Source: Eretmocerus hayati
Taxonomy: Eukaryota; Arthropoda; Insecta; Hymenoptera; Aphelinidae
Assembly: GCA_029851415.1 (NCBI GenBank)
Contig: CM056743.1
Span: 90,370,501-90,434,500, forward strand
Direction of reading: 5' to 3'
DNA: 64,000 nucleotides
Shown here: positions 1 to 64,000 of the stretch, in pieces
Layout of the letters: the number at the start of each line of letters is the position of its first letter
Position numbering within the stretch: the first letter of the stretch is position 1
The notes under the pieces: generated by a model
Database searches by the model: none
The model's input: only the letters and a program-made list of their open reading frames with translations
Told to the model about the DNA's origin: nothing
Program-made: the position numbers and the translations under genes

Positions 1-577
1 GCCGCAATCGCGGCTTTCCATGACTCGGGCTGCAAACTTTGCGGCACTCGGGTACATAATCTACTATTACTGTAACTTTGAGTAAGACTATTTTTTACTT
101 TCTCCTGTGAAGTAGCCTGAATGATTGATATCTCGTGTGATACGGATTTAAAATCCCATTAAATGAGGCTACAAGTCTGATTGTTAATTCGACAGGAATA
201 GTTGCTATTTACGAACTAAATATCAATATATTAGATAGAATATGGGTGATTATGAGATAACTTATGCATTTGATACCCTGACCTCGCATTCATATTAGAC
301 CACCAAATTTGATGAGTCGAACGATGATATCTGGTATATTCTATTGAAAGGAAGATGTCCCAATAGCTTTGGGAGCGGATATGAGTCTCATGTAGACCAG
401 AGCCCACCAAATGTGGTCAAAACGTCTTTACTGTGGTGCATGTCCTAAATTTGAGTTGCACGTTTCAATCGTTTAGTTTCCCGAGACATCCATTCAATCT
501 CGGTCCCGGACCACTCAAACATCAAAATTGGATCATAAGAGCGTAATATTATGTACAAATCGGGTATCAAGTCTTAC
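1..577. other. no recognisable feature
   Basis: Moderately AT-rich sequence with no supportable ORF, RNA gene or repeat boundary. It precedes the first TIR element. Confidence 0.5.
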
Positions 578-1490
578 TTTAAAATACTCTCTCTTAACTT
601 TTCCGAGTGAAATCTCACTCGGAAAGAGTGAGTTCTGACTCGGAGTTCGGAGTGAAATCGTGGCAACTCGGTACCGAGTGAGTTTCACTCAGAAAAAAGA
701 GTGAGATTTTTCACTCGGGGAATCCGAGTGAATCCAAATGTTATTTAGCTGAAACTGAATATTTTTGTTTAATCAATACGTTGCGAGCTAAAAAATTGAT
801 GAATTATTGTTAATCATCCGAAGGTTGGAAGAAAAGAAAAAAATCTACTCCGCCTGTGTGGCATGGTCATTTCTCAATATTTTTGTAATTCAGGAAGTGC
901 GGGGAATCGAACTTGGTTGTCATGATTGTAAGTCGGACTGCTTCTCCACTGGGCTACTGCTGCTGTTGATATCTGAGGTCCATAGCAACCTGTTATGTGA
1001 ATGATGCACCGTGTAACTTTATACGTGTCGTAAGTGGAAATGAAAATATGAAAACTAGCAATGGTTTCGGGTGAAGAAACAACAATAGTGAAACCTACAT
1101 TTCCCCGGTAACAGGGCATTGCTTCTATATTAATAGGGTTGATTAATTTATACGTAATATGATATAATATTGGTCTGTATATGAATTTATAAAACTTATG
1201 GATTGACATTTCTTATCTCAGTTTTTCAAGGATTATTGTAGGAAATCTACTATTTTCCTCTTTGTGAGCTACGCAACTACGCATTGATCCATCAGTAACA
1301 AACGTGCCGTAAAACATAACCAAAAATTTGATTTGAGCGTCTCACTCTTGCATCCGAGTGAAATTTCACTCGAACTTCGGAGTGAAATTTTTGAGTTTTT
1401 TGATATCTGACTCTTTACCGAGTGAAATGGACTTTCACTCGGAATCCGAACGGAAAATCTCACTCGGAGAAGTTGAGAGAGCTTGGAACA
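578..1490. mobile_element. TIR element A, copy 1 (GAGTGA/TCACTC-rich)
   Basis: The left end has CTCTCTTAACTTTTCCGAGTG and the right end carries the reverse complement of a near match (CTCTCTCAACTTCTCCGAGTG). The end-to-end sequence is repeated with diverged identity at 3156-4027. Both copies are packed near their ends with alternating GAGTGA and TCACTC words that can fold back. No transposase ORF is present, so it is probably non-autonomous. The internal part carries a tRNA-like stretch on the minus strand. The TIR and the second copy are seen directly; the class of transposon is unknown. Confidence 0.65.
893..966 (-). repeat. tRNA-like (A-box/B-box) stretch in element A copy 1
   Basis: Read on the minus strand it contains TAGCCCAGTGGAGAAG (A-box/D-arm-like) and, about 30 nt later, GTTCGATTCC (B-box/T-arm-like). 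That is the order and spacing of an internal RNA polymerase III promoter. I could not fold a convincing acceptor stem, so this is a tRNA relic or tRNA-derived SINE head rather than a functional tRNA gene. A diverged copy is at 3457-3530. Confidence 0.45.
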
Positions 1491-2469
1491 CAACCGACAT
1501 TCCTGAAATTTTGCAAACTTTTCGAACACTTCTTGATAATCCGCCTCCGGACCTGCGAATCACTTCAAGTGGCTCTATAACGGCAGTAATTAACCCCTAA
1601 CTCACCAAAGAACAAAATTCTACCACCAGCGGAGTGATGAATTTCGTCAGCAGCTTCCGGCGCGATGATTTGTTGACAGTTTTTCCGTTGCAAATTAAGA
1701 CCGTGGTCACTAGCTCTCGAGCACCGTGCAACATTCGGGTCCAAAAATTTTCTTACAGTCGACTCTCACCGCAAAAAAGGGCTGTGTATTCGGGAAAAAC
1801 GATCTGTTTTGATTTACGCCTTCAAGATCAGTTTTGATGCCAAATGTTCTTACTGAGGCTTGTCCTTGCCGTGGCAAAAATATGTCGAAAATTGCTCATA
1901 TCATTGACGTAGATTGACCAACGTTTATGCCCGTCTGGGAATTGTTTTTGGGTGTCAGATTAATTGGGAAACACCTTTGAGCAGTCAAATTGCAGCTATA
2001 TTTCGACTAGTCAATTTTTGGGTCAAATCCTGACCTCCGTCATTTTTGGCCACGAAATACCTAATTTCTCTCATAATCACCCATGTACGGAGAAATTGAA
2101 GAGTCCTGTTTAAAATCGAATTACACATTTACATTCGATTTAAGAACGTTTCAGTAAAATTGTCAAAATGATGATATTGAGCTATGAGAACACATTATGT
2201 CTGCCGATTTCTCTCGATTATCGAGTTATTACAATGACTTGATCGATCGAGTGACCTAAAATCACTCGAACGGTGCGTTATTTTCCTCAACTTTCACTCG
2301 AAAGCAAGTCAGTTGGCCCGATTCGGTTAGTGACTCGAGCTTCGAGTGATGAAAACCGCTCGAATACTTTTAGAGAGTCGACTTGGGAGTTTATTTACTA
2401 GGGAGCAATTGTCGCGATTGTCGGGTCAACTTCTAGTCGACCTAACGCATCTTCATCCAAGTTCCATAT
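1491..2469. other. no gene; one ACTCG-rich patch
   Basis: No supportable coding region. Positions 2220-2350 contain a cluster of ACTCGA/TCGAGT words like those in element A and at 7320-7460. This suggests another decayed member of the same repeat family. Confidence 0.4.
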
Positions 2470-2860
2470 ATTTCAACACCAGCAGTTCCACAGTTTCAAC
2501 CCCATAACTCAAAAAGAATACATTGTAAAGAAAAATGTGTGGAGTGACGTTTTGAAGGTCTTTTAGAGATGAACAGAAAAGATCTCCACACATTCTCTCG
2601 TGTAAACCCTCCGGTTTTCGTAATAGAAGTATTTCCGTGTAAGAAACATAATTTTTTTTTCATTTCTGTTGGTTGCACCTGAGTTCAGAAAAAATATAGG
2701 CCTAGAACGGAAATACATTCATTGCGGTAACAGAAAGCCCCACATGAGAAAATAAGTACAGACCCTCATTTGTTCATCTTTCAAAGATCTACAAAAAGTT
2801 GCTCTACAAATTTCTGGATAAAATGCGTTCCCATCGAGTTATCTGGGGTAGAAAAGTGAA
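2470..2860. repeat. inverted pair of the 167-bp repeat unit
   Basis: Two units of the family tandemly repeated at 6470-7215 lie here head to head. The left one (about 2480-2660) is the reverse complement, and the right one (about 2720-2860) is in plus orientation with the same phrases (cggaaacaggaagcc-like, catgagaaaat, gttgctctaca). No coding function is apparent. Confidence 0.55.
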
Positions 2861-3155
2861 AATTGTCAATATTCAACACCTATTCTCGACGATTTCCAAA
2901 AGCGGCTCATGTGGCGATTTTGTTTCTTATTGGTATGTGATCCCATGAATTTCTCCAACCATACGAATCACATTTGCGGTCGGGAGTCCGGATTGTGACC
3001 TGCTCCAAGAGAACCGAGCAATCGATCAGTAATAACCCACACGTGTGGGTTGAACATTTAGTTCGACGAGCCTAATTATTTAAATTAGGCTCGTTGGGCT
3101 AGACCGTTTCAATGATGATATGAATGAAGAGAGAGGAAGATAGAGAGAGGGAGAG
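2861..3155. other. no recognisable feature
   Basis: Short spacer between repeats. It includes a GAGAGAG-rich stretch just before element A copy 2 and nothing else I can support. Confidence 0.4.
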
Positions 3156-4027
3156 ACTCTCTTCACTTTCTCGAGTGAGATCTCACTCGAAAAGAGTGAG
3201 TTCTCACTCAGAGTTCCGAGTGAAATTGTGGCAACTCGGTACCCAGTGAGTTTCACTCAGAAAAAAGAGTGAGATTTTTCACTCGGAGAATCCGAGTGAA
3301 TCCAAATTTTATTTAGCTGAAACTGAATATTTTCAATTAATCAATACGTGACGGGCTATAAAATTTATAAATTACTATTGATTATCCGAAGATTGGGGAA
3401 AAAGAAAAAATCTACTTCACCCGCAGTGGCATAATAACTTCAATATTTTGTCGTTTGGGGAGTGCAGGGGGACGAACTGAGGTCGTCTTGCTAATGAATC
3501 GGATTGCTTCTCCACTGGGCTACCGGTGCTGTTGCACTTGTAAATTCATAGCACCTACTTATGGGAATGATGCACTGTGTAATTTTGTGCGTGCCGTATG
3601 TGGAAATGAAAATATGAAAACTAGCTATTGTTTTGAGTGAAAAAATTACAAAAGAGAAACCCACATTTCCCCGGTGACGGGGCATTGCTTCTATGGATAT
3701 TAACAGGATTGATGGATTTTTTGACAATAACATGGTATCATATTGGGCTGTATATTTCTAGAACTTATGGAAGAGGATATGAATATTTCTTCGCTCAGTT
3801 TCTTAACAAATATTGCAGAAAACCTACCATTCTCCTCTTTGGAAGCTACACGTTGATCCATCAGTAACAAACGAGCGGCGAATCATAACCTAAAATTTGA
3901 TTCGGGCGTCTCACTCTTGCTTCTGAGGAGTGCAATCTCACTCGAACTTTCGAGTGAGATTATTGATTTGTCCATTTTTGACTCTTTACCGAGTGAGATG
4001 GACTCTCACTCGGACAAGTTAAGAGAG
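3156..4027. mobile_element. TIR element A, copy 2
   Basis: Diverged full-length copy of the element at 578-1490. It shows the same GAGTGA/TCACTC-rich ends, the same internal order (atttagctgaaactgaata, then the tRNA-like stretch, then gtggaaatgaaaatatgaa, then tttccccggt-acgggcattgcttctat) and matching terminal CTCTTAACTTGTCCGAGTG on the right end in reverse complement. No transposase is present. Confidence 0.65.
3457..3530 (-). repeat. tRNA-like stretch in element A copy 2
   Basis: The minus strand reads GGTAGCCCAGTGGAGAAGC followed about 35 nt later by AGTTCGTCCCCC. This is an A-box-like and a decayed B-box-like motif at the same place as in copy 1. The B-box has lost its GATTC end, so a working tRNA is unlikely. 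Confidence 0.4.
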
Positions 4028-4029
4028 GA

Positions 4030-4640
4030 GAAATATGATATAGAAGAAAGTATTTTGACCAACTTGAATATCTACGGCTTCGTTCTACTTGCACCTTGAC
4101 AAGCCACTACTCATTTCTTCCAAACTCACCAACAACGAAACAGATGATTTTCGCTTTTATTTAAATGTATTCAGACCTCGATTCAGACGCTATAAATTTT
4201 CTCTGCATGGAGTTTTTTCTTATTAATGTTGAAAGGTATCTCCTGGAGAATCGACCTCATGGTTCAATAGGCCGAGAATTGCTTCTCGTGGCGAATGGAA
4301 GTGATAAGAATTTGCGGAGCTTGATGGATGCATGGAAGTGTATTATTGGACAACGTTGGAGACCTGAGCAGAGCCAATGCATCAGAGGAAATGCGTGTCG
4401 AAACAGCGTCTCTCGATGCATTCTTTTCTAAGTCCCGCTCGCCAAGTACCGAGATTTTCTAAAAATGAATCTCGGCCTGTCGGTCCGGATTTCCCTCCAT
4501 TCCCTTGCACCAGATATTCTCTCTCTCTCAGTCTTTTTCTCGCGCGCTCGCTCGCACTCTCTCACTCTACCCTCCTATCGTTCTCCCTCTTTCCTTTGTC
4601 TCTCTCTCCCCTGCATGTGGTGTTCTCCCTATCCGCATCA
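4030..4640. repeat. CT-rich low-complexity tract, no gene
   Basis: Positions about 4510-4610 are dominated by TCTCTC and related pyrimidine runs. Apparent ORFs across this tract are low-complexity Ser/Leu-rich translations and are not credible proteins. The rest of the interval has no recognisable feature. Confidence 0.5.
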
Positions 4641-4789
4641 GAAATGATCAGAAATACGCAGGCAGGGCTTGCATCCTGCAGGATGTGCCTGCTTCCAGCT
4701 CCGTGAAGTTGGCCTGCCACTTTGAGATAAATATACCGAAAAATCAAGCAAAAAATCCTGTATCCAATGGTATAAATCTTTTAATTTGA

Positions 4790-5335
4790 GTAATTTGAGT
4801 ATTTGAGCAATTAATTTTCAGAGTCTGAAAAATTATCCTGCTCCACTAAAACATAAGAAATTCTCATCACTTCTCGAATATACACATTAGGGGCAGCTAC
4901 GCAGGCTTAAATTGAAGCTCTTAATTTGAGTATTTTGATTCCAGCACCCAAACTTATCATTATTGACGCAAAATTGTTTAAACAGACAGGGAGAAGTCCC
5001 CATGTATAAGGTATGGGCGGCGCCGACCGTGGCGGTGGCGGGAGGGGTAGCAAAGTGGGGAGTGCGCATACTTCCCGTGTTGGCGCCTGCCTATGCATTA
5101 TACATGGGACTTCTCTCTGTCTGTTTGAACAATTTTGCGTCAATAATGATACTTTCGGATGCTGGAATCGAAATATTCAAATTAAGAACTTCTAATTAAG
5201 CCTACGTAGCTGCCCCTAATGTGTATATTCGAGAAGTGATGAAAATTTCTTATGTAATTTATATGAAAATTTCTTATGTTTTAGTGGGGGGTAATTTGTC
5301 AGACTTTGAAAATTAATTGCTCAAACACTCAAATT
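4790..5335. mobile_element. nested inverted-repeat element inside foldback B left arm
   Basis: Arms about 4790-5010 and 5090-5333 are reverse complements (TATTTGAGCAATTAATTTTC end, CTTCTCGAATATACACATTA, GGGGCAGCTACG, CAAAATTGTTTAAACAGACAG). They surround a ~90-bp GC-rich centre. At the equivalent place in the right arm of foldback B (about 8475-8495) this sequence is absent, which supports insertion. No ORF of note. Confidence 0.6.
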
Positions 5336-5344
5336 AACCGTGAA

Positions 5345-5475
5345 AAAATGTTTGGTGCACGATCATGCATGATGGCATACCGCTACTGGTGCACGATCAT
5401 GCATGGCCGCGTACAGAAGATGGTGGTATGTAGTCATGCATGTTTCATGCATGAATCATGCACGACCATGCACCA
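5345..5475. repeat. CATGCA-rich palindromic block (left copy)
   Basis: A cluster of overlapping words such as GATCATGCATGA, TCATGCATG and GGTGCACGATCATGC. The same block occurs inverted at 8335-8470 in the other arm of foldback B, and a short relative lies at 38325-38360. All are self-complementary words. Confidence 0.5.
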
Positions 5476-6469
5476 TATTTGCAAATTATACTTGGAATTA
5501 GGTTATATTTTCGGTGTATGGAGAAAGCTCACGATTTAGAAATGTGGAATGTGACAGAGAAAAATCTCCCATCTTACGTTCTCATGACTGGCTCAAACGA
5601 TGTCAAGAAAATTTCTATCAAGCGATAGCCCGGGTAGAAATGAGCTCGGGAAGCAGGTTTTTGTACAGTAAGGATCTCCTTGCGTCCAAAAAAGTGAAAT
5701 ATTGATATATTGCATCGATGTTCCACTGTTTTCGTCATGGACGCGTAAAGAGGCTCTTACAGCAGGAATACCTGGCTTTCCGGGCTCACCTCTTCCCGGG
5801 CTATATCTTGATTGTAATTCAAAAAATTGACCGGTATTCCAGGAGGATACTTCATCTCCCTCACGGTGGTCTTGAACTCCGTTCATATTTGGTCGACATA
5901 CAGAACCTAAAATTCCTGTGCAATGTGTTTCTGTGCACTCGCACAGGAGATCATTTCCTGACAAGAATCAAAATTGTACTCTGGTCCGTTTTTGAAAAGA
6001 TTGAAAAAGAGGTGGTTTTTTGGCAATTTCCTGTCGGAATTCTTCCTCAACTCGAAAGGAGCACATTTTATCGAAAAATATATAGAGAAATTATTTGTAG
6101 ATTTTCAAAAAATCTAAAAAAAAGTATTCTCATAGTTTTTCTCGTACAACGTATCCTGTTAGGGATATTTGGGGATGATCCTCGAAAATTCATATTCTCG
6201 TAAAACGGATCCTGTTCGCGCTATTTGAAGATTTTTCGTCCAGGTCCAAATTCTCTTCACCAATAGAGATGAGAATATAAATCTGCTCGTAAATCTTGAT
6301 CAAAAATGTGTAGAGCAACTTCTTGTGGATCTTCAGAAGATAAAAGAATAAGGTCTTCCCACATTTTCTCATATAAGACCTCCAGTTTCGGCAATGAACG
6401 GGAACCCATCTTCTAACCCGGTCGAAACCGACGAAAATAAAGACAAAATATACTTTTCAGACGAATATA

Positions 6470-7215
6470 CTTGAATCGCGGAAACAGGAAGAATCCGGTA
6501 AGAAAATGTGTCCAGACATTTTTAAAACGCGTTTATTTGTTCGTCTCTCAAAGATCTATGGAAAGTTGCTCTACAGATTTTGCAATAAAATGTATCCCTT
6601 GTGAGTTGTGGGGTCAAAACGATGAGAAACATGGGTCTTGGACGAAAATCCTACGAAGCCTTACATGAGAAAATGTGCGGAGATCTTTTCTGTTTATCTA
6701 TTGAAAATCCACCAAAAGTTGCTCTACACATTTCTCGAGAAAATGGAGTTCTCATGAGTTATGGGATCAAAACCGTGAAAAATGTGGACCTTGGACGGAA
6801 ATGTCTTGATTGCGGAAACAGGAAGCCTCATATGAGAGAATGTGAGGAGACCTATTTTGTTCATCCTTCAAAGATCCATGAAAAACTGCTCCGCACATTC
6901 TCGGATAAAACGTATTTCTCATGAGTTGTGGGGTCGAGACCGTGAAAATCATGGTCTGGGGCGGAAATACGCCAATTACGGAAACAGGAGGCCGTACGCG
7001 AGGAAATGTGTACAGACTTTTTTTGTTCATCTTTTAAAAATCCACCAGAAGTTGCTCTACACATTTTTCGACAAAATGTATACCTCATGAGTTATGGGAT
7101 CGAAACCGTGGAAAATATGGATCTTGGACGGAAATGTCTTGGTTGCGGAAACAGAAAGCCTCATATGAGAAAATGTGTGAAGAGCTTTTTTGTTCATCTT
7201 TCCAAGATCTAGAAA
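6470..7215 (+). repeat. ~167-bp tandem repeat array, 4-5 units
   Basis: The phrase GAGTT(G/A)TGGG(G/A)TC starts near 6603, 6756, 6923 and 7089, giving periods of about 153, 167 and 166 bp. Each unit also has TTGCGGAAACAGGAAGCC, CATATGAGAAAATGTG and GTTGCTCTACAC. Units are diverged by substitutions and small indels. ORFs of 60-110 codons across the array are by-products of the repeat. Confidence 0.7.
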
Positions 7216-7319
7216 AGTTCCTCAACACATTCTGACAAAAGTGTATCTTGACAACCGTATACCCACATTATTTCTGGATGCATAACAGCTCCTAATTTTG
7301 ATAGAACATGTCTCTCTAA

Positions 7320-7460
7320 TCGCATTTGAGTGAAAATTTACTCAATTTCACTCGAAAAGAGCGAGAATTTCGCTCGAGACGAGTCACAGCATCGCAACTC
7401 AGCTTCGAGTGACACGATTATCACTATGAGCCGGGTTGCGACACAGTTTTCACTCGAATT
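7320..7460. repeat. ACTCG/CGAGT-rich patch
   Basis: Multiple CACTCGAA, CGAGTGA and CTCGAGACGAG words, similar to the ends of element A and to 2220-2350. Probably a decayed fragment of that repeat family inside foldback B. Confidence 0.4.
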
Positions 7461-8334
7461 TTTTCAGAGAGGTTCTATCGAAAATGTGTGAAGCAATTTT
7501 TTTGTAGGTCTTTGAAGAAAATAGAAGAAGTTCAGTGACTTTTCCTCGTAAAACGCATCCTGTTTGTAATATTTGAAGATTTTTCGTCTAGATTGATACT
7601 CCCTCCACCAATAGAGATGTAAATATGAATGTCAACCAAATCTCCTCACATTACGCAAACAGGATGCGTTTTACGAGGAAAAATCACTGAATCTTTTTTG
7701 TTACTTTCTTGGAGACCTACAAAAATTGCCGTGCATATTTTTCCTAAAACATGTTTGATTGGAGATATGGAACTAAAACAATTTAAGAAACAAACTCTCG
7801 AGGATCATCCTCAGATATCTCCAACAGGTAACGTTGTACGAGAAAAACTATGGAAACAATTTTTGTAGATTTTTTAAAAATCTACAAATTCATGTCCTAT
7901 GTATTTTTCCATAAAATGTGTTCCTCTCGAGTTATAGGGGAATTACGACAGGAAAACAACAGAAACCGCTCTTCTTTTAATTCTTGCGAGAACGGCCCAG
8001 TCAAGAAATGATCATCTGAGTGCACAGAAACACATTGCACAGAAATTATCGGTTCTGTATGTCGGCCAAATGTGAACGTAGTTCAAGACCGCCGCGAGGG
8101 AGATGAAATATCCTCTTGGAATACCGGTCAATTTTTCGACATCGTTTGAGCCTTCAAATGGCGGAACCTTTTTAATCATCAGAATTTTTGAGTGATTCGT
8201 AGTATATTAGGAACCGAATAGCCATGGAAACGTAAGATGGTAGAATTTTCTCTGTCACATTCCAAATTTCCAATTCGATAGCTTTCTCTATACACCAAAA
8301 ACAGCACCTATCCCAAGTATAATTTGCAACATTA

Positions 8335-8470
8335 TATGGTGCATGGTCATGCATGATTCATGCATGAAACATGCATGACTACATACCACCATTTTCTGTA
8401 CGCGGTCATGCATGATTGTGCACCAGTAGCGGTATGCCGTCATGCATGATCATGCACCAAACATTTTTTC
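8335..8470. repeat. CATGCA-rich palindromic block (right copy)
   Basis: Reverse complement of the block at 5345-5475 and part of the right arm of foldback B. It contains repeated GCATGATTCATGCATG and CATGCATGATCATGCACC words. Confidence 0.5.
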
Positions 8471-8761
8471 ACGGGTACTCAAATTAAAAGAGTTGTACCA
8501 TTGGATAGAGGATTTTTTTCCTGATTTTTCGGTATATTCATCTCAAAGTGGCGGTCCAACTTCACGTTGCTCCTGCTTCCACTAGCCCAAGTGTGAGCAG
8601 AGATGAGGAGGGAGAGTCAATCGCTCACCATCGCTACTCACCAGCCGTTAGAGATAGAAGTAAAATTGCGTTTTCATCCCGAATCGTGGAAAACAGCAAT
8701 TACGGAAAGAGTGCACCTATGATGTTTTATAGCCACAGTGACTATAAAACTTAGCACCGAG

Positions 8762-8836
8762 CTTGTCAGGTATGTCAAGTGCAAAATAGAGAACTAGATC
8801 CTGAGTTCTCTCTTTGGAATTTACATGCCTGACAGG
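8762..8836. repeat. ~75-nt imperfect hairpin
   Basis: The left arm CTTGTCAGGTATGT...AAATAGAGAACT pairs with the right arm AGTTCTCTCTTTGG...ACATGCCTGACAGG around a short loop (agatcctg). Size and mismatch pattern are compatible with a microRNA-like precursor or a tiny MITE; sequence alone does not decide. A separate 9-bp perfect hairpin (GTTTTATAG/CTATAAAAC) lies just upstream at 8724-8750. Confidence 0.45.
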
Positions 8837-9025
8837 TTCGAATTCGAGATAAATATGTTTTGACACGAATTTTTTCGGATCTGGGCCCGGTCCGTAAATA
8901 TTCGTTTCAAACCATAAATATCTCGAATCCGACCGACTATCCGTAAATCCTGTTCCATGATATGTCCCATCCTCACAAGGACAAGGAAAGCCGTCTACTT
9001 TCGATTTTCGATTGGAGGTGGCGAG

Positions 9026-9093
9026 CCTGACTTTGGCGCCACCACCGAGTATTTCCAGTTTGTGAAATACCCGGTGGCGGCGTCAAAGTCAGG
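9026..9093. repeat. ~68-nt near-perfect GC-rich hairpin
   Basis: CCTGACTTTGGCGCCACCACCG and GTATTTC on the left pair with GAAATAC and CGGTGGCGGCGTCAAAGTCAGG on the right around a ~6-nt loop, with only one or two bulges. Flanking sequence (TTCGATT.../...AATCGAA) extends the pairing weakly. It is a candidate small-RNA precursor or a short MITE. Confidence 0.5.
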
Positions 9094-9566
9094 GGATACC
9101 TCGAATCGAACGGCTCTGATGCAATCTCATACCTTACGTCGGTAAGGTAGACATTCAGCAACGCTTCGATCCGCCGGTTCTGTTATGGCGGAGGTCCACT
9201 ATGACTCTATGAGTGTCTCAAGTGACCCCATACGTTTCACCGCAACCTCGTGGGAACCAATGGCGCTGCTGGCGGGAATCGAGCGCAACTAGGCCGCAAC
9301 GTTGTGGCAACCACCACGGCACGTTTCAAAAAAGCCATTTTCGCGTTGCCTCAACGGCGGCAGCAACGTTTCTGACACGTAAAAATCTCAAAGGTTGCGC
9401 GGTTGTGGTGACACTGTGCCACGACGTTCCGGCAACTAACCCTTGTTTGCTGGGAAGAGAAGAGAGAGCCAAAAAACAAAACGAGAATCACTATATGTGA
9501 AGAAATTGCACAAATCACAACACTACGCGCAAATTAAGCACATAACCTCCATGGCGAAACAATAAT
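9094..9566. other. no recognisable gene
   Basis: Relatively GC-richer sequence with an ORF of about 95 codons (9213-9500) that resembles no family I know and has no supporting signals. Left unannotated. Confidence 0.4.
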
Positions 9567-9600
9567 CATTACATAATAAACACGTGTTTTTTATGTAATG
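9567..9600. repeat. 34-bp palindrome
   Basis: CATTACATAA...AACACGTGTT...TTATGTAATG is a nearly perfect palindrome centred on CACGTG. A partial reverse complement (ATGTAATGATTAT) recurs at about 9656, so this may be the end of a small inverted-repeat element. Confidence 0.4.
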
Positions 9601-12247
9601 GTTGGAAGGTGAAACATTACGCATGTGAAGTTGGCACCCGCTTTCAAAAATTTCAAATGTAATGATTATGAATCATATTTCTATCAAAAGTTACAAATTC
9701 TGACAGCTATTACGAATTTTTACAAATAACTCGTTTAAAAATACAAATCTTTTCCCACATCCCGGTCATGGCATGTACACACTTAATGAATCAGACTGTA
9801 TAGTGTGTATTCTGTAGTATCGGATATCGCCCGATAGAACTATAGTCAGATAGAACCAAACAGACCATCAGCAGTTTTGGGTTGGGCGGACGTGAAAAGC
9901 ACGTTTAATATATATATATAACAGCTGCTATATGGCTATATATTAATGCGGCACCTGTCGCTCGTTGCTCACTGACGGTATACCATTTCTCGACGCTCGC
10001 GCGCGCTATCTCCCCTCGCAATTCTACTCTGTGCGAGGCTTTATGCCACTGATTTGGAGTTCAAGATATTCTCAACTCGTCGTTTTGATATCAGCTGATT
10101 TCACGAAATTTACCTCAAAGTTGGTTATTTTACGTAAAAATCTAGGACGTTCAAAATTTAATAACTATGCAGACATTTTTTTAAAATTCAAAAATTTCCA
10201 ATGCAACGGAACGGCTGTTGGACTGCTTATATGTTCATTGATGCATTGATATGGTGATTCTTATGACGAATTTCGAACAGGAATAAATGTTGGGAGTGTA
10301 GGCTATATTACGTAGACGTGCTAATATTTGCTTTGCTCAGTTTTGCGAGGATAAGAAAAGTGACGCATCTGAGTCAGTGTTTGGTGTGTTGCATAGATAT
10401 TCATCATGTTATCTATATCCCATCCACTTGAAGCAGTGCAAAATCGCCTTGGAAGCGCTAAACATTCGTTGCGGCAGAGCAACGATGCCTAATGCTAATT
10501 CATTACGTAACAATCTTCTTTCATGACAATGGTTTACATTTACACACTGTATAGTGGCACTGTTTAGGTGTTCGTCATCGTCTGCTTTATTATGCGCATC
10601 CGGTGATTCTGCATAGGTTCAAGTATATGTGAAAAATCTTTATATTCAACTTCGGTGATTGCTCATAGCCTATGCTAACTTTGAATGAGAAGAAAAAAAG
10701 TGATGAAAGCGATCTGATCAGAATTCGAAGTCGAACGCCTAAAGTACTTCAAATTGCTCGAGAGCAGAGCACATTCCAATCGAGCCAGAATGAAGCTATA
10801 GAAACGCACACTTCCCGATATATCACGCACGATACGCAAAAAATGCCGATGCCCATATATATATACGAGTTAGTTGCCACTGATGAGCATTCCGTACGCA
10901 CTCCATGCCCTCGTGTATTGCATAACTTGCGTGTTGGGTTCGTGAGAAAAATCAAAGTTGCCAAAAGTCCGATGTGGTATGATTGGATTTGTTATTAAGA
11001 TTTTGAAATAACGCCAAGAAATGGTGAAAGCATCTCCGATTTGATGGATGGATTTTGTTTTTTGAAAATGATTTTTCACTTTTTCTTTGATCCCTCCAAT
11101 TATCGTTGAGCTGAAAGATACTTTTTTCATATCATTTCAACAATTTTCGAAGTATCTCAGCTCAATTTTTCAGTCTTTGACTCGTTGAAAAAGTTAGCCT
11201 GACATATGGAATTGGTTCCAATCAAATAGACGCAAACCATGACTCTTATTTCTGAGAAAACTTCACTTCAAGGCCATTCTGTCCTGAACTATCTCGACTG
11301 CAATTTTACAACGCGGTGCTGATCTATCACGATCAATTAAATGTACAAAAAAGCTCTGGGAATATTCCAATTTCTGCGATATTCGTGTCTTGGAGCATTG
11401 AAAATATCAATTTTACAAGACATTGGATGATGGAACGACGAATTTGGTGATTTGGAAACGCTTCTATCTGGACGTTCATGGAAGCATTTAATATAATCGA
11501 TCATAATCATGCGGTTAGGACCAAAATCTCATAATAAATTATTATTATGCAATCTCGATCAGAACTTCAAATTTTGTTTGAATTTTTGTGGTTATAGAAG
11601 CTGTAATTATTCAGAATTGAATTGACTGAATCATCACTCTCAGTTCGTTCGGTTAACCAATCTCATGTGTACTTAATCACAATTCAAGAATGCACGTGTG
11701 TAACAATCATGCGACGAGAGAAGAACGAGAGTGAAAAAAAATAAAAAAACAATTATCAGAAGAAGAACATTATTACACACGCGTGAGCTCTACTCTGCAT
11801 GCCTTTCCTAAATAACCATATGGGGGCATGTTAGGTATACTGTGATATCACCCTTCGAGATCATAGAATGATCTCTCTGTTTTATAAATAGCTCCAAATC
11901 AGAGTTTTGCAACTCTAAAGAGCGGATTTTGACGGCCTACAGTGAAGAAATTGAATGCCCACAGTTACATTGACATTGGTTGAATAAAAATGAATTTGCA
12001 CAGGTTTTACTGAACGGGATTTCATCGGTGATTTCTTAGCCGTGCAATCACAAAAATTGAAAATGCATTTTAAATTTTTTAGAGAATGCAGACATGATTG
12101 GGGGTCGATGGAAACGACTTAGTTTCTTATCTTGGATAGGAACAATTTATGATGATATTTTCTATGGCAATTCCATTATCTAGCCATGGTGTTGAGAATG
12201 ATTGTGCAGTAAAATTATGTACAATAAATTTTCAAACATAGAGTCGA
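9601..12247. other. AT-rich intergenic DNA, no supportable gene
   Basis: About 2.6 kb with only short, low-complexity ORFs. The longest, 10672-10998, has no recognisable domain. The upstream end of the Helitron must lie somewhere between here and 13165, but I could not identify a 5' TC terminus with confidence. Confidence 0.45.
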
Positions 12248-12688
12248 TTAAGGAGGTTCGATGGTCTTGACGAAGATGTAGAGATCGCGACGAAACCTTT
12301 TGCATAATTATCTTTGAGACAAAAAAATACTCTGTGAATTTTTTCAGTATTTTTCACCAGGCGTTTTTTCGAGATCTAAGCTCTTACATTTTCCGAAATA
12401 ACATGGGCTCTTACGGACGGCACCACCAAAACAAGCCTAGCACCTCTTGAGATGTAGAGAAAATTCTCATAAAATATTGAGACGATAGAGAATTTCCTAA
12501 AGAACAATAACACCTTTCGGTGATCACTGCTTACCATGCATTTTGTGGAAATATGATCGAATTGTTGTCGAAAATCATCAACATATAGGTATACTCGCCG
12601 TGTATTTTCGTGCAGCCGAGCGGCAGGTTAGGTTAGTTTTCGTCTTCCCCCCTCACCGATCCCTCATGACACCATCGAACCTCCTTAA
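12248..12688. mobile_element. 433-bp MITE with TTAA target duplication
   Basis: TTAA at 12248-12251 is followed by GGAGGTTCGATGGT. The exact reverse complement ACCATCGAACCTCC is followed by TTAA at 12685-12688. A TTAA duplication with short TIRs is the signature of piggyBac-type elements. There is no internal transposase, so it is a non-autonomous copy. Ends and duplication are read directly; the superfamily is inferred. Confidence 0.75.
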
Positions 12689-13164
12689 TCCGAGACCAAA
12701 TGACAAGCGTCACCTCCGAGATAATTGGCGAGCTCTCTGTGATGAAACAATATCGTGGAAATTTGTTTTCTGAAATTCTGGGTGATTGGGGATGATGAGA
12801 GAACTTATTCACTCTCAGATTGGTGGACTTGGTGTTCAGAGAAGAGATAAGAAACTGGGGAGAACTGTGATATAATATCTGACAATTGACTAAATTAATG
12901 TATGAATGAACCATGACGTAATGAAGAGTGAATTTTTTCAGGTATATGTATTCATATTTGAAACATTTTCGAAGTAGGAAAGGTAAAGTCGAGGTAAATA
13001 ATACATATAATGACATAATAATGTTTACTGATTTGGAACATGACAAATGGTAATTAGTGTAATCGATTACGAACAAAAATCAAGTTGATATTACATTTTT
13101 CAAATTTTTGATTCTTTTTTATGAATTATTGGAGATTTTGAGGGGTATTTCATCAAAAAAGAAA

Positions 13165-13962
13165 ATGTCAAAACGAGTCACATTCATGTTAGGCGATGGC
13201 AACTGCCTATTTAGATGTTTTACTTATTATTTGCATGGTAATCAAGAGTTCCACAGATCGATACGTTTGAATATCGTCAAATATATTTGTTCGAATTGGA
13301 TGAAATACAAAAGTTTCATAGTGGGCAATGAATATTATAAGAAAATTAGAAATTCTGTTCAATATTGTGAACATATGTCTAGAGACGAATTTTATGGCAA
13401 CGAAGTTGAAATCAGAGCTTTCACAGAAATATACAATATAAACGTACAGGTTCATTTCAACGATTCGGAAAACATTATCCATTCCAATGTTGATTCAAGC
13501 TCATCAGATTTACATGTTTTATTCTCCGGGCAAAATGATTCTGGACATTTCGATGTAATAAGCGGAGAGCTTACTAATGAACTCAAAAGGAGTTGTGAAT
13601 TGAAGAGAAAAAGTTCTAAAGAGGTCATTGACCGTGAACCAAAAAATTTCAACTCATACCATTCATTCAAGATTGATTGTAAGAAGTTGAAATCGTCCTT
13701 TGTATCCAGAAATGAGATTCATTCGCAGACACAAAAGTCAGAAAAGTTCCAGATTAAATTTAGAGCATTTGTTGGGGAAAAAGAATCATTGAAAAATATC
13801 AATCAATGTTCAAAGCCAAAATTCAATGCATCGTATAAAAACAGAACATCTCGAATGAAGCATTCAAATTCTTCCAATGTTAGCAATTATCAAAAATATG
13901 AAAAGGTCGATTCATTACCCACATATGAGGCTAGGTTCCGAACGAAGACAAAAAAGTCATAG
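13165..13962 (+). CDS. OTU-domain cysteine protease part of Helitron ORF
   Basis: An open stretch of 265 codons from ATG at 13165. Residues 10-14 read GDGNC, the catalytic Asp/Cys loop of OTU deubiquitinases. They are followed by LFRCFTYYLHG, a NEVEIRAFTEIYNINVQVH block typical of OTU folds, and SGHFDVI with the catalytic histidine near residue 130. The C-terminal half is Lys/Ser-rich linker. OTU domains fused to or beside Rep-Hel are known from animal Helitrons, where their role is unresolved. The ORF ends at TAG 13960 but the following Helitron N-terminal domain is in the same frame, so the original product was probably a fusion. The catalytic residues are intact in this segment. Confidence 0.8.
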   Translation: MSKRVTFMLGDGNCLFRCFTYYLHGNQEFHRSIRLNIVKYICSNWMKYKSFIVGNEYYKKIRNSVQYCEHMSRDEFYGNEVEIRAFTEIYNINVQVHFNDSENIIHSNVDSSSSDLHVLFSGQNDSGHFDVISGELTNELKRSCELKRKSSKEVIDREPKNFNSYHSFKIDCKKLKSSFVSRNEIHSQTQKSEKFQIKFRAFVGEKESLKNINQCSKPKFNASYKNRTSRMKHSNSSNVSNYQKYEKVDSLPTYEARFRTKTKKS

Positions 13963-16308
13963 AAGGAACAAAGAAAATTGAACTATATATCTGATTACGG
14001 TGATCTCGATTACCAGTGCAAGCACTGTGGGGCTGTTGAATGGAAAAATGAGTCAAGGAAATCTTCTTGTTGTTAAAAAGGGACAATTGTTTTATCTCCA
14101 CTAAGTAAATATGACAAAAGATTGAGGAAACTTCTCCTCTATGACGTTGCTTTCAGGCATTTGATACGCTATTACAACAACAGTTTCAGTTTTGCCACTT
14201 TCAGTGCTAATGTAAAAAACATGAGTGGTGTATACAATATAAAAATTCAGGGTCAAGTATTCCACACCAATCCTGATCACCTGCTTCCAAAAAAAACCAG
14301 AGGCCCAAATTATCACAGTTATATATATATGATGATCAATTTGCAACTGATGAAAGGTTGAAAGTTTTCGATGACGTTAGTCAAGGCAAAAACTCAGATG
14401 ACGAATTGAGGGAAAATCATATGAATATCTCAACAGATATCATGAAACAGAATCCTTATGCACAAAAATATAAGTATTTGTACAAAGTGACTAAGTGTGA
14501 AAAACTTCCAAATCACAAACTTTATTTCGTCAGAAAAAATGACAAACAGCAGCATAGATACAATAAACCCCTGACATCTGAGTGCGGAGGTATTGTAGTT
14601 TCAGACACGGGTATACCATACGACTTTGATTTATGTGTTTACCCTAAATTTATAGGAGAGAAAGTGAAAAGGACTTATTTGAACAAATTGTCACATCATG
14701 TTGATCCTATGGTTTTCCCCATATTCTATCCGAAAGGAAACCTAGGTTGGAGTACAGGTTACAGGAAAAAACCAAATGGATCCAAGAAAAATTTTCTTTC
14801 ACCCTTGGAATTTTATTCTTACCGTTTGTCTTACAGGCCTAATGACAGAAATTTTAGCCCATTATTATATGGAGGTAGACTGACTCAACAGAAGTTCATA
14901 AATGCTCACATCATGGTTGAAAGTAATAGAATGAATTTTTTGAAGAATAATCAGAAAAAACTAAGAATTGAATGTTGTCAAGGATTGTTTGACGCTGTGG
15001 AGAACGCTGCATCGAATGAATCCAAAAACTTCGAGAAAAAAGAGAGATTGGGAAATTTATATATTTCACCCTCAACATTTATTGGTGGTCCTCGTTACAT
15101 GCAACAGCATTATCAGGATGCAATGGCCATAATGAGAGAAAAGGGAAGACCAGATCTATTTATTACGATGACTTGTAATCCAAAGTGGGATGAAATTACG
15201 AGAGTTTTGAGAAAATTCCGAAGAGATACCACGCCTAATGATATTCCAAACATAATGGTTAGATTATTCAAAACTAAATTAGATGAGCTTTTGAAAGATA
15301 TCATGAGTAATGATATATTCGGTAAAGCCATAGCTCATGTGCATACAGTTGAATTCTAAAAAAGAGGACTTCCTCATGCTCATTTACTGATAACCTCACA
15401 TCCAAACCATAAGATGGGAACTCCTGACTTGATAGATAAATTCATCTCTGCTGAAATTCCAGAAAATGATAAAGTACTGCGTGAATTGGTCTTACAACAT
15501 ATGCTCCACGGTCCACATTCCAATAAAACAAAATGCTATGATCCGGAAACAAAAACTTGTGGAAAAAATGTTCCAAAACAATTTCAAGAATCGACATCCA
15601 TCAATAAAGATGGATATCCAATTTACAGGAGACGAGATGACAGATGTAGAGGTTATAGGTACATTTCAAAGAGAAATTGCGAGAGATTGCCAGTTGACAA
15701 TTCAATGGTTGTACCATACAATGGATTTTTGTTGAGAAAATTCAAATGCCATATAAATGTAGAATATTGCGCTTCAATAACAAGTATTAAATAAGTTTAC
15801 AAATATTTGCACAAGGGTCATGATGAAGCTCGTTGTAAGATAATCCAGAATCATGATGATCATGAAATTGTTAAAGAGATTCACAATGAAATTGATGAAT
15901 ACATTGATGGTAGATATTTAAGCCCGATGGGATGTGCATGGAGATTGGCTAAATTTCCAATAGTTGGTAGGAGTCATGCTGTTAAAAGATTATCAGTCCA
16001 TCTCGAAAATCAACAAAACATTCTTTTTGAGGAAGACAAAGAGGTTGAAGCGTTGATAAAATCGAAAACAGCATTGACTGCTTGGTTTGAATTGAATAGA
16101 AAGAACAAATTCGCTAGGGGCATAAGATACATAAATATCGTTAAATACTATCGATTTGACAAAAGAATGAAAGAATGGGTGAGGAGAAAGAACAACATCA
16201 AATACAAAATTATTGGCAGATTGAATGTTGTATCTCCGAAAGATAGCGAAAGATTCTTCCTGAAGTTGATATTGAATCGGAGGGAAAGGCGCTATTCCAT
16301 TCAGAGAT

Positions 16309-18036
16309 TTGAGGACTGTTGATGGGATAACTCATGATTCATTTCGAAAGGCAGCGATGGCTTTGGGTCTCATAGAAACAGATAAACAAATTTACGATAT
16401 TTTTGATGAAGCATGTTCAATCATGTTACCTCTACAGCTGAGAAAATTCTTTTCTTGGTTTCTCTTGTCTGGAACGTTCAATGCCAAAGATATTTGGGAA
16501 AGATATAAAAAATTTTCCACTGTAGATTTCAAAGAGGATTGTGACAATTCCGCTCTTTTTCACATTAACAGTATTTTGAGTTCAGACGACAAGTCCTGTT
16601 CCGATTTCAATCTACCTATGCCTGATGTGAACTATAAAAATGATCATGAAGATGAAAAAGACCATGATTCAACAAATCATGAATGCAAGATAAAATTCGA
16701 AGCGATGCATGCTATTTTGAAAGAAGATCAAAAATTATTTTTCGATCGATTAGTGATTATGGATAATATGATGAATTTTATAGATGGACCTGGAGGATGT
16801 GGTAAGACATTCTTGTACAAAACTTTGATATATTATTTTTTATCTATAGGTAAAAAAGTTTTATCTGTAGCTTGGACAGGAATCGCTTCAATCCTTTTGC
16901 CTAAAGGGCTGACAAGTCACAAAACTTTCAAGTTACCACTAAATTCAGATTCAATCGAAAGCATTTTCTTGAAATCTGATTTCGATAAGAAAAAATTGAG
17001 GGAGGCTCATGTTGTGGTTTGGGATGAGGCTTCAATGATTCCAAAAAAAGCATTTGATATTGTTGAGAGGACCTTGCGTGATGTAAGTTTTAGTGAGGAA
17101 CCATTTGGAGGGAAATTGGTGATTATGGGTGGAGACTTCAGGCAAACTCTGCCGATAAAGCCTAACGGATGTAGGAGCACGATCGTGAATGAAACAATAA
17201 AATCTTCACATCTCTGGCATCTATTCAATGTTATGCATTTGAGAAAGAATTTAAGAACTCAAAACACTGAATTTTCGAAATTTTTACTGAAAGTTGGTTC
17301 TAGTGAGATAAATCCTTTATGTGTTCCCGAAAAGTGGAGATCAAGTGATATATGTAAGAGAATTTTCGGTAAAATGAAAGGCATTGCACCTCTTGATAGC
17401 GTCGTTTTGGCTCCACATAATGAAGATACTCTGAGATTGAATCGGAAAATATTAAAAATGATGGATGGTGATACAAAAACATATTACAGTATAGATGTTG
17501 CTACTCACAAAGGAGTTGATCAATCTGACGATAACATTCATTCGAAATATCCAATAGAATTCCTAAATGACATCAGAGAAGGTCTTCCTCCACATAAATT
17601 GGAATTGAAAGTTGGCGCAATTGTGGTGCTGATTCGGAATTTAAGTGCAACAGATGGTTTGTGCAATGGAACTCGTTTGAGGATCAAATACTTATTCAAA
17701 TATAACATAGAGGCTAAAATAATAACTGGGGAAAAGAGAAGGAAGTGCGTATTTATACCTAGAATAACTCTGGACACTCGTGAATCATCCCTTCCATTCA
17801 TCCTATGTAGAAAACAATTCCCTATTGTTCTAGCTTTTGCAATGACAATAAATAAATCGCAAGGTCAGGATTTTGACGATGTTGGAATATTCATACGGAA
17901 GCCTTTATTTTCTCACGGACAGTTGTATGTTGCGTTGTCTAGAAGCAAAGATCCCGAAAAATTATTCATTGAAAATGAATTTAACGAATTGAATACGATT
18001 GAAAATGTAGTCTGGAAAGAAATTTTGGAAGACTGA
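16309..18036 (+). CDS. Helitron Pif1-family helicase segment
   Basis: An uninterrupted frame of 575 codons that begins inside the end of the Rep region (RTVDGITHDSF, typical of Rep-Hel proteins) after a frameshift relative to the upstream ORF. Walker A is GPGGCGKT at 16786-16809. Walker B is VVVWDEAS near 17012-17035. Motif III-like GGDFRQTLPI is near 17130, and the C-terminal motifs INKSQGQDFDDVGI and QLYVALSRSKD lie at about 17845-17955. These order and match the SF1B Pif1 helicases of Helitrons, which unwind DNA during rolling-circle transposition. All helicase motifs I can check are preserved even though the Rep half is broken. The first ATG may not be a true start. Confidence 0.85.
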   Translation: MRTVDGITHDSFRKAAMALGLIETDKQIYDIFDEACSIMLPLQLRKFFSWFLLSGTFNAKDIWERYKKFSTVDFKEDCDNSALFHINSILSSDDKSCSDFNLPMPDVNYKNDHEDEKDHDSTNHECKIKFEAMHAILKEDQKLFFDRLVIMDNMMNFIDGPGGCGKTFLYKTLIYYFLSIGKKVLSVAWTGIASILLPKGLTSHKTFKLPLNSDSIESIFLKSDFDKKKLREAHVVVWDEASMIPKKAFDIVERTLRDVSFSEEPFGGKLVIMGGDFRQTLPIKPNGCRSTIVNETIKSSHLWHLFNVMHLRKNLRTQNTEFSKFLLKVGSSEINPLCVPEKWRSSDICKRIFGKMKGIAPLDSVVLAPHNEDTLRLNRKILKMMDGDTKTYYSIDVATHKGVDQSDDNIHSKYPIEFLNDIREGLPPHKLELKVGAIVVLIRNLSATDGLCNGTRLRIKYLFKYNIEAKIITGEKRRKCVFIPRITLDTRESSLPFILCRKQFPIVLAFAMTINKSQGQDFDDVGIFIRKPLFSHGQLYVALSRSKDPEKLFIENEFNELNTIENVVWKEILED

Positions 18037-18090
18037 CAAGGAGAATTCTATCTTGGTCTCGATTTTGTCATTCCGTCAGATCTCAAAAGA

Positions 18091-18480
18091 ATGGAGTGGG
18101 ATCCGGAGGAAGCAAAATTAGTAGAAATTGTTGATTTAGAAGGAGAGGGTCGCTTATCAAAATTGAACGATGAGATAAAGAATCATCTGTTGGAAGAAGA
18201 AAATTATTCGAAATACGCCGAATATTTAGATGACAACGATCGCTTGAGAAACTTCAGCGAAATTATTCAGAATAAAGAAAGACAGAATGATTTGATACCT
18301 GAATTCGGGAGTTGGAATGAAGTATCTGAAACTCTAAAAGAAGCGGTTTTTGCAATTGCCAATTATCGTATAGAGAATGAGAATTTCAATGCTTTTGAAT
18401 TGACTGGAGTAGAGTATATCGAATATGCTTTTGAGATTGCAAACATTATTATTCATTATTGGAAATTTAGTGTGATATAA
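18091..18480 (+). CDS. hypothetical acidic 129-aa ORF in Helitron
   Basis: Opens 55 bp after the helicase stop with ATG 18091. The product is rich in Glu, Asp and Asn, predicted largely helical, with no signal peptide and no domain I recognise. Its location between helicase and zinc-finger ORF suggests a Helitron accessory gene or a downstream exon. Equal-strand packing and similar AT-rich codon use support it being real, but there is no homology argument. Confidence 0.4.
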   Translation: MEWDPEEAKLVEIVDLEGEGRLSKLNDEIKNHLLEEENYSKYAEYLDDNDRLRNFSEIIQNKERQNDLIPEFGSWNEVSETLKEAVFAIANYRIENENFNAFELTGVEYIEYAFEIANIIIHYWKFSVI

Positions 18481-18585
18481 AACATCTACAACTTTTGAAA
18501 TTGTACGTGAAGAAATACCATCGACCATCGCCTTCTCTACGATATATGGGAAAAAAACTGATGGGGAAAAAACTCAAGTAATCAT

Positions 18586-19023
18586 ATGACAAAGTATTTG
18601 AAACATATTCAGATTTCAAATGTTCTAAATAATGAATGGTTTTGTAGAGACTCTGTTAACAATGATTTTTGTGACGAAGAAGAATATTTCGGATGGAACA
18701 GGTGTGGCTTACGATTCTCATCTATTCGATTCTTGGAGAGACATAAAGATCTCAAACATAGAAGGAAAGTCAATAAATTGAAAAGTTGCGGAATTTGTGG
18801 ATTGATTGTTGCTTCAAGATTCATGGAGAAGCATTCACAGACGCATGCAAATATTAAACGATATGGTTGCAGGAATTGCAAAAAGAAATATTCTACAATT
18901 TCGAATTTGAATAGACACAAATTGAATCATAAAGATCCAAAATTCAGGTGTGAAAATTGTGGGAGATACTTCATTAGGAACGATCTCCTACAGAAACACT
19001 TGAAAAAGCATGGGGAAAATTAG
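18586..19023 (+). CDS. C2H2 zinc-finger protein (Helitron accessory)
   Basis: A 145-codon ORF with four C2H2-like units: WNRCGLRFSSIRFLERHKDLKH (first Cys lost), SCGICGLIVASRFMEKHSQTH, GCRNCKKKYSTISNLNRHKLNH and RCENCGRYFIRNDLLQKHLKKH. The last two have classical Cx2C-x12-Hx3H spacing. Finger 1 lacks its first cysteine. Several animal Helitrons carry zinc-finger ORFs that are thought to help DNA recognition. The TAG stop at 19021 is followed in the same frame by another open stretch to 19236, so the protein may once have been longer. Function in DNA binding is inferred from the fold only. Confidence 0.7.
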   Translation: MTKYLKHIQISNVLNNEWFCRDSVNNDFCDEEEYFGWNRCGLRFSSIRFLERHKDLKHRRKVNKLKSCGICGLIVASRFMEKHSQTHANIKRYGCRNCKKKYSTISNLNRHKLNHKDPKFRCENCGRYFIRNDLLQKHLKKHGEN

Positions 19024-19236
19024 TTGAATATGGCAATGAATTTCAATTTTTCGGTAACAAAATCAACAGCTACAATGAGCAAAAACAAGAACAAAGAAGA
19101 CAGTAAAAATTTCTCCAAAAAAATGAAGACGATTGAACTATCTACTACTGAATTCCTGAAGAATAAAGTCAAGATTGGTGATAAGACTACGCGAGTGAAG
19201 ATGAGTAATGGGATCTATCCAAACTTTAGCGAGTAG
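19024..19236 (+). CDS. Lys/Ser-rich ORF in frame after the zinc fingers
   Basis: About 60-70 codons in the same frame as the zinc-finger ORF and separated from it only by a TAG stop. The product is rich in Lys, Ser and Thr with no domain I recognise. ATG codons at 19030 and 19036 could start it separately. It is either a C-terminal tail cut off by a nonsense codon or a first exon of the OB-fold gene that follows. Low confidence as an independent gene. Confidence 0.3.
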   Translation: MNMAMNFNFSVTKSTATMSKNKNKEDSKNFSKKMKTIELSTTEFLKNKVKIGDKTTRVKMSNGIYPNFSE

Positions 19237-19332
19237 AGAGTTTTTATCATGAATAAACGTTGTTCTCTCACATGCTATAAGCGTGGATTGATTGTTTATT
19301 GATAAAATGAGTTATAAGTATAGGTTGATTAA

Positions 19333-20326
19333 CAAAAAACAAACGTGCGTTGTAGAACGATAGTGGCTTACGTTGATGAATTCCTTGGAGAAGAACAATT
19401 CACAAGAAAAAAAGACAATGTTGAGGTCACAGTCATGAAAATATTATTGAACAACAACAGTGGTATCAAATTGCAGTGCAACTTATATGATGACAACATA
19501 CAGAAATTCAAAAAATCATTCAAATTGAATTGTGTAAGTGGTGAACAAATTGATGCATGGATAATTCACTAATTGATATAGAATATTAATGAATGTTATC
19601 CATTTATGTGCAGAAACTATTACTGGAAAAATGCTCCGTACAGGCATCAAATCAGAACTTCACCAATGGAAATCTCCCTTATGAAATAAGTTTGCAAAGT
19701 TATTCAACTGTGTTCAATTGCGGAGAATTCGGCAAACTATCTGAACCATTATCAACCAATTTCCGGGATGTACCATTGAAGAATGGATTGATAAGTATGT
19801 AGAATATGTACTGAAAAGAAGAGTATTTTTATATATATATTTATATACAGTGTGCATTTTTGAACTTGCAGAATTGGTTGATTATCTGAAAGATGATATT
19901 GTGAAGAAGAACAATAAGAGCGGAAATGAATGGATGGGGATTATCACTGACGGGAGGTATAAACTGAATTTTGTTTTGATAAAATGCGTGGATGAGATTT
20001 GTCCAGTAATAGAACGTGGGAACAAGATAGAATTAATAGGGGATCTGCAAGAAAACGGTAAATTTCAATCTATTGACTTGAATTGCGGTGAATTTTGTTC
20101 ATTATGATTCGATTCTTGATATTTTAAGGGGTGACATATGTTGTACGAGTACAATCTGCTGGTAATATAAAATCATTCCCAGATGAAACAATGGCTTTGG
20201 AGGAGTTACTTGTTGCTAACGAAATTTTTGTGAGAAAGGTAACATAAATCAAAATGAATCATATCATCATATAGTATGACTATCAAAATGTGACTCTCAT
20301 TCATAGGAAAGTGGCGATGGAGACAT
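19333..20326 (+). pseudogene. five-exon OB-fold/RPA1-like gene, last exon split by LTR element
   Basis: Exons fit GT-AG borders and keep one reading frame: about 19333-19533 (GTAAGT donor), 19614-19794 (GTATGT donor), 19872-20057 (GTAAAT donor), 20129-20238 (GTAACA donor) and 20307-20326. The last is cut after six codons by the LTR retrotransposon and resumes at 32632 to a TAA at 32643-32645. The first two exons look like a replication protein A-type OB fold (VTVMKILLNNNSGIKLQCNLYDDN, then NFTNGNLPYEISLQS); exon 3 may hold a second OB fold (WMGIITDGRYKLNFVLIK). RPA-like genes are known in plant and some animal Helitrons, where they would bind single-stranded DNA. No ATG is visible in exon 1, so a 5' exon is missing from this model. 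Confidence 0.5.
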
Positions 20327-21752
20327 TGCAACGTGGAACGTTGCAGCACGTTCTAGCTCGTCCCACGGAAGCTCTCGTCGTCACCTCGGGCAAAGTAATC
20401 AAGGTCTGATTTTTTGTTTGTCACACTTTTTTGTTGAGGTGCCCGAGGTGACGAGAAGAGGACGACGACGACGATTCAAATGGGCTGATGGCTCCCGCCA
20501 CCAGCGTGGTGGCAGCACCGTCCAGCCCACCAAGTCGGGCGGCGCAGCGCTCGCGCGGGCTTGAGGAAGTCGCGCCGCGCATCGCCGGCCGGCATTCTTG
20601 GGATGGCTGCCAGCCTGGCTAAACCTCCCCGTACTTTGCGCCTTTTGAATTCGACGTGCTCCAGGAAGTGACCCAGGACGGGTCGTGTGATCGCGTCGCG
20701 GGTGTACCGGACCTTTTGGTGGGTGTTTGTGCGTGTGGGTGAACAGTGTAGTGCCCAGACTTGTCAGCGCGTGCTGACGCGTGGCCACCCCACACGACCA
20801 CATCTCGCCCAGGGTGCCCCGCACTTGGAGGGTGACCCGGACTGGGCTCGAGAGAGCGAGAGAGAGCTGCAGCAGCGCAGTGAAGCGGCCCAGTAGCAGA
20901 GTAGCAACAGCGCAGCAGTAGCGCGACCATCAGGGTGCGTCCAGACGACGTCGACTGCGGTGAGTGGTCTTGCGTTTTCCCCCGGGTGCATCCGCCCTCA
21001 TCGTGACCCCCCCCGGGCGGAGAGTCGTGTCCAGGGCTACCGGGTGGCCTATTTCCCAGCTCGCGACGCGGTGTGTCCCTTTTATCCGCCGACCCATCGC
21101 GTCGCAACCGTGTTCCTCCAACTCCCCGTGCCAATTTCGTATGCACGTTTTGGCCATGCTGAGCCACGCGGGTCGTTATAGCGGCCATTTTGTGTCATCG
21201 CTCTAACTTCCGGAGACGAAGGCACGGCGAGTTGGAGAGGGACGGGTCCGCCGGCTGGGGAATAGCTCCCACCCATCGAGTTAGCTCCGCCCACCGTGTA
21301 TATGGGCATTTCTGCTACAAAGTGGTGCAGTGATTTTCGAGTGAGTGTATATGGGCGTTTTCGCTCCAAAGTGAGTTTCGCGAGATTGTTGCAGTGAGTT
21401 TATTGAACAACTTACGGACGATAAATGCATAGATCCGCCACAGATGGCGCTGTAAATTAGTTTTATTGGCCTGCGTGCCTCGAAATGAGTTCCTAATAGA
21501 AATAAATTCCGTTTGTATTTTCGTAATTCGGAGAGTGATTATTTCGACGATATATATATATATACAGTGTCCGCAGAATACTTTCGCGATTTTCAGGTGT
21601 TCCCAATTTGCCCCACCGTCCCGCCCCTCGTGGCGCGGGGTGCCTGGCCCTGACCTGATCCGGCCCAAATAAATGAGGTAGCGTTGGGTGGGTTTAGTAT
21701 TTCAGGTGGATGCTCCAGATTATCCCTGACCCATCTTGCCCCCATCGTTACA
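20327..21752 (+). repeat. 5' LTR of the 12.3 kb gypsy element
   Basis: 1426 bp, begins TG and ends CA. The first 19 bases form a palindrome (TGCAACG tggaa CGTTGCA). A second inverted pair, CACCTCGGGCA and TGCCCGAGGTG, lies at about 20390-20450. AATAAA occurs near 21667, which would place the poly(A) site about 80 bp before the LTR end. GGTGAGTGG at about 20959 is a plausible splice donor. A CAGATGGCGC word near 21440 resembles a CTCF core. Minus-strand ORFs of 75-190 codons here are by-products of GC-rich sequence. Confidence 0.93.
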
Positions 21753-21770
21753 TGGCGATCCTGCCAGGAT
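21753..21770 (+). promoter_or_regulatory. primer-binding site, tRNA-Arg type
   Basis: TGGCGATCCTGCCAGG starts exactly at the LTR border and is complementary to the 3' end, including CCA, of an insect tRNA-Arg as I remember it (ending CCTGGCAGGATCG plus CCA). The TGG start and zero spacing are as expected for a Ty3/gypsy minus-strand primer site. The tRNA identity rests on memory. Confidence 0.8.
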
Positions 21771-22018
21771 CACGGTTGACGCCCGGGTGCGTCCGGAACG
21801 AATCTGCGGACACTGCGCGTGCGCGTGAGAGCATTGACGCGGTACTACGCGAATTTAGGGTGAATATCGGGCCCTCGGTGTATGCCGATGATTTAATATT
21901 ATTCGCGTGCGATCCTGCGCGCCTACTCCCGAACACTCTGTGTCGACGAGTGTCATCACCCCCCACCCCCATAGTGCCGCGCATTCGCCCCGGCTCGCGC
22001 ACAGTGACCAGTTTGTAA

Positions 22019-23000
22019 AATACCCCGTCGTGTGGGTATTCGATTGAAAGCTCCTGACGAGTACTCTTCGTGACGATAAAGGGCGCTCCGCCATTGTCGC
22101 GCACACTAGCGCCACCTGGCGCGCGAGCTCCCTATTGACGCGGAACCCACCGTGTGGGTACTCGTTGAATCCATCTCGGCGAGTACTGTTCGGACCGCTA
22201 GGGGGCGCTCCGCCATCGTCGCGCACACCAGCGCCACCTGGCGCGCGAGCTCCCTATTGACGCGGAACCCACCGTGTGGGTACTCGTTGAACACGTCTCG
22301 GCGAGTACTATTCGGACCGCTAGGGGGCGCTCCGCCATCGTCGCGCACACCAGCGCCACCTGGCGCGCGAGCTCCCTATTGACGCGAAACCCACCGTGCG
22401 GTTACTCGTTGAACACGTCTCGGCGAGTACTATTCGGACCGCTAGGGGGCGCTCCGCCATCGTCGCGCACACCAGCGCCACCTGGCGCGCGAGCTCCCTA
22501 TTGACGCGAAACCCACCGTGTGGGTACTCGTTGAACACGTCTCGGCGAGTACTATTCGGACCGCTAGGGGGCGCTCCGCCATCGTCGCGCACACCAGCGC
22601 CACCTGGCGCGCGAGCTCCCTATTGACGCGAAACCCACCGTGTGGGTACTCGTTGAATACGTCTCGGCGAGTACTATCCGGACCGCTAGAGGGTGCTCCG
22701 CCATCGTCGCGCACACCAGCGCCACCTGACGCCCGAGTCCTTCTTTTGACGCGGACCCCACCGTGTGGGTACTCGTAGGTCTTGGCTTCGGGAATACTAT
22801 CCGGGACGATAGAGGGCGCTTCGCCACCGTGGCGCACACTAGCGCCACCACGCGCGCGAGTTTCTTTTTGGAACAACACCCGTCGTGTGGGTACTGGTTG
22901 GATAGCTCTTGAGGAGTACTTCACGGCCCGCCACAGGGGGCAGCACTGTCGCTTCACCCTTCGGCGCCATTGACCTCCGGGGGCTCCGACTAATATTTAC
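22019..23000 (+). repeat. ~122-bp tandem array in retrotransposon leader with CTCF-like motifs
   Basis: About eight units. The five central ones (22141-22750) are almost identical with a period of exactly 122 bp; flanking units at 22019-22140 and 22751-23000 are diverged. Each unit carries GGGTACTCGTTGAA, GGCGAGTACT, CCGCTAGGGGGCGCTCC (22195, 22317, 22439, 22561, 22683) and, about 18 bp later, the opposite-strand word CAGCGCCACCTGGCG (22229, 22351, 22473, 22595, 22717). Both words resemble the CTCF core and point toward each other. The array lies between primer site and gag. ORFs read through it are artefacts of the 122-bp period. Confidence 0.9.
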
Positions 23001-23695
23001 CCCACCATGTGGGTACTCAAACTGAAGCTCGTGAAGCACCTATATCGGTAGTCGTTTCCGTTTTGACGTCGAATGAAGTTATACCGATTTTTCGTCAATT
23101 ACGTAATTGAACCACGCGACTCGATTCCTACGAATTTGCTCGCTGCGATAAGCGTTGCGAAAAATTTGTTCCATCAATCAAGCCGGTAGAGGGCGTCTCC
23201 GAAAATTCCGATTCCGTTTTGGGGGCAATATGCTTCGTAGCTTTCGGGTTTTCGGACTATTTTCTGTAGAATATGCACAACTCTCATCGGATAGATCAAC
23301 GGAACATGCGCTCACATCGCGAAGCTAGGTCGAGTAATGTATAAAATCGTAGGTCACTGTTCGAGCCGCGCGGAATAACTCGAGGAGCTAGTGCGTTCCT
23401 ACACCAATTGCGGAACCTGCGCAGGATACACGACTCTCCGTCCCCATCTGATTACATTGCATGCCATATTCATGATAGTAGTGTGAGTAGAGGTGGAGGG
23501 GGACTACCGTATCCTTATCCTTGCCCAAATTTCCCAAATTTTCCGTCGAGGATTCAAAACCTCAACAAGGAGTCCGCCGAGACAATCGTCTCAGCAGGGT
23601 CCGCCAGTGGGTTTTGGGGATCCGCCTATCTCATCGAGGGAACCAATACCTGAATTATTCCGCGACAAGTTGAGCGTCATCGCGTGGGCAGAAAA
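23001..23695 (+). other. remaining 5' leader of the gypsy element
   Basis: About 0.7 kb between the tandem array and gag. It contains one more diverged CTCF-like word (CCGGTAGAGGGCG near 23181) and no supportable ORF. Confidence 0.5.
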
Positions 23696-26203
23696 ATGGT
23701 CGGAAAGAAACCTTCGATGTCGATCCCTTCGGAGGGTCAACGGAAGAAGATGACAATATCACCGGAGATTGCCGAAATACTCGGAAGAGACCAGCGATAT
23801 GTAGGCGCGGCCAAGTTAGTCGCGAATCTTAGTTATGACGAAGTTATGGCCCGCCTGAGCGAGGCGGGGCTCAATCTAAGGGGCACCCTTAACGCGACGA
23901 GACTCCGTTTGCTACGATACGACCTTATGACAATCAACCCGAGCGAGAAGGTTCCGTGGGACCCCGCGGTCGACGAGCTACCGAAGGAACCCAGTCCACT
24001 CTCGCCAGCGGCTAGACGAGCGATACAAGAGTTAGAGGGAGTTGAACTGGGCGACGACAGCGAACCTGGAGCAGATTTCGAGTACGAACCGGAGGATCCC
24101 GTGGTTGTTACGTCGACAACTGGGGTCACACAGAGTGCGAATGTGACAACTATGGCCAGCACCTCCGCGACCGCGACGGTCACCAGTTCACACGGGTCAA
24201 TCGCGACACCAGGTCACGTTATGCCAGCCGGTTACCAGAATTTGATAGCGGCTGCCGAATCTTTCCGCCAAATGTGCCAGAACACGCCCTTCGCCGGATG
24301 GGCTAATGCAGCACTGCCACACCCAACCGCGATGGGAGGCTGGAACATTCCGCCGTTCATGCCTCCGTTCCTGCCACCGAATGTGACTTCTACAGCTTCA
24401 ATACGAGAAGTAAGAGACTCGGAGTCGGAACGAGACCAGAGAACGACAGCGGGAAGAAGTAACGACAGTTCAGGTGACGATGCTGAGTATATCCGCCAAC
24501 AACGTGACCGGTTGCAGAACCTGCGTGGCAGCCAGACCACCAACCAGGTGCCTTTTAACCCGCAAGCTCCACCTATCGCCCAGACGCCGGTAGGCCCTAG
24601 AACTCAGGAGACGTCGCAGGGAGCTTATGCTGGCGAGACTCGCCAGCGACCACGTGAAGATCGCCGGGAGCAGGTGAGAACTACACTGCCAATGCATGGT
24701 GAACCCGCGCAGCCAGGCCCTACTCAACAAGCTTTGATGCAGGAGCAAGCTCCGCCCGGAATCCGCCACTCCAAAGACCAAAGTTCTCGCCGTGACTGGT
24801 TCTCGGGGTCGTCTAGCAGCGACGAATGGGAAATGGAGACACCGGTGTCGAGGAGGTCCCGCTCCAAGGGCAAACGAGTAGTTTCAAAGGAGCAGAAAAA
24901 GTCGGAGCGAATCGTACAAGTAATAAAGACGTTTGCGAGCTGGAAAATTTCGTTCGACGGGGAACCGAAGGGCCGTAAAGATAAGGCTGAAGAGTTCCTA
25001 GCCTCCGTAAAAGAGTGCATGGAAGCGATCGACCTCTCTGACGCGGAGGTCTTAGCAGCGATGCCGAGTATATTGACCGATCGAGCGCGCACGTGGTATC
25101 GGACACATCGTAGGGGAATCGCGACCTGGAGAGACTTCAAGCAAGCGTTTCGCGATCAGTATGTCGGACACGTAGACCATCAGGATTTGATGGAGGAGTT
25201 ATATCGTCGTACGCAGGGGAAAAACGAACAAATCGCGCCGTATCTGACTTGTATCCGCCTTATCGTGGGGCATTTCAAGCATCCGCCGAGCGAGGAAGTA
25301 GTTTTTAACATCGTGATCCGCAATTTGAGACCGGAAGTCCGTCGATACTTAGAGACTAAGGACGTGAGAACGCTGACCGAGATTCAATATTATGGCAAAA
25401 AGTTTGAAAAACAGCTGGAGTGGGACGCGCGATACATAGCTCCGCCATCGCAGGACAAATCCCGCATCCCGGGGGCGGCCTACCAAGGTTCGAGTAGCAC
25501 TTCAAGAAAAGTGGCCTGCACTGAATTGGAAGAAGCCACCGGACAGGTCGCTGGATTGACGGTTGGGAATAAACCCGAAGCGAAGGCCCCGGAGTCCAAG
25601 CCGCAACCGGCCACCACCCCTGCGAACCCTGTCAACGCTGAAGGCGGCCAAAAAGGCAAGGGAAGGGGAAGAAGGGGAGGTAAGAAAAATGAAAATGGGA
25701 CGAGTGCAGGTGCAGCAGCGGAGACCGCTGCAGTGACGACCAACGCCACCAAACCCGCCAGCACTTCAACGCCCACGCCTTCCGCACCTCCGCCACCGAC
25801 CCCACCAGCACCACAAGCGGGACCATGGGGCTATCCGTGGGGATTTCCGCCCTACCCGTACTGGCAAATGCCAGGGGCGTCTGGGATGCAGAGGAATGCG
25901 AGGCCAGCGAGCGCCGAGAGTTTACAGAAGCGACAGGAACAGTTGACACGAGGAGCGTGCTTCAACTGCAGCGAAACTGGACATCTCTCGCGCGAGTGTC
26001 CGACCCGGCAATGTTATACTTGCCATGCAACGGGCCACGCTTCGCATGAATGTCCAAAAAGAAATGAGAAATGCCAAGGTTGTGGCAAGGTTGGATATTC
26101 AGTTAAGACATGCCCAGATTGCAAATGGGCGTTAAAGTACTCGGGAAACGGACCCGCGGGGGCGCAGGGGGGAACCCCTCCTGCTCCCCAAAATTCGAAG
26201 TGA
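23696..26203 (+). CDS. gag: Gag polyprotein (12.3 kb gypsy element)
   Basis: About 835 codons; ATG at 23696 is preferred because the in-frame upstream start at 23684 is a GTG. The N-terminal third is acidic and Ser/Thr/Pro-rich. A retrotransposon capsid-like region spans about residues 400-580 (FLASVKECMEAIDLSDAEVL, AMPSILTDRARTWYR, WRDFKQAFRDQY, YLTCIRLIVGHFK). A Gly/Lys/Pro/Ala-rich linker follows. The C-terminus has three zinc knuckles: CFNCSETGHLSREC, CYTCHATGHASHEC, and a third (CQGCGKVGYSVKTC) where the histidine is replaced by tyrosine. Gag packages the genomic RNA into particles. The gene is uninterrupted. Its 3' end overlaps pol by about 94 bp in another frame, which points to -1 frameshifting for Gag-Pol, although I saw no classical slippery heptamer. 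Confidence 0.92.
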   Translation: MVGKKPSMSIPSEGQRKKMTISPEIAEILGRDQRYVGAAKLVANLSYDEVMARLSEAGLNLRGTLNATRLRLLRYDLMTINPSEKVPWDPAVDELPKEPSPLSPAARRAIQELEGVELGDDSEPGADFEYEPEDPVVVTSTTGVTQSANVTTMASTSATATVTSSHGSIATPGHVMPAGYQNLIAAAESFRQMCQNTPFAGWANAALPHPTAMGGWNIPPFMPPFLPPNVTSTASIREVRDSESERDQRTTAGRSNDSSGDDAEYIRQQRDRLQNLRGSQTTNQVPFNPQAPPIAQTPVGPRTQETSQGAYAGETRQRPREDRREQVRTTLPMHGEPAQPGPTQQALMQEQAPPGIRHSKDQSSRRDWFSGSSSSDEWEMETPVSRRSRSKGKRVVSKEQKKSERIVQVIKTFASWKISFDGEPKGRKDKAEEFLASVKECMEAIDLSDAEVLAAMPSILTDRARTWYRTHRRGIATWRDFKQAFRDQYVGHVDHQDLMEELYRRTQGKNEQIAPYLTCIRLIVGHFKHPPSEEVVFNIVIRNLRPEVRRYLETKDVRTLTEIQYYGKKFEKQLEWDARYIAPPSQDKSRIPGAAYQGSSSTSRKVACTELEEATGQVAGLTVGNKPEAKAPESKPQPATTPANPVNAEGGQKGKGRGRRGGKKNENGTSAGAAAETAAVTTNATKPASTSTPTPSAPPPPTPPAPQAGPWGYPWGFPPYPYWQMPGASGMQRNARPASAESLQKRQEQLTRGACFNCSETGHLSRECPTRQCYTCHATGHASHECPKRNEKCQGCGKVGYSVKTCPDCKWALKYSGNGPAGAQGGTPPAPQNSK

Positions 26204-29200
26204 AAAGCGAATGCGATGCAGCTCCAGTGATGCTTGGTGCAGACTCCCTCGCGGCCGAGAGGGAAGTCAACAGCGAGATTGGTAACGCGTATCCATCTCG
26301 GCTGGTAGCAAGCAACTGGACGATTAGCGACGACGACGAAGAAACGCCTGACCTGTATGCCGAGGGGAATCATGCAAATTCCACCGAATCTGATTTGAAT
26401 CCGCCTCCGCCAAGGGAATGGCACGAAGTAGAGATGACTCCAGCGATGGGTGCCATACGCAAACACCCACTGACAACGAGTAGAAGCGACGCTGATGAAA
26501 TGATTGGAGGAGTGGACGGGGGAGTTAGGGGACAACGTGAGACTGATCACCTCACTGAGTTACCTACAATCGACCCGAAAACGCTCTGCCACGAAGAAGC
26601 AGCGGTTGCCGACACACCAAGCCTAGAGGAAGCTCGAACGGGGGACGCCCCAGCCGACGCCATCAGGGCGAAAGTGGAAACTTGGAGTCAGGAAGAGATT
26701 GCAGATGGACCCGCCGCACAAGCCGCACCTCGTAACTTCGTCGAGGTCATCTTGGGAGGAAAGTCATTCATGGCGTTGTATGACCCTGGAGCGCAGGTGT
26801 CGTTCGTCGGGCCAAAAATAGCGAAATTTTACGAGAAGCGTCTTTTTCACAAGCGAAGCGTGTTGAGAGGAGCTGTGGGCAAAAACGTCACCCAAGCATT
26901 GGGACTGTTGAAGATGACTATGGAAATTGATGGACATTCCCGAACCATTGTGATGGAGGCAGTGCACGACACGTCGTACGACATGGTTCTGGGAATGGAC
27001 TTTATGAATGCGTGGAAATCCGACTCTCTAAATGCCGATGGGCAATGGAGAGTACTTCAAGGAGACTACCGAAATTTCGTAGGACGTCGGAAAGAAGAAC
27101 CGGAAAACCGCATATACGCCGAGTGCGCGGGACTGGTAGTAGTAGAAGAGGGGGGTAAAACCCACCTAGAAGAAGTGGTGCGTGAAACGACCGCCAAGGC
27201 AGCAGGCAAAGTTGGACTAACAGATCGCGGGGTTCATAAAATTGAACTGATAGATTTTACTCCTGTCCGCCATCGTCCGCGACGCCTCTCTCCCAAGATG
27301 CTCGAGATTGCTAGGGAGGAGGTCAAAGCCATGTACGGTCTCAAGCGTATCCGCCCTTGCCAGAGTGCTTGGAGTAGTGCTCCAGTGTTGATCAGAAAAT
27401 CTGACGGTACTTACCGTTTCTGCATCGACTATCGAGACTTGAATAAAAAGACGAAGAAGGACACGTACCCCCTTCCCAACATGGACTCCATCTTGGATAA
27501 GTTGCGGAAGGCGAAGTACCTGTCTAAGATAGATTTAAAAAGCGCGTACCATCATATTCCGGTAGCGGAGGAGTGCCAGGAGTATACCTGTTTCAGCCTT
27601 CCAGGCGTCGGCTCCTGGTGCTGGTGCGTAATGCCCTTCGGGCTCTGTAATGCACCCGCGACCTGGCAGCGCATGATCGACGAGATACTAGGCCCAGAGC
27701 TAGAACCATTTGTCTTCGTGTACTTAGACGACATTATTATCGCGACAGACACGTATGAAGCTCATGAAAAATACCTAAAGATAGTGTTGGAGCGGCTTGT
27801 AGATGCCGGACTCCAGATAAATCCGGAAAAATGTCAGATTTGCTGCAGCGAGGTGAATTACCTCGGCTTTATCTTGGACTCCGAAGGCCTCCGCCCGGAT
27901 CCCGAAAAGGTAACGCCCGTACGGGAATTCCCTCCGCCAAGAAACCTGCGACAATTGCGATCGTTCCTGGGGATGGTGACGTGGTACTCAAGATTTATCG
28001 ACCATGACGCCGAGATAAAAGTACCGTTACTGAAGCTTCTCCGGAAAGATACGCCATGGTCATGGGGCGAAGAACAGCAAGAAGCATTCGATAAACTGAA
28101 ACAGGCCTTGACGAGCGCGCCGGTGCTCGCTAGACCTGATTTCTCAAAAATGTTCGCTATACAGACCGACGCATCCGCCTTTAGCTTGGGAGCCGTGCTG
28201 ACCCAAGAAGGGGAAGACGGTGAGCACCCTATTGTCTACCTGAGCCGCAGTCTTTCACCAGCAGAGCGAAATTATACGGTCAGCGAGAGGGAGCTGCTAG
28301 CGGTGGTCTGGGCGATCAAAAAACTACGACCTTACATTGAAGGGTACCAATTTCAGGTGATAACAGATCACAGTGCTCTAAAATGGCTCCAAAATCTGAA
28401 AGATCCGACTGGGCGTCTCGCTCGCTGGGCACTCGAACTCCAGAATTGGGACTTCGAGGTAATACACCGGAGTGGAAAACTCCATAAAGTGCCAGATTGC
28501 CTGTCTCGAATGAACGAGCCAGAAGACGCCGAAATCGGGGCAGTAGAAGTAACAGACGAGACGATAGATGCCGTGGATCCGACGGTAACCGGAATACAAT
28601 GTTCCGCCGAAGACGCGAAGAAGGATTCCGAATACTTGAAGCTGGCCGAGAAGATTCGTGCGAATCCGGACCAGTTCAAGGATTGGAGGGAGGTGAATGG
28701 CTTGATTTATCATCATAGCCATAACACGCTTCTGGATCCAATCACATTTCCGGAAGAAAAATGGAGACTTGTCGTGCCAGTCCATAGGAGACGTGACGCT
28801 CTAGAGCGAGCTCATTGCCTCGCCTCGTCAGGTCACATGGGCATTGAAAAAACGTATGATCGACTAGCTCGAGATTACTACTGGCAAGGCATGTACACAG
28901 ATGCGAAAACATTCGTGAAAGAGTGTCAATTGTGCCAACAATACAAAATGCCCCAAACAGGCCCGCTTGGCCACATGGGAAACAGAGTAGTAGAGCGATC
29001 ATGGTCCGTCATCTCCGCCGACCTGATGGAATTTCCGCCGAGCAAAAAGGGGTTCAAGTACTTGCTGGTTATACAGGACTTGTTCACACGCTGGGTGGAA
29101 GTAAAACCATTACGACGCGCTGAGGGGAAGGCGGTAGCCGCCGCGATTGAAGAATTGATCCTGTTCCGTTGGGAGACGCCACTGTACTTTCTATCCGACA

Positions 29201-29865
29201 ATGGTAAGGAGTTCGACAACAAAATTGTGGACGCCATGTTGGAAGAACACGGAGTACGTCACATCAAGACGCCACCATATTGGCCGTCAGCCAACCCAAC
29301 GGAGCGTTCCAATAAGACGCTCAAAACAATGATCTCTCAATTTGTGAAGAATGATCACCGCAACTGGGATGACCACATCCATGAGTTCCGCCATGCGATG
29401 AACACCGCAGTGCAATCCAGCACGAAAGTCTCGCCAGCCTTTCTCAATTTCGGACGTCATCCCACTCCAGTAAAAAGCCTGCGTCGCGAACTGGAGGGCG
29501 AAAAATTGATTGAGAAGATGGGAGTCCAAGACTGGATGGATAGAATGAAACGCCTAGACGCGTTGCGGGAACTAGTCGTCCGCCATAACGCTGAGAGTCG
29601 GGCGAAGCAAGCTGAAACTTATAACAAGGGTAGGAAGAATTTCACGTTCAATGTGGGAGATGTAGTGGGAAGGAAAACGCATTTCCTGTCTAGCGCCGCG
29701 AACCGTTTCAACGCCAAGTTAGCTCCGAAATACGAGGGTCCGCTGACCATAGTAGAAGTCAAATCTCCGGTCGTTTACGTAATGGAGGGACCCACTGGCC
29801 AACGGACTGCTCCAACCCACATATCCCACCTCAAACGTTGGATCCCACCCCGAAAGACTGGCTAG
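26110..29865 (+). CDS. pol: Pol polyprotein: protease, RT, RNase H, integrase
   Basis: A 1251-codon intact frame. The aspartic protease active site is near residue 225 and reads YDPGA, with Pro in place of the usual Ser/Thr. RT spans about residues 400-640 with FCIDYRDLN, the motif A aspartate in SKIDLKSAYHH, FGLCNAPATWQ and YLDD at residues 538-541. RNase H covers about 690-810 (QTDASAFSLGAVL, ITDHSALKWL). Integrase starts with an HHCC zinc domain (His at 902 and 908, then CQLC) and has the D,D-35-E core (SADLMEF, LSDNGKEFDN, NPTERSNKTLK). The C-terminus ends THISHLKRWIPP, a common gypsy ending; I see no chromodomain. All catalytic positions I can check are kept, so the copy may be competent. 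Confidence 0.93.
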   Translation: MPRLQMGVKVLGKRTRGGAGGNPSCSPKFEVKSECDAAPVMLGADSLAAEREVNSEIGNAYPSRLVASNWTISDDDEETPDLYAEGNHANSTESDLNPPPPREWHEVEMTPAMGAIRKHPLTTSRSDADEMIGGVDGGVRGQRETDHLTELPTIDPKTLCHEEAAVADTPSLEEARTGDAPADAIRAKVETWSQEEIADGPAAQAAPRNFVEVILGGKSFMALYDPGAQVSFVGPKIAKFYEKRLFHKRSVLRGAVGKNVTQALGLLKMTMEIDGHSRTIVMEAVHDTSYDMVLGMDFMNAWKSDSLNADGQWRVLQGDYRNFVGRRKEEPENRIYAECAGLVVVEEGGKTHLEEVVRETTAKAAGKVGLTDRGVHKIELIDFTPVRHRPRRLSPKMLEIAREEVKAMYGLKRIRPCQSAWSSAPVLIRKSDGTYRFCIDYRDLNKKTKKDTYPLPNMDSILDKLRKAKYLSKIDLKSAYHHIPVAEECQEYTCFSLPGVGSWCWCVMPFGLCNAPATWQRMIDEILGPELEPFVFVYLDDIIIATDTYEAHEKYLKIVLERLVDAGLQINPEKCQICCSEVNYLGFILDSEGLRPDPEKVTPVREFPPPRNLRQLRSFLGMVTWYSRFIDHDAEIKVPLLKLLRKDTPWSWGEEQQEAFDKLKQALTSAPVLARPDFSKMFAIQTDASAFSLGAVLTQEGEDGEHPIVYLSRSLSPAERNYTVSERELLAVVWAIKKLRPYIEGYQFQVITDHSALKWLQNLKDPTGRLARWALELQNWDFEVIHRSGKLHKVPDCLSRMNEPEDAEIGAVEVTDETIDAVDPTVTGIQCSAEDAKKDSEYLKLAEKIRANPDQFKDWREVNGLIYHHSHNTLLDPITFPEEKWRLVVPVHRRRDALERAHCLASSGHMGIEKTYDRLARDYYWQGMYTDAKTFVKECQLCQQYKMPQTGPLGHMGNRVVERSWSVISADLMEFPPSKKGFKYLLVIQDLFTRWVEVKPLRRAEGKAVAAAIEELILFRWETPLYFLSDNGKEFDNKIVDAMLEEHGVRHIKTPPYWPSANPTERSNKTLKTMISQFVKNDHRNWDDHIHEFRHAMNTAVQSSTKVSPAFLNFGRHPTPVKSLRRELEGEKLIEKMGVQDWMDRMKRLDALRELVVRHNAESRAKQAETYNKGRKNFTFNVGDVVGRKTHFLSSAANRFNAKLAPKYEGPLTIVEVKSPVVYVMEGPTGQRTAPTHISHLKRWIPPRKTG

Positions 29866-29919
29866 ACGCATGAGTAGAAATTCCGCCATCCGCCTCAACG
29901 AAGAGTAATAAGGAAGTTT

Positions 29920-29943
29920 TTTTTTTGTTCTGCTTCCTTGCAG
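29920..29943 (+). promoter_or_regulatory. candidate splice acceptor upstream of ORF3
   Basis: A run of T/C (poly-T followed by TTCTGCTTCCTTGCAG) ends at AG 29943, three bases before the ATG of ORF3. It is a strong 3' splice site context exactly where an env-type subgenomic mRNA would be spliced. Confidence 0.6.
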
Positions 29944-29945
29944 GT

Positions 29946-31001
29946 ATGGCAGAAGATCCGCCTCGAGACCGTAGCTGCTCACCCTGCCCGGCGGATTTCC
30001 GGAGCATCGCGAGACCCGACGACCTTCTGGAGGCAACGACAGTCTGGAGGTCAAACTCCCAGGTACGTCGGGCTCGCAGGGCATCTCGCGAGAGGAGTGG
30101 AAGTCGTGGACCGCTAACGTCAGACAGTGGTCTGAGCGACGACCACTCCTCGCGAGATACTCCGGAACCCCGTCGAGCCGAACAACAACAGCCACAACCA
30201 GCGCATGAAGGAGGACAAGACAGCGGAAACAGCAGTCCGCTTACCCCACGTGAAGACAGAGCGCCTCCCAGCATCGGTGGACCGTCGCGCCACCTAGGAG
30301 CGATTCCGCGCGCCCCGATGGCGGAGAGACGCTCGCGAGAGAGACGACGCCGCGTGAGGCCCGAACCAGTGGGTGCGGAAGCCCCAGCTCAGTATTGCCC
30401 GGCGGCAGCACCTCTCGCAGTGCTCGCGGAGGAAGCGGAACCGACCCTGGATTCCGGCTTGGATCCTGTGGCGGACTCCGCTAGAGCTCAACAAGAGCTA
30501 CAAGATTGGTTGGAGCCCAGGGGTGCTCCAACCCGGCAGGAAGTGGACCCCGGACAGTTTGAGTGGCCACCATCTCCGCCATCTATCCGCCGCACCACGA
30601 CTCCACCGAGAACGATACCCCGGCCGATCCCTTCCACCACTCGTGGAGAAGCAGCTGGAGCCGCAGCGCCAGATGAGTTCCGCGAACCTGCGCTCATCAT
30701 CGCCCCATCAAACCTCCCGGCCGCAGAACGACGTGAGCTGGAAACAGCCGTCGAACTCCAGCTGCGCCAAAACTGGGATCCCGAACGAGGCTGGCAAGGA
30801 TACCTGGACCGGAGAGACGAGGCGGCCCAAATGCCCGGTTGCTGGTCGCCGTCGCAGTCACCATGCCGCAGTCAGTGCAGGAGCAAATGTATGCGGCCTT
30901 CTTCGACAGAATCCGCCAGGCTCAATAGAGCCGAAGAAATCCGCCAAGTAAGAGAAATTTTTGATATCCTTCTTTCCCAAGTATCCGAACCCAGATCCTA
31001 G
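29946..31001 (+). CDS. ORF3 in env position, Arg/Pro/Glu-rich, unknown
   Basis: About 351 codons from ATG 29946; an upstream in-frame TTG at 29925 lies in the polypyrimidine tract and is not a likely start. The product is hydrophilic, rich in Arg, Pro, Ser and Glu, with several RRRR/RERR-like basic runs near the middle. A helical stretch follows (LPAAERRELETAVELQLRQ), and a short Cys/Ser/Arg cluster (CWSPSQSPCRSQCRSKC) precedes a C-terminal helix. It has no signal peptide, no transmembrane segment and no furin-like fusion architecture that I can identify, so it is not an ordinary envelope. It begins 80 bp after pol, right after a splice-acceptor-like sequence. Function unknown; RNA or DNA binding is a guess from composition. 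Confidence 0.65.
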   Translation: MAEDPPRDRSCSPCPADFRSIARPDDLLEATTVWRSNSQVRRARRASRERSGSRGPLTSDSGLSDDHSSRDTPEPRRAEQQQPQPAHEGGQDSGNSSPLTPREDRAPPSIGGPSRHLGAIPRAPMAERRSRERRRRVRPEPVGAEAPAQYCPAAAPLAVLAEEAEPTLDSGLDPVADSARAQQELQDWLEPRGAPTRQEVDPGQFEWPPSPPSIRRTTTPPRTIPRPIPSTTRGEAAGAAAPDEFREPALIIAPSNLPAAERRELETAVELQLRQNWDPERGWQGYLDRRDEAAQMPGCWSPSQSPCRSQCRSKCMRPSSTESARLNRAEEIRQVREIFDILLSQVSEPRS

Positions 31002-31184
31002 TAGTTAGAGAACCCTGCCCCTCTGATTTGAGAATTCGAGTTGATTTAGCCCTTAAGATTAGTTGATAGATTTGATTTTGATTTTTTGATCAATGTAGCA
31101 ATGTATGATGATTCCGCCGAGGTAACGATGAGGGTGGATGTGGGCGAGACGAGACCACTCCGAATTCTTCTCACCCAGGAGGGT

Positions 31185-31206
31185 GAGGGGGAGAAGCCGG
31201 GGGTAA
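31185..31206 (+). promoter_or_regulatory. polypurine tract of the gypsy element
   Basis: GGAGGGTGAGGGGGAGAAG followed by CCGGGGGTAA sits directly before the 3' LTR, the place for plus-strand priming. Confidence 0.7.
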
Positions 31207-32631
31207 TGCAACGTGGAACGTTGCAGCACGTTCTAGCTCGTCCCACGGAAGCTCTCGTCGTCACCTCGGGCAAAGTAATCAAGGTCTGATTTTTTGTTTG
31301 TCACACTTTTTTGTTGAGGTGCCCGAGGTGACGAGAAGAGGACGACGACGACGATTCAAATGGGCTGATGGCTCCCGCCACCAGCGTGGTGGCAGCACCG
31401 TCCAGCCCACCAAGTCGGGCGGCGCAGCGCTCGCGCGGGCTTGAGGAAGTCGCGCCGCGCATCGCCGGCCGGCATTCTTGGGATGGCTGCCAGCCTGGCT
31501 AAACCTCCCCGTACTTTGCGCCTTTTGAATTCGACGTGCTCCAGGAAGTGACCCAGGACGGGTCGTGTGATCGCGTCGCGGGTGTACCGGACCTTTTGGT
31601 GGGTGTTTGTGCGTGTGGGTGAACAGTGTAGTGCCCAGACTTGTCAGCGCGTGCTGACGCGTGGCCACCCCACACGACCACATCTCGCCCAGGGTGCCCC
31701 GCACTTGGAGGGTGACCCGGACTGGGCTCGAGAGAGCGAGAGAGAGCTGCAGCAGCGCAGTGAAGCGGCCCAGTAGCAGAGTAGCAACAGCGCAGCAGTA
31801 GCGCGACCATCAGGGTGCGTCCAGACGACGTCGACTGCGGTGAGTGGTCTTGCGTTTTCCCCCGGGTGCATCCGCCCTCATCGTGACCCCCCCGGGCGGA
31901 GAGTCGTGTCCAGGGCTACCGGGTGGCCTATTTCCCAGCTCGCGACGCGGTGTGTCCCTTTTATCCGCCGACCCATCGCGTCGCAACCGTGTTCCTCCAA
32001 CTCCCCGTGCCAATTTCGTATGCACGTTTTGGCCATGCTGAGCCACGCGGGTAATTATATAGCGGCCATTTTGTGTCATCGCTCTAACTTCCGGAGACGA
32101 AGGCACGGCGAGTTGGAGAGGGACGGGTCCGCCGGCTGGGGAATAGCTCCCACCCATCGAGTTAGCTCCGCCCACCGTGTATATGGGCATTTCTGCTACA
32201 AAGTGGTGCAGTGATTTTCGAGTGAGTGTATATGGGCGTTTTCGCTCCAAAGTGAGTTTCGCGAGATTGTTGCAGTGAGTTTATTGAACAACTTACGGAC
32301 GATAAATGCATAGATCCGCCACAGATGGCGCTGTAAATTAGTTTTATTGGCCTGCGTGCCTCGAAATGAGTTCCTAATAGAAATAAATTCCGTTTGTATT
32401 TTCGTAATTCGGAGAGTGATTATTTCGACGATATATATATATACAGTGTCCGCAGAATACTTTCGCGATTTTCAGGTGTTCCCAATTTGCCCCACCGTCC
32501 CGCCCCTCGTGGCGCGGGGTGCCTGGCCCTGACCTGATCCGGCCCAAATAAATGAGGTAGCGTTGGGTGGGTTTAGTATTTCAGGTGGATGCTCCAGATT
32601 ATCCCTGACCCATCTTGCCCCCATCGTTACA
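31207..32631 (+). repeat. 3' LTR of the 12.3 kb gypsy element
   Basis: 1425 bp, TG...CA. Compared with the 5' LTR it differs by one C fewer in a C-run (about 31890), GGTAATTATATAGCGG in place of GGTCGTTATAGCGG (about 32050), and one TA unit fewer near 32440. AATAAA lies near 32547. It is followed by the ACAT duplication and the tail of the interrupted exon. Confidence 0.93.
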
Positions 32632-32645
32632 ACATAGAAATTTAA
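32632..32645 (+). pseudogene. 3' tail of the interrupted RPA-like exon
   Basis: After removal of the 4-bp duplication the reading frame of the exon at 20307 continues for three codons to TAA at 32643-32645. This confirms the insertion site and orientation of the disrupted gene. Confidence 0.55.
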
Positions 32646-33105
32646 AGGAGAATGATTATTAGTTTGTATTCATTTTAAAGTTTTTATAATTTGTTTCTAT
32701 GAATTGGATGGATTCTCTCGATATCAAGAGATTGAATCGAAGAGATTGAAACTGGCTCATTCTCGATCTGATTTTTGATATGGCTTCTTTGTTAAGCAAT
32801 ATTTTTCTCATTCACATTCGTAGTTCACTTTATAGTTCATACTATTTTGATGTTTTCACAAGTTGTGAAAAAATTGTTTTGTTTGATACATATTGTTTTC
32901 CGTTTGTAGTTCACTTCATAGTTCATCCAATTTTTGATGTTTTTACAAGTTTTGAAAAAATTGTTTCGTTTGATACATATTGTTCTCCGTTCATGGTTGA
33001 GAGAATATATTCTTCTTGTAACAATAACATTGAAAGACTATTCTTCTTTTGAAAATGAAATAGTACAGGAAAATAGGATGAGGTGGATTCGAAAAAAAAA
33101 ATTGA
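32646..33105. other. AT-rich sequence, no gene; probable Helitron 3' flank
   Basis: AT-rich with a pair of ~50-bp diverged direct repeats (TTTGATGTTTT-ACAAGTT-TGAAAAAATTGTTT at about 32850 and 32935). I could not identify the Helitron 3' hairpin plus CTRR here, so the downstream limit of that Helitron remains open. Confidence 0.4.
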
Positions 33106-33109
33106 ATTC

Positions 33110-33450
33110 AGTGGACGTCGGTAGAGTTCGGTGGAATTCGGTAGAATTCGGTGGAATAACGGTGGCATCATTGAGAGTTCGGTGGAGTCACATTGGAATT
33201 CGGTGGATCGCAGGTGGCAGAACGTGCCACTTTCGTCAAAGTGGGTTCAAAAATATCGTAAAAACGTAGGTGAAAAATGGTAATGTTAGGGAGTGGAATC
33301 TGAGTGGAAGAACAAAGGAATTCAGTGGAAGAATGATGGAATTCAGTGGAATTCGCACGAATTCGGTGGAAGGTGGTGGCGCTCGGTGGACCTCGGTGGC
33401 CCTTGGTGGCACTCAGTGGAATACAGAGGAATTCGGTGGAATCACTCAAA
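33110..33450. repeat. GGTGGAATTC minisatellite-like array
   Basis: Many diverged copies of a ~10-bp unit related to CGGTGGAATT, broken by about 80 bp of unique sequence (about 33230-33320). No ORF of interest. Confidence 0.65.
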
Positions 33451-33504
33451 AGTTTTCATTTCAACTATATAATATAGGGAGATATATCTCGAATAGACAT
33501 ATAT

Positions 33505-33556
33505 ATATATAGTATCATATATACAAATATATGTATTGTATATATGATACTATATA
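33505..33556. repeat. 52-bp AT-rich perfect hairpin
   Basis: TATATAGTATCATATATACAA at 33505-33525 is the exact reverse complement of 33536-33556 around a 10-nt loop. Possibly a bidirectional terminator-like or cruciform-prone AT palindrome; function unknown. Confidence 0.5.
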
Positions 33557-33739
33557 CTCATACACATATTACACTCAACAGGCTAATATACATACATACA
33601 AATATAGTTTCATTGCATATATAACTAGACACAATTGCAAGAATTATAAATTCTATATCTTAAGTATAATACTAACATATTCAGATATAACCGAAATCAT
33701 TATCGTAGAAGAGTAAAAATTAATGAAGTACATTAAAAC

Positions 33740-34264
33740 TTACAAATTTCGCTTGAAGTTTAGAAACTCGGCAAACTTCCTTTGGGGCGAAATATTTTCT
33801 TTTTCCCCGCTGTTCATATTTAATATCTTCTCAAATCTACCGAGGGCGGTAGACTTCTTCCTCGACGACCTCTTGCCAAGCATCCTCCACGCCTTTCCTT
33901 TGATGGGTGGCGTGGGTTGAAAACTTTGGATGACTACGTCCTCGAGTTCGCGTATCTCTTCGTTTGAGAGAACGTCTCCTATTGGAGGCCATAATTTCTC
34001 GATCACCGATTGAGTGATCGGAGGATCTACATCCTCGTATATGTGTGGATCCGGATGACACACAATATTCTCTATACTTATTGTGTCCATCTTCTTGGAC
34101 ACCTCGAAAATGAGGTCATTCATCTCCCAGGACTGGAATGAAGCATAATATTTAGGTATAAGTTTAATTCATCGAATTCAAGCGTCATGTATAGGTCATC
34201 TATGAGAATAAAGTTTGCATTGGAAACTCACCATTATGGATGAAACATTCGGATGAATCGCCAT
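33740..34264 (-). CDS. unrecognised two-exon gene, 141 aa
   Basis: On the minus strand an ATG at 34264 opens an 11-codon exon (34264-34232) ending ATG|GTGAGT. A second exon (34132-33740) begins after TTCATTCCAG and continues in phase (SWEMNDLIFEVSKK...) to a stop at 33740. The protein is acidic in its first half and basic toward the end (GKRSSRKKSTALGRFEKIL). I recognise no family. The in-phase splice borders are the main support. A further minus-strand ORF lies just upstream (34814-34381), and the two may belong to one transcription unit. An alternative is a single-exon ORF from the internal ATG at 34123. Confidence 0.4.
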
Positions 34265-34380
34265 CGATCCACCTGATAGGAGACGTGGATGCACATTTAT
34301 GTGCAAAGACACGTATCCGGACATTTGAGATCCTAAAGATTGTCAAAGTCCAGCCGCTTGCAGCAAGCGGCCAAAGGTCT

Positions 34381-34814
34381 CACGGGTCGGGGGTGCCTCC
34401 GATGTCTATAACTCCGTCCGGGCTGAACTGATTATCGATACCATATACTGGTTGCAGTGGTGGCGATGATACTGTGAGATCAATGATCTCAGTCTTCTGC
34501 CGTTTCAGCGGCGGCGAGGACCCGATGTTGATTATTTCCGGGCTTTCTGGAGGGTTATACCAGGAAAGCCGCCCCAACTCCTCCAATTGGGGTGGTGTCC
34601 ACCCGTTCTGAATAAAAAACCGGGGTGGTGTCCCCGGTATTTGAACCACCTCGACAGCTGATGGGGCTGGCGGGCCTGGTGAGGCTGGCGTCGTCGGGGG
34701 TGGTTGATAGACCGCGGGCTCCTTGTTCACGACGACGACGAACGCTCTGCAGTGAGGCGCAATATTCACAGCCTCCTTCTCGATGTAGGTCAGCTCCCAC
34801 GAAGATGATGCCAT
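34381..34814 (-). CDS. unrecognised Pro-rich ORF with SUMO-interaction-like motif, 144 aa
   Basis: ATG at 34814 (MASSSWELTYIEKEAV...) opens a 144-codon frame. The middle is Pro-rich. The C-terminal half has several short hydrophobic-acidic blocks, PEIINIGSSPP, TEIIDLTVSSPP and DGVIDIGGTPD. The core IIDLT is a textbook SUMO-interacting motif and a basic KRQK lies just before it. The TGA stop overlaps a GTGAGA donor-like sequence, so the frame may continue into a further exon. No homologue recognised. Protein-like composition and non-random motif repetition suggest it is real, but confidence is moderate. Confidence 0.4.
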
Positions 34815-34937
34815 CGACCTACATCAATGATGAAAAAATTAATGATAGGAATATAATGTTGTTATAAAATCATGCGAAAATGAAGCATCGTTCAACGCAG
34901 GATATCAGGGACCTATGAGCATATAGGAGGCTCATGT

Positions 34938-35055
34938 ACAGCGTAATCGGTGTCTCTCTTTCCTCTTCTTCCCGCTGTACAGCAGTTGGGACTCTCGCCA
35001 GTCTCAACCCTAGTACAGCGGGAACAAGAGGAAAGAGAGACACCGATTTCGCTGT
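34938..35055. repeat. ~118-nt long hairpin with ~56-nt arms
   Basis: Left arm ACAGCGTAATCGGTGTCTC...CCGCTGTAC...GGGACT pairs with right arm AGTCTCAACC...GTACAGCGGG...GAGACACCGATTTCGCTGT. There are only about five mismatches over about 56 bp and the loop is about 6 nt. The arm includes the pyrimidine-rich TCTCTCTTTCCTCTT. Candidates are a hairpin RNA/microRNA precursor or a very young palindromic MITE. Confidence 0.6.
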
Positions 35056-35275
35056 GATGAACCTCTTGTCCACTCCTGGACTCTTAATATCGTACGCCAA
35101 AAAATTTTAAGAATAATTCACAGCCCGTGCCAAATAACTGAGAGATTGAGGAACTCAAATGCAACTAAATGCTATGTATTTAATTTTGACTCGAATTTAG
35201 AGCAGTTGACAATGACGGATTGGAGATGTCATGACTATGTACTCACTTCAATTATTTGTTGAGGACGAGAAGACG

Positions 35276-35470
35276 ATGTGTTCCAAGCAGCAGTCCTTGG
35301 TCGCAGAGCTGGTGTCCTCGGTAGCGTCCTGGATGCGTGGATCAAAGAGGCACTGTACTACAACAAGAGGATCCTGGTTCACAGCGGCGTCGAGGAGACG
35401 ATGAATTCCAGACAGGAGTCCTCGGTCAGAGAGCTGGAGCACTTGGTAGCGTCCTCGAGACGATGTGTGG
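35276..35470 (+). repeat. imperfect ~120-bp direct duplication
   Basis: The block GATGTGTTCCAAGCAGCAGTCC...GCAGAGCTGG...GGTAGCGTCCT (about 35276-35340) recurs with changes at about 35400-35470 (GATGAATTCCAGACAGGAGTCC...AGAGAGCTGG...GGTAGCGTCCT). ORFs on both strands cross it; neither resembles a known protein. Confidence 0.45.
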
Positions 35471-35502
35471 ATCACAAGACACTAGTGCACTTTAGACTGT
35501 GA

Positions 35503-36422
35503 GACTGATCCCGAGTGCAGCTCGCGCATCGAATTATATAGACCTCATGGTTTACACCCCCGCTCGGGAAGCGTCACTATTTCGTATTCTGAGGACCAAT
35601 CCGAAGCCGATTCGTGCCAACCGAAATCCTGTCACTTTGCTCAAAATTGATCACTCATTCATTTTAGGGTTAGAGCGGGAAACCTTGATCTCCTGAATAA
35701 GATTTCCCTGCAGCTGCTAAAAAATATATCGCCACGCATGTAGCAAACCTTCTCCAAGAAAAGCCCACCATCGAGTCGGATCCTTGAGCTTCAGTATCTT
35801 TGCCTTTTAAACTCAGTTCAAAAGTAGGAATTTTTCCGTTAAACTCATCAAAATGATTCAACCACGTGCCTGGGGAGCATATAAGAGACAAATGCGATAT
35901 TCTGTGACTGTACGCCTTGAAGAAATCCACTTTGACTGCATCTGGAGGTCTTTTTTGGATGCATCAAAAGGTGTATCTTGAGAGTCAATCTTCAAAGGCG
36001 ATCCGATTTTACATGTATTAGAAGAAGCGCATCTTTCTATTATACTAGCGCCCTAATGTTTGAACGTAACCCGATGCCACATAAAAAGATGCATCATCCT
36101 ACTTTCTGGGAAGCCGCCGGGTCATCTCAATGCTGTGGGCGTGTATACGCCGTCTCATATAGCATGAAGATGAATAGAGAGGGGCCGATTCACCCGTAAC
36201 GGAAAAGCGCGCGGAGGGATTTAAAGGGACCATTGCATCGTGGCTTTTAACTCTCGCCCGATGCGCTTTTACTATTTCCGGATGTGAGGAGGGTCAAGCG
36301 CCGACTTTTTTTCGGTATGCGGGTAACTCTCCACGCACGAGAACAGTCTCATCCATTGTTACTTTTCATCTGGGCCCGCTGACCAACACCATGCAGGATG
36401 CTATAAGTATGCTAGTCAGATA
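35503..36422. other. no supportable gene
   Basis: Short ORFs only, none with a recognisable domain or splice support. Confidence 0.4.
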
Positions 36423-36574
36423 CTATAAGGGAGCAAGCTTGCCTCCCAACATAGAGAAGATGGCTATAGGGGAGCACGCCTGCTCCCTTATAGTATCTTA
36501 CGCGTGTTGGGGAGCGAGTTCGCGTCCCAATATGTAAAGGGTGGCTATAGGGGGGCACTCGTGCCCCCCTATAG
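36423..36574. repeat. two tandem units, each with two GC hairpins
   Basis: Four short hairpins follow each other: CTATAAGGGAGCA/...TGCCTCCCAACATAG (36423-36452), CTATAGGGGAGCA/TGCTCCCTTATAG (36464-36493), TTGGGGAGCGA/TCGCGTCCCAA (36507-36530) and CTATAGGGGGGCAC/GTGCCCCCCTATAG (36545-36574). Hairpins 1+2 and 3+4 form a duplicated ~80-bp module. GC-rich hairpins of this size are typical of rolling-circle element ends, but no CTRR terminus is obvious here. Confidence 0.55.
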
Positions 36575-36905
36575 CTTACCTACTCCCTGTCTATCGAAAC
36601 TATGAGATCGTGTGAAATCCTGTCGGTGATTGACGATGTGATATTCTGGACGAGTTTCGGAGGTTATATACATGCTCTGTAGCTGCGCATGGATGTTTCG
36701 CCAGGGATATCATGGTCACAGTGTACATTAATCTCGTTATCTGCGTCTGCTGATACGATTTGCGGAGCCGCATCCTTCGTTTGAGAGTGGAATTGAGTAG
36801 TGAGAGGTCTAGAATCAGAACTGTGATTGGAGAGATCTATGGATATCCGAATTCTGCATGATCCTAACCCTATTTCCAAGTAAATGAATCTTTGTGTGTA
36901 CTCAC

Positions 36906-37135
36906 AGCATCGGAACTCCCAAGAACGAATCCAATCTGACCCGTTGGGTATGTTGGAACTGATGAGATTGCATATGAAACATTTGGGAAGACTGCTTTGC
37001 AATTCCTGAAAGTCTCTTGGACTTGTTCAAAATTCATCCATATGGTCCCAGCTTGACTGCATACGATACCTCCTTCTCTGAGAGATTTCTTCATGAGTTC
37101 GAAATATGACTTCTGATACAAAGAGATAGCTGGCC
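36906..37135 (-). pseudogene. spermidine synthase exon fragment (C-terminal part)
   Basis: On the minus strand, between an acceptor (ATATTCTCAG at 37136) and a donor (GTGAGT at 36905), 230 nt encode a segment with GPAISLYQKSYFELMKKSL, GGIVCSQAGTIW and SYAISSVPTYPTGQIGF. These match the conserved part of eukaryotic spermidine synthase after the catalytic DSSDP loop; the enzyme transfers an aminopropyl group to putrescine. I could not find the neighbouring exons (the catalytic DxxDP exon upstream or the KYYN..VH..AF end downstream) in the surrounding sequence. The exon itself has no stop. It is probably a captured or orphan exon; a very long intron gene is the alternative. Confidence 0.7.
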
Positions 37136-37199
37136 CTGAGAATATGTTAAAACTATTAGTATCCATATTATTATCTTCGGGATGATCGTTCTCCATCGA

Positions 37200-38080
37200 T
37201 CTATACGAGGAATCTTTTCATTGATCCACAATCAAGTGAGTATAATAGTTGTGAATGGTAGACATGGAATAATGGAGATCAGGGCAAAAGAGGGTATTGC
37301 AAGAGGGTCATTCTCAACTTTCATGATCAGGTTATCATGTACGGTGATGGTTACACTTGACTTATAGATTAGTTATGCTATAATGGTTCCTGATCATTGA
37401 GTCGTAATTAATCTCATGGATCGCTGAATAGGCTGATCCGAGTGGGCCAGTTCCAGTTGAGATCAGGCAGTGAAAATACTTCAAATCACGGATTTCTCCG
37501 TCGATGGAGCATATCTTTTTAGGTTCAGAATAAGCCAATACTTATTCTTGGGCTTGGCTCGAATTCATTACCTACGAGACTCACAGCTGGTCGTTAATCG
37601 GCAGCTCAATTGCAGTTCTCCCGAAGAAGCCTTTGAGAATCAGTGAGATTGCAATGATTCCGGAGCATTTGGATAATTATACTTGAATTCCTCTGGATAT
37701 GATTGAGAAGGACACTCTACGCCTGAGATCACACTAAGTTGGCTGAATTATGTCAGGGGTTTTGAAGGAAATCACAATCCATGAAAAGTGGTCAAAATTC
37801 AATCACTCGGAAACATCATCGAGAATTCGACTCTCAACTCTTTTAGGGGTACTTCAGCCCATGGAAATCGAGGAGAAATGAGTTACCTAGCCAAAGAAGC
37901 AGCTGGGATCACAGGTGATAACACAGGTGGATTCACAGGTGAAATTACAGCTGAGAATTCAGAATTCATTCATCAGAAATGTGAATTCCCCTCGTCCGAG
38001 ATAGTTTTTCATATTTGAGATGATTAAGTGTCGCAGCTAGATGAAAGAGAAACGTAATGTGGACTTGAAAATTCTGTACT
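37200..38080. other. no supportable gene
   Basis: No exon of spermidine synthase or any other known gene recognised on either strand. Some short simple repeats (ACAGGTGNNNTCACAGGT around 37910-37945). Confidence 0.4.
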
Positions 38081-38082
38081 TA

Positions 38083-38157
38083 CAGGGATTTGAACCTGAG
38101 CTCTCCACCTTGCTGCAACTTTGTAGCCACGACGATTAGCCAACTGAGCCATCGAAG
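38083..38157 (-). repeat. tRNA-like sequence (A- and B-box)
   Basis: Minus strand reads TGGCTCAGTTGGCTAATCG (A-box/D-arm) and, about 40 nt on, CAGGTTCAAATCC (B-box/T-arm). An anticodon-arm-like middle shows limited pairing. Acceptor ends (TCTTCGA versus CTGTAAG) do not pair, so this is a tRNA pseudogene or the head of a tRNA-derived SINE. Confidence 0.5.
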
Positions 38158-38160
38158 ATG

Positions 38161-39108
38161 TATTGGTTCACAAGGGAAGGTCAGGGTCTGCGGGAGCTGA
38201 AACTCCATGGAAATTCTTTCACATACTGTTCGAGGCAAAAAAAATATACGTATTTTTCAGTTCACTTGAACAGGCTTATGGATCTTCAGAAGAAATATAT
38301 CGAGCCTGCAAATGTGTTGATGACTGTCCATGTATGATCATACATGATCATGCATGGTCATAGACGCTGGACTCACAGTCACTGAGAATATACTCATTTC
38401 TGGTCGAATAGTTGGTGATTCTATCTAATATAGACCTCAAAAATGTTATTTGAAGCCCACAGGATCTCCTGTTGGGTCATGAGCCTCATTCAAAAGATGC
38501 TGAATCATTCTCAAACTCTCAAGCAGAGTATCGTCTTTGATCCTTGCACTGGCAGTATTCGCTGTGTCCACATACATTTAGCGGGAAAAATTCTGACTGT
38601 AGCGCTCGCGGTGGCCAAACACGACATGAAAAAACGGGGGCCAGTGACGGAGAACGGTGATCGGAAGGGATCACATCGCACAGGATGGCGATGAGCCTGG
38701 GCAGCTGACAACAGCTGATGTGGTCTTGCTTGTCGATGGCTGTTTATTTGACTCTATATCTCACGCCGCTTTCCATCCAGTCACATGAGCAACTCGTGAG
38801 TTGAAACAACGTCTGCGTAGTTTTTTTAGCTAGATCAAACTACTGCTTTGAGGAGCAGAGATTCATAACCTATAGGCATTCAATGATACTTACGACTTTT
38901 GTTATATGTGAACTTGACTAGGAGCTTACAAACTGATTCCAGAGTCTTCAACGGGTTCACATCACTTTAATTCTGCGGAAAATTGAGGGCTGCAGTAAAG
39001 AAAAACATGTGGAGTCGTCGACAATCGGTCGACAAGGTGACGCGATGCTTGCGTGTAAGTGAGTGTGTTCTTGTGCCCCCGTTCTCTAATGCGCGGCAGA
39101 GCCACTAG
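38161..39108. other. no supportable gene
   Basis: Contains a short CATGATCATGCATG block at 38325-38360 related to the blocks at 5345 and 8335. Otherwise unassigned. Confidence 0.4.
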
Positions 39109-39428
39109 ACGGCACTCGGAAACAACTTGGACACAGCGAATATGTACATCAGGGTGGGCTGAAAATAAACTTTTTTTCTTAGATCGATGCGCTTGGGGTC
39201 GGAAAAGTTAGGTTTCGACTAGTGGATGTGAAAATTTTTCCGCTGGAGGCTGGATAATGAAATCTTCCGTCCGAGCAAGAGCCGTGGGGATTTTTTTTAA
39301 TAACATGCATTTAAATGGGAAACTGTATAATTTATACATCTTTTTTTCTTAGATAAATATAGATGATCTTGGAACCGATCGTGGAGGACTAGTGTTTGTG
39401 CAAATGAATATACACAAAATAATTGCAA

Positions 39429-39488
39429 TTACACATGTATTGCTACGTTTCGTCCACATATTTTGTGAACCTCTTCAGGCTGTAACAT
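39429..39488 (-). ncRNA. candidate hammerhead ribozyme motif (left arm)
   Basis: Minus strand contains CTGAAGA, then GGTTCAC/GTGGAC forming a 6-bp stem with a loop, then GAAAC. These are the conserved core strings and stem II of a hammerhead in the right order. Stems I and III are weak in my manual fold. Hammerheads are known in Penelope-like elements, which makes the location apt. The mirrored copy on the right arm has CTGAAGA changed to ATGAAGA. Confidence 0.45.
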
Positions 39489-39816
39489 AAGATTAAACAC
39501 ATAGGAGAATTTTTGTAACAAGATCACCAAGCTCGAGATTCACAATATAAAATCACAATATCCACATACCTAGAAATTTACAACATGGTCACATAATTAT
39601 TTTTATATAAAAACGTGGAAACTCACTGCAATGTGAGTCCAGTTTTACGTCAATCTTTCGAGTATTGCGAGCAAACTGTTTGTTATGATGGGAAATGTAG
39701 ATAGAGAGGAGAGGAGAAGGTATCATGTGGTAATAGAGGGAAGGGAGGGATGAGGAGTGAGAAAGACCAATCGAATACAGCTGATAGTATATATATGTAT
39801 AAGATAGAACAATAAA

Positions 39817-40203
39817 TTATTGTAAGATCGATCTATAAACTTGATTCAAGTGACAAGTGTCATCTTTCAAGTTGATATTGTTTTTATCAGAATTTATAAA
39901 AATCATCTCTGAGAGTGTTCTTTTATGAAAGTTAGGTTCTCTATCTAAAATCACCGTATTTTTCCAGTCAAATTCATGGCCTAAATTCTTTCGGTGCAAT
40001 GATACTACTGAATTGGGCGTCTTGAAACTCATGTGTTCACCAATTCTGATATCTAAGGCCCTTTTTGTCTCACCAACGTAACTTGCTTGACAAATTTTGC
40101 AATTGATCTTGTAAACTACGTTAGGATTTTCAAACTTCTTTAGTGGATCTTTGCCTAATTTTATCACTTTTTCGAGACCTTGATTCATTTTCAATAAATT
40201 CAC
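39817..40203 (-). pseudogene. inverted copy of the GIY-YIG endonuclease region
   Basis: A 128-codon minus-strand frame repeating the C-terminal end of the Penelope-like protein (KINCKICQASYVGETKRALD...). It differs from the plus copy at a few residues (for example NCKIC versus NCKNC, HKRTL versus HKTTL). It lacks the RT and so represents the left inverted arm, not a separate gene. Confidence 0.8.
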
Positions 40204-40218
40204 AAAATCGACAATCCA

Positions 40219-41598
40219 TTGAGACCTATCATTAGCACTGTCAATAGTCCAACTTACCCACTCTCTGTTACTCTTTACAACGAGCTGAAAAAATGTTTAA
40301 AACTTCCTAAGTCTCATATCAATAACAGTTCAGAACTGAAGAGAAAATTGAAAGGCATACATATACCTGATGGCTATATCCTTCTTTCATTAGATGTGAT
40401 ATCTCTTTTCACTAATGTTCTCCTCAGGTTAGTTCTCATCAGTTTGGATCGACGTCACAATGATATACACTTGAAAAGTAAAATTGCATCCGATGAAGTG
40501 TGTAATAGCGTAAAATTATCGTTTCAAAACACTTTTTTCAAATTTAATGATCAGTACTTCCAACAAGTCTCAGGTAGTCCGATGGGTTCCCCCATATCGC
40601 CTCTGTTTGCAAACATGGTAATGGAAGACCTCGAAACAGATTGTCTAGCAACTTTAGAGAATCAGTATGACTGCGTGCCATTATTTTACTTTCGTTACGT
40701 CGATGACACTGTTTTGTGTATCAAAGAAAATCAAAATGTCTTTAATCAATATGACTCTAGTCTGAAATTCACTCATGAACTAGAGAGGAATAACAGCATC
40801 AATTTCCTAGATCTAAAATTGATTCGAAAGAATAATAAGATCACTACTGACTGGTATCACAAGCCTACAACTTCAGATAGAATTTTAAATTTTCAGTCCA
40901 AGCATCCGACGCAGTTGAAAGAAAATATCATATACAATTTAGTTGACCGTGCAATTACGTTATCTGACTCTAAATTTCACAATAAAAACATCAAATTTGT
41001 GGAGAAATTACTGCTGAAAAATGATTATCCCATAGAATTTATTGAAAAATGCTTAAAAAATAGATTTCAAAAGTTGAAAAATCTCCAAAACAAGAATCCT
41101 CGTAACAATGATTTGAGAAAACGTACAATTTCAGCCTTACAAAAAGTGAGCATACCATATCGACCTAGTTTTTTCCAAAAATGTACTCATGTTTTTAAAA
41201 AACATAACATAATAACAGTACCAAAAATGAATCAAGGTCTCGAAAAAGTGATAAAATTAGGCAAAGATCCACTAAAGAAGTTTGAAAATCCTAACGTAGT
41301 TTACAAGATCAATTGCAAAAATTGTCAAGCAAGTTACGTTGGTGAGACAAAAAGGGCCTTAGATATCAGAATTGGTGAACACATGAGTTTCAAGACGCCC
41401 AATTCAGTAGTATCATTGCACCGAAAGAATTTAGGCCATGAATTTGACTGGAAAAATACGGTGATTTTAGATAGAGAACCTAACTTTCATAAAACAACAC
41501 TCTCAGAGATGATTTTTATAAATTCTGATAAAAACAATATCAACTTGAAAGATGACACTTGTCATTTGAGTCAAGTTTATAGATCGATCTTACAATAA
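40219..41598 (+). pseudogene. Penelope-like RT with C-terminal GIY-YIG, 5'-truncated
   Basis: A 459-codon open frame without an ATG near its left edge. It starts abruptly in the RT fingers (RPIISTVNSPTYPLS) at the inverted-arm junction, so the N-terminal part is missing. RT motifs: LSLDVISLFTNV (motif A), GSPMGSPISPLFANMVME (B), FRYVDDTVLCI (C, YVDD intact) and NNSINFLDLKL (D). The Penelope-specific WYHKPTTSDR segment and a GIY-YIG nuclease follow (YKINC...SYVGETKRALDIRIGEH). The GIY-YIG enzyme nicks target DNA for priming. Domain order and motif wording identify the Penelope group. Both active sites look intact, but the truncation should block autonomy. Confidence 0.85.
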
Positions 41599-41927
41599 TT
41601 TATTGTTCTATCTTATACATATATATACTATCAGCTGTATTCGATTGGTCTTTCTCACTCCTCATCCCTCCCTTCCCTCTATTACCACATGATACCTCCT
41701 CCTCTCCTCTCTATCTACATTTCCCATCATAACAAAACAGTTTGCTCGCAATACTCGAAAGATTGACGTAAAACTGGACTAACATTGCAGTGAGTTTCCA
41801 CGTTTTTATATAAAAATGATAATGTGACCATGCTGTAAATTTCTAGGTATGTGAATATTGTGATTTTCTATTGTGAATCTCGAGCTTAGTGATCTTTTTA
41901 AAAAAATTTTCCTATGTGTTTGATCTT

Positions 41928-41990
41928 ATGTTACAGCATGAAGAGGTTCACAAAATATGTGGACGAAACGTAGCAATACATGTGTAATTG
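41928..41990 (+). ncRNA. candidate hammerhead motif (right arm), core mutated
   Basis: The same sequence as the left-arm candidate, in plus orientation, with ATGAAGA in place of CTGAAGA at the core. The stem II and GAAAC strings are unchanged. Loss of the core C would be expected to kill cleavage. Confidence 0.35.
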
Positions 41991-42293
41991 CAATTATTTT
42001 GTGTATATTCATTTGCACAAACACTAGTCCTCCACGATCGGTTCCAAGATCATCTATATTTATCTTTGAAAATTTCGGGGACGATTCCAAGTTTCCAGTC
42101 AACATTTTCTCGTTTCCTTGTTTAGCAGATGAGTCTGACGCATCTCAACCTTTTCAGACGTACTTTAGCTCATTTTAAAGCTCTCTCCAAGACCTTTGAA
42201 GTGAGCTAAAGTGAGTTTGATTTTGACTCACTGGAGACGAGTTATCTTGATTTTTCCCAAGGAAAATTTTAATCGAAAATAACGAAAGAATTG

Positions 42294-43695
42294 AGGGGCC
42301 GCAGGGAAGAAGGGCGTAATGGCGGTTACGCCCTTTTTCCACCCTTTCGCTTTTTGAGCCCTCTGGGGGGTGCTCCAACCACCCATGAAACCCGTTTTGG
42401 AAAAAGTGTTTACGAACCTCGAGATCTTGAAAAGGGCGTAACCGCCATTACGCCCTTTCTGCGATTTGACAAAAGGGCGTAAACGCCTTTACGCCCTCCC
42501 TGCGATTCGACAAAAGGGCGTAAACGCCTTTACGCTCTTTTATCCATGAAATTGTGTGAGTTACGCCCTTTTGCTCATAAATTTTTGGAGGTTACGCCCT
42601 TTTCTCAAATTTTCATCTCTTCATACTAGTTGCACTGCCGAGTTGACTGCATTCCAGCTTGCAGTGAATCAAACCACTCAAAATATTTGGTATCAGAAGT
42701 TCAGAATTGAATCTCCAACGTATATCGTGAAGCCGCAAATTATTCAGATTTTGTGAAGTTCTTCTTTCAATACACAAGAATGAAAAAATCACTCAGGAAC
42801 TTTTGAAAGTTCACTCCGATGTACTCCACCACCAATTCCCAAAAAAGGCGTAACTGCATTGAAAAAATTCAAAAGGGCGTAACTACTTCGATCAGTCCTC
42901 GGGGATATGGAAAAAGAGCGTAATTGCAGGAGAAAGATTCAAAAGGGCGTAACTGCGGAAAAAATGAATCAAAAGGGCGTAAACGCCATTACGCCCTCGG
43001 AACTTTTCCAATCACTTCCCGAAAATATTAAAAAAGGGCGTCATTAACATGTTTAAGTTCCGAAAGGGCGTAAGTCGCTGAGTGACCAAAATCGAAATGG
43101 CGTAACTTTTCGGAGGAAGGGCGTAAGTTCGGCGCGATTCGGAAAAAGGGTGTAATTACCTACGAAAAATTTTTTAAACAACTCCTCTCGGCACGGAATT
43201 TCATTATCATGGGTCTAAGTTATCAGAACATGTTTTCTACCTCCAAAATCTGAACATTGATATAGTGACTTTAGAACTTCCATATTTTTGGGAATCCATA
43301 TTGAGCTTTCCGCAAGTACAGAGCTCCTGAGCGTGGGTCGAACAACGTCACCGCTATGAAATATCTTTCAGTAGGTGCCCATAAGCATGCTGGTGAATCT
43401 TGAGAGGGATTGAACTTGATTTCGGGACTCGATTCCACTTTTTGTGAAGAAGGTGCGCCGAAATTTGACCCTGTATTCGGAAAAGGGCGTCACTGCATTT
43501 CTTGAAATGGCTGTAAAATCCATGGAATCAACTCTAATTTCACGAGGCTTGCACTGATATTTTGAGAATGCTATCTTCTTCGAAATAAGTCGGGTCAACT
43601 CGTCCAAATACGCCTCTGGCGGTTCTTATTAAGTTTTTATTGATTTTCTCGAAATGACTCTTTTGTAGTTACACCCTTTCTCCACGCGCCCTCTC
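42294..43695. mobile_element. 1.4 kb TIR element full of GGGCGTAA motifs
   Basis: Inserted into repeat family R with AATTG on both sides (42289-42293 and 43696-43700). The ends are imperfect inverted repeats (AGGGGCCGCAGGGAAGAAGGGCGTAA versus the complement of the right end, GAGAGGGCGCGTGGAGAAAGGGTGTAA). The paralogous stretch near 58990-59005 lacks the insertion. Inside are about 17 copies of GGGCGTAA or TTACGCCC, many fused as a palindrome (GGGCGTAAACGCC-TTTACGCCC at about 42475 and 42519). There is no transposase. Confidence 0.7.
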
Positions 43696-43949
43696 AATTG
43701 CATTCTTTGCCTAATAAGGCTAACTGAGGGCATGAAGCTCCACGAAAACGGAGGGGCAGCATGTACACTATAATATTTGCATGTTTTCTCTGTATTTCGA
43801 CTCAGACACGCCATTTGATGGCACAGGCACAAGAACTTCCACTAATGTCACAAGAGGATGAAAATCGGAGAGCGTTATTCACCGGGTTAGATGATGTTAT
43901 TATTCATCGAATGGAAGTATCATCAATTCTCTGAGAGGCGGAAACGGAA

Positions 43950-44016
43950 CGGCCGATCATCGAAGTCAAGCATCGTTGGGCACGGCTAGTGTTTGGATGG
44001 GTGACCGCCCATCTCG
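43950..44016 (+). rRNA. 5S rRNA-like fragment (3' half), pseudogene or 5S-derived SINE
   Basis: GGCCGATCATCGAAGTCAAGC...GTTGGGCACGG...GTTTGGATGGGTGACCGCCC follows the central and 3' part of insect 5S rRNA closely, including the A-box and C-box of its internal promoter. The 5' third and the 3' closing helix are absent. A ~40-nt hairpin (AATCAACC...GGTTGATT) follows. It is a truncated pseudogene or the head of a 5S-derived (SINE3-type) element. Confidence 0.7.
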
Positions 44017-44065
44017 TTTTAATCAACCTGCACGAACTGACTTTCCTGGTTGATTAGTTGACACT

Positions 44066-45350
44066 AGCGTGATGCCTCGCGTTGCTCGGCTTGTAAGTGT
44101 TCCTGAGAGGCATATTAGTTTTTCAAAATGCTCTTCCAAATCGAATGAGGAATTGTTTCTCAACAATTCTATATATTTCTCTATATACTCAATATATATG
44201 ACCGTTTCTCTGGAACTCTTACACTGTGCTGAAAATCGTCGAAAAACGAAAAATGGAAACCGTTCAACGCACACCTGGGACCTTTTGCTCACATATTTGT
44301 GTAGTATTGAAAGTTACGAATCCCCTATTGACACTCATAAAGAGTAAGTGGCATCGTCAAAATCACGTTAATGAGTCGAACAAAAAGTAGTTTTTCGCCG
44401 ATTCTCCAGAATTTCCTAAGCAATTATTTGGCAAAATTGACAATTTCAACAAATGCCTTGGGCTTTTTGCAGCTTCGTGAGGTCAGGGTACCCGATCACA
44501 ATTGGTTTTATCAACATGGAGCTCGATCCGCCAATGTGGGATCAGGAACACTGAATTTTCTTCGTGAGTTACGTTTTTTCTATCTCACTTTAGAACGGTC
44601 GTATTCTAGACAAAAATATCGCACCAACACGAGACTCGTCGCAAAGTATTCGCAATTGCATCTCTTTTAGATACGCATTCCAAAAGTTGCGTTCAGAGTC
44701 ACGGCAGGAGCTTGGCGTAATCATCTTTGAGTTGAACGAGACATGATTGATTTTTTATTCCCAATTTTCGAAGTCATACAGTTTTGGCGCAATTAGTAAC
44801 ACACCATCGCGCTTCGGGGGCATTTCTCTTCAATATATCCTGCACCAAATGTAGCTTGAATCAACCCGAAAAATAGCGCGGCATCACCAGAATATCCGTG
44901 AGACTGCACGAGAGTACCAAGTATTTCCATAGGATTTTCCGCACATTTTCTCTCTTTGAGTCAGCTAGAACGAATCAACTTTTTCTGGTCATACAGAGGC
45001 CAAAGATATTCCTTATTGAGACTTGAATGATGATATTTCCACTTCGATTGGGGCCGATAGATTTGATTGTTCTCTTATATCATCATCCATAGCTGTATTC
45101 CAGCCGGTGTAAGAGTTCCAGAGAAACGCCCATATACTCAATTTATATACTCAACTGAATAAGTTGAGCGATGGTTTTCCATATAGTTTTGAACCCATGG
45201 AGGCCATAACAAATGCCATCACTTAACTCAATATATAAAAAGGGTACAGAACATATTTTTATTCGATTTGAAAGAGCATTTTGAGGAACTAATACGCCTC
45301 TCGGGAGCTCTTACAGGCCGAGCAACGCGAGGCATTACGCTAGTGTAAAG
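44066..45350. mobile_element. 1.3 kb foldback/TIR element C
   Basis: The left end ACACTAGCGTGATGCCTCGCGTTGCTCGG is mirrored at the right end (complement begins ACACTAGCGTAATGCCTCGCGTTGCTCGG at about 45348). The homology runs inward for about 160-240 bp (CTCTTCCAAATCGAAT, CTCAATATAT, GTTTCTCTGGAACTCTTACAC). The centre has no credible transposase; the 99-codon ORF at 44371-44670 looks random. Target duplication is not clear. Confidence 0.7.
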
Positions 45351-45489
45351 ATTAATTCCAAACGAATTCATAGAATTAAGTCCATTTGGATCCATACGTT
45401 ATGGTTACCGATGACGCAATTTTTGTTAAGATAACAGAAAGGATAACGATACTTTGTATGTATCTATGTATAATCGTTGGATGTATAAT

Positions 45490-45700
45490 CGCAGTATGAG
45501 AGGAATTTTCAAAAACTTTCAATTAATTGGTCGAATGAAAAATTCAACCAGCTGGTTGAATACGAATTCAACAATTTGGTTGACAATTCTACCAGTTTGG
45601 TGGAGAATTTAACCAGTTTCTCCAATCAATTGGTCGAATCATCCGTTCAACTAGCTGATTGAATTTATCATTCAACTATTTGGTTGAATTTTCTTGGGCA
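45490..45700. repeat. TTCAACCAATTGGTTGAA-type palindrome cluster (left)
   Basis: Repeated, diverged words such as TTGGTTGAAT, ATTCAACC, TTGGTCGAAT and TCAACTATTTGG within about 200 bp. A matching cluster occurs at 47125-47320, so both may be subterminal regions of one element spanning about 45.5-47.3 kb. Confidence 0.5.
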
Positions 45701-46513
45701 AATTTTTTATTGTGCGGTGTAAATGTAAGTTTGGAGGGCGTATACTGGATTAAACTCTGAATTTCCACGTTCTTCCGACATACACATTCGAATGTATACA
45801 CACACACAAACACACACTCACACTCATACTTCAATGTCTAGAGTCGAACACGTAAGTCATTCATCAATCCAACACCATTAATTTATGACATAAAGAACAT
45901 TTTAAAAATATTTTAAAATCTATCTTGTCATAATTCCTCGTACACATCCATTTTAGATCGCACATTTATTTTAAAATCTATTAATTTTTCTTCCCATCGC
46001 ACTGACATACATACACACACATTTAAACACACACATACGTCCACACACCCGTTCATACAAACACGCACCCCAACCCCATCTCACGAATATCCACTTATCC
46101 GCCTCCATAGTACCACACACTCATATACACATATACACAGGCACGAACTTCACACATGAACAAAGAATGTAATACGTCATCAATCACCCGTGGCATCATA
46201 TAACTGACACATGAAATCATTGTCGCCAATGGGGCCTCAGTTTATGCTATATGAAAATACGGTATCTACATATAAGGGAGTGGGAGAAATGCCTAATAGC
46301 ATGCGCTTTTTGCTGGCTCTATAGTTCATCTTTTTCTCTCCACCCACTTGCATCACCACATACCGATGATATATATTTTGTATCGGTTGGGATGAGGGAG
46401 GGGATAACACATATCCTGGTGCGCTAATTAACTGAAGAGCTCAGTCTTCCACTTGCTCTCCTCGCGGACACACCGGTGCGTTAGAAATTTGGAGAAGATT
46501 AAAGAATGCAGTA
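45701..46513. repeat. CA-rich microsatellite region, no gene
   Basis: ACACAC-rich stretches around 45790-45830 and 46010-46150. No supportable coding sequence. Confidence 0.5.
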
Positions 46514-46613
46514 CTATATCTAAGGTGAGTAACATGCAAAATATTTATTTATATTTAAATTAAAATAAGATCATTGATATAATGCTCTATACATGGATTT
46601 AATTTTTTTTCAG

Positions 46614-47724
46614 ATTTGCAACATGATGACACTGTAATAAGTAGCTCATATGAAGAAGAGCCACCAGATGGATCATTGGAAACTCATCAATTAATATTTC
46701 ACGGATCTAATAAGTAAGTTGAATTTTTAAAATTATATTCCATCAGATAAGATGCCACAAGTATAGCCATAATATTATAAGTATTCACTTCATAGATATG
46801 ATGAACATATACAGATATAATACATATGATAATTCTTCATGATTCACAGGCAATAGAGCTGTTGAACCAGCAACAGAACGAAGTCGGTAGAATGGAAGGA
46901 AGATGGGAAACAACATATTTCATCCCACGAAAGAAACAAGGCGACAATAATAAGATCCATGAAACGGATTGAGGGGTAAGTAATATTTAAACTACATTTC
47001 AATTGCATGTATTTGAGGTGACATTCTGCCTTTGAGATATCTTCACAAGGCGATGTAAACTCATGAGAATGTAGTGTTAACAAAATTCATGAATATTACG
47101 AAAATATTTTCGTATTATCCATGAAGACTTCAACCAATTGGTTGAATGGAAGATCTCCTGATTGGTTGGATGAAGAACTTAATTATTTGATAGCAATATC
47201 AACCAAATAGTTGAAAAACTCAGTAATTTTCCAATTGAACTGGTTGAATTTCCAACCTAATGGTTAAATTGGCTATCAACCGGCTGTTTCAATTTTTTAT
47301 TTAACTAATTAGATACAATTTCGGGGAATTTTTCATAGTGTATATTTACCGCGAAATTGGTATACATTTGAACTTTCAAAATTCTTCATGATTGTTCACT
47401 ACGTGTACGTTCATTTGATAATTCTCAATCATTCATTTTTTTTTGTGAATTCCATTAGTTCTATCACAATACAGATATATCTAGATCATGAATCTTATGA
47501 GAGAAACAGCGAATATTTTATATCGCGATGAATGTTTAAGTAACTAACGCAATAAGAACAAGAAAATGTTAAAAAGAATAATATCAATGAGAGACATTTG
47601 TGCGAATTTTCATTCTTTCAGAATCCTAATACATGATAGAGGCAACGAGATTTACGAAGATGGACCATTATTATCAACGTTGCCGATCATAGAAGATGAT
47701 TCCGGAAGAATGAATGAGTTTTAG
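46614..47724 (+). CDS. candidate small spliced gene, three 3' exons seen
   Basis: Three segments join with consistent phase: 46614-46713 (after TTTTTTTTCAG, before GTAAGT), 46871-46975 (after GAACCAG, before GTAAGT) and 47622-47724 (after TTCTTTCAG, ending in TAG). A poly(A)-rich AATAAAAATAATAAA follows at about 47755. Pieces of product read DDTVISSSYEEEPPDGSLE and ILIHDRGNEIYEDGPLLST; no family recognised. The upstream GTGAGT donor at 46515 would bring a stop into frame, so the real first exon is unknown. The internal acceptor at 46870 has a poor polypyrimidine tract. It may be a gene fragment inside an element flanked by the TTGGTTGAA clusters. Confidence 0.3.
47125..47320. repeat. TTCAACCAATTGGTTGAA-type palindrome cluster (right)
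   Basis: Counterpart of the cluster at 45490-45700. It opens with an exact TTCAACCAATTGGTTGAA and is followed by diverged ATCAACCAAATAGTTGAA and GAACTGGTTGAATTTCC words. Confidence 0.5.
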
Positions 47725-48269
47725 AATTTTTATATAAAATTGTTGAAAATCCCCAATAAAAATAATAAAAAATTCCCCCCTTTCCCATCCTATTTCCTGA
47801 TCTCATTGTTATAATATTTTATTGATGTACACAATTTATCATATTGAATAATTGAAATGAAGAAGCAAGCAGATAAGATTAGGAACAATCTCAGGAATTA
47901 TGGAGACACAAGGTTAGTGAAAATTCGATTACCATCCCCGGTATCCTGATAATCTCACCAGTTGAGAAGAAAAGAATAGAAATTCTCGCGATGATAGAAG
48001 AATCCCCCTTGTATCCTATGAATCTTCTCGACGCCCCATCGATTAGTATATAAGCATGCTTTTTTCACATGATAGTTTAATCAATATGTCTCCACAAAGA
48101 ATTTCTAATTTTTTCCACTAATCGTAATGCGTAATATTATCTATAATATTGATTGGTCAATAATATTTTCTCATATTTTCTTTCGAAACAATGTATTCCT
48201 CCACATACATTACAGAAACTCGACTCTCAGCAACTACAATTCTTATATTTTTTGAAATACTACATTAAC

Positions 48270-50400
48270 AACATTGCACACTGACACTACTTCTCAAGAT
48301 CAAACTGTTAGATTCCTCTGATCTGGACATCGCCCCTTGGCCCGTTTAGGATAACCAATACGAATAAGGTTCACTTGACCATGAGTCTTCCAGTCACTGT
48401 GACGTGAAGTTACACCTACACACAAGACATTTCTCAATACTCATATACTATCATTATCATACACTCATCAACATTCATTGAGGACTTAAAAATTCATCTA
48501 TCATGAGCATTCCAGTTTTCATCTTAAATTCATTATATATACACATTAAGAAGAGTAGAGGAGTGTGAAAAATATTAGAAATTCTTTGAAAAAGCTTCAA
48601 CAATCAGTATATAAATATTTTTTCATTTCTCTTTATCAAAATCTTCAAAATGTATATCTCTAACTTATAAATATATATGACATATGAAGTGGAACGTTAG
48701 TATATATATACATGAAAATTATGTGGATTTCTGAATGTGTAACAAGGTATAATGAAGAATATTTTTGGTTGGGAACATCATCCCAACCAGTCTCCCTGTG
48801 TCAATTTACTCCCTCTAACGTAAGTCTCTAATTGCGTTCATTGTCATTCGTCTCTCATACAACAATTTTAACATTTTTATCCATCCAACGTTAATATAAT
48901 GGATTAAGTAAATTATATCAAAATATTTGAAATTCTTATATCATAATGATATAATCAACTTCTCAGAATCCTTATTTTTTTTGAATGAATTGAATATATT
49001 TCTCATAATAATCACCATTCTCATATTTTTAAATGATTCAAAACACAACATGAACAAGATTGCACACTGACACTACTTCTCAAGATCAAACTGTAAGATT
49101 CCTCTGGTCTGAACATCGTCCCTTGGCCCGTTTAGGATAACCAATACGAATAAGGTTCATTCGATCATGAGTCTTTCAGTCACTGTGACGTGAAGTTACA
49201 CGAACACATGATACACTTTTCAATACTTATTTACTATCATCATGATACTCTCATCAACGATTAACAAGGATTAAAAAATTCAAGAATTTACCATCATAAT
49301 CAGTTAAACTTTCATGAGATGACAAAAGTATAAGAGATGACGAAAAATGACAGAGAAATGACAAAAGTATGAGTGATCCTTTATAGAAACTTTAATATGA
49401 TCAATTTATAATACAAAGATAATATATGTTTCTTATGAATATATGATAATTGTAGGAAGTCATGAGTATATACATGAAAATCATGTAGAATTTTAAATGT
49501 ATTGAAAGGTATAATGAAAAATATTTTCGGTTGGGAACATTATCCCAACCAGTCCCCCTGTGTCAATTTACTTCCTTTAATGTGAGTTACTAATAACGTT
49601 GATCATCGTTCAATCTTCATACAACAATTTAAGCAATTCCATTTATATAATGTTGTGATGATAGAACAAATAGATTATTTCATAAGTTCTGAAATTCTTA
49701 TATGAAATGATATATTCAACTTCTCAAAATATTTTGGATATGATTCAAGTATCACTATATTCATAACAAACATGTGAGATCCTAACATACGTTGGAAAAT
49801 ATAATTTGGTTCGGACCATCATCCTCACCAGTTTCCTTGTGTCGATTGACTTTCTGCAATATGAGGTTTCATTTGAGTTTTCCAACTGTCAATTCTTATA
49901 TAACAATCAGAACAATCAACTTTGAGATAATGAAACAAGTGATTCATTTCAGAAGTTCTAGAATCATTATCTCACAATAATATATTCGATTTCTCAGGAT
50001 ATTTTCAATAGATTCTAAGATGTTGCAAAATGGACGAATACACGACACCTTTTTAACATCATACTTGACATAGGAGATGACGTTGCGGTGACTTGCTTAG
50101 GCCATGGCTCAAGAGTGACTCACTCCGCTGAGAGTGACCGACGCAAATGAATCCAATACTGATTCTTCAACAACTCTCATCCTACATTATGAACTATCAT
50201 GCACAAAATTATCATACGAATTCGCCACAAATACAACATTTACATGCAATACTGATGATAACGTTGCGGTGACTTGCTTAGGCCATGGCTCAAGTGTGAC
50301 TCACTCCGCTGAGAGCGACCAACGCAATATATCCAATACAGTATCATCAACACACCATAAACAACACGATAATACATTCAAATAACCCTCCACAATATTC
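48270..50400 (+). repeat. diverged tandem modules (~785-bp period)
   Basis: A ~200-bp module (TTGCACACTGACACTACTTCTCAAGATCAAACTG...CCCTTGGCCCGTTTAGGATAACC...) starts near 48270 and 49060, and again near 50815; it occurs inverted at 62340-62530. A second module with the hairpin GGTTGGGAACATCATCCCAACC occurs near 48768, 49528 and (diverged) 49800, and inverted near 63815. This indicates an old ~785-bp tandem duplication belonging to the arms of the large inverted repeat. No genes recognised. Confidence 0.6.
50080..50325 (+). repeat. 169-bp tandem duplication
   Basis: GTTGCGGTGACTTGCTTAGGCCATGGCTCAAG-GTGACTCACTCCGCTGAGAG occurs at about 50083 and again at about 50252 with almost no change. Confidence 0.7.
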
Positions 50401-51312
50401 AAAATTTACAAGAATATCGAAAAATCCGGTTTGCAATATCTTAAGTCCGAGTCAAATTCGATAGAACTATTTCAAATCTACATCTGAAATTATACATTTT
50501 TATATTCACTATTTCACTAGGAATAATTGTTTGTAGAGTAAACGCGAATCATCAAATAGAATTCAGTTATCAATTTTAAAACGACATATGAAAGTTCTCC
50601 ATAGGACATATTCCAACATATGTTGATCTCCAATCTTGAATCACTTGTCAAAAAATTACAACTGATCACCATTATCTAGCCCCATAGAAGAATAGCTATA
50701 GTTTTGATCTTATTAATTCTCAATATCTTGGGAACTCATAACTACCCCGATAACAAATACAAAAACTGAAAACTCATACATCTTCATCCTCATATGGATT
50801 ATCACATTAAACAACACTCTACACTGACACGACTTCTTAAGATCAAACCGTTAGATTTCCTCTGATCTGAACATCGTCCCTTGGCCCGTGAAGGTAACCA
50901 ATACGTGTCAGGTTCATGTGATCATGTCTCTCTCGGTCCCTGTAACGTGAAGTTACAACTACTCAGAATACACTCCTCAACACTCATACCACTATTATTA
51001 TTATCATAATATATATACTCAACACTATATATCAGGGGTGATGAATCATTTTTAATAGTTTTTCATTCTTAATTTCGATATATATTAACTATTACTCAAA
51101 ATGACGAATATCCTCAGAATTCTTCCGGAGTTATATGATGGCGATACAGTAATAAACACGTAAAATGAGTGTATGTATCACGGGCTGCCTCACATAAAAG
51201 AATTCACAAACAAAAGAAACAGAAATAGACGCACACACACACAAACACATATCCATATCCTCGAGTCGGTTCCCACACGCAGTGAAGACGTCAATATATA
51301 CGATATACAATC

Positions 51313-52104
51313 TGTTACAGAAGGTGTGTACATAGTGTAACCGGGGGGTAGCAAAAAAATTGTAGACTTCATTCGTGCATTTCAAATCTTTTGTAAACCC
51401 TCGTGGTTTTTGTAGTTCTTCAGCAAAGTATGGCATTTGAGTGTGATGCTAGACGTGTAATAATTAGTCATCTTCTGCCGTTTAGTTTCACGTACGCGAG
51501 GCTGGACCTCGCGAGGCTGGACCTCGCGACGCGAGGCTGTACCTCGCGCGCGCGAGAATCTCTATTCAGCAGCGTGCAAATTCGCGTACGCGAATATAGG
51601 GATCCCTCGCGTGCGCGAGCTATCCGAGACTCGCGTACGCAAATGTAATGACGACTCGCGTACGCGAGGGATCCCTGTATTCGCTTACGCGAATCAGCAC
51701 GCTGCCGAATAGAGATTCTCGCGCGCGCGAGGTCCAGCCTCGCGTACGTGAAACTAAACGGCAGAAGATGACTAATTATTACACGTCTAGCATTACACTC
51801 AAATGCCATACTTTGCTGAAGAACTACAAAAACCACGAGGGTTTACAAAAAATTTGAAATGCACGAATGAAGTTTACAATTTTTTTGCTACCCCCCGGTT
51901 ACACTATGTACACTCGCCGGACAAAATATCTGTACAAGCCATTTAGTGATTTTCACTTTTTGGGTTGGTATCGCCATGCATTCGTTCCATTTTCCGCGTT
52001 CCCTCAGCACGGAATGAGATAGGCCGTGCCAACCCAAAAAGTAGAAATCACTAAATGGCTTGTACAGATATTTTGTCCGGCGAGTGTACACACCTTCTGT
52101 AACA
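51313..52104. mobile_element. foldback element D with CGCG-rich centre
   Basis: The left arm TGTTACAGAAGGTGTGTACATAGTGTAACC... is mirrored at ...GGTTACACTATGTA-[MITE]-CACACCTTCTGTAACA. The arms continue inward for about 180 bp and meet in a CG-rich palindromic core (51497-51748) with repeated CTCGCGTACGCGAG-type words and a GCGAGGCTGGACCTC duplication. The right arm is split by a MITE at 51911-52086. The corresponding place in the 61.4-64 kb arm lacks it. No transposase. Confidence 0.7.
51911..52086. mobile_element. 176-bp mariner/Tc1-type MITE with TA duplication
   Basis: CACTCGCCGGACAAAATATC at the left end and its exact reverse complement at the right end form TIRs of about 60 bp. The flanks are TA on both sides (51909-51910 and 52087-52088). 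It sits inside the right arm of foldback D; removing it restores the mirror symmetry of that arm. Confidence 0.85.
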
Positions 52105-52139
52105 TATTGTATGTTGGTGCGGTAAGGAGGGTACATAAT

Positions 52140-52610
52140 GTATCTCGTGTACCGGGCTGCCTCACAAAAGAGGATTCTACTCACACTCACAAACACAAGA
52201 CACAAAAATAGACACACACAAACACAAATCCATATCATCGAGCCAGTGACAACACGCCGTAGAAAGTGGATATATTCATTATATTCGTCTAGTAAGTGTA
52301 CGTGTACTGGACTGGCTCACAAAAGAGGATTCTACACACATTATCACAAACACAAGACACAAAAATAGACACACACACAAATCCATATCCTTGAGCCGGT
52401 GACAACACGCCGTAAAATGTGGATATATTCATTATATTCGTCTAGTAAGTGTACGTGTACTGGACTGGTTCACAGAAGAGGATTCTACACACATTATCAC
52501 AAACTTAAGACACAAAAATAGACACACACACACACACACCGACCCACCGACCCACCGACCCGTCCACCCATCCACCAGCCCATCAATTAATATATTACAA
52601 ACAATCTAAT
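52140..52610 (+). repeat. ~150-bp tandem repeats ending in a CACA/CCCA tract
   Basis: CTC(A/T)CACAAAAGAGGATTCTAC recurs at about 52158, 52312 and 52462 (period about 150 bp). Each copy is followed by CACAAACACAAGACACAAAAATAGACAC and a CGGTGACAACACGCCGT block. The array ends in CACACACA and CCCACCGACCCACC. The mirrored arm (61540-61780) has fewer units. Confidence 0.65.
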
Positions 52611-53004
52611 AAAACCTAGGGACATTTAAACTCGCCTAGGGACATTTGTCTCGTCAAGTTGGCAGCCCTTATTTGATTCTATGTTGGCAAGCCTGATATA
52701 GGGATTCCGTACGGATAAAAGGCGCCTTGTCGGTTAATATTGTTAGTAACTTACACCTCAGCAACGTGAGCGGGAGGCACGAAATGTTACAATTGCGGTG
52801 ATCATGCCTGCAAAATGTGGCATGAGCACCGTAAGGGTAGCCTGATAAATGTACCGAACTCTCCGGAGCAGGTTTTCCCTCTTCAAGCGTTTTCCCTCGC
52901 TCAACGGGCATGATTCCCCGCCAAATGCGGAGGAAATTAGGTTCGGGATGAGTGGCTGGATCTCAAAACTCGCCACGATAAAACACGAAATGTGAAACCC
53001 ATGA

Positions 53005-53354
53005 TGTAGTGTATTGCGAATAGTTACACGTCAGAGTAAAGATGACACGCAGTGGAAGGAATGCAAGAAAGATCTTCACAGTATATTGATAGCAAATACG
53101 CATCGAACCATATATGGTAGTTTGAAGTCTGGTGAAAGGAGCTTGTAACAAGCACGGACTGGTACAGCCAGGTACAGCCAAGTACGAGCTGGTACAGCAC
53201 AGAGTATAAAAGATGCACCCACTGTATAGCCAATCAGACGGCACACGACCGGCAAGCCATACATACGGCTCCGTGTCCCTTGTATATCAATACTCAATGA
53301 AGTAGTTAGACGCCGATCTCATCAAGTGCTTCACACCTTCTCCACAATACCACA
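53005..53354 (+). repeat. 5' LTR (5.46 kb gypsy element)
   Basis: 350 bp. TATAAAAG at 53205-53212 is a good TATA box, preceded by GGTACAGC direct repeats. The poly(A) signal position reads AATGAA, against AATAAA in the 3' LTR. Confidence 0.9.
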
Positions 53355-53355
53355 T

Positions 53356-53368
53356 TGGCGACGAGGAT
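53356..53368 (+). promoter_or_regulatory. primer-binding site candidate
   Basis: TGGCGACGAGGAT one base after the LTR. The TGG start fits pairing with a tRNA CCA end; the tRNA species is not assigned. The GACGAGGATA string recurs several times in the next 200 bp (about 53360, 53380, 53477, 53508). Confidence 0.6.
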
Positions 53369-53756
53369 AAAAGAAGGAATTCGACGAGGATAAGCAGTAA
53401 AGACATCCAACGATACACACAGCATATCAAAAGCATCAATCTATCTGACGAAGATAGTGAAGGAGAGATCCGACGAGGATATACAGAAAAATTAAAAGCC
53501 ATCCGACGAGGATAACACAACAGAGCACAGCTGGAGTGAGGAGAAAGGTCCCCCGCAGCATACAGCCACTGAACGTGAATACAGAGAGAAGCTAGAGAGG
53601 AGAAAGATCCCCGCAGCATATACATACAGGTCCCAAATCAACGCATAAGGTGAGCGCCTACAAGCAGCTTGGTCCCCATAAATATACATCAAAACATCGA
53701 ATCAAGGCAAGAGCGGTAAGAGAGCCAGCCATAAAGTTGGTCGTAATTTAGCACTT

Positions 53757-55022
53757 ATGACTACTGTGGAAATACCTCCAGGTGATCATCCAGACTTTAC
53801 AGATTCAACGATTCAAACATTTACTAAACAAGAATTGATCGAGTTATTGGCAAAATTTCCGGTAAAACTCCATCTCAATTTGGTCTCATTAGAAATTCTG
53901 AGGTCAATAGCAAGAAAAATACGCAGCGTACAGTTCTCAGCAAAAACTAAAGAAGTCAATATTTCTAAAGAAGGATTACGGGTTGTAGTACCAGAAGAAA
54001 CAGAATCGAGTGGACGAACTGAACAAGCTTTAACACCATTGGCTCAGGCACCCTAACAAAACAGCATATCTGCAGAGACTCAAACGGTACAAGAACAAGT
54101 TTCCAGCCAAAATACAGATATGATGGAATCAATGGAATTCCATAGAAACAAGCAATCTTGGGATGACTACATTGAACGCATGGAACTCTATTTTACGGCA
54201 AATGAAATTACATCAGATGATAAACAGGTAGCAACCTTGTTAACGAAATGCGGATCAGAAACATACAAGCTGATCAAAGATTTAGTAGCACCGAACCTCC
54301 CAAAAACCAAGGAATTTGAGGAGATAAAGCTTTTAATGTCAGCTCATTTATGCCCGAAAAAAAGCAAACGCATGGAACGGAGCAAATTTCGTCAAGCTCA
54401 TCAAAATGCAGGCGAATCTATAGCAGAGTATATCGCACGGCTGAAAGAATTGGCCATAAACTGCGATTTTACGGACTTGAACGACGCGCTGTGTGACCAA
54501 CTGGTCACAGGTCTCACGGATCGAGGTACCAGAGTCTCACTATTCAGCGATAAAGATCTCACTCACTCAAAAGCAGTAGAAATTGCTACCACTCGTAAAG
54601 CAGCAGCGAGAGATGCAGCAACCACTGAACGACATCGAAGCAACACTTCAATTCAACACGTCGCAGCACATCGATACAACAAGCCAACGAGTAAAGTTAC
54701 TCAGACAGGTAAAAGCGAATTTAATAATAGATCGCGCACAAAAATTTGTTATTGTTGCGGAACAGGCAATAGCCACTACACAAAAGACTGTCGTTACAGA
54801 GACAGAAAATGCACTTTTTGTCATAATCAAGGGCACCTCGAAAAAGCATGTATCAAAAAACATGGAAAGAACAAAATTTTTGGTACGTTCAGTAAAAATC
54901 GATTTGAGAATAGAGACAATCGGGATGAACGTAATAAGCAAGTAAAAGTTCTACAAACTGAATCGGGTGATGAAGATACGGTTTCAAACACAGATTTTTT
55001 CCAAATATCAGAATGTTCTTGA
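53757..55022 (+). pseudogene. gag: Gag of 5.46 kb element, one internal stop
   Basis: One frame runs from ATG 53757 to TGA 55020-55022 but is interrupted by TAA at 54054-54056; both pieces are in the same frame. The second piece holds a capsid-like segment (WDDYIERMELYFTANEI, FRQAHQNAGESIAEYIARL) and two zinc knuckles. The second knuckle is a canonical CTFCHNQGHLEKAC. Gag would package the RNA. The TGA at the end lies between gag and a protease in the same frame, so either it is another lesion or readthrough was used. Confidence 0.8.
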
Positions 55023-55222
55023 CAAAACATCAAAGCAGAACCATTATATTTTGACTTAACAATAGATAATATTCAAGTCAAAATGGAATTAGACACGGGT
55101 ACATATGTTTCAGTTGTATCTGAAATCGATAAGAATAACTGAGAGAATGTGATCTTAAACTCAAGAGTTACGGTGGAACACCGCTCCATCCTATTGGAAA
55201 ACTAGAATCATTAAAAGTAGTA
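55023..55222 (+). pseudogene. aspartic protease remnant of 5.46 kb element, frameshifted
   Basis: In the gag frame the region encodes a DTG active site (MELDTGTYVSVVSE, 55083 onward). It then hits a TGA at 55140. The rest of the protease continues in the pol frame, so a one-base indel lies between about 55105 and 55142. The protease cannot be made intact from this copy. Confidence 0.7.
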
Positions 55223-58099
55223 TTGAATGGAATGAGTAAGATTTTGGACATCTACGTTATTAAAGGCAAAGGACCAATTTTGTTGGGTAGACAATGGCTA
55301 GCAGCTTTTGGACTTTGGCCGTTAAAATTATGGAAGAATACAAATTCCTCGAATATTCTACAAATACAAAGTGAGGACATCAGAAAGCAAATACTTGAAA
55401 AATTTCCAATCCTTTTTTCGAACACCCAAGGGTGTTACAAAGGTAGGAACATACATTTGGTCTTTCAAGAAGACGCGAAACCGATACAAATAAAGCCATA
55501 TCACGCGCCATTCGCTTTAACACAGAAAATCTCCAAAGAGTTAGACAGACTTGTGAAACTAGGCAATCTAGAACCGGTTTCCTGTAGTGAATGGGCAACA
55601 CCCATAATCCCAGTTCTGAAAAAGAATGGTGAGGTACGCATCTGTGGAAATTTTAAAATGACGGTTAATCCACAATTAATAATCAAAAGACATCCCATCC
55701 CTCTGGAAGAGAAAATTTTTCATACGCTACGGATAGGGAATAGATGGTCTCAGATCAACCTGACACACGCATTTATGCAATTTCAACTCGATGACGAATC
55801 GAAAGACGCCCTGACGATCATTTCACACGAAGGGTTACACAGATACACACGCTTAGGAGAAGGTATAGCCTCAAATCCCGCGGAAGTACAGGACATTTTA
55901 GAAGACGTCCTGAAAGGTATAGATCATACAGAGATCTATATAGATAATATATATTGCACAGGAGAAACAGATTCTGAGCATTTACATATACTGACACAAA
56001 TTTTTGAACGATTGCAAGACGCAGGCTTACGCGTAAACCTCGGAAAATGTGATTTTTTCGAAGATGGAATTGAAATTCTAGGCTTTGTTATAAACAAAGA
56101 AGGGCTAAAGCCAAGTCAATCTAAGGTAGACGCAATTACGAAAGCGCTGACACCAAGAAATTCGAAGGAACTAGAAGCCTTTTTAGGTCTCGTAAACTTT
56201 TATGAAAGATTCTTAACAGATAGAGCGAAACACATTTATCCTCTCTATAATCAAATCAAACACAAAAATTGGACTTGGACAAACGAATGTCAGAATGCAT
56301 TTGATTGGATCAAGAAAGAAATTTCTTCAGATGAAGTTTTAGCAATCTACGATCCAAACGTAAAACTCGTCATGGCATGTGATGCTAGTGACGTCGGGGT
56401 TTCAGCAATTTTGTCGCACAGGTACGAAGACGGTTCTGAGAAACCTATAGCATTCGCATCCAAGATACTTCCAAAATCCGAGAAACATAGAGCAATAATC
56501 GATAAGGAAGCAGGAGCAATCATTTTCGGTTTCAAAAAATTTCATCAATACGTTTACGGGAATCACATTATTCTGAAAACTGACAATGAAGCTTTGAAAT
56601 ATATTTTTGGCAATAAAGATATGTCGAAAATGCTAAACAGCAGGCTATTACGCTGGGCATATTTTCTATCAAGCTACAGATATACCATCGAAGTAGTAAA
56701 ATCAAAAGCTAACGGAAACTGCGATGCGCTTTCTAGGTTACCGATCGCAGACACAACGCCGGTATTCGAAACAGAATACACAAACATCAATTTTATACAG
56801 AATGAATGCACAATTATTGATTTCCCAAAAGTTGTAAAAGCAACTTCACACGACAAGATATTGAGAAAGGTCATATCATACATACAGACGTCATGGCCCA
56901 AAATAGAAACATTGAATGCCATAGAGAAAAGCATTCATCATAGAAGACACGAAGTGAGCTTTGAACAAGGATGTTTGTCTTGGGGTTACAGAATAATAAT
57001 TCCAGAAACTTTACAGAGAAACATACTCGATGAACTTCATCCTTCACATCTTGGTATAGTAAAGATGAAGCAAATAGCACGCAATTATTTTTGGTGGCCA
57101 CATATTGATAAAGATATTGAACGAATTGCGAATTCGTGTAGAATCTGCCTATCAACACGAGCAGAACCACGAAAAGTACCACTTACACCGTGGCAATGGC
57201 CTAGTCAACCTTGGTCACGTATTCACATTGACTTTATGGGTCCGTTTCACAATTTTATGTTTTTGATCATCGTGGACGCACATTCGAAATGGCCAGGAGT
57301 AATTAACATGAAAAAGGACACAACTTCGTACAATCTGATACGAAAGCTAGACGAAATTTTTTCGCGTTATGGTCTCCCTCACCACATAGTGAGCGATAAC
57401 GGTTCACAACTAACAAGCCACGGATTCGGAAAATATTTGAAGCAATACAAGATAAAACATACATTTTCAGCACCTTATCATCCTGCTACTAACGGAGCAT
57501 CAGAAAATTTTGTCAAAACGGTCAAACACAAAGTAGACAAAATGATTAAAGAAGGTCATTCACTAGAATTTTCGATAAATAGATTTTTGAGTGATTATAG
57601 GAACTCGGAACATTCGACAACAAACAGAACACCAGCAAATCTATTTCTCAAAAGAGATTTGCGCACAAGATTTGATTTATTGCTTCCTAATTCAATTAGC
57701 GATGTTGAAAAACACCAATTTGATCAAGCACGACACAAGCAGGGTAACAGACAAATACAATTTGTAGGGAATGAGATTGTTTTTGTGAACGATTATAGAA
57801 CGCACTCTGAGAATAAGACGCAAGCGAAGATTGTAAGACAACTATCTCCTGTAATGTATGGAATAAAATTCAATGACGGGTATATTACAAAACGACACGC
57901 AAATCGAATGGTCAGAACTCAACTAGAACCTACTTTAAGAGGAAGGGAGTTGATATGTGATGATAATTTTGAAAATTCATATGTACACCCAAATGTTTCG
58001 AAAAAATGTAAGAACAAATTGTACCCTGGGAATGATCGAAATGTACCGAGACGTTCGTCTCGAATTGCTAAAAAAGCAGCGACCCGATCTCAAAAATAA
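55223..58099 (+). CDS. pol: Pol remainder: RT, RNase H, integrase (RT catalytic positions changed)
   Basis: An open frame of 958 codons; the ATG at 55223 is internal to the former polyprotein. RT spans about residues 80-300. The usual motif A aspartate is asparagine (SQINLTHAFMQ), motif C reads YIDN in place of YIDD, and the usual LPFG before the IAS motif reads LGEG. RNase H follows (ACDASDVGVSAIL, LKTDNEALKYIF). Integrase has an HHCC domain (HPSHLGIVKMKQ...CRICLST) and the DDE core (IHIDFMGPF, VSDNGSQL, GASENFVKTVK). No stop codon interrupts the frame despite the RT changes. The enzyme is expected to be inactive for reverse transcription, while integrase motifs look intact. Confidence 0.88.
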   Translation: MNGMSKILDIYVIKGKGPILLGRQWLAAFGLWPLKLWKNTNSSNILQIQSEDIRKQILEKFPILFSNTQGCYKGRNIHLVFQEDAKPIQIKPYHAPFALTQKISKELDRLVKLGNLEPVSCSEWATPIIPVLKKNGEVRICGNFKMTVNPQLIIKRHPIPLEEKIFHTLRIGNRWSQINLTHAFMQFQLDDESKDALTIISHEGLHRYTRLGEGIASNPAEVQDILEDVLKGIDHTEIYIDNIYCTGETDSEHLHILTQIFERLQDAGLRVNLGKCDFFEDGIEILGFVINKEGLKPSQSKVDAITKALTPRNSKELEAFLGLVNFYERFLTDRAKHIYPLYNQIKHKNWTWTNECQNAFDWIKKEISSDEVLAIYDPNVKLVMACDASDVGVSAILSHRYEDGSEKPIAFASKILPKSEKHRAIIDKEAGAIIFGFKKFHQYVYGNHIILKTDNEALKYIFGNKDMSKMLNSRLLRWAYFLSSYRYTIEVVKSKANGNCDALSRLPIADTTPVFETEYTNINFIQNECTIIDFPKVVKATSHDKILRKVISYIQTSWPKIETLNAIEKSIHHRRHEVSFEQGCLSWGYRIIIPETLQRNILDELHPSHLGIVKMKQIARNYFWWPHIDKDIERIANSCRICLSTRAEPRKVPLTPWQWPSQPWSRIHIDFMGPFHNFMFLIIVDAHSKWPGVINMKKDTTSYNLIRKLDEIFSRYGLPHHIVSDNGSQLTSHGFGKYLKQYKIKHTFSAPYHPATNGASENFVKTVKHKVDKMIKEGHSLEFSINRFLSDYRNSEHSTTNRTPANLFLKRDLRTRFDLLLPNSISDVEKHQFDQARHKQGNRQIQFVGNEIVFVNDYRTHSENKTQAKIVRQLSPVMYGIKFNDGYITKRHANRMVRTQLEPTLRGRELICDDNFENSYVHPNVSKKCKNKLYPGNDRNVPRRSSRIAKKAATRSQK

Positions 58100-58111
58100 G
58101 AGGAGCGGAGT
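58098..58111 (+). promoter_or_regulatory. polypurine tract (5.46 kb element)
   Basis: AAGAGGAGCGGAGT directly before the 3' LTR. It is purine-rich and overlaps the pol stop region. Confidence 0.6.
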
Positions 58112-58461
58112 TGTAGTGTATTGCGAATAGTTACACGTCAAAGTAAAGATGACACGCAGTGAAAGGAATGCAAGAAAGATCTTCACAGTATATTAATAGC
58201 TAATACGCATCGAACCATATATGGTAGTTTGAAGTCTGGTGGAAGGAGCTTGTAACAAGCACGGACTGGTACAGCCAGGTACAGCCAAGTACGAGCTGGT
58301 ACAGCACACAGTATAAAAGATGCACCCACTGTATAGCCAGTCAGACGGCACACGACCGGCAAGCCATACATACGGCTCCGTGTCCCTTGTATATCAATAC
58401 TTAATAAAGTAGTTAGACGCCGATCTCATCAAGTGCTTCACACCTTCTCCACAATACCACA
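58112..58461 (+). repeat. 3' LTR (5.46 kb gypsy element)
   Basis: 350 bp, same ends as the 5' LTR. It has an intact AATAAA at 58403-58408 and the TATAAAAG box, and is followed by the CATGA duplication. Confidence 0.9.
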
Positions 58462-58466
58462 CATGA

Positions 58467-58919
58467 GATCCGCCCCGGTTGTAATAGTCCATTGGCTGGA
58501 GGCGACCGTTGAACAAATGAAAAAGAAAAAAAACTACGTGCTCAATCATCTATATTGAGCTCCGATATTATCAAATCGAGGAGGGAGTATGGAAACCAAT
58601 TTTCAAACATCTCAGAAGTCTATATAGATGATGGACAGTGGCGTCTCATTATTGCGCCACTTCTGTACGAGCTCGCGTGTCTCAACTCGTGTACCGGATA
58701 AGAGAAAAATGAAGAAAATGTGAGAAAACTGAAAAAATACAGAAAAAAGTAACTCTGATATCGACGGTCCCAAGCCCGTATGAGAAAAGAGGTGGGCCGG
58801 ATATGATGGAAGATTTTCGATAATTTCGGGATTATTGCTGGATTTTCTGCACGGGCTTAGTGGATGGACTTTGAAATGACGTTTGTGAGTGTAAATACAG
58901 AGGAATCATCCAAATATCA
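58467..58919. other. no recognisable feature
   Basis: Interior sequence between the arms of the large inverted repeat. No supportable ORF. Confidence 0.4.
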
Positions 58920-59370
58920 TAGTGTACGTCCTGCCCTATCGTTTTCGTGGAGCATCATGACCTCAGTTAGCCTTAACAGGCCAAGAATGCAATTTTTCCG
59001 TTATTTTCGATGAAAATTTCTCTTGGGAAACATCAAGATAACTCGTCTCCAGTTAGTCAAAATCAAACTCACCTCAACTCATTTTGAAGGTCTTAAAGAG
59101 AGCTTCAAAATGAGCTAAAGTTTGTTTGAAAAGGTTGAGATGCGTCAGAGTCATCTGCTAAACAAGAAAGAAAGATGTACAAATTATGCAGTTTCCCATT
59201 TAAACGCATGTTATTCGAAAAAAACTTCCACGGCTCTTGCTCGGACGGAAAATCTCATTTCCCACCCTCCAGCGAAAAAATGTCCACATCTACTAGTCGA
59301 AACCTAATTTTTCCGAACCCAAGCGTATTGATCTAAAGAAAAATTTCATTTTCGGCCCACCCTAATGTAC
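58920..59370 (-). mobile_element. repeat family R, copy 2 (uninterrupted)
   Basis: Reverse complement of the three separated blocks at 39109-39351, 42066-42293 and 43696-43790, here continuous. Shared phrases include TTCGTGGAGC, AACTCGTCTCCAGT, GATGCGTCAGAGTCATCTGCTAAACAAG and CATCTACTAGTCGAAACCTAA. It serves as the empty site for the two insertions there. Confidence 0.65.
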
Positions 59371-59889
59371 ATTCTTGTATCTGTTAGTAGACTTGAATTC
59401 ACCGAGTTAATATGTACTAGTGGTCTTGTCTTGCTCGCTAACGCTCGCTCGGTTCCATTCTTTTCGGTGCGATTGATTTTCCAGGAGAATATCATGTTTC
59501 CTCTTAATCCCAATCCTAGAAGATACTATCGAATAGATTCAAGTGGCTCCCTCAAAGCTTCCATGGAAATCAACTCAACATTCGCGGAATCAGTGAAGTA
59601 GGTACTACAACACCCACTGAATTTCGCTCAGAAAGCTACAGGAGTTGGAATAATAATCAAAAATCAATAAAAACTCTGTATTTCCGGATCCCGCATACTG
59701 GGTTGCTTACGTGGAAGTGGTAAAATGTGATGGGTGTCTCGAGTGGACGCATGGATTTCGGTGGATGGATGAATGTATGAATGGATGAATAAATTAGGTT
59801 TTTCTTCAGCTTGGAGGACTACTTTCGGAGAGTAAAAACACTCTCCCAAGATACTGAAATGTTATATATTTGCGACGTTATTTTGCGGC

Positions 59890-60275
59890 GAATATATGGA
59901 TGTATGCTCTGGTCCGATCTGATCCAGTCGAGTACAGTCTGAGAGGTCTAGTACGGTCCCTTTTGGTCTAGTTCGACTTGTTGCGGTCTCATACAGTTTT
60001 GAACGGTCTGGAAGGGTTGTTCAAAATTCTCTCTCGGTGGCATCGCAAATTTGGTACTCATCCTGCTCTTTGTATGAGTTATGTGAATATTTTGATTCGT
60101 AGAATTGGGTAAGTGGCTTTTGAATTCAATAGTCTTGTTTCATACCGTATCCAACCATACGAATCTGTGCAAGATCACAACAGACCAAATTAGACCGAAC
60201 AAGACCGTAACAAAACTCTTACCGATCCGGTACTCGACCTAATCAGATCGGACCAAACCACCCATTCATACATTT
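59890..60275. mobile_element. inverted-repeat element E
   Basis: About 100-bp imperfect arms: CTGGTCCGATCTGATCCAGTCGAGTAC...GTTGCGGTCTCATACAG on the left, against the complement of CTGTGCAAGATCACAACAGACC...GTACTCGACCTAATCAGATCGGACCA on the right. GGTCTNGT words repeat within the arms. Outer TGGATGAATGTATGAATGG words on both sides suggest the arms may be longer. No ORF. Confidence 0.55.
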
Positions 60276-60289
60276 ATCCATCCACCAAC

Positions 60290-61376
60290 CCATGCACGCG
60301 TTTACTCATGACACCCATTATGTTTTATCCTTTCTGCGTAAGTGACTCGTTATGCGGGATCCAACTCATAAATTGGATACTCGGAGGCAGGACAAACAGC
60401 AGACAACTACTTCACTGAATGTTCGATTGAGTAAGCTCAACTTGGTTCTGTCTGATGCATCACAAGAAGAATTTCGGTAATCATCGTCGAAGGATGTCAA
60501 AATTCTCAGATTGGGAGGTGAATGAGGAGGATCAGATGATTCAATATGGGAATTATTCACCACAGTCACACATATTATGCCACTATTGCTCCATTTTATG
60601 AGACAGATAACACTTTGAGTGGTGATCTGACAATTCTCTGCCTCAAACTTGTGGCTCCAAAAGTCCACTATCCTGGATCCTTCCCCACTCCAACATGCAC
60701 AAAAAACGTGATAACAGGCGGTCTCACTGCACCTCACCTATATTAAAAGGCCAGCAGTGACTGCTCATTGGGGAAATTTACCCTTAGTTGGTTCATGGGA
60801 AGATCTGGGAATACAGAGTTTCGATTGGCTTCTAATTATCTCAACTCTCAGAAGCTCCTCGTTAGGAGTCAATTGCGTTACTGAGTTGAATTTTCAGCCC
60901 ATTCCATCAAAAATTGCGTGCTATAGTTTTAGTGGAAGAGATTATTCCTCGCATTCCTTGGACATTGGGGCTTATTGAAATTTTTTATTCGACCTTGGCA
61001 ATTATCTGGGTGTATTGGTCCATTTGGAATATTTTGAAAAGGCTACGGAAGAAGTTCGAGGCTGGAAGATAGACTCTACAGTACATATAATACAGTAGCA
61101 ACAGTATTGATTTTTGCATGGAGCAGTTGTGCAATATTCCAATACTCGTGTCACATTACCTGTCGTGGCCACATATGATGTTCCGACGACTTCCCATTAG
61201 GGAGATGGCAACGAGGTTTGCCAGAAACAACAGAGAATGGGAACAGAGGAAGTAACTTAGCTACAACATCAAAAATTGGCATCAATGGTTATTCGCAGGT
61301 TAGTCGAATGTTTTATAATGAGTGTCATATAAAAACAGTAGTTATCAAAAAATAATGCAAGTGATCAAATCAACAA
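60290..61376. other. no supportable gene
   Basis: Several 60-120 codon ORFs on both strands, none with a recognisable domain, splice support or repetition elsewhere in the window. Confidence 0.4.
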
Positions 61377-61950
61377 TATTCCCTGACAAGGCGCCTTTCA
61401 TCTGTACGGAATCCCCAGATCAGACTGGCCAACATAAAATCAAATCAGGGCTGCCAACTTGACGAGACAATTGTCCCTAGGCGAATGTCGAAGTCCCTAG
61501 ATTTGTTTCGATTGTGTGTATATATTTATTGATGGGCTGATGTATGGGTGGATGGGTCGGTGAGTTCAGTGGGTCGGTGGGTCAGTGGGTTGGTGTGTGT
61601 GTATATGTGTGAGAGAAAGAGTTGGTGTGATCCTCTTTTGTGAGGCAGTCCAATACACGTACACTTACTAAACGAATATAATAAATATATTCACATTTTA
61701 CGGCAAACTGTCACTGGTTCGAGGATATGGATTTGTGTTCGTGCGTGTGTATCTATTTTTGTGCCTTGTATTTGTGGGAATGTGTGGAATTCTTTTTCGT
61801 GAGGCAGCCCACTACACATACACTCATTTGACGTGCTCATTACTGTATTATCATCATATAACTTCGTTAGAATTGTGGAGATATTTTTCCCCTCAAATAA
61901 TATATAATATATTTAAATTCGAAAATGAAATACTATTGGAAATGATCTAT

Positions 61951-62300
61951 CATTTCTTCTCATCGGCATCAGATTTCAAAAAAATACTCTCAATACTTTC
62001 TAGATCCAAGGGTATTCTGAAGTATCTATGACTTGTCATACCTTGTGGTGAAAAAAATCGACTCAATACTCGTCCACGCCATTGGCAGAATCTTCTTCTT
62101 TTGGGATAATAAATATTAAATGAGAGACCTTTACAAGGAAGTTTTTCCACAATCTCCAGGACCATCAATGAAACTGACTAGACTTTCATTACTTCTTAAG
62201 TTACTATGGATGGACTATTGATTCTCCACTCCTTTAAATCAATAATCAGGAGTAGCGGGGGTTGGCGAGCGGAGCGAGCAGGGGGGCTTGCCCCCCCTAG
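61951..62300 (+). mobile_element. 350-bp Helitron fragment with 3' terminus
   Basis: Comparison with the left arm shows about 350 extra bases between GATCTATCA and TATATATA. The right end is a GC hairpin (GGGGGGCTTGCCCCCC) followed by CTAG and a host T. This is the classic Helitron 3' end (hairpin, CTRR, insertion before T). Most of the interior is a helicase remnant on the opposite strand, so this is a rearranged or non-autonomous copy. Confidence 0.75.
61955..62168 (-). pseudogene. Helitron helicase remnant
   Basis: On the minus strand the sequence includes a decayed Walker A (TGGTCCTGGAGATTGTGG encodes GPGDCG) and, in another frame, TSHRYFRIPLDLESIESIFL-KSD. This corresponds to TSHKTFKLPLNSDSIESIFLKSD in the complete helicase at 16309-18036. 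Frame changes and stops are present. It shows that the same Helitron lineage seeded both loci. Confidence 0.75.
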
Positions 62301-62739
62301 TATATATATATATAATGCTGAGTATATATTATAGTGGTGGTATGAGTTTTGAGGAGTGTATTTTGAGTAGTAGTAACTTCGCGAAACAAGGAGCGAGAGA
62401 GACATGATCAGATGAACCTGACACGTATTGGTTACCTTCACGGGCCAAGAGACGATGGTCAGATCAGAGGGAATCTAACGGTTTGATCTTGAGAAGTCGT
62501 GTCAGTGTAGAAACTTGTTCAATGTGATATTCATATCAGGATGAAGCTGTATGAGTTTCCAGTTTTAGGAATTGTCATCGGGGAAGGTATGAGTTGTCAA
62601 GATATTGAGAGCCAATGAGATTGAAACTATAGCTATTTTCCTATGGAAGGAGATGATGGTAATCAGTTGAGATTTCTCAACAAGTATTCAAGATTTAGAG
62701 ATCACTAAATGATGGAATATGTCCAATTCAGAATTTTCA

Positions 62740-63579
62740 TACCGTCAAATTGGGTAATTTTGGTACGTTTTCAGTGCTTTTCATTTTGTTTGGCTCCGCA
62801 TTCCAAAATACATTGACAAAATCCAAATTAATCAGTATAAATCGAAAGCTTACAGTCTCAGCTTTCGATTGATGGGCTACAAAGTTCAATTTGATGCGTC
62901 TGAACTGGAGCTATTAGCAGTTTTGTAAGTGTACCAAAGTTAGACCACGATGGGGCAACTTTGGTACACTTACAGAATATCTCAATTTTGCCCACCACCA
63001 TACGAGAGAATCAATTTTAATCGTTCAGACGTCTCATTCTAAGCCTTTTGAAACATTTTAAAACCTCGTAGACCATTACTCGACTCAAAGTGAGATGAAA
63101 AGAAGCTGTCATAGGAAGTTGTGCTGGAGTTACCCTATCCTCATGCTTCTTACGGAGAGTGGGGTAACTTTGGTACACTTTTTCATGGGTTTTTTCCCTG
63201 TTTTTCATTCATTAGAATTCGCAATGCTATAAATACCCCAATGTAACGATGGTTTCTTCAATATGGTGATATATGTGATGGAAATGTAGCACTATACACC
63301 CGTAGTTCGTTCCGGAACACTTTTTGCCAGGTACACTAACTGGACCACTCGAGTATCAGTGCTAAATCTCTCTTTTTAGAAAAAGCTTCGATAAACGACT
63401 ACAATTATTCACACGGGATCTACGGTGGCTCAACACATCGTTTATGTGTGTGCGAAGAAGGGAGGATAGGTTTCAGAGCGATAGAATCATTCACCTTGCC
63501 GAACGCAGCTCTGAATGTCATTTTTCAGGGGTGTACCAAAGTTGCACCCACTGTACCACAGTTACCCAATTTGACGGTA
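62740..63579. mobile_element. 836-bp TA-flanked MITE, lineage of CCGTCAAATTGGGTAA
   Basis: CCGTCAAATTGGGTAA at 62742 and its exact complement TTACCCAATTTGACGG ending at 63577 are flanked by TA (62740-62741 and 63578-63579). It lies in the right arm of the large inverted repeat. The left arm at about 50592 shows the uninterrupted TTTCATATGTCGTTTT site. The interior repeats AACTTTGGTACACTT several times in both orientations. There is no transposase ORF; a Tc1/mariner-type origin is inferred. Confidence 0.85.
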
Positions 63580-64000
63580 TGTTGTTTTGAAATTAATAAC
63601 TGAATTCTATTCGATAATTCGCGTTCACTTCACGAAATATTATTTCTAGTGAAACAGTGAGTATATGCGATTTACATGCGTGATTTCAGATGAAGATTTG
63701 GAATAGTTCTATCGAATTTGACTAAAACTTCAGATGCTGCAAACCGGATTTTTGTATATTCCTGTAGATTTTGGATATTGTGGAGAGTTATTTGAATGTA
63801 TTATTGTATTGACTGGTTGGGATGATATTCCCAACCAAAAATATTTTTTATTATACCTCTCAACACATTCAGGATCTCACATAATTTTCATATATATACT
63901 TACAGCCTACTACATATATCATATATTTATGAGATGTGACGGTTGAGTACATACCGTCTCCTCTCTCCTGGACCAATTATTACTTGAATATAATTTATTG

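Follow-up and report, generated by a model that had tools for sequence, protein, structure and literature searches.

The leader of a Ty3-type LTR retrotransposon in Eretmocerus hayati contains a tandem array of 122-bp units, in which CTCF-like words are arranged as convergent pairs. The words are genuine, occur far more often than chance predicts and are restricted to the element. The data suggest, at a probability of about 0.55, that the array offers 14 strong candidate sites for host CTCF, or for another protein that reads the same word, and acts as an insulator or barrier like the leaders of gypsy and ZAM. Judged from the DNA sequence, binding by CTCF or by a protein of the same word is very probable; by analogy with the fly elements, a bound array would have reasonably good prospects of insulating.

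The window, that is, the whole 64-kb stretch of DNA analysed, contains the nearly intact element at 20323-32635, with 12,305 bp between the target duplications. Its assignment to the Ty3 type rests on two LTRs with TG...CA ends, a short target duplication, a primer site and the order of gag and pol, with integrase located after RT and RNase H. Both gag and pol are open. The parts of the element were as follows:

20323-20326, target-site duplication ACAT, left
20327-21752, plus strand, 5' LTR, TG...CA ends, 99.5% identical to the 3' LTR
21753-21771, plus strand, primer binding site, directly after the 5' LTR
23684-26203, plus strand, gag ORF as listed, with Ty3 capsid and zinc knuckle
26110-29865, plus strand, pol ORF in the -1 frame relative to gag, with protease, RT, RNase H and integrase
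29925-31001, plus strand, third ORF (358 aa), rich in proline and arginine, located between pol and the 3' LTR
31181-31206, plus strand, purine-rich tract before the 3' LTR
31207-32631, plus strand, 3' LTR
32632-32635, target-site duplication ACAT, right

The primer binding site is one that we take to resemble tRNA-Arg. In the 5' LTR, a TATATA run is located at 21551 and an AATAAA at 21668, and the promoter presumably lies near this stretch. The two LTRs differed by 2 mismatches and 4 gap openings, and the insertion is young; divergence among the array units far exceeds that between the LTRs, which dates the array to before the insertion. The third ORF, considered as a candidate env gene, yielded no Pfam match at E ≤ 1e-3, and Rfam and tRNA scans of the 64-kb window yielded no match. 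Among the best 120 of 4135 matches to the element's pol, the first by E-value was an Ambystoma protein (41%), and the top identities were 65-69%, Trichogramma included.

Other features were observed in the same window. A second Ty3-type element at 53005-58461 has 350-bp LTRs that are 97.4% identical, together with gag and pol, and the first match listed for it was from the sawfly Diprion similis (72%). At 39344-42072, inverted arms of ~849 bp (97.6% identical, ~1 kb apart) flank and enter an ORF with a reverse transcriptase domain. A Helitron-like N-terminal domain and a PIF1-type helicase were located at 14358-18036, and 3.6 copies of a 167-bp unit lie in tandem at 6655-7246.

The earlier note on this DNA had described a 122-bp tandem array between the primer site and gag, and both a repeat finder and an alignment confirmed it. 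Tandem Repeats Finder reported 22029-22860 with a period of 122, 6.8 copies and 91% matches; the alignment resolved eight units, each 122-123 bp long, and a ninth that is heavily decayed. The units start at 22027 (u1), 22149 (u2), 22271 (u3), 22393 (u4), 22515 (u5), 22637 (u6), 22759 (u7) and 22882 (u8). Over 122 columns, the differences from u3 numbered 0 in u5, 2 in u4, 5 in u2, 13 in u6, 22 in u1, 30 in u7 and 52 in u8. The array and its words are listed below, with fly-matrix scores:

22027-23004, plus strand, tandem array, units u1-u8, between primer site and gag
22073-22087, plus strand, u1 plus word, 13.4 bits, p 1.4e-5
22108-22122, minus strand, u1 minus word, 19.0 bits, p 6.1e-8
22195-22209, plus strand, u2 plus word, 18.0 bits, p 2.0e-7; identical at 22317, 22439 and 22561
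22230-22244, minus strand, u2 minus word, 19.0 bits, p 6.1e-8; identical at 22352, 22474 and 22596
22683-22697, plus strand, u6 plus word, 14.5 bits
22718-22732, minus strand, u6 minus word, 16.0 bits
22806-22820, plus strand, u7 plus word, 16.4 bits, p 1.2e-6
22841-22855, minus strand, u7 minus word, 12.99 bits, p 1.8e-5
23183-23197, plus strand, single plus word downstream of the array, 14.7 bits, p 5.4e-6
21437-21451, plus strand, 5' LTR word, 17.8 bits, p 2.8e-7; 100 bp before TATATA at 21551
32318-32332, plus strand, 3' LTR word, the same as the 5' LTR word
22273-22309, plus strand, inverted-repeat module of u3, arms CGTGTGGGTACTCG and GCGAGTACT; equivalent place in each unit

The plus word, CCGCTAGGGGGCGC, was exact in u2-u5, and the variants were CCGCTAGAGGGTGC in u6, ACGATAGAGGGCGC in u7 and ACGATAAAGGGCGC in u1, the last with an additional G-to-A change outside the degenerate R position. 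The minus word, GCGCCAGGTGGCGC on the minus strand, was exact in u1-u5 and had one change in u6 and two in u7. The 15-bp windows of the two words face each other 20 bp apart, and the next plus word starts 72 bp beyond the preceding minus word. The plus word had been attributed to each of five near-identical units; the word itself was as described, and its exact form was limited to four of them. Against the core CCASYAGRKGGCGC, the plus word of u2-u5 had 1 mismatch, which is the fit of 13 out of 14 claimed previously, and the minus word, also said to fit, had 2 mismatches. Three further CTCF-like words had been proposed. The one near 22801-22821 was good at 22806-22820 and the one near 23181 was fair at 23183-23197, while the one at 22930-22946 failed, with a fly score of 1.7 (p 3.6e-3) and a human score of 5.6 (p 4.3e-4). 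The comparison of the position with that of the gypsy insulator was upheld for position and words, since clustered tandem candidate sites lie between the LTR and gag. The CTCF-like word in each LTR and the inverted repeat in each unit are additional to the earlier description.

Word counts were compared with chance by using hand-entered versions of the fly CTCF matrix MA0531.1 and of a human CTCF matrix; MA0531.1 is the Drosophila CTCF matrix (PMC7880997). At p ≤ 1e-5, the fly matrix found 17 words in the 64 kb, all within the element: 13 in the leader, one per LTR, two in the coding part and 0 in the other 51.7 kb. At the same threshold, the human matrix found 6 words, namely five plus words of the leader and one outside at 39099, and no minus word passed. 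When one unit was shuffled 20,000 times, the better fly-matrix word was equalled 0 times, the weaker word 2 times and the two words together 0 times; with 20,000 column-permuted fly matrices, the better word was equalled once and two words never. With the human matrix, a weaker control than the fly matrix, one word was equalled in 4 of 20,000 shuffles and by 11 permuted matrices, and two words by none. The 13 fly-matrix words in the leader compare with a mean of 0.05 and a maximum of 2 in shuffled sequence. Scoring no better than shuffled sequence had been named earlier as grounds for abandoning the idea, and with the hand-entered fly matrix the unit words stood far above the shuffles.

Similar results were obtained by other routes. 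The matrix-free pattern YAGRKGGCGC was seen 14 times (0.27 expected; 0 of 100 shuffles reached 14), and with one mismatch 24 times (9.2 expected). When noise of up to 30% was added to the matrix, no more than one of the top 15 words fell outside the element. A published fly blocking site scored 11.1 and its mutant -1.1, and the 14 words of u1-u7 all scored at least 12.99; the mutant of that fly site has a 2-bp change that abolishes enhancer blocking (PMC7880997). A search with an alignment of 16 RT proteins identified one locus in viral contigs (42%) and 62 loci in genome contigs (30-49%), the latter in bacterial and archaeal records that we assumed to be eukaryotic contaminants. These loci are too distant to share the leader and were used as background: 63 loci with distantly related pol, 379 kb in all, yielded 5 words. 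In viral contigs, an exact 20-base word had no match and an RT piece had none confirmed. A gapped pattern of the convergent pair matched at least 120 viral stretches, with one match each in the 80 listed, and these were taken as chance. An ORF read across the array had no relative among 269 candidates.

To follow the words over the family, the host genome (692 Mb, 17 contigs) was searched, which returned 69 match rows; 40 of 123 candidates were scored. The family occupies at least 40 separable places, the window copy included. The array was present in all 39 other copies; each fetched stretch contained 4 to 21 words (p ≤ 1e-5), and the convergent pairs (≥11.09 bits) numbered 2 to 10, with a median of 5. 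From these, 281 units were cut out, of which 263 were distinct, with u3 as reference. The cutting anchor was TGTGGGTAC with up to 2 substitutions; the CTCF words lie outside it, and its choice favours apparent conservation of the left arm over copies. Copies and units share their history, and 263 units are not 263 independent cases, so circular registers and per-copy counts were used.

Mismatch in the 18 core columns was 0.080 against 0.129 overall in all 263 units, where 11 of 122 registers were as low. The contrast grew with divergence: 0.102 against 0.211 in 130 units at ≤90% identity and 0.120 against 0.292 in 65 units at ≤80%, with 1 of 122 registers, the true one, as low in the former and 1 of 122 in the latter. 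Matrix information correlated negatively with mismatch (rho -0.61 in all units, -0.64 at ≤90% and -0.57 at ≤80%; 1 of 122 registers each). In every one of the 39 copies, the strict core, with degenerate columns dropped, was less changed than the remainder of the unit, and the R column of the plus word held A in 199 and G in 64 units, which together make all 263. In units 80-90% identical to u3, the plus word scored at least 11.09 bits in 55/65 (null mean 33.9, maximum 47) and the minus word in 61/65 (40.3, 51); in units 70-80% identical, the figures were 25/29 (5.9, 12) and 24/29 (7.3, 14). Below 70% identity, the plus word was kept in 23/36 (5.4, 10), whereas the minus word was lost (6/36; null mean 7.2, maximum 12). 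Conservation among related copies, which the earlier note had made a test of the idea, thus held for the core relative to the rest of the unit and failed for the minus word in the most decayed units.

In 38 copies, the downstream word at 23183-23197 had a mismatch of 0.023, compared with 0.066 in the sequence surrounding it. Conservation of the LTR word did not exceed that of its surroundings (69 of 111 windows did as well), and its last core C was T in 23 of 24 other readable copies. The bases substituted in the units were not those that the matrix would predict (618 of 2000 simulations reached as high a value). In the window's own units alone, a weak test, 6 of 54 core cells were changed against 59 of 312 (p 0.11). 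The copy data raised our confidence in a protein-binding array and lowered it for explanations by RNA structure or neutral expansion.

An inverted-repeat module, GTGTGGGTACTCG...GCGAGTACT, adjoins the CTCF-like words. Its arms were conserved in the window, with changes in 4 of 69 arm cells compared with 61 of 297 elsewhere (p 0.0016). The units could instead form repeated hairpins in the sense RNA, with the CTCF-like words being stem sequence, but we consider this improbable. Whole units did fold better than shuffled ones in the sense strand (z -3.26 for u3, -2.55 for u1 and -2.04 for u7; antisense u3 0.25), as did the left module of u3 (sense -3.67, antisense -1.51). Over the eight units, 86.5% of cells were paired and 7 of 500 shuffles were as high, a figure in which 1 of 39 pairs (58-102) was one column off in the structure used; over 263 units, the right-half stems were paired at 0.854 against 0.849 in shuffles (0 of 300 as high). 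That last signal was gone in diverged units (85 of 300 as high), the left module reached only -0.5 in u1, -0.4 in u7 and -1.5 in u8, the whole of u8 only -0.74, and the covariation term was +0.97. Hairpin 1 was paired at 0.923 against 0.922 (117 of 300 as high), and in diverged units all 300 shuffles were as high. Pairing over copies was no better than that of shuffled letters, and worse in diverged units, which makes a second protein word a likelier reading of the arm than a stem. Scored by itself, the right arm was ordinary (54/122). A single stem made of the plus and minus words was also rejected (186 of 300 shuffles as high). The second conserved module of the unit, GTGTGGGTAC..., may in turn be bound by a partner protein.

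Neutral slippage, with the words as accidental passengers, is slightly less probable still and already hard to hold. The nearly identical middle units and diverged edge units are the usual pattern of expansion, and tandem repeats occur in 19 of 49 fly LTR-element 5' UTRs (PMC8872304); against this, the core columns of the 39 copies showed constraint that matched the register of the matrix, and two such words in one unit arise by chance less than 1 time in 20,000. A more serious competitor, though an unlikely one, is that a zinc-finger protein, CTCF or another of the same word, binds the array as an activator, a pausing signal or a silencing target and does not insulate. The array belongs to the part of the leader that is transcribed, close to where the promoter presumably lies; zinc-finger genes are numerous in the host (207 matches in the search described below), with CTCF unrecognised among them; and HP1 and RpL22 have been reported to occupy tandem-repeat 5' UTRs in fly elements (PMC8872304). 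The RpL22 word, however, was missing from the leader, which held 0 of 17 window matches at up to 3 mismatches.

The search for CTCF in the host with the human CTCF finger region gave no recognisable CTCF among the 150 of 1334 candidates scored, with exons taken singly; the best match was 45% over 160 residues and by look consisted of generic zinc fingers. Insects in general have CTCF (PMC5094011), so the missing match was taken as a search miss; it nevertheless held our confidence down. Zinc-finger genes form clusters in the host, at G000:C1:17342067-18910879 and elsewhere, many of them on contig 1 near 17-19 Mb. Ovaries and early embryos are where transposition counts. Mosquito CTCF is raised in both (PMC1174870).

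For the insulator or barrier that we favour, the following course is proposed. Host CTCF, or another protein that recognises this word, would bind the convergent pairs, 20 bp apart, in the integrated DNA; once bound, it would keep the promoter and leader open and would shield them from enhancers and silencers outside the element and from the spread of silent chromatin. We infer the identity of the binding protein, the insulation and the benefit to the element. It is conceivable, but we would not bet on it, that the family evolved a portable CTCF-pair insulator independently of gypsy, with selection keeping the sites while the spacer drifts.

Insulators in retrotransposon leaders and CTCF sites in mammalian mobile elements are already known. 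In gypsy (mdg4), 460 bp of the 5' transcribed untranslated region contain 12 Su(Hw) sites (PMC7800606). The present element resembles gypsy as a Ty3-type element with clustered putative sites for a host zinc-finger protein in its leader, and it differs in having CTCF-like words, convergent pairs and 122-bp units. A Su(Hw) array was rejected: with the Su(Hw) word used here, the 1.9-kb leader held one Su(Hw)-like word, with one mismatch, at 23457. The tandem-repeat 5' UTR of ZAM has insulator activity in fly and human cells, and host proteins have been reported on the leaders of gypsy and ZAM; in the available text on ZAM, CTCF has 0 occurrences (PMC8872304). Our element shares with ZAM the tandem-repeat 5' UTR; unlike in ZAM, for which HP1 and RpL22 are reported, the RpL22 word is absent. 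Idefix of Drosophila is likewise an LTR retrotransposon with an insulator, but in its LTR (PMC7800606). Loss of the CTCF site in the HTLV-1 provirus changed DNA and histone methylation and left the kinetics and level of virus expression undisturbed (PMC8174705). HTLV-1 is thus an integrated retroelement with CTCF at a single site, as opposed to the array of CTCF-like words described here. Rodent SINEs, by contrast with the element here, are short and are not known to have a leader array. They are mobile elements that hold about 20% of rodent CTCF sites (PMC3491045). Among insects, the Mag-lineage element cqgypsy_25 of Culex is also Ty3-type with tandem repeats in its 5' UTR and a tRNA-Arg primer site, and CTCF has 0 occurrences in the available text of that report (PMC3286476). 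Drosophila CTCF is described as largely excluded from transposable elements (PMC2797089, PMC3491045), with 27 of 2,267 sites, and 15 of 261 young sites, overlapping them (PMC3491045). Among the literature matches listed, each available in part, none reported a CTCF array in an insect LTR element, and such an array in the leader is new if binding is confirmed. Known fly leader insulators use Su(Hw) and other insect proteins; the array described here, if our reading is true, would represent convergent recruitment of CTCF, the insulator protein that is shared with vertebrates. It would also have spread convergent pairs, 2 to 10 per place, to at least 40 places of a single genome, a natural series of array lengths for testing convergent CTCF pairs in an insect.
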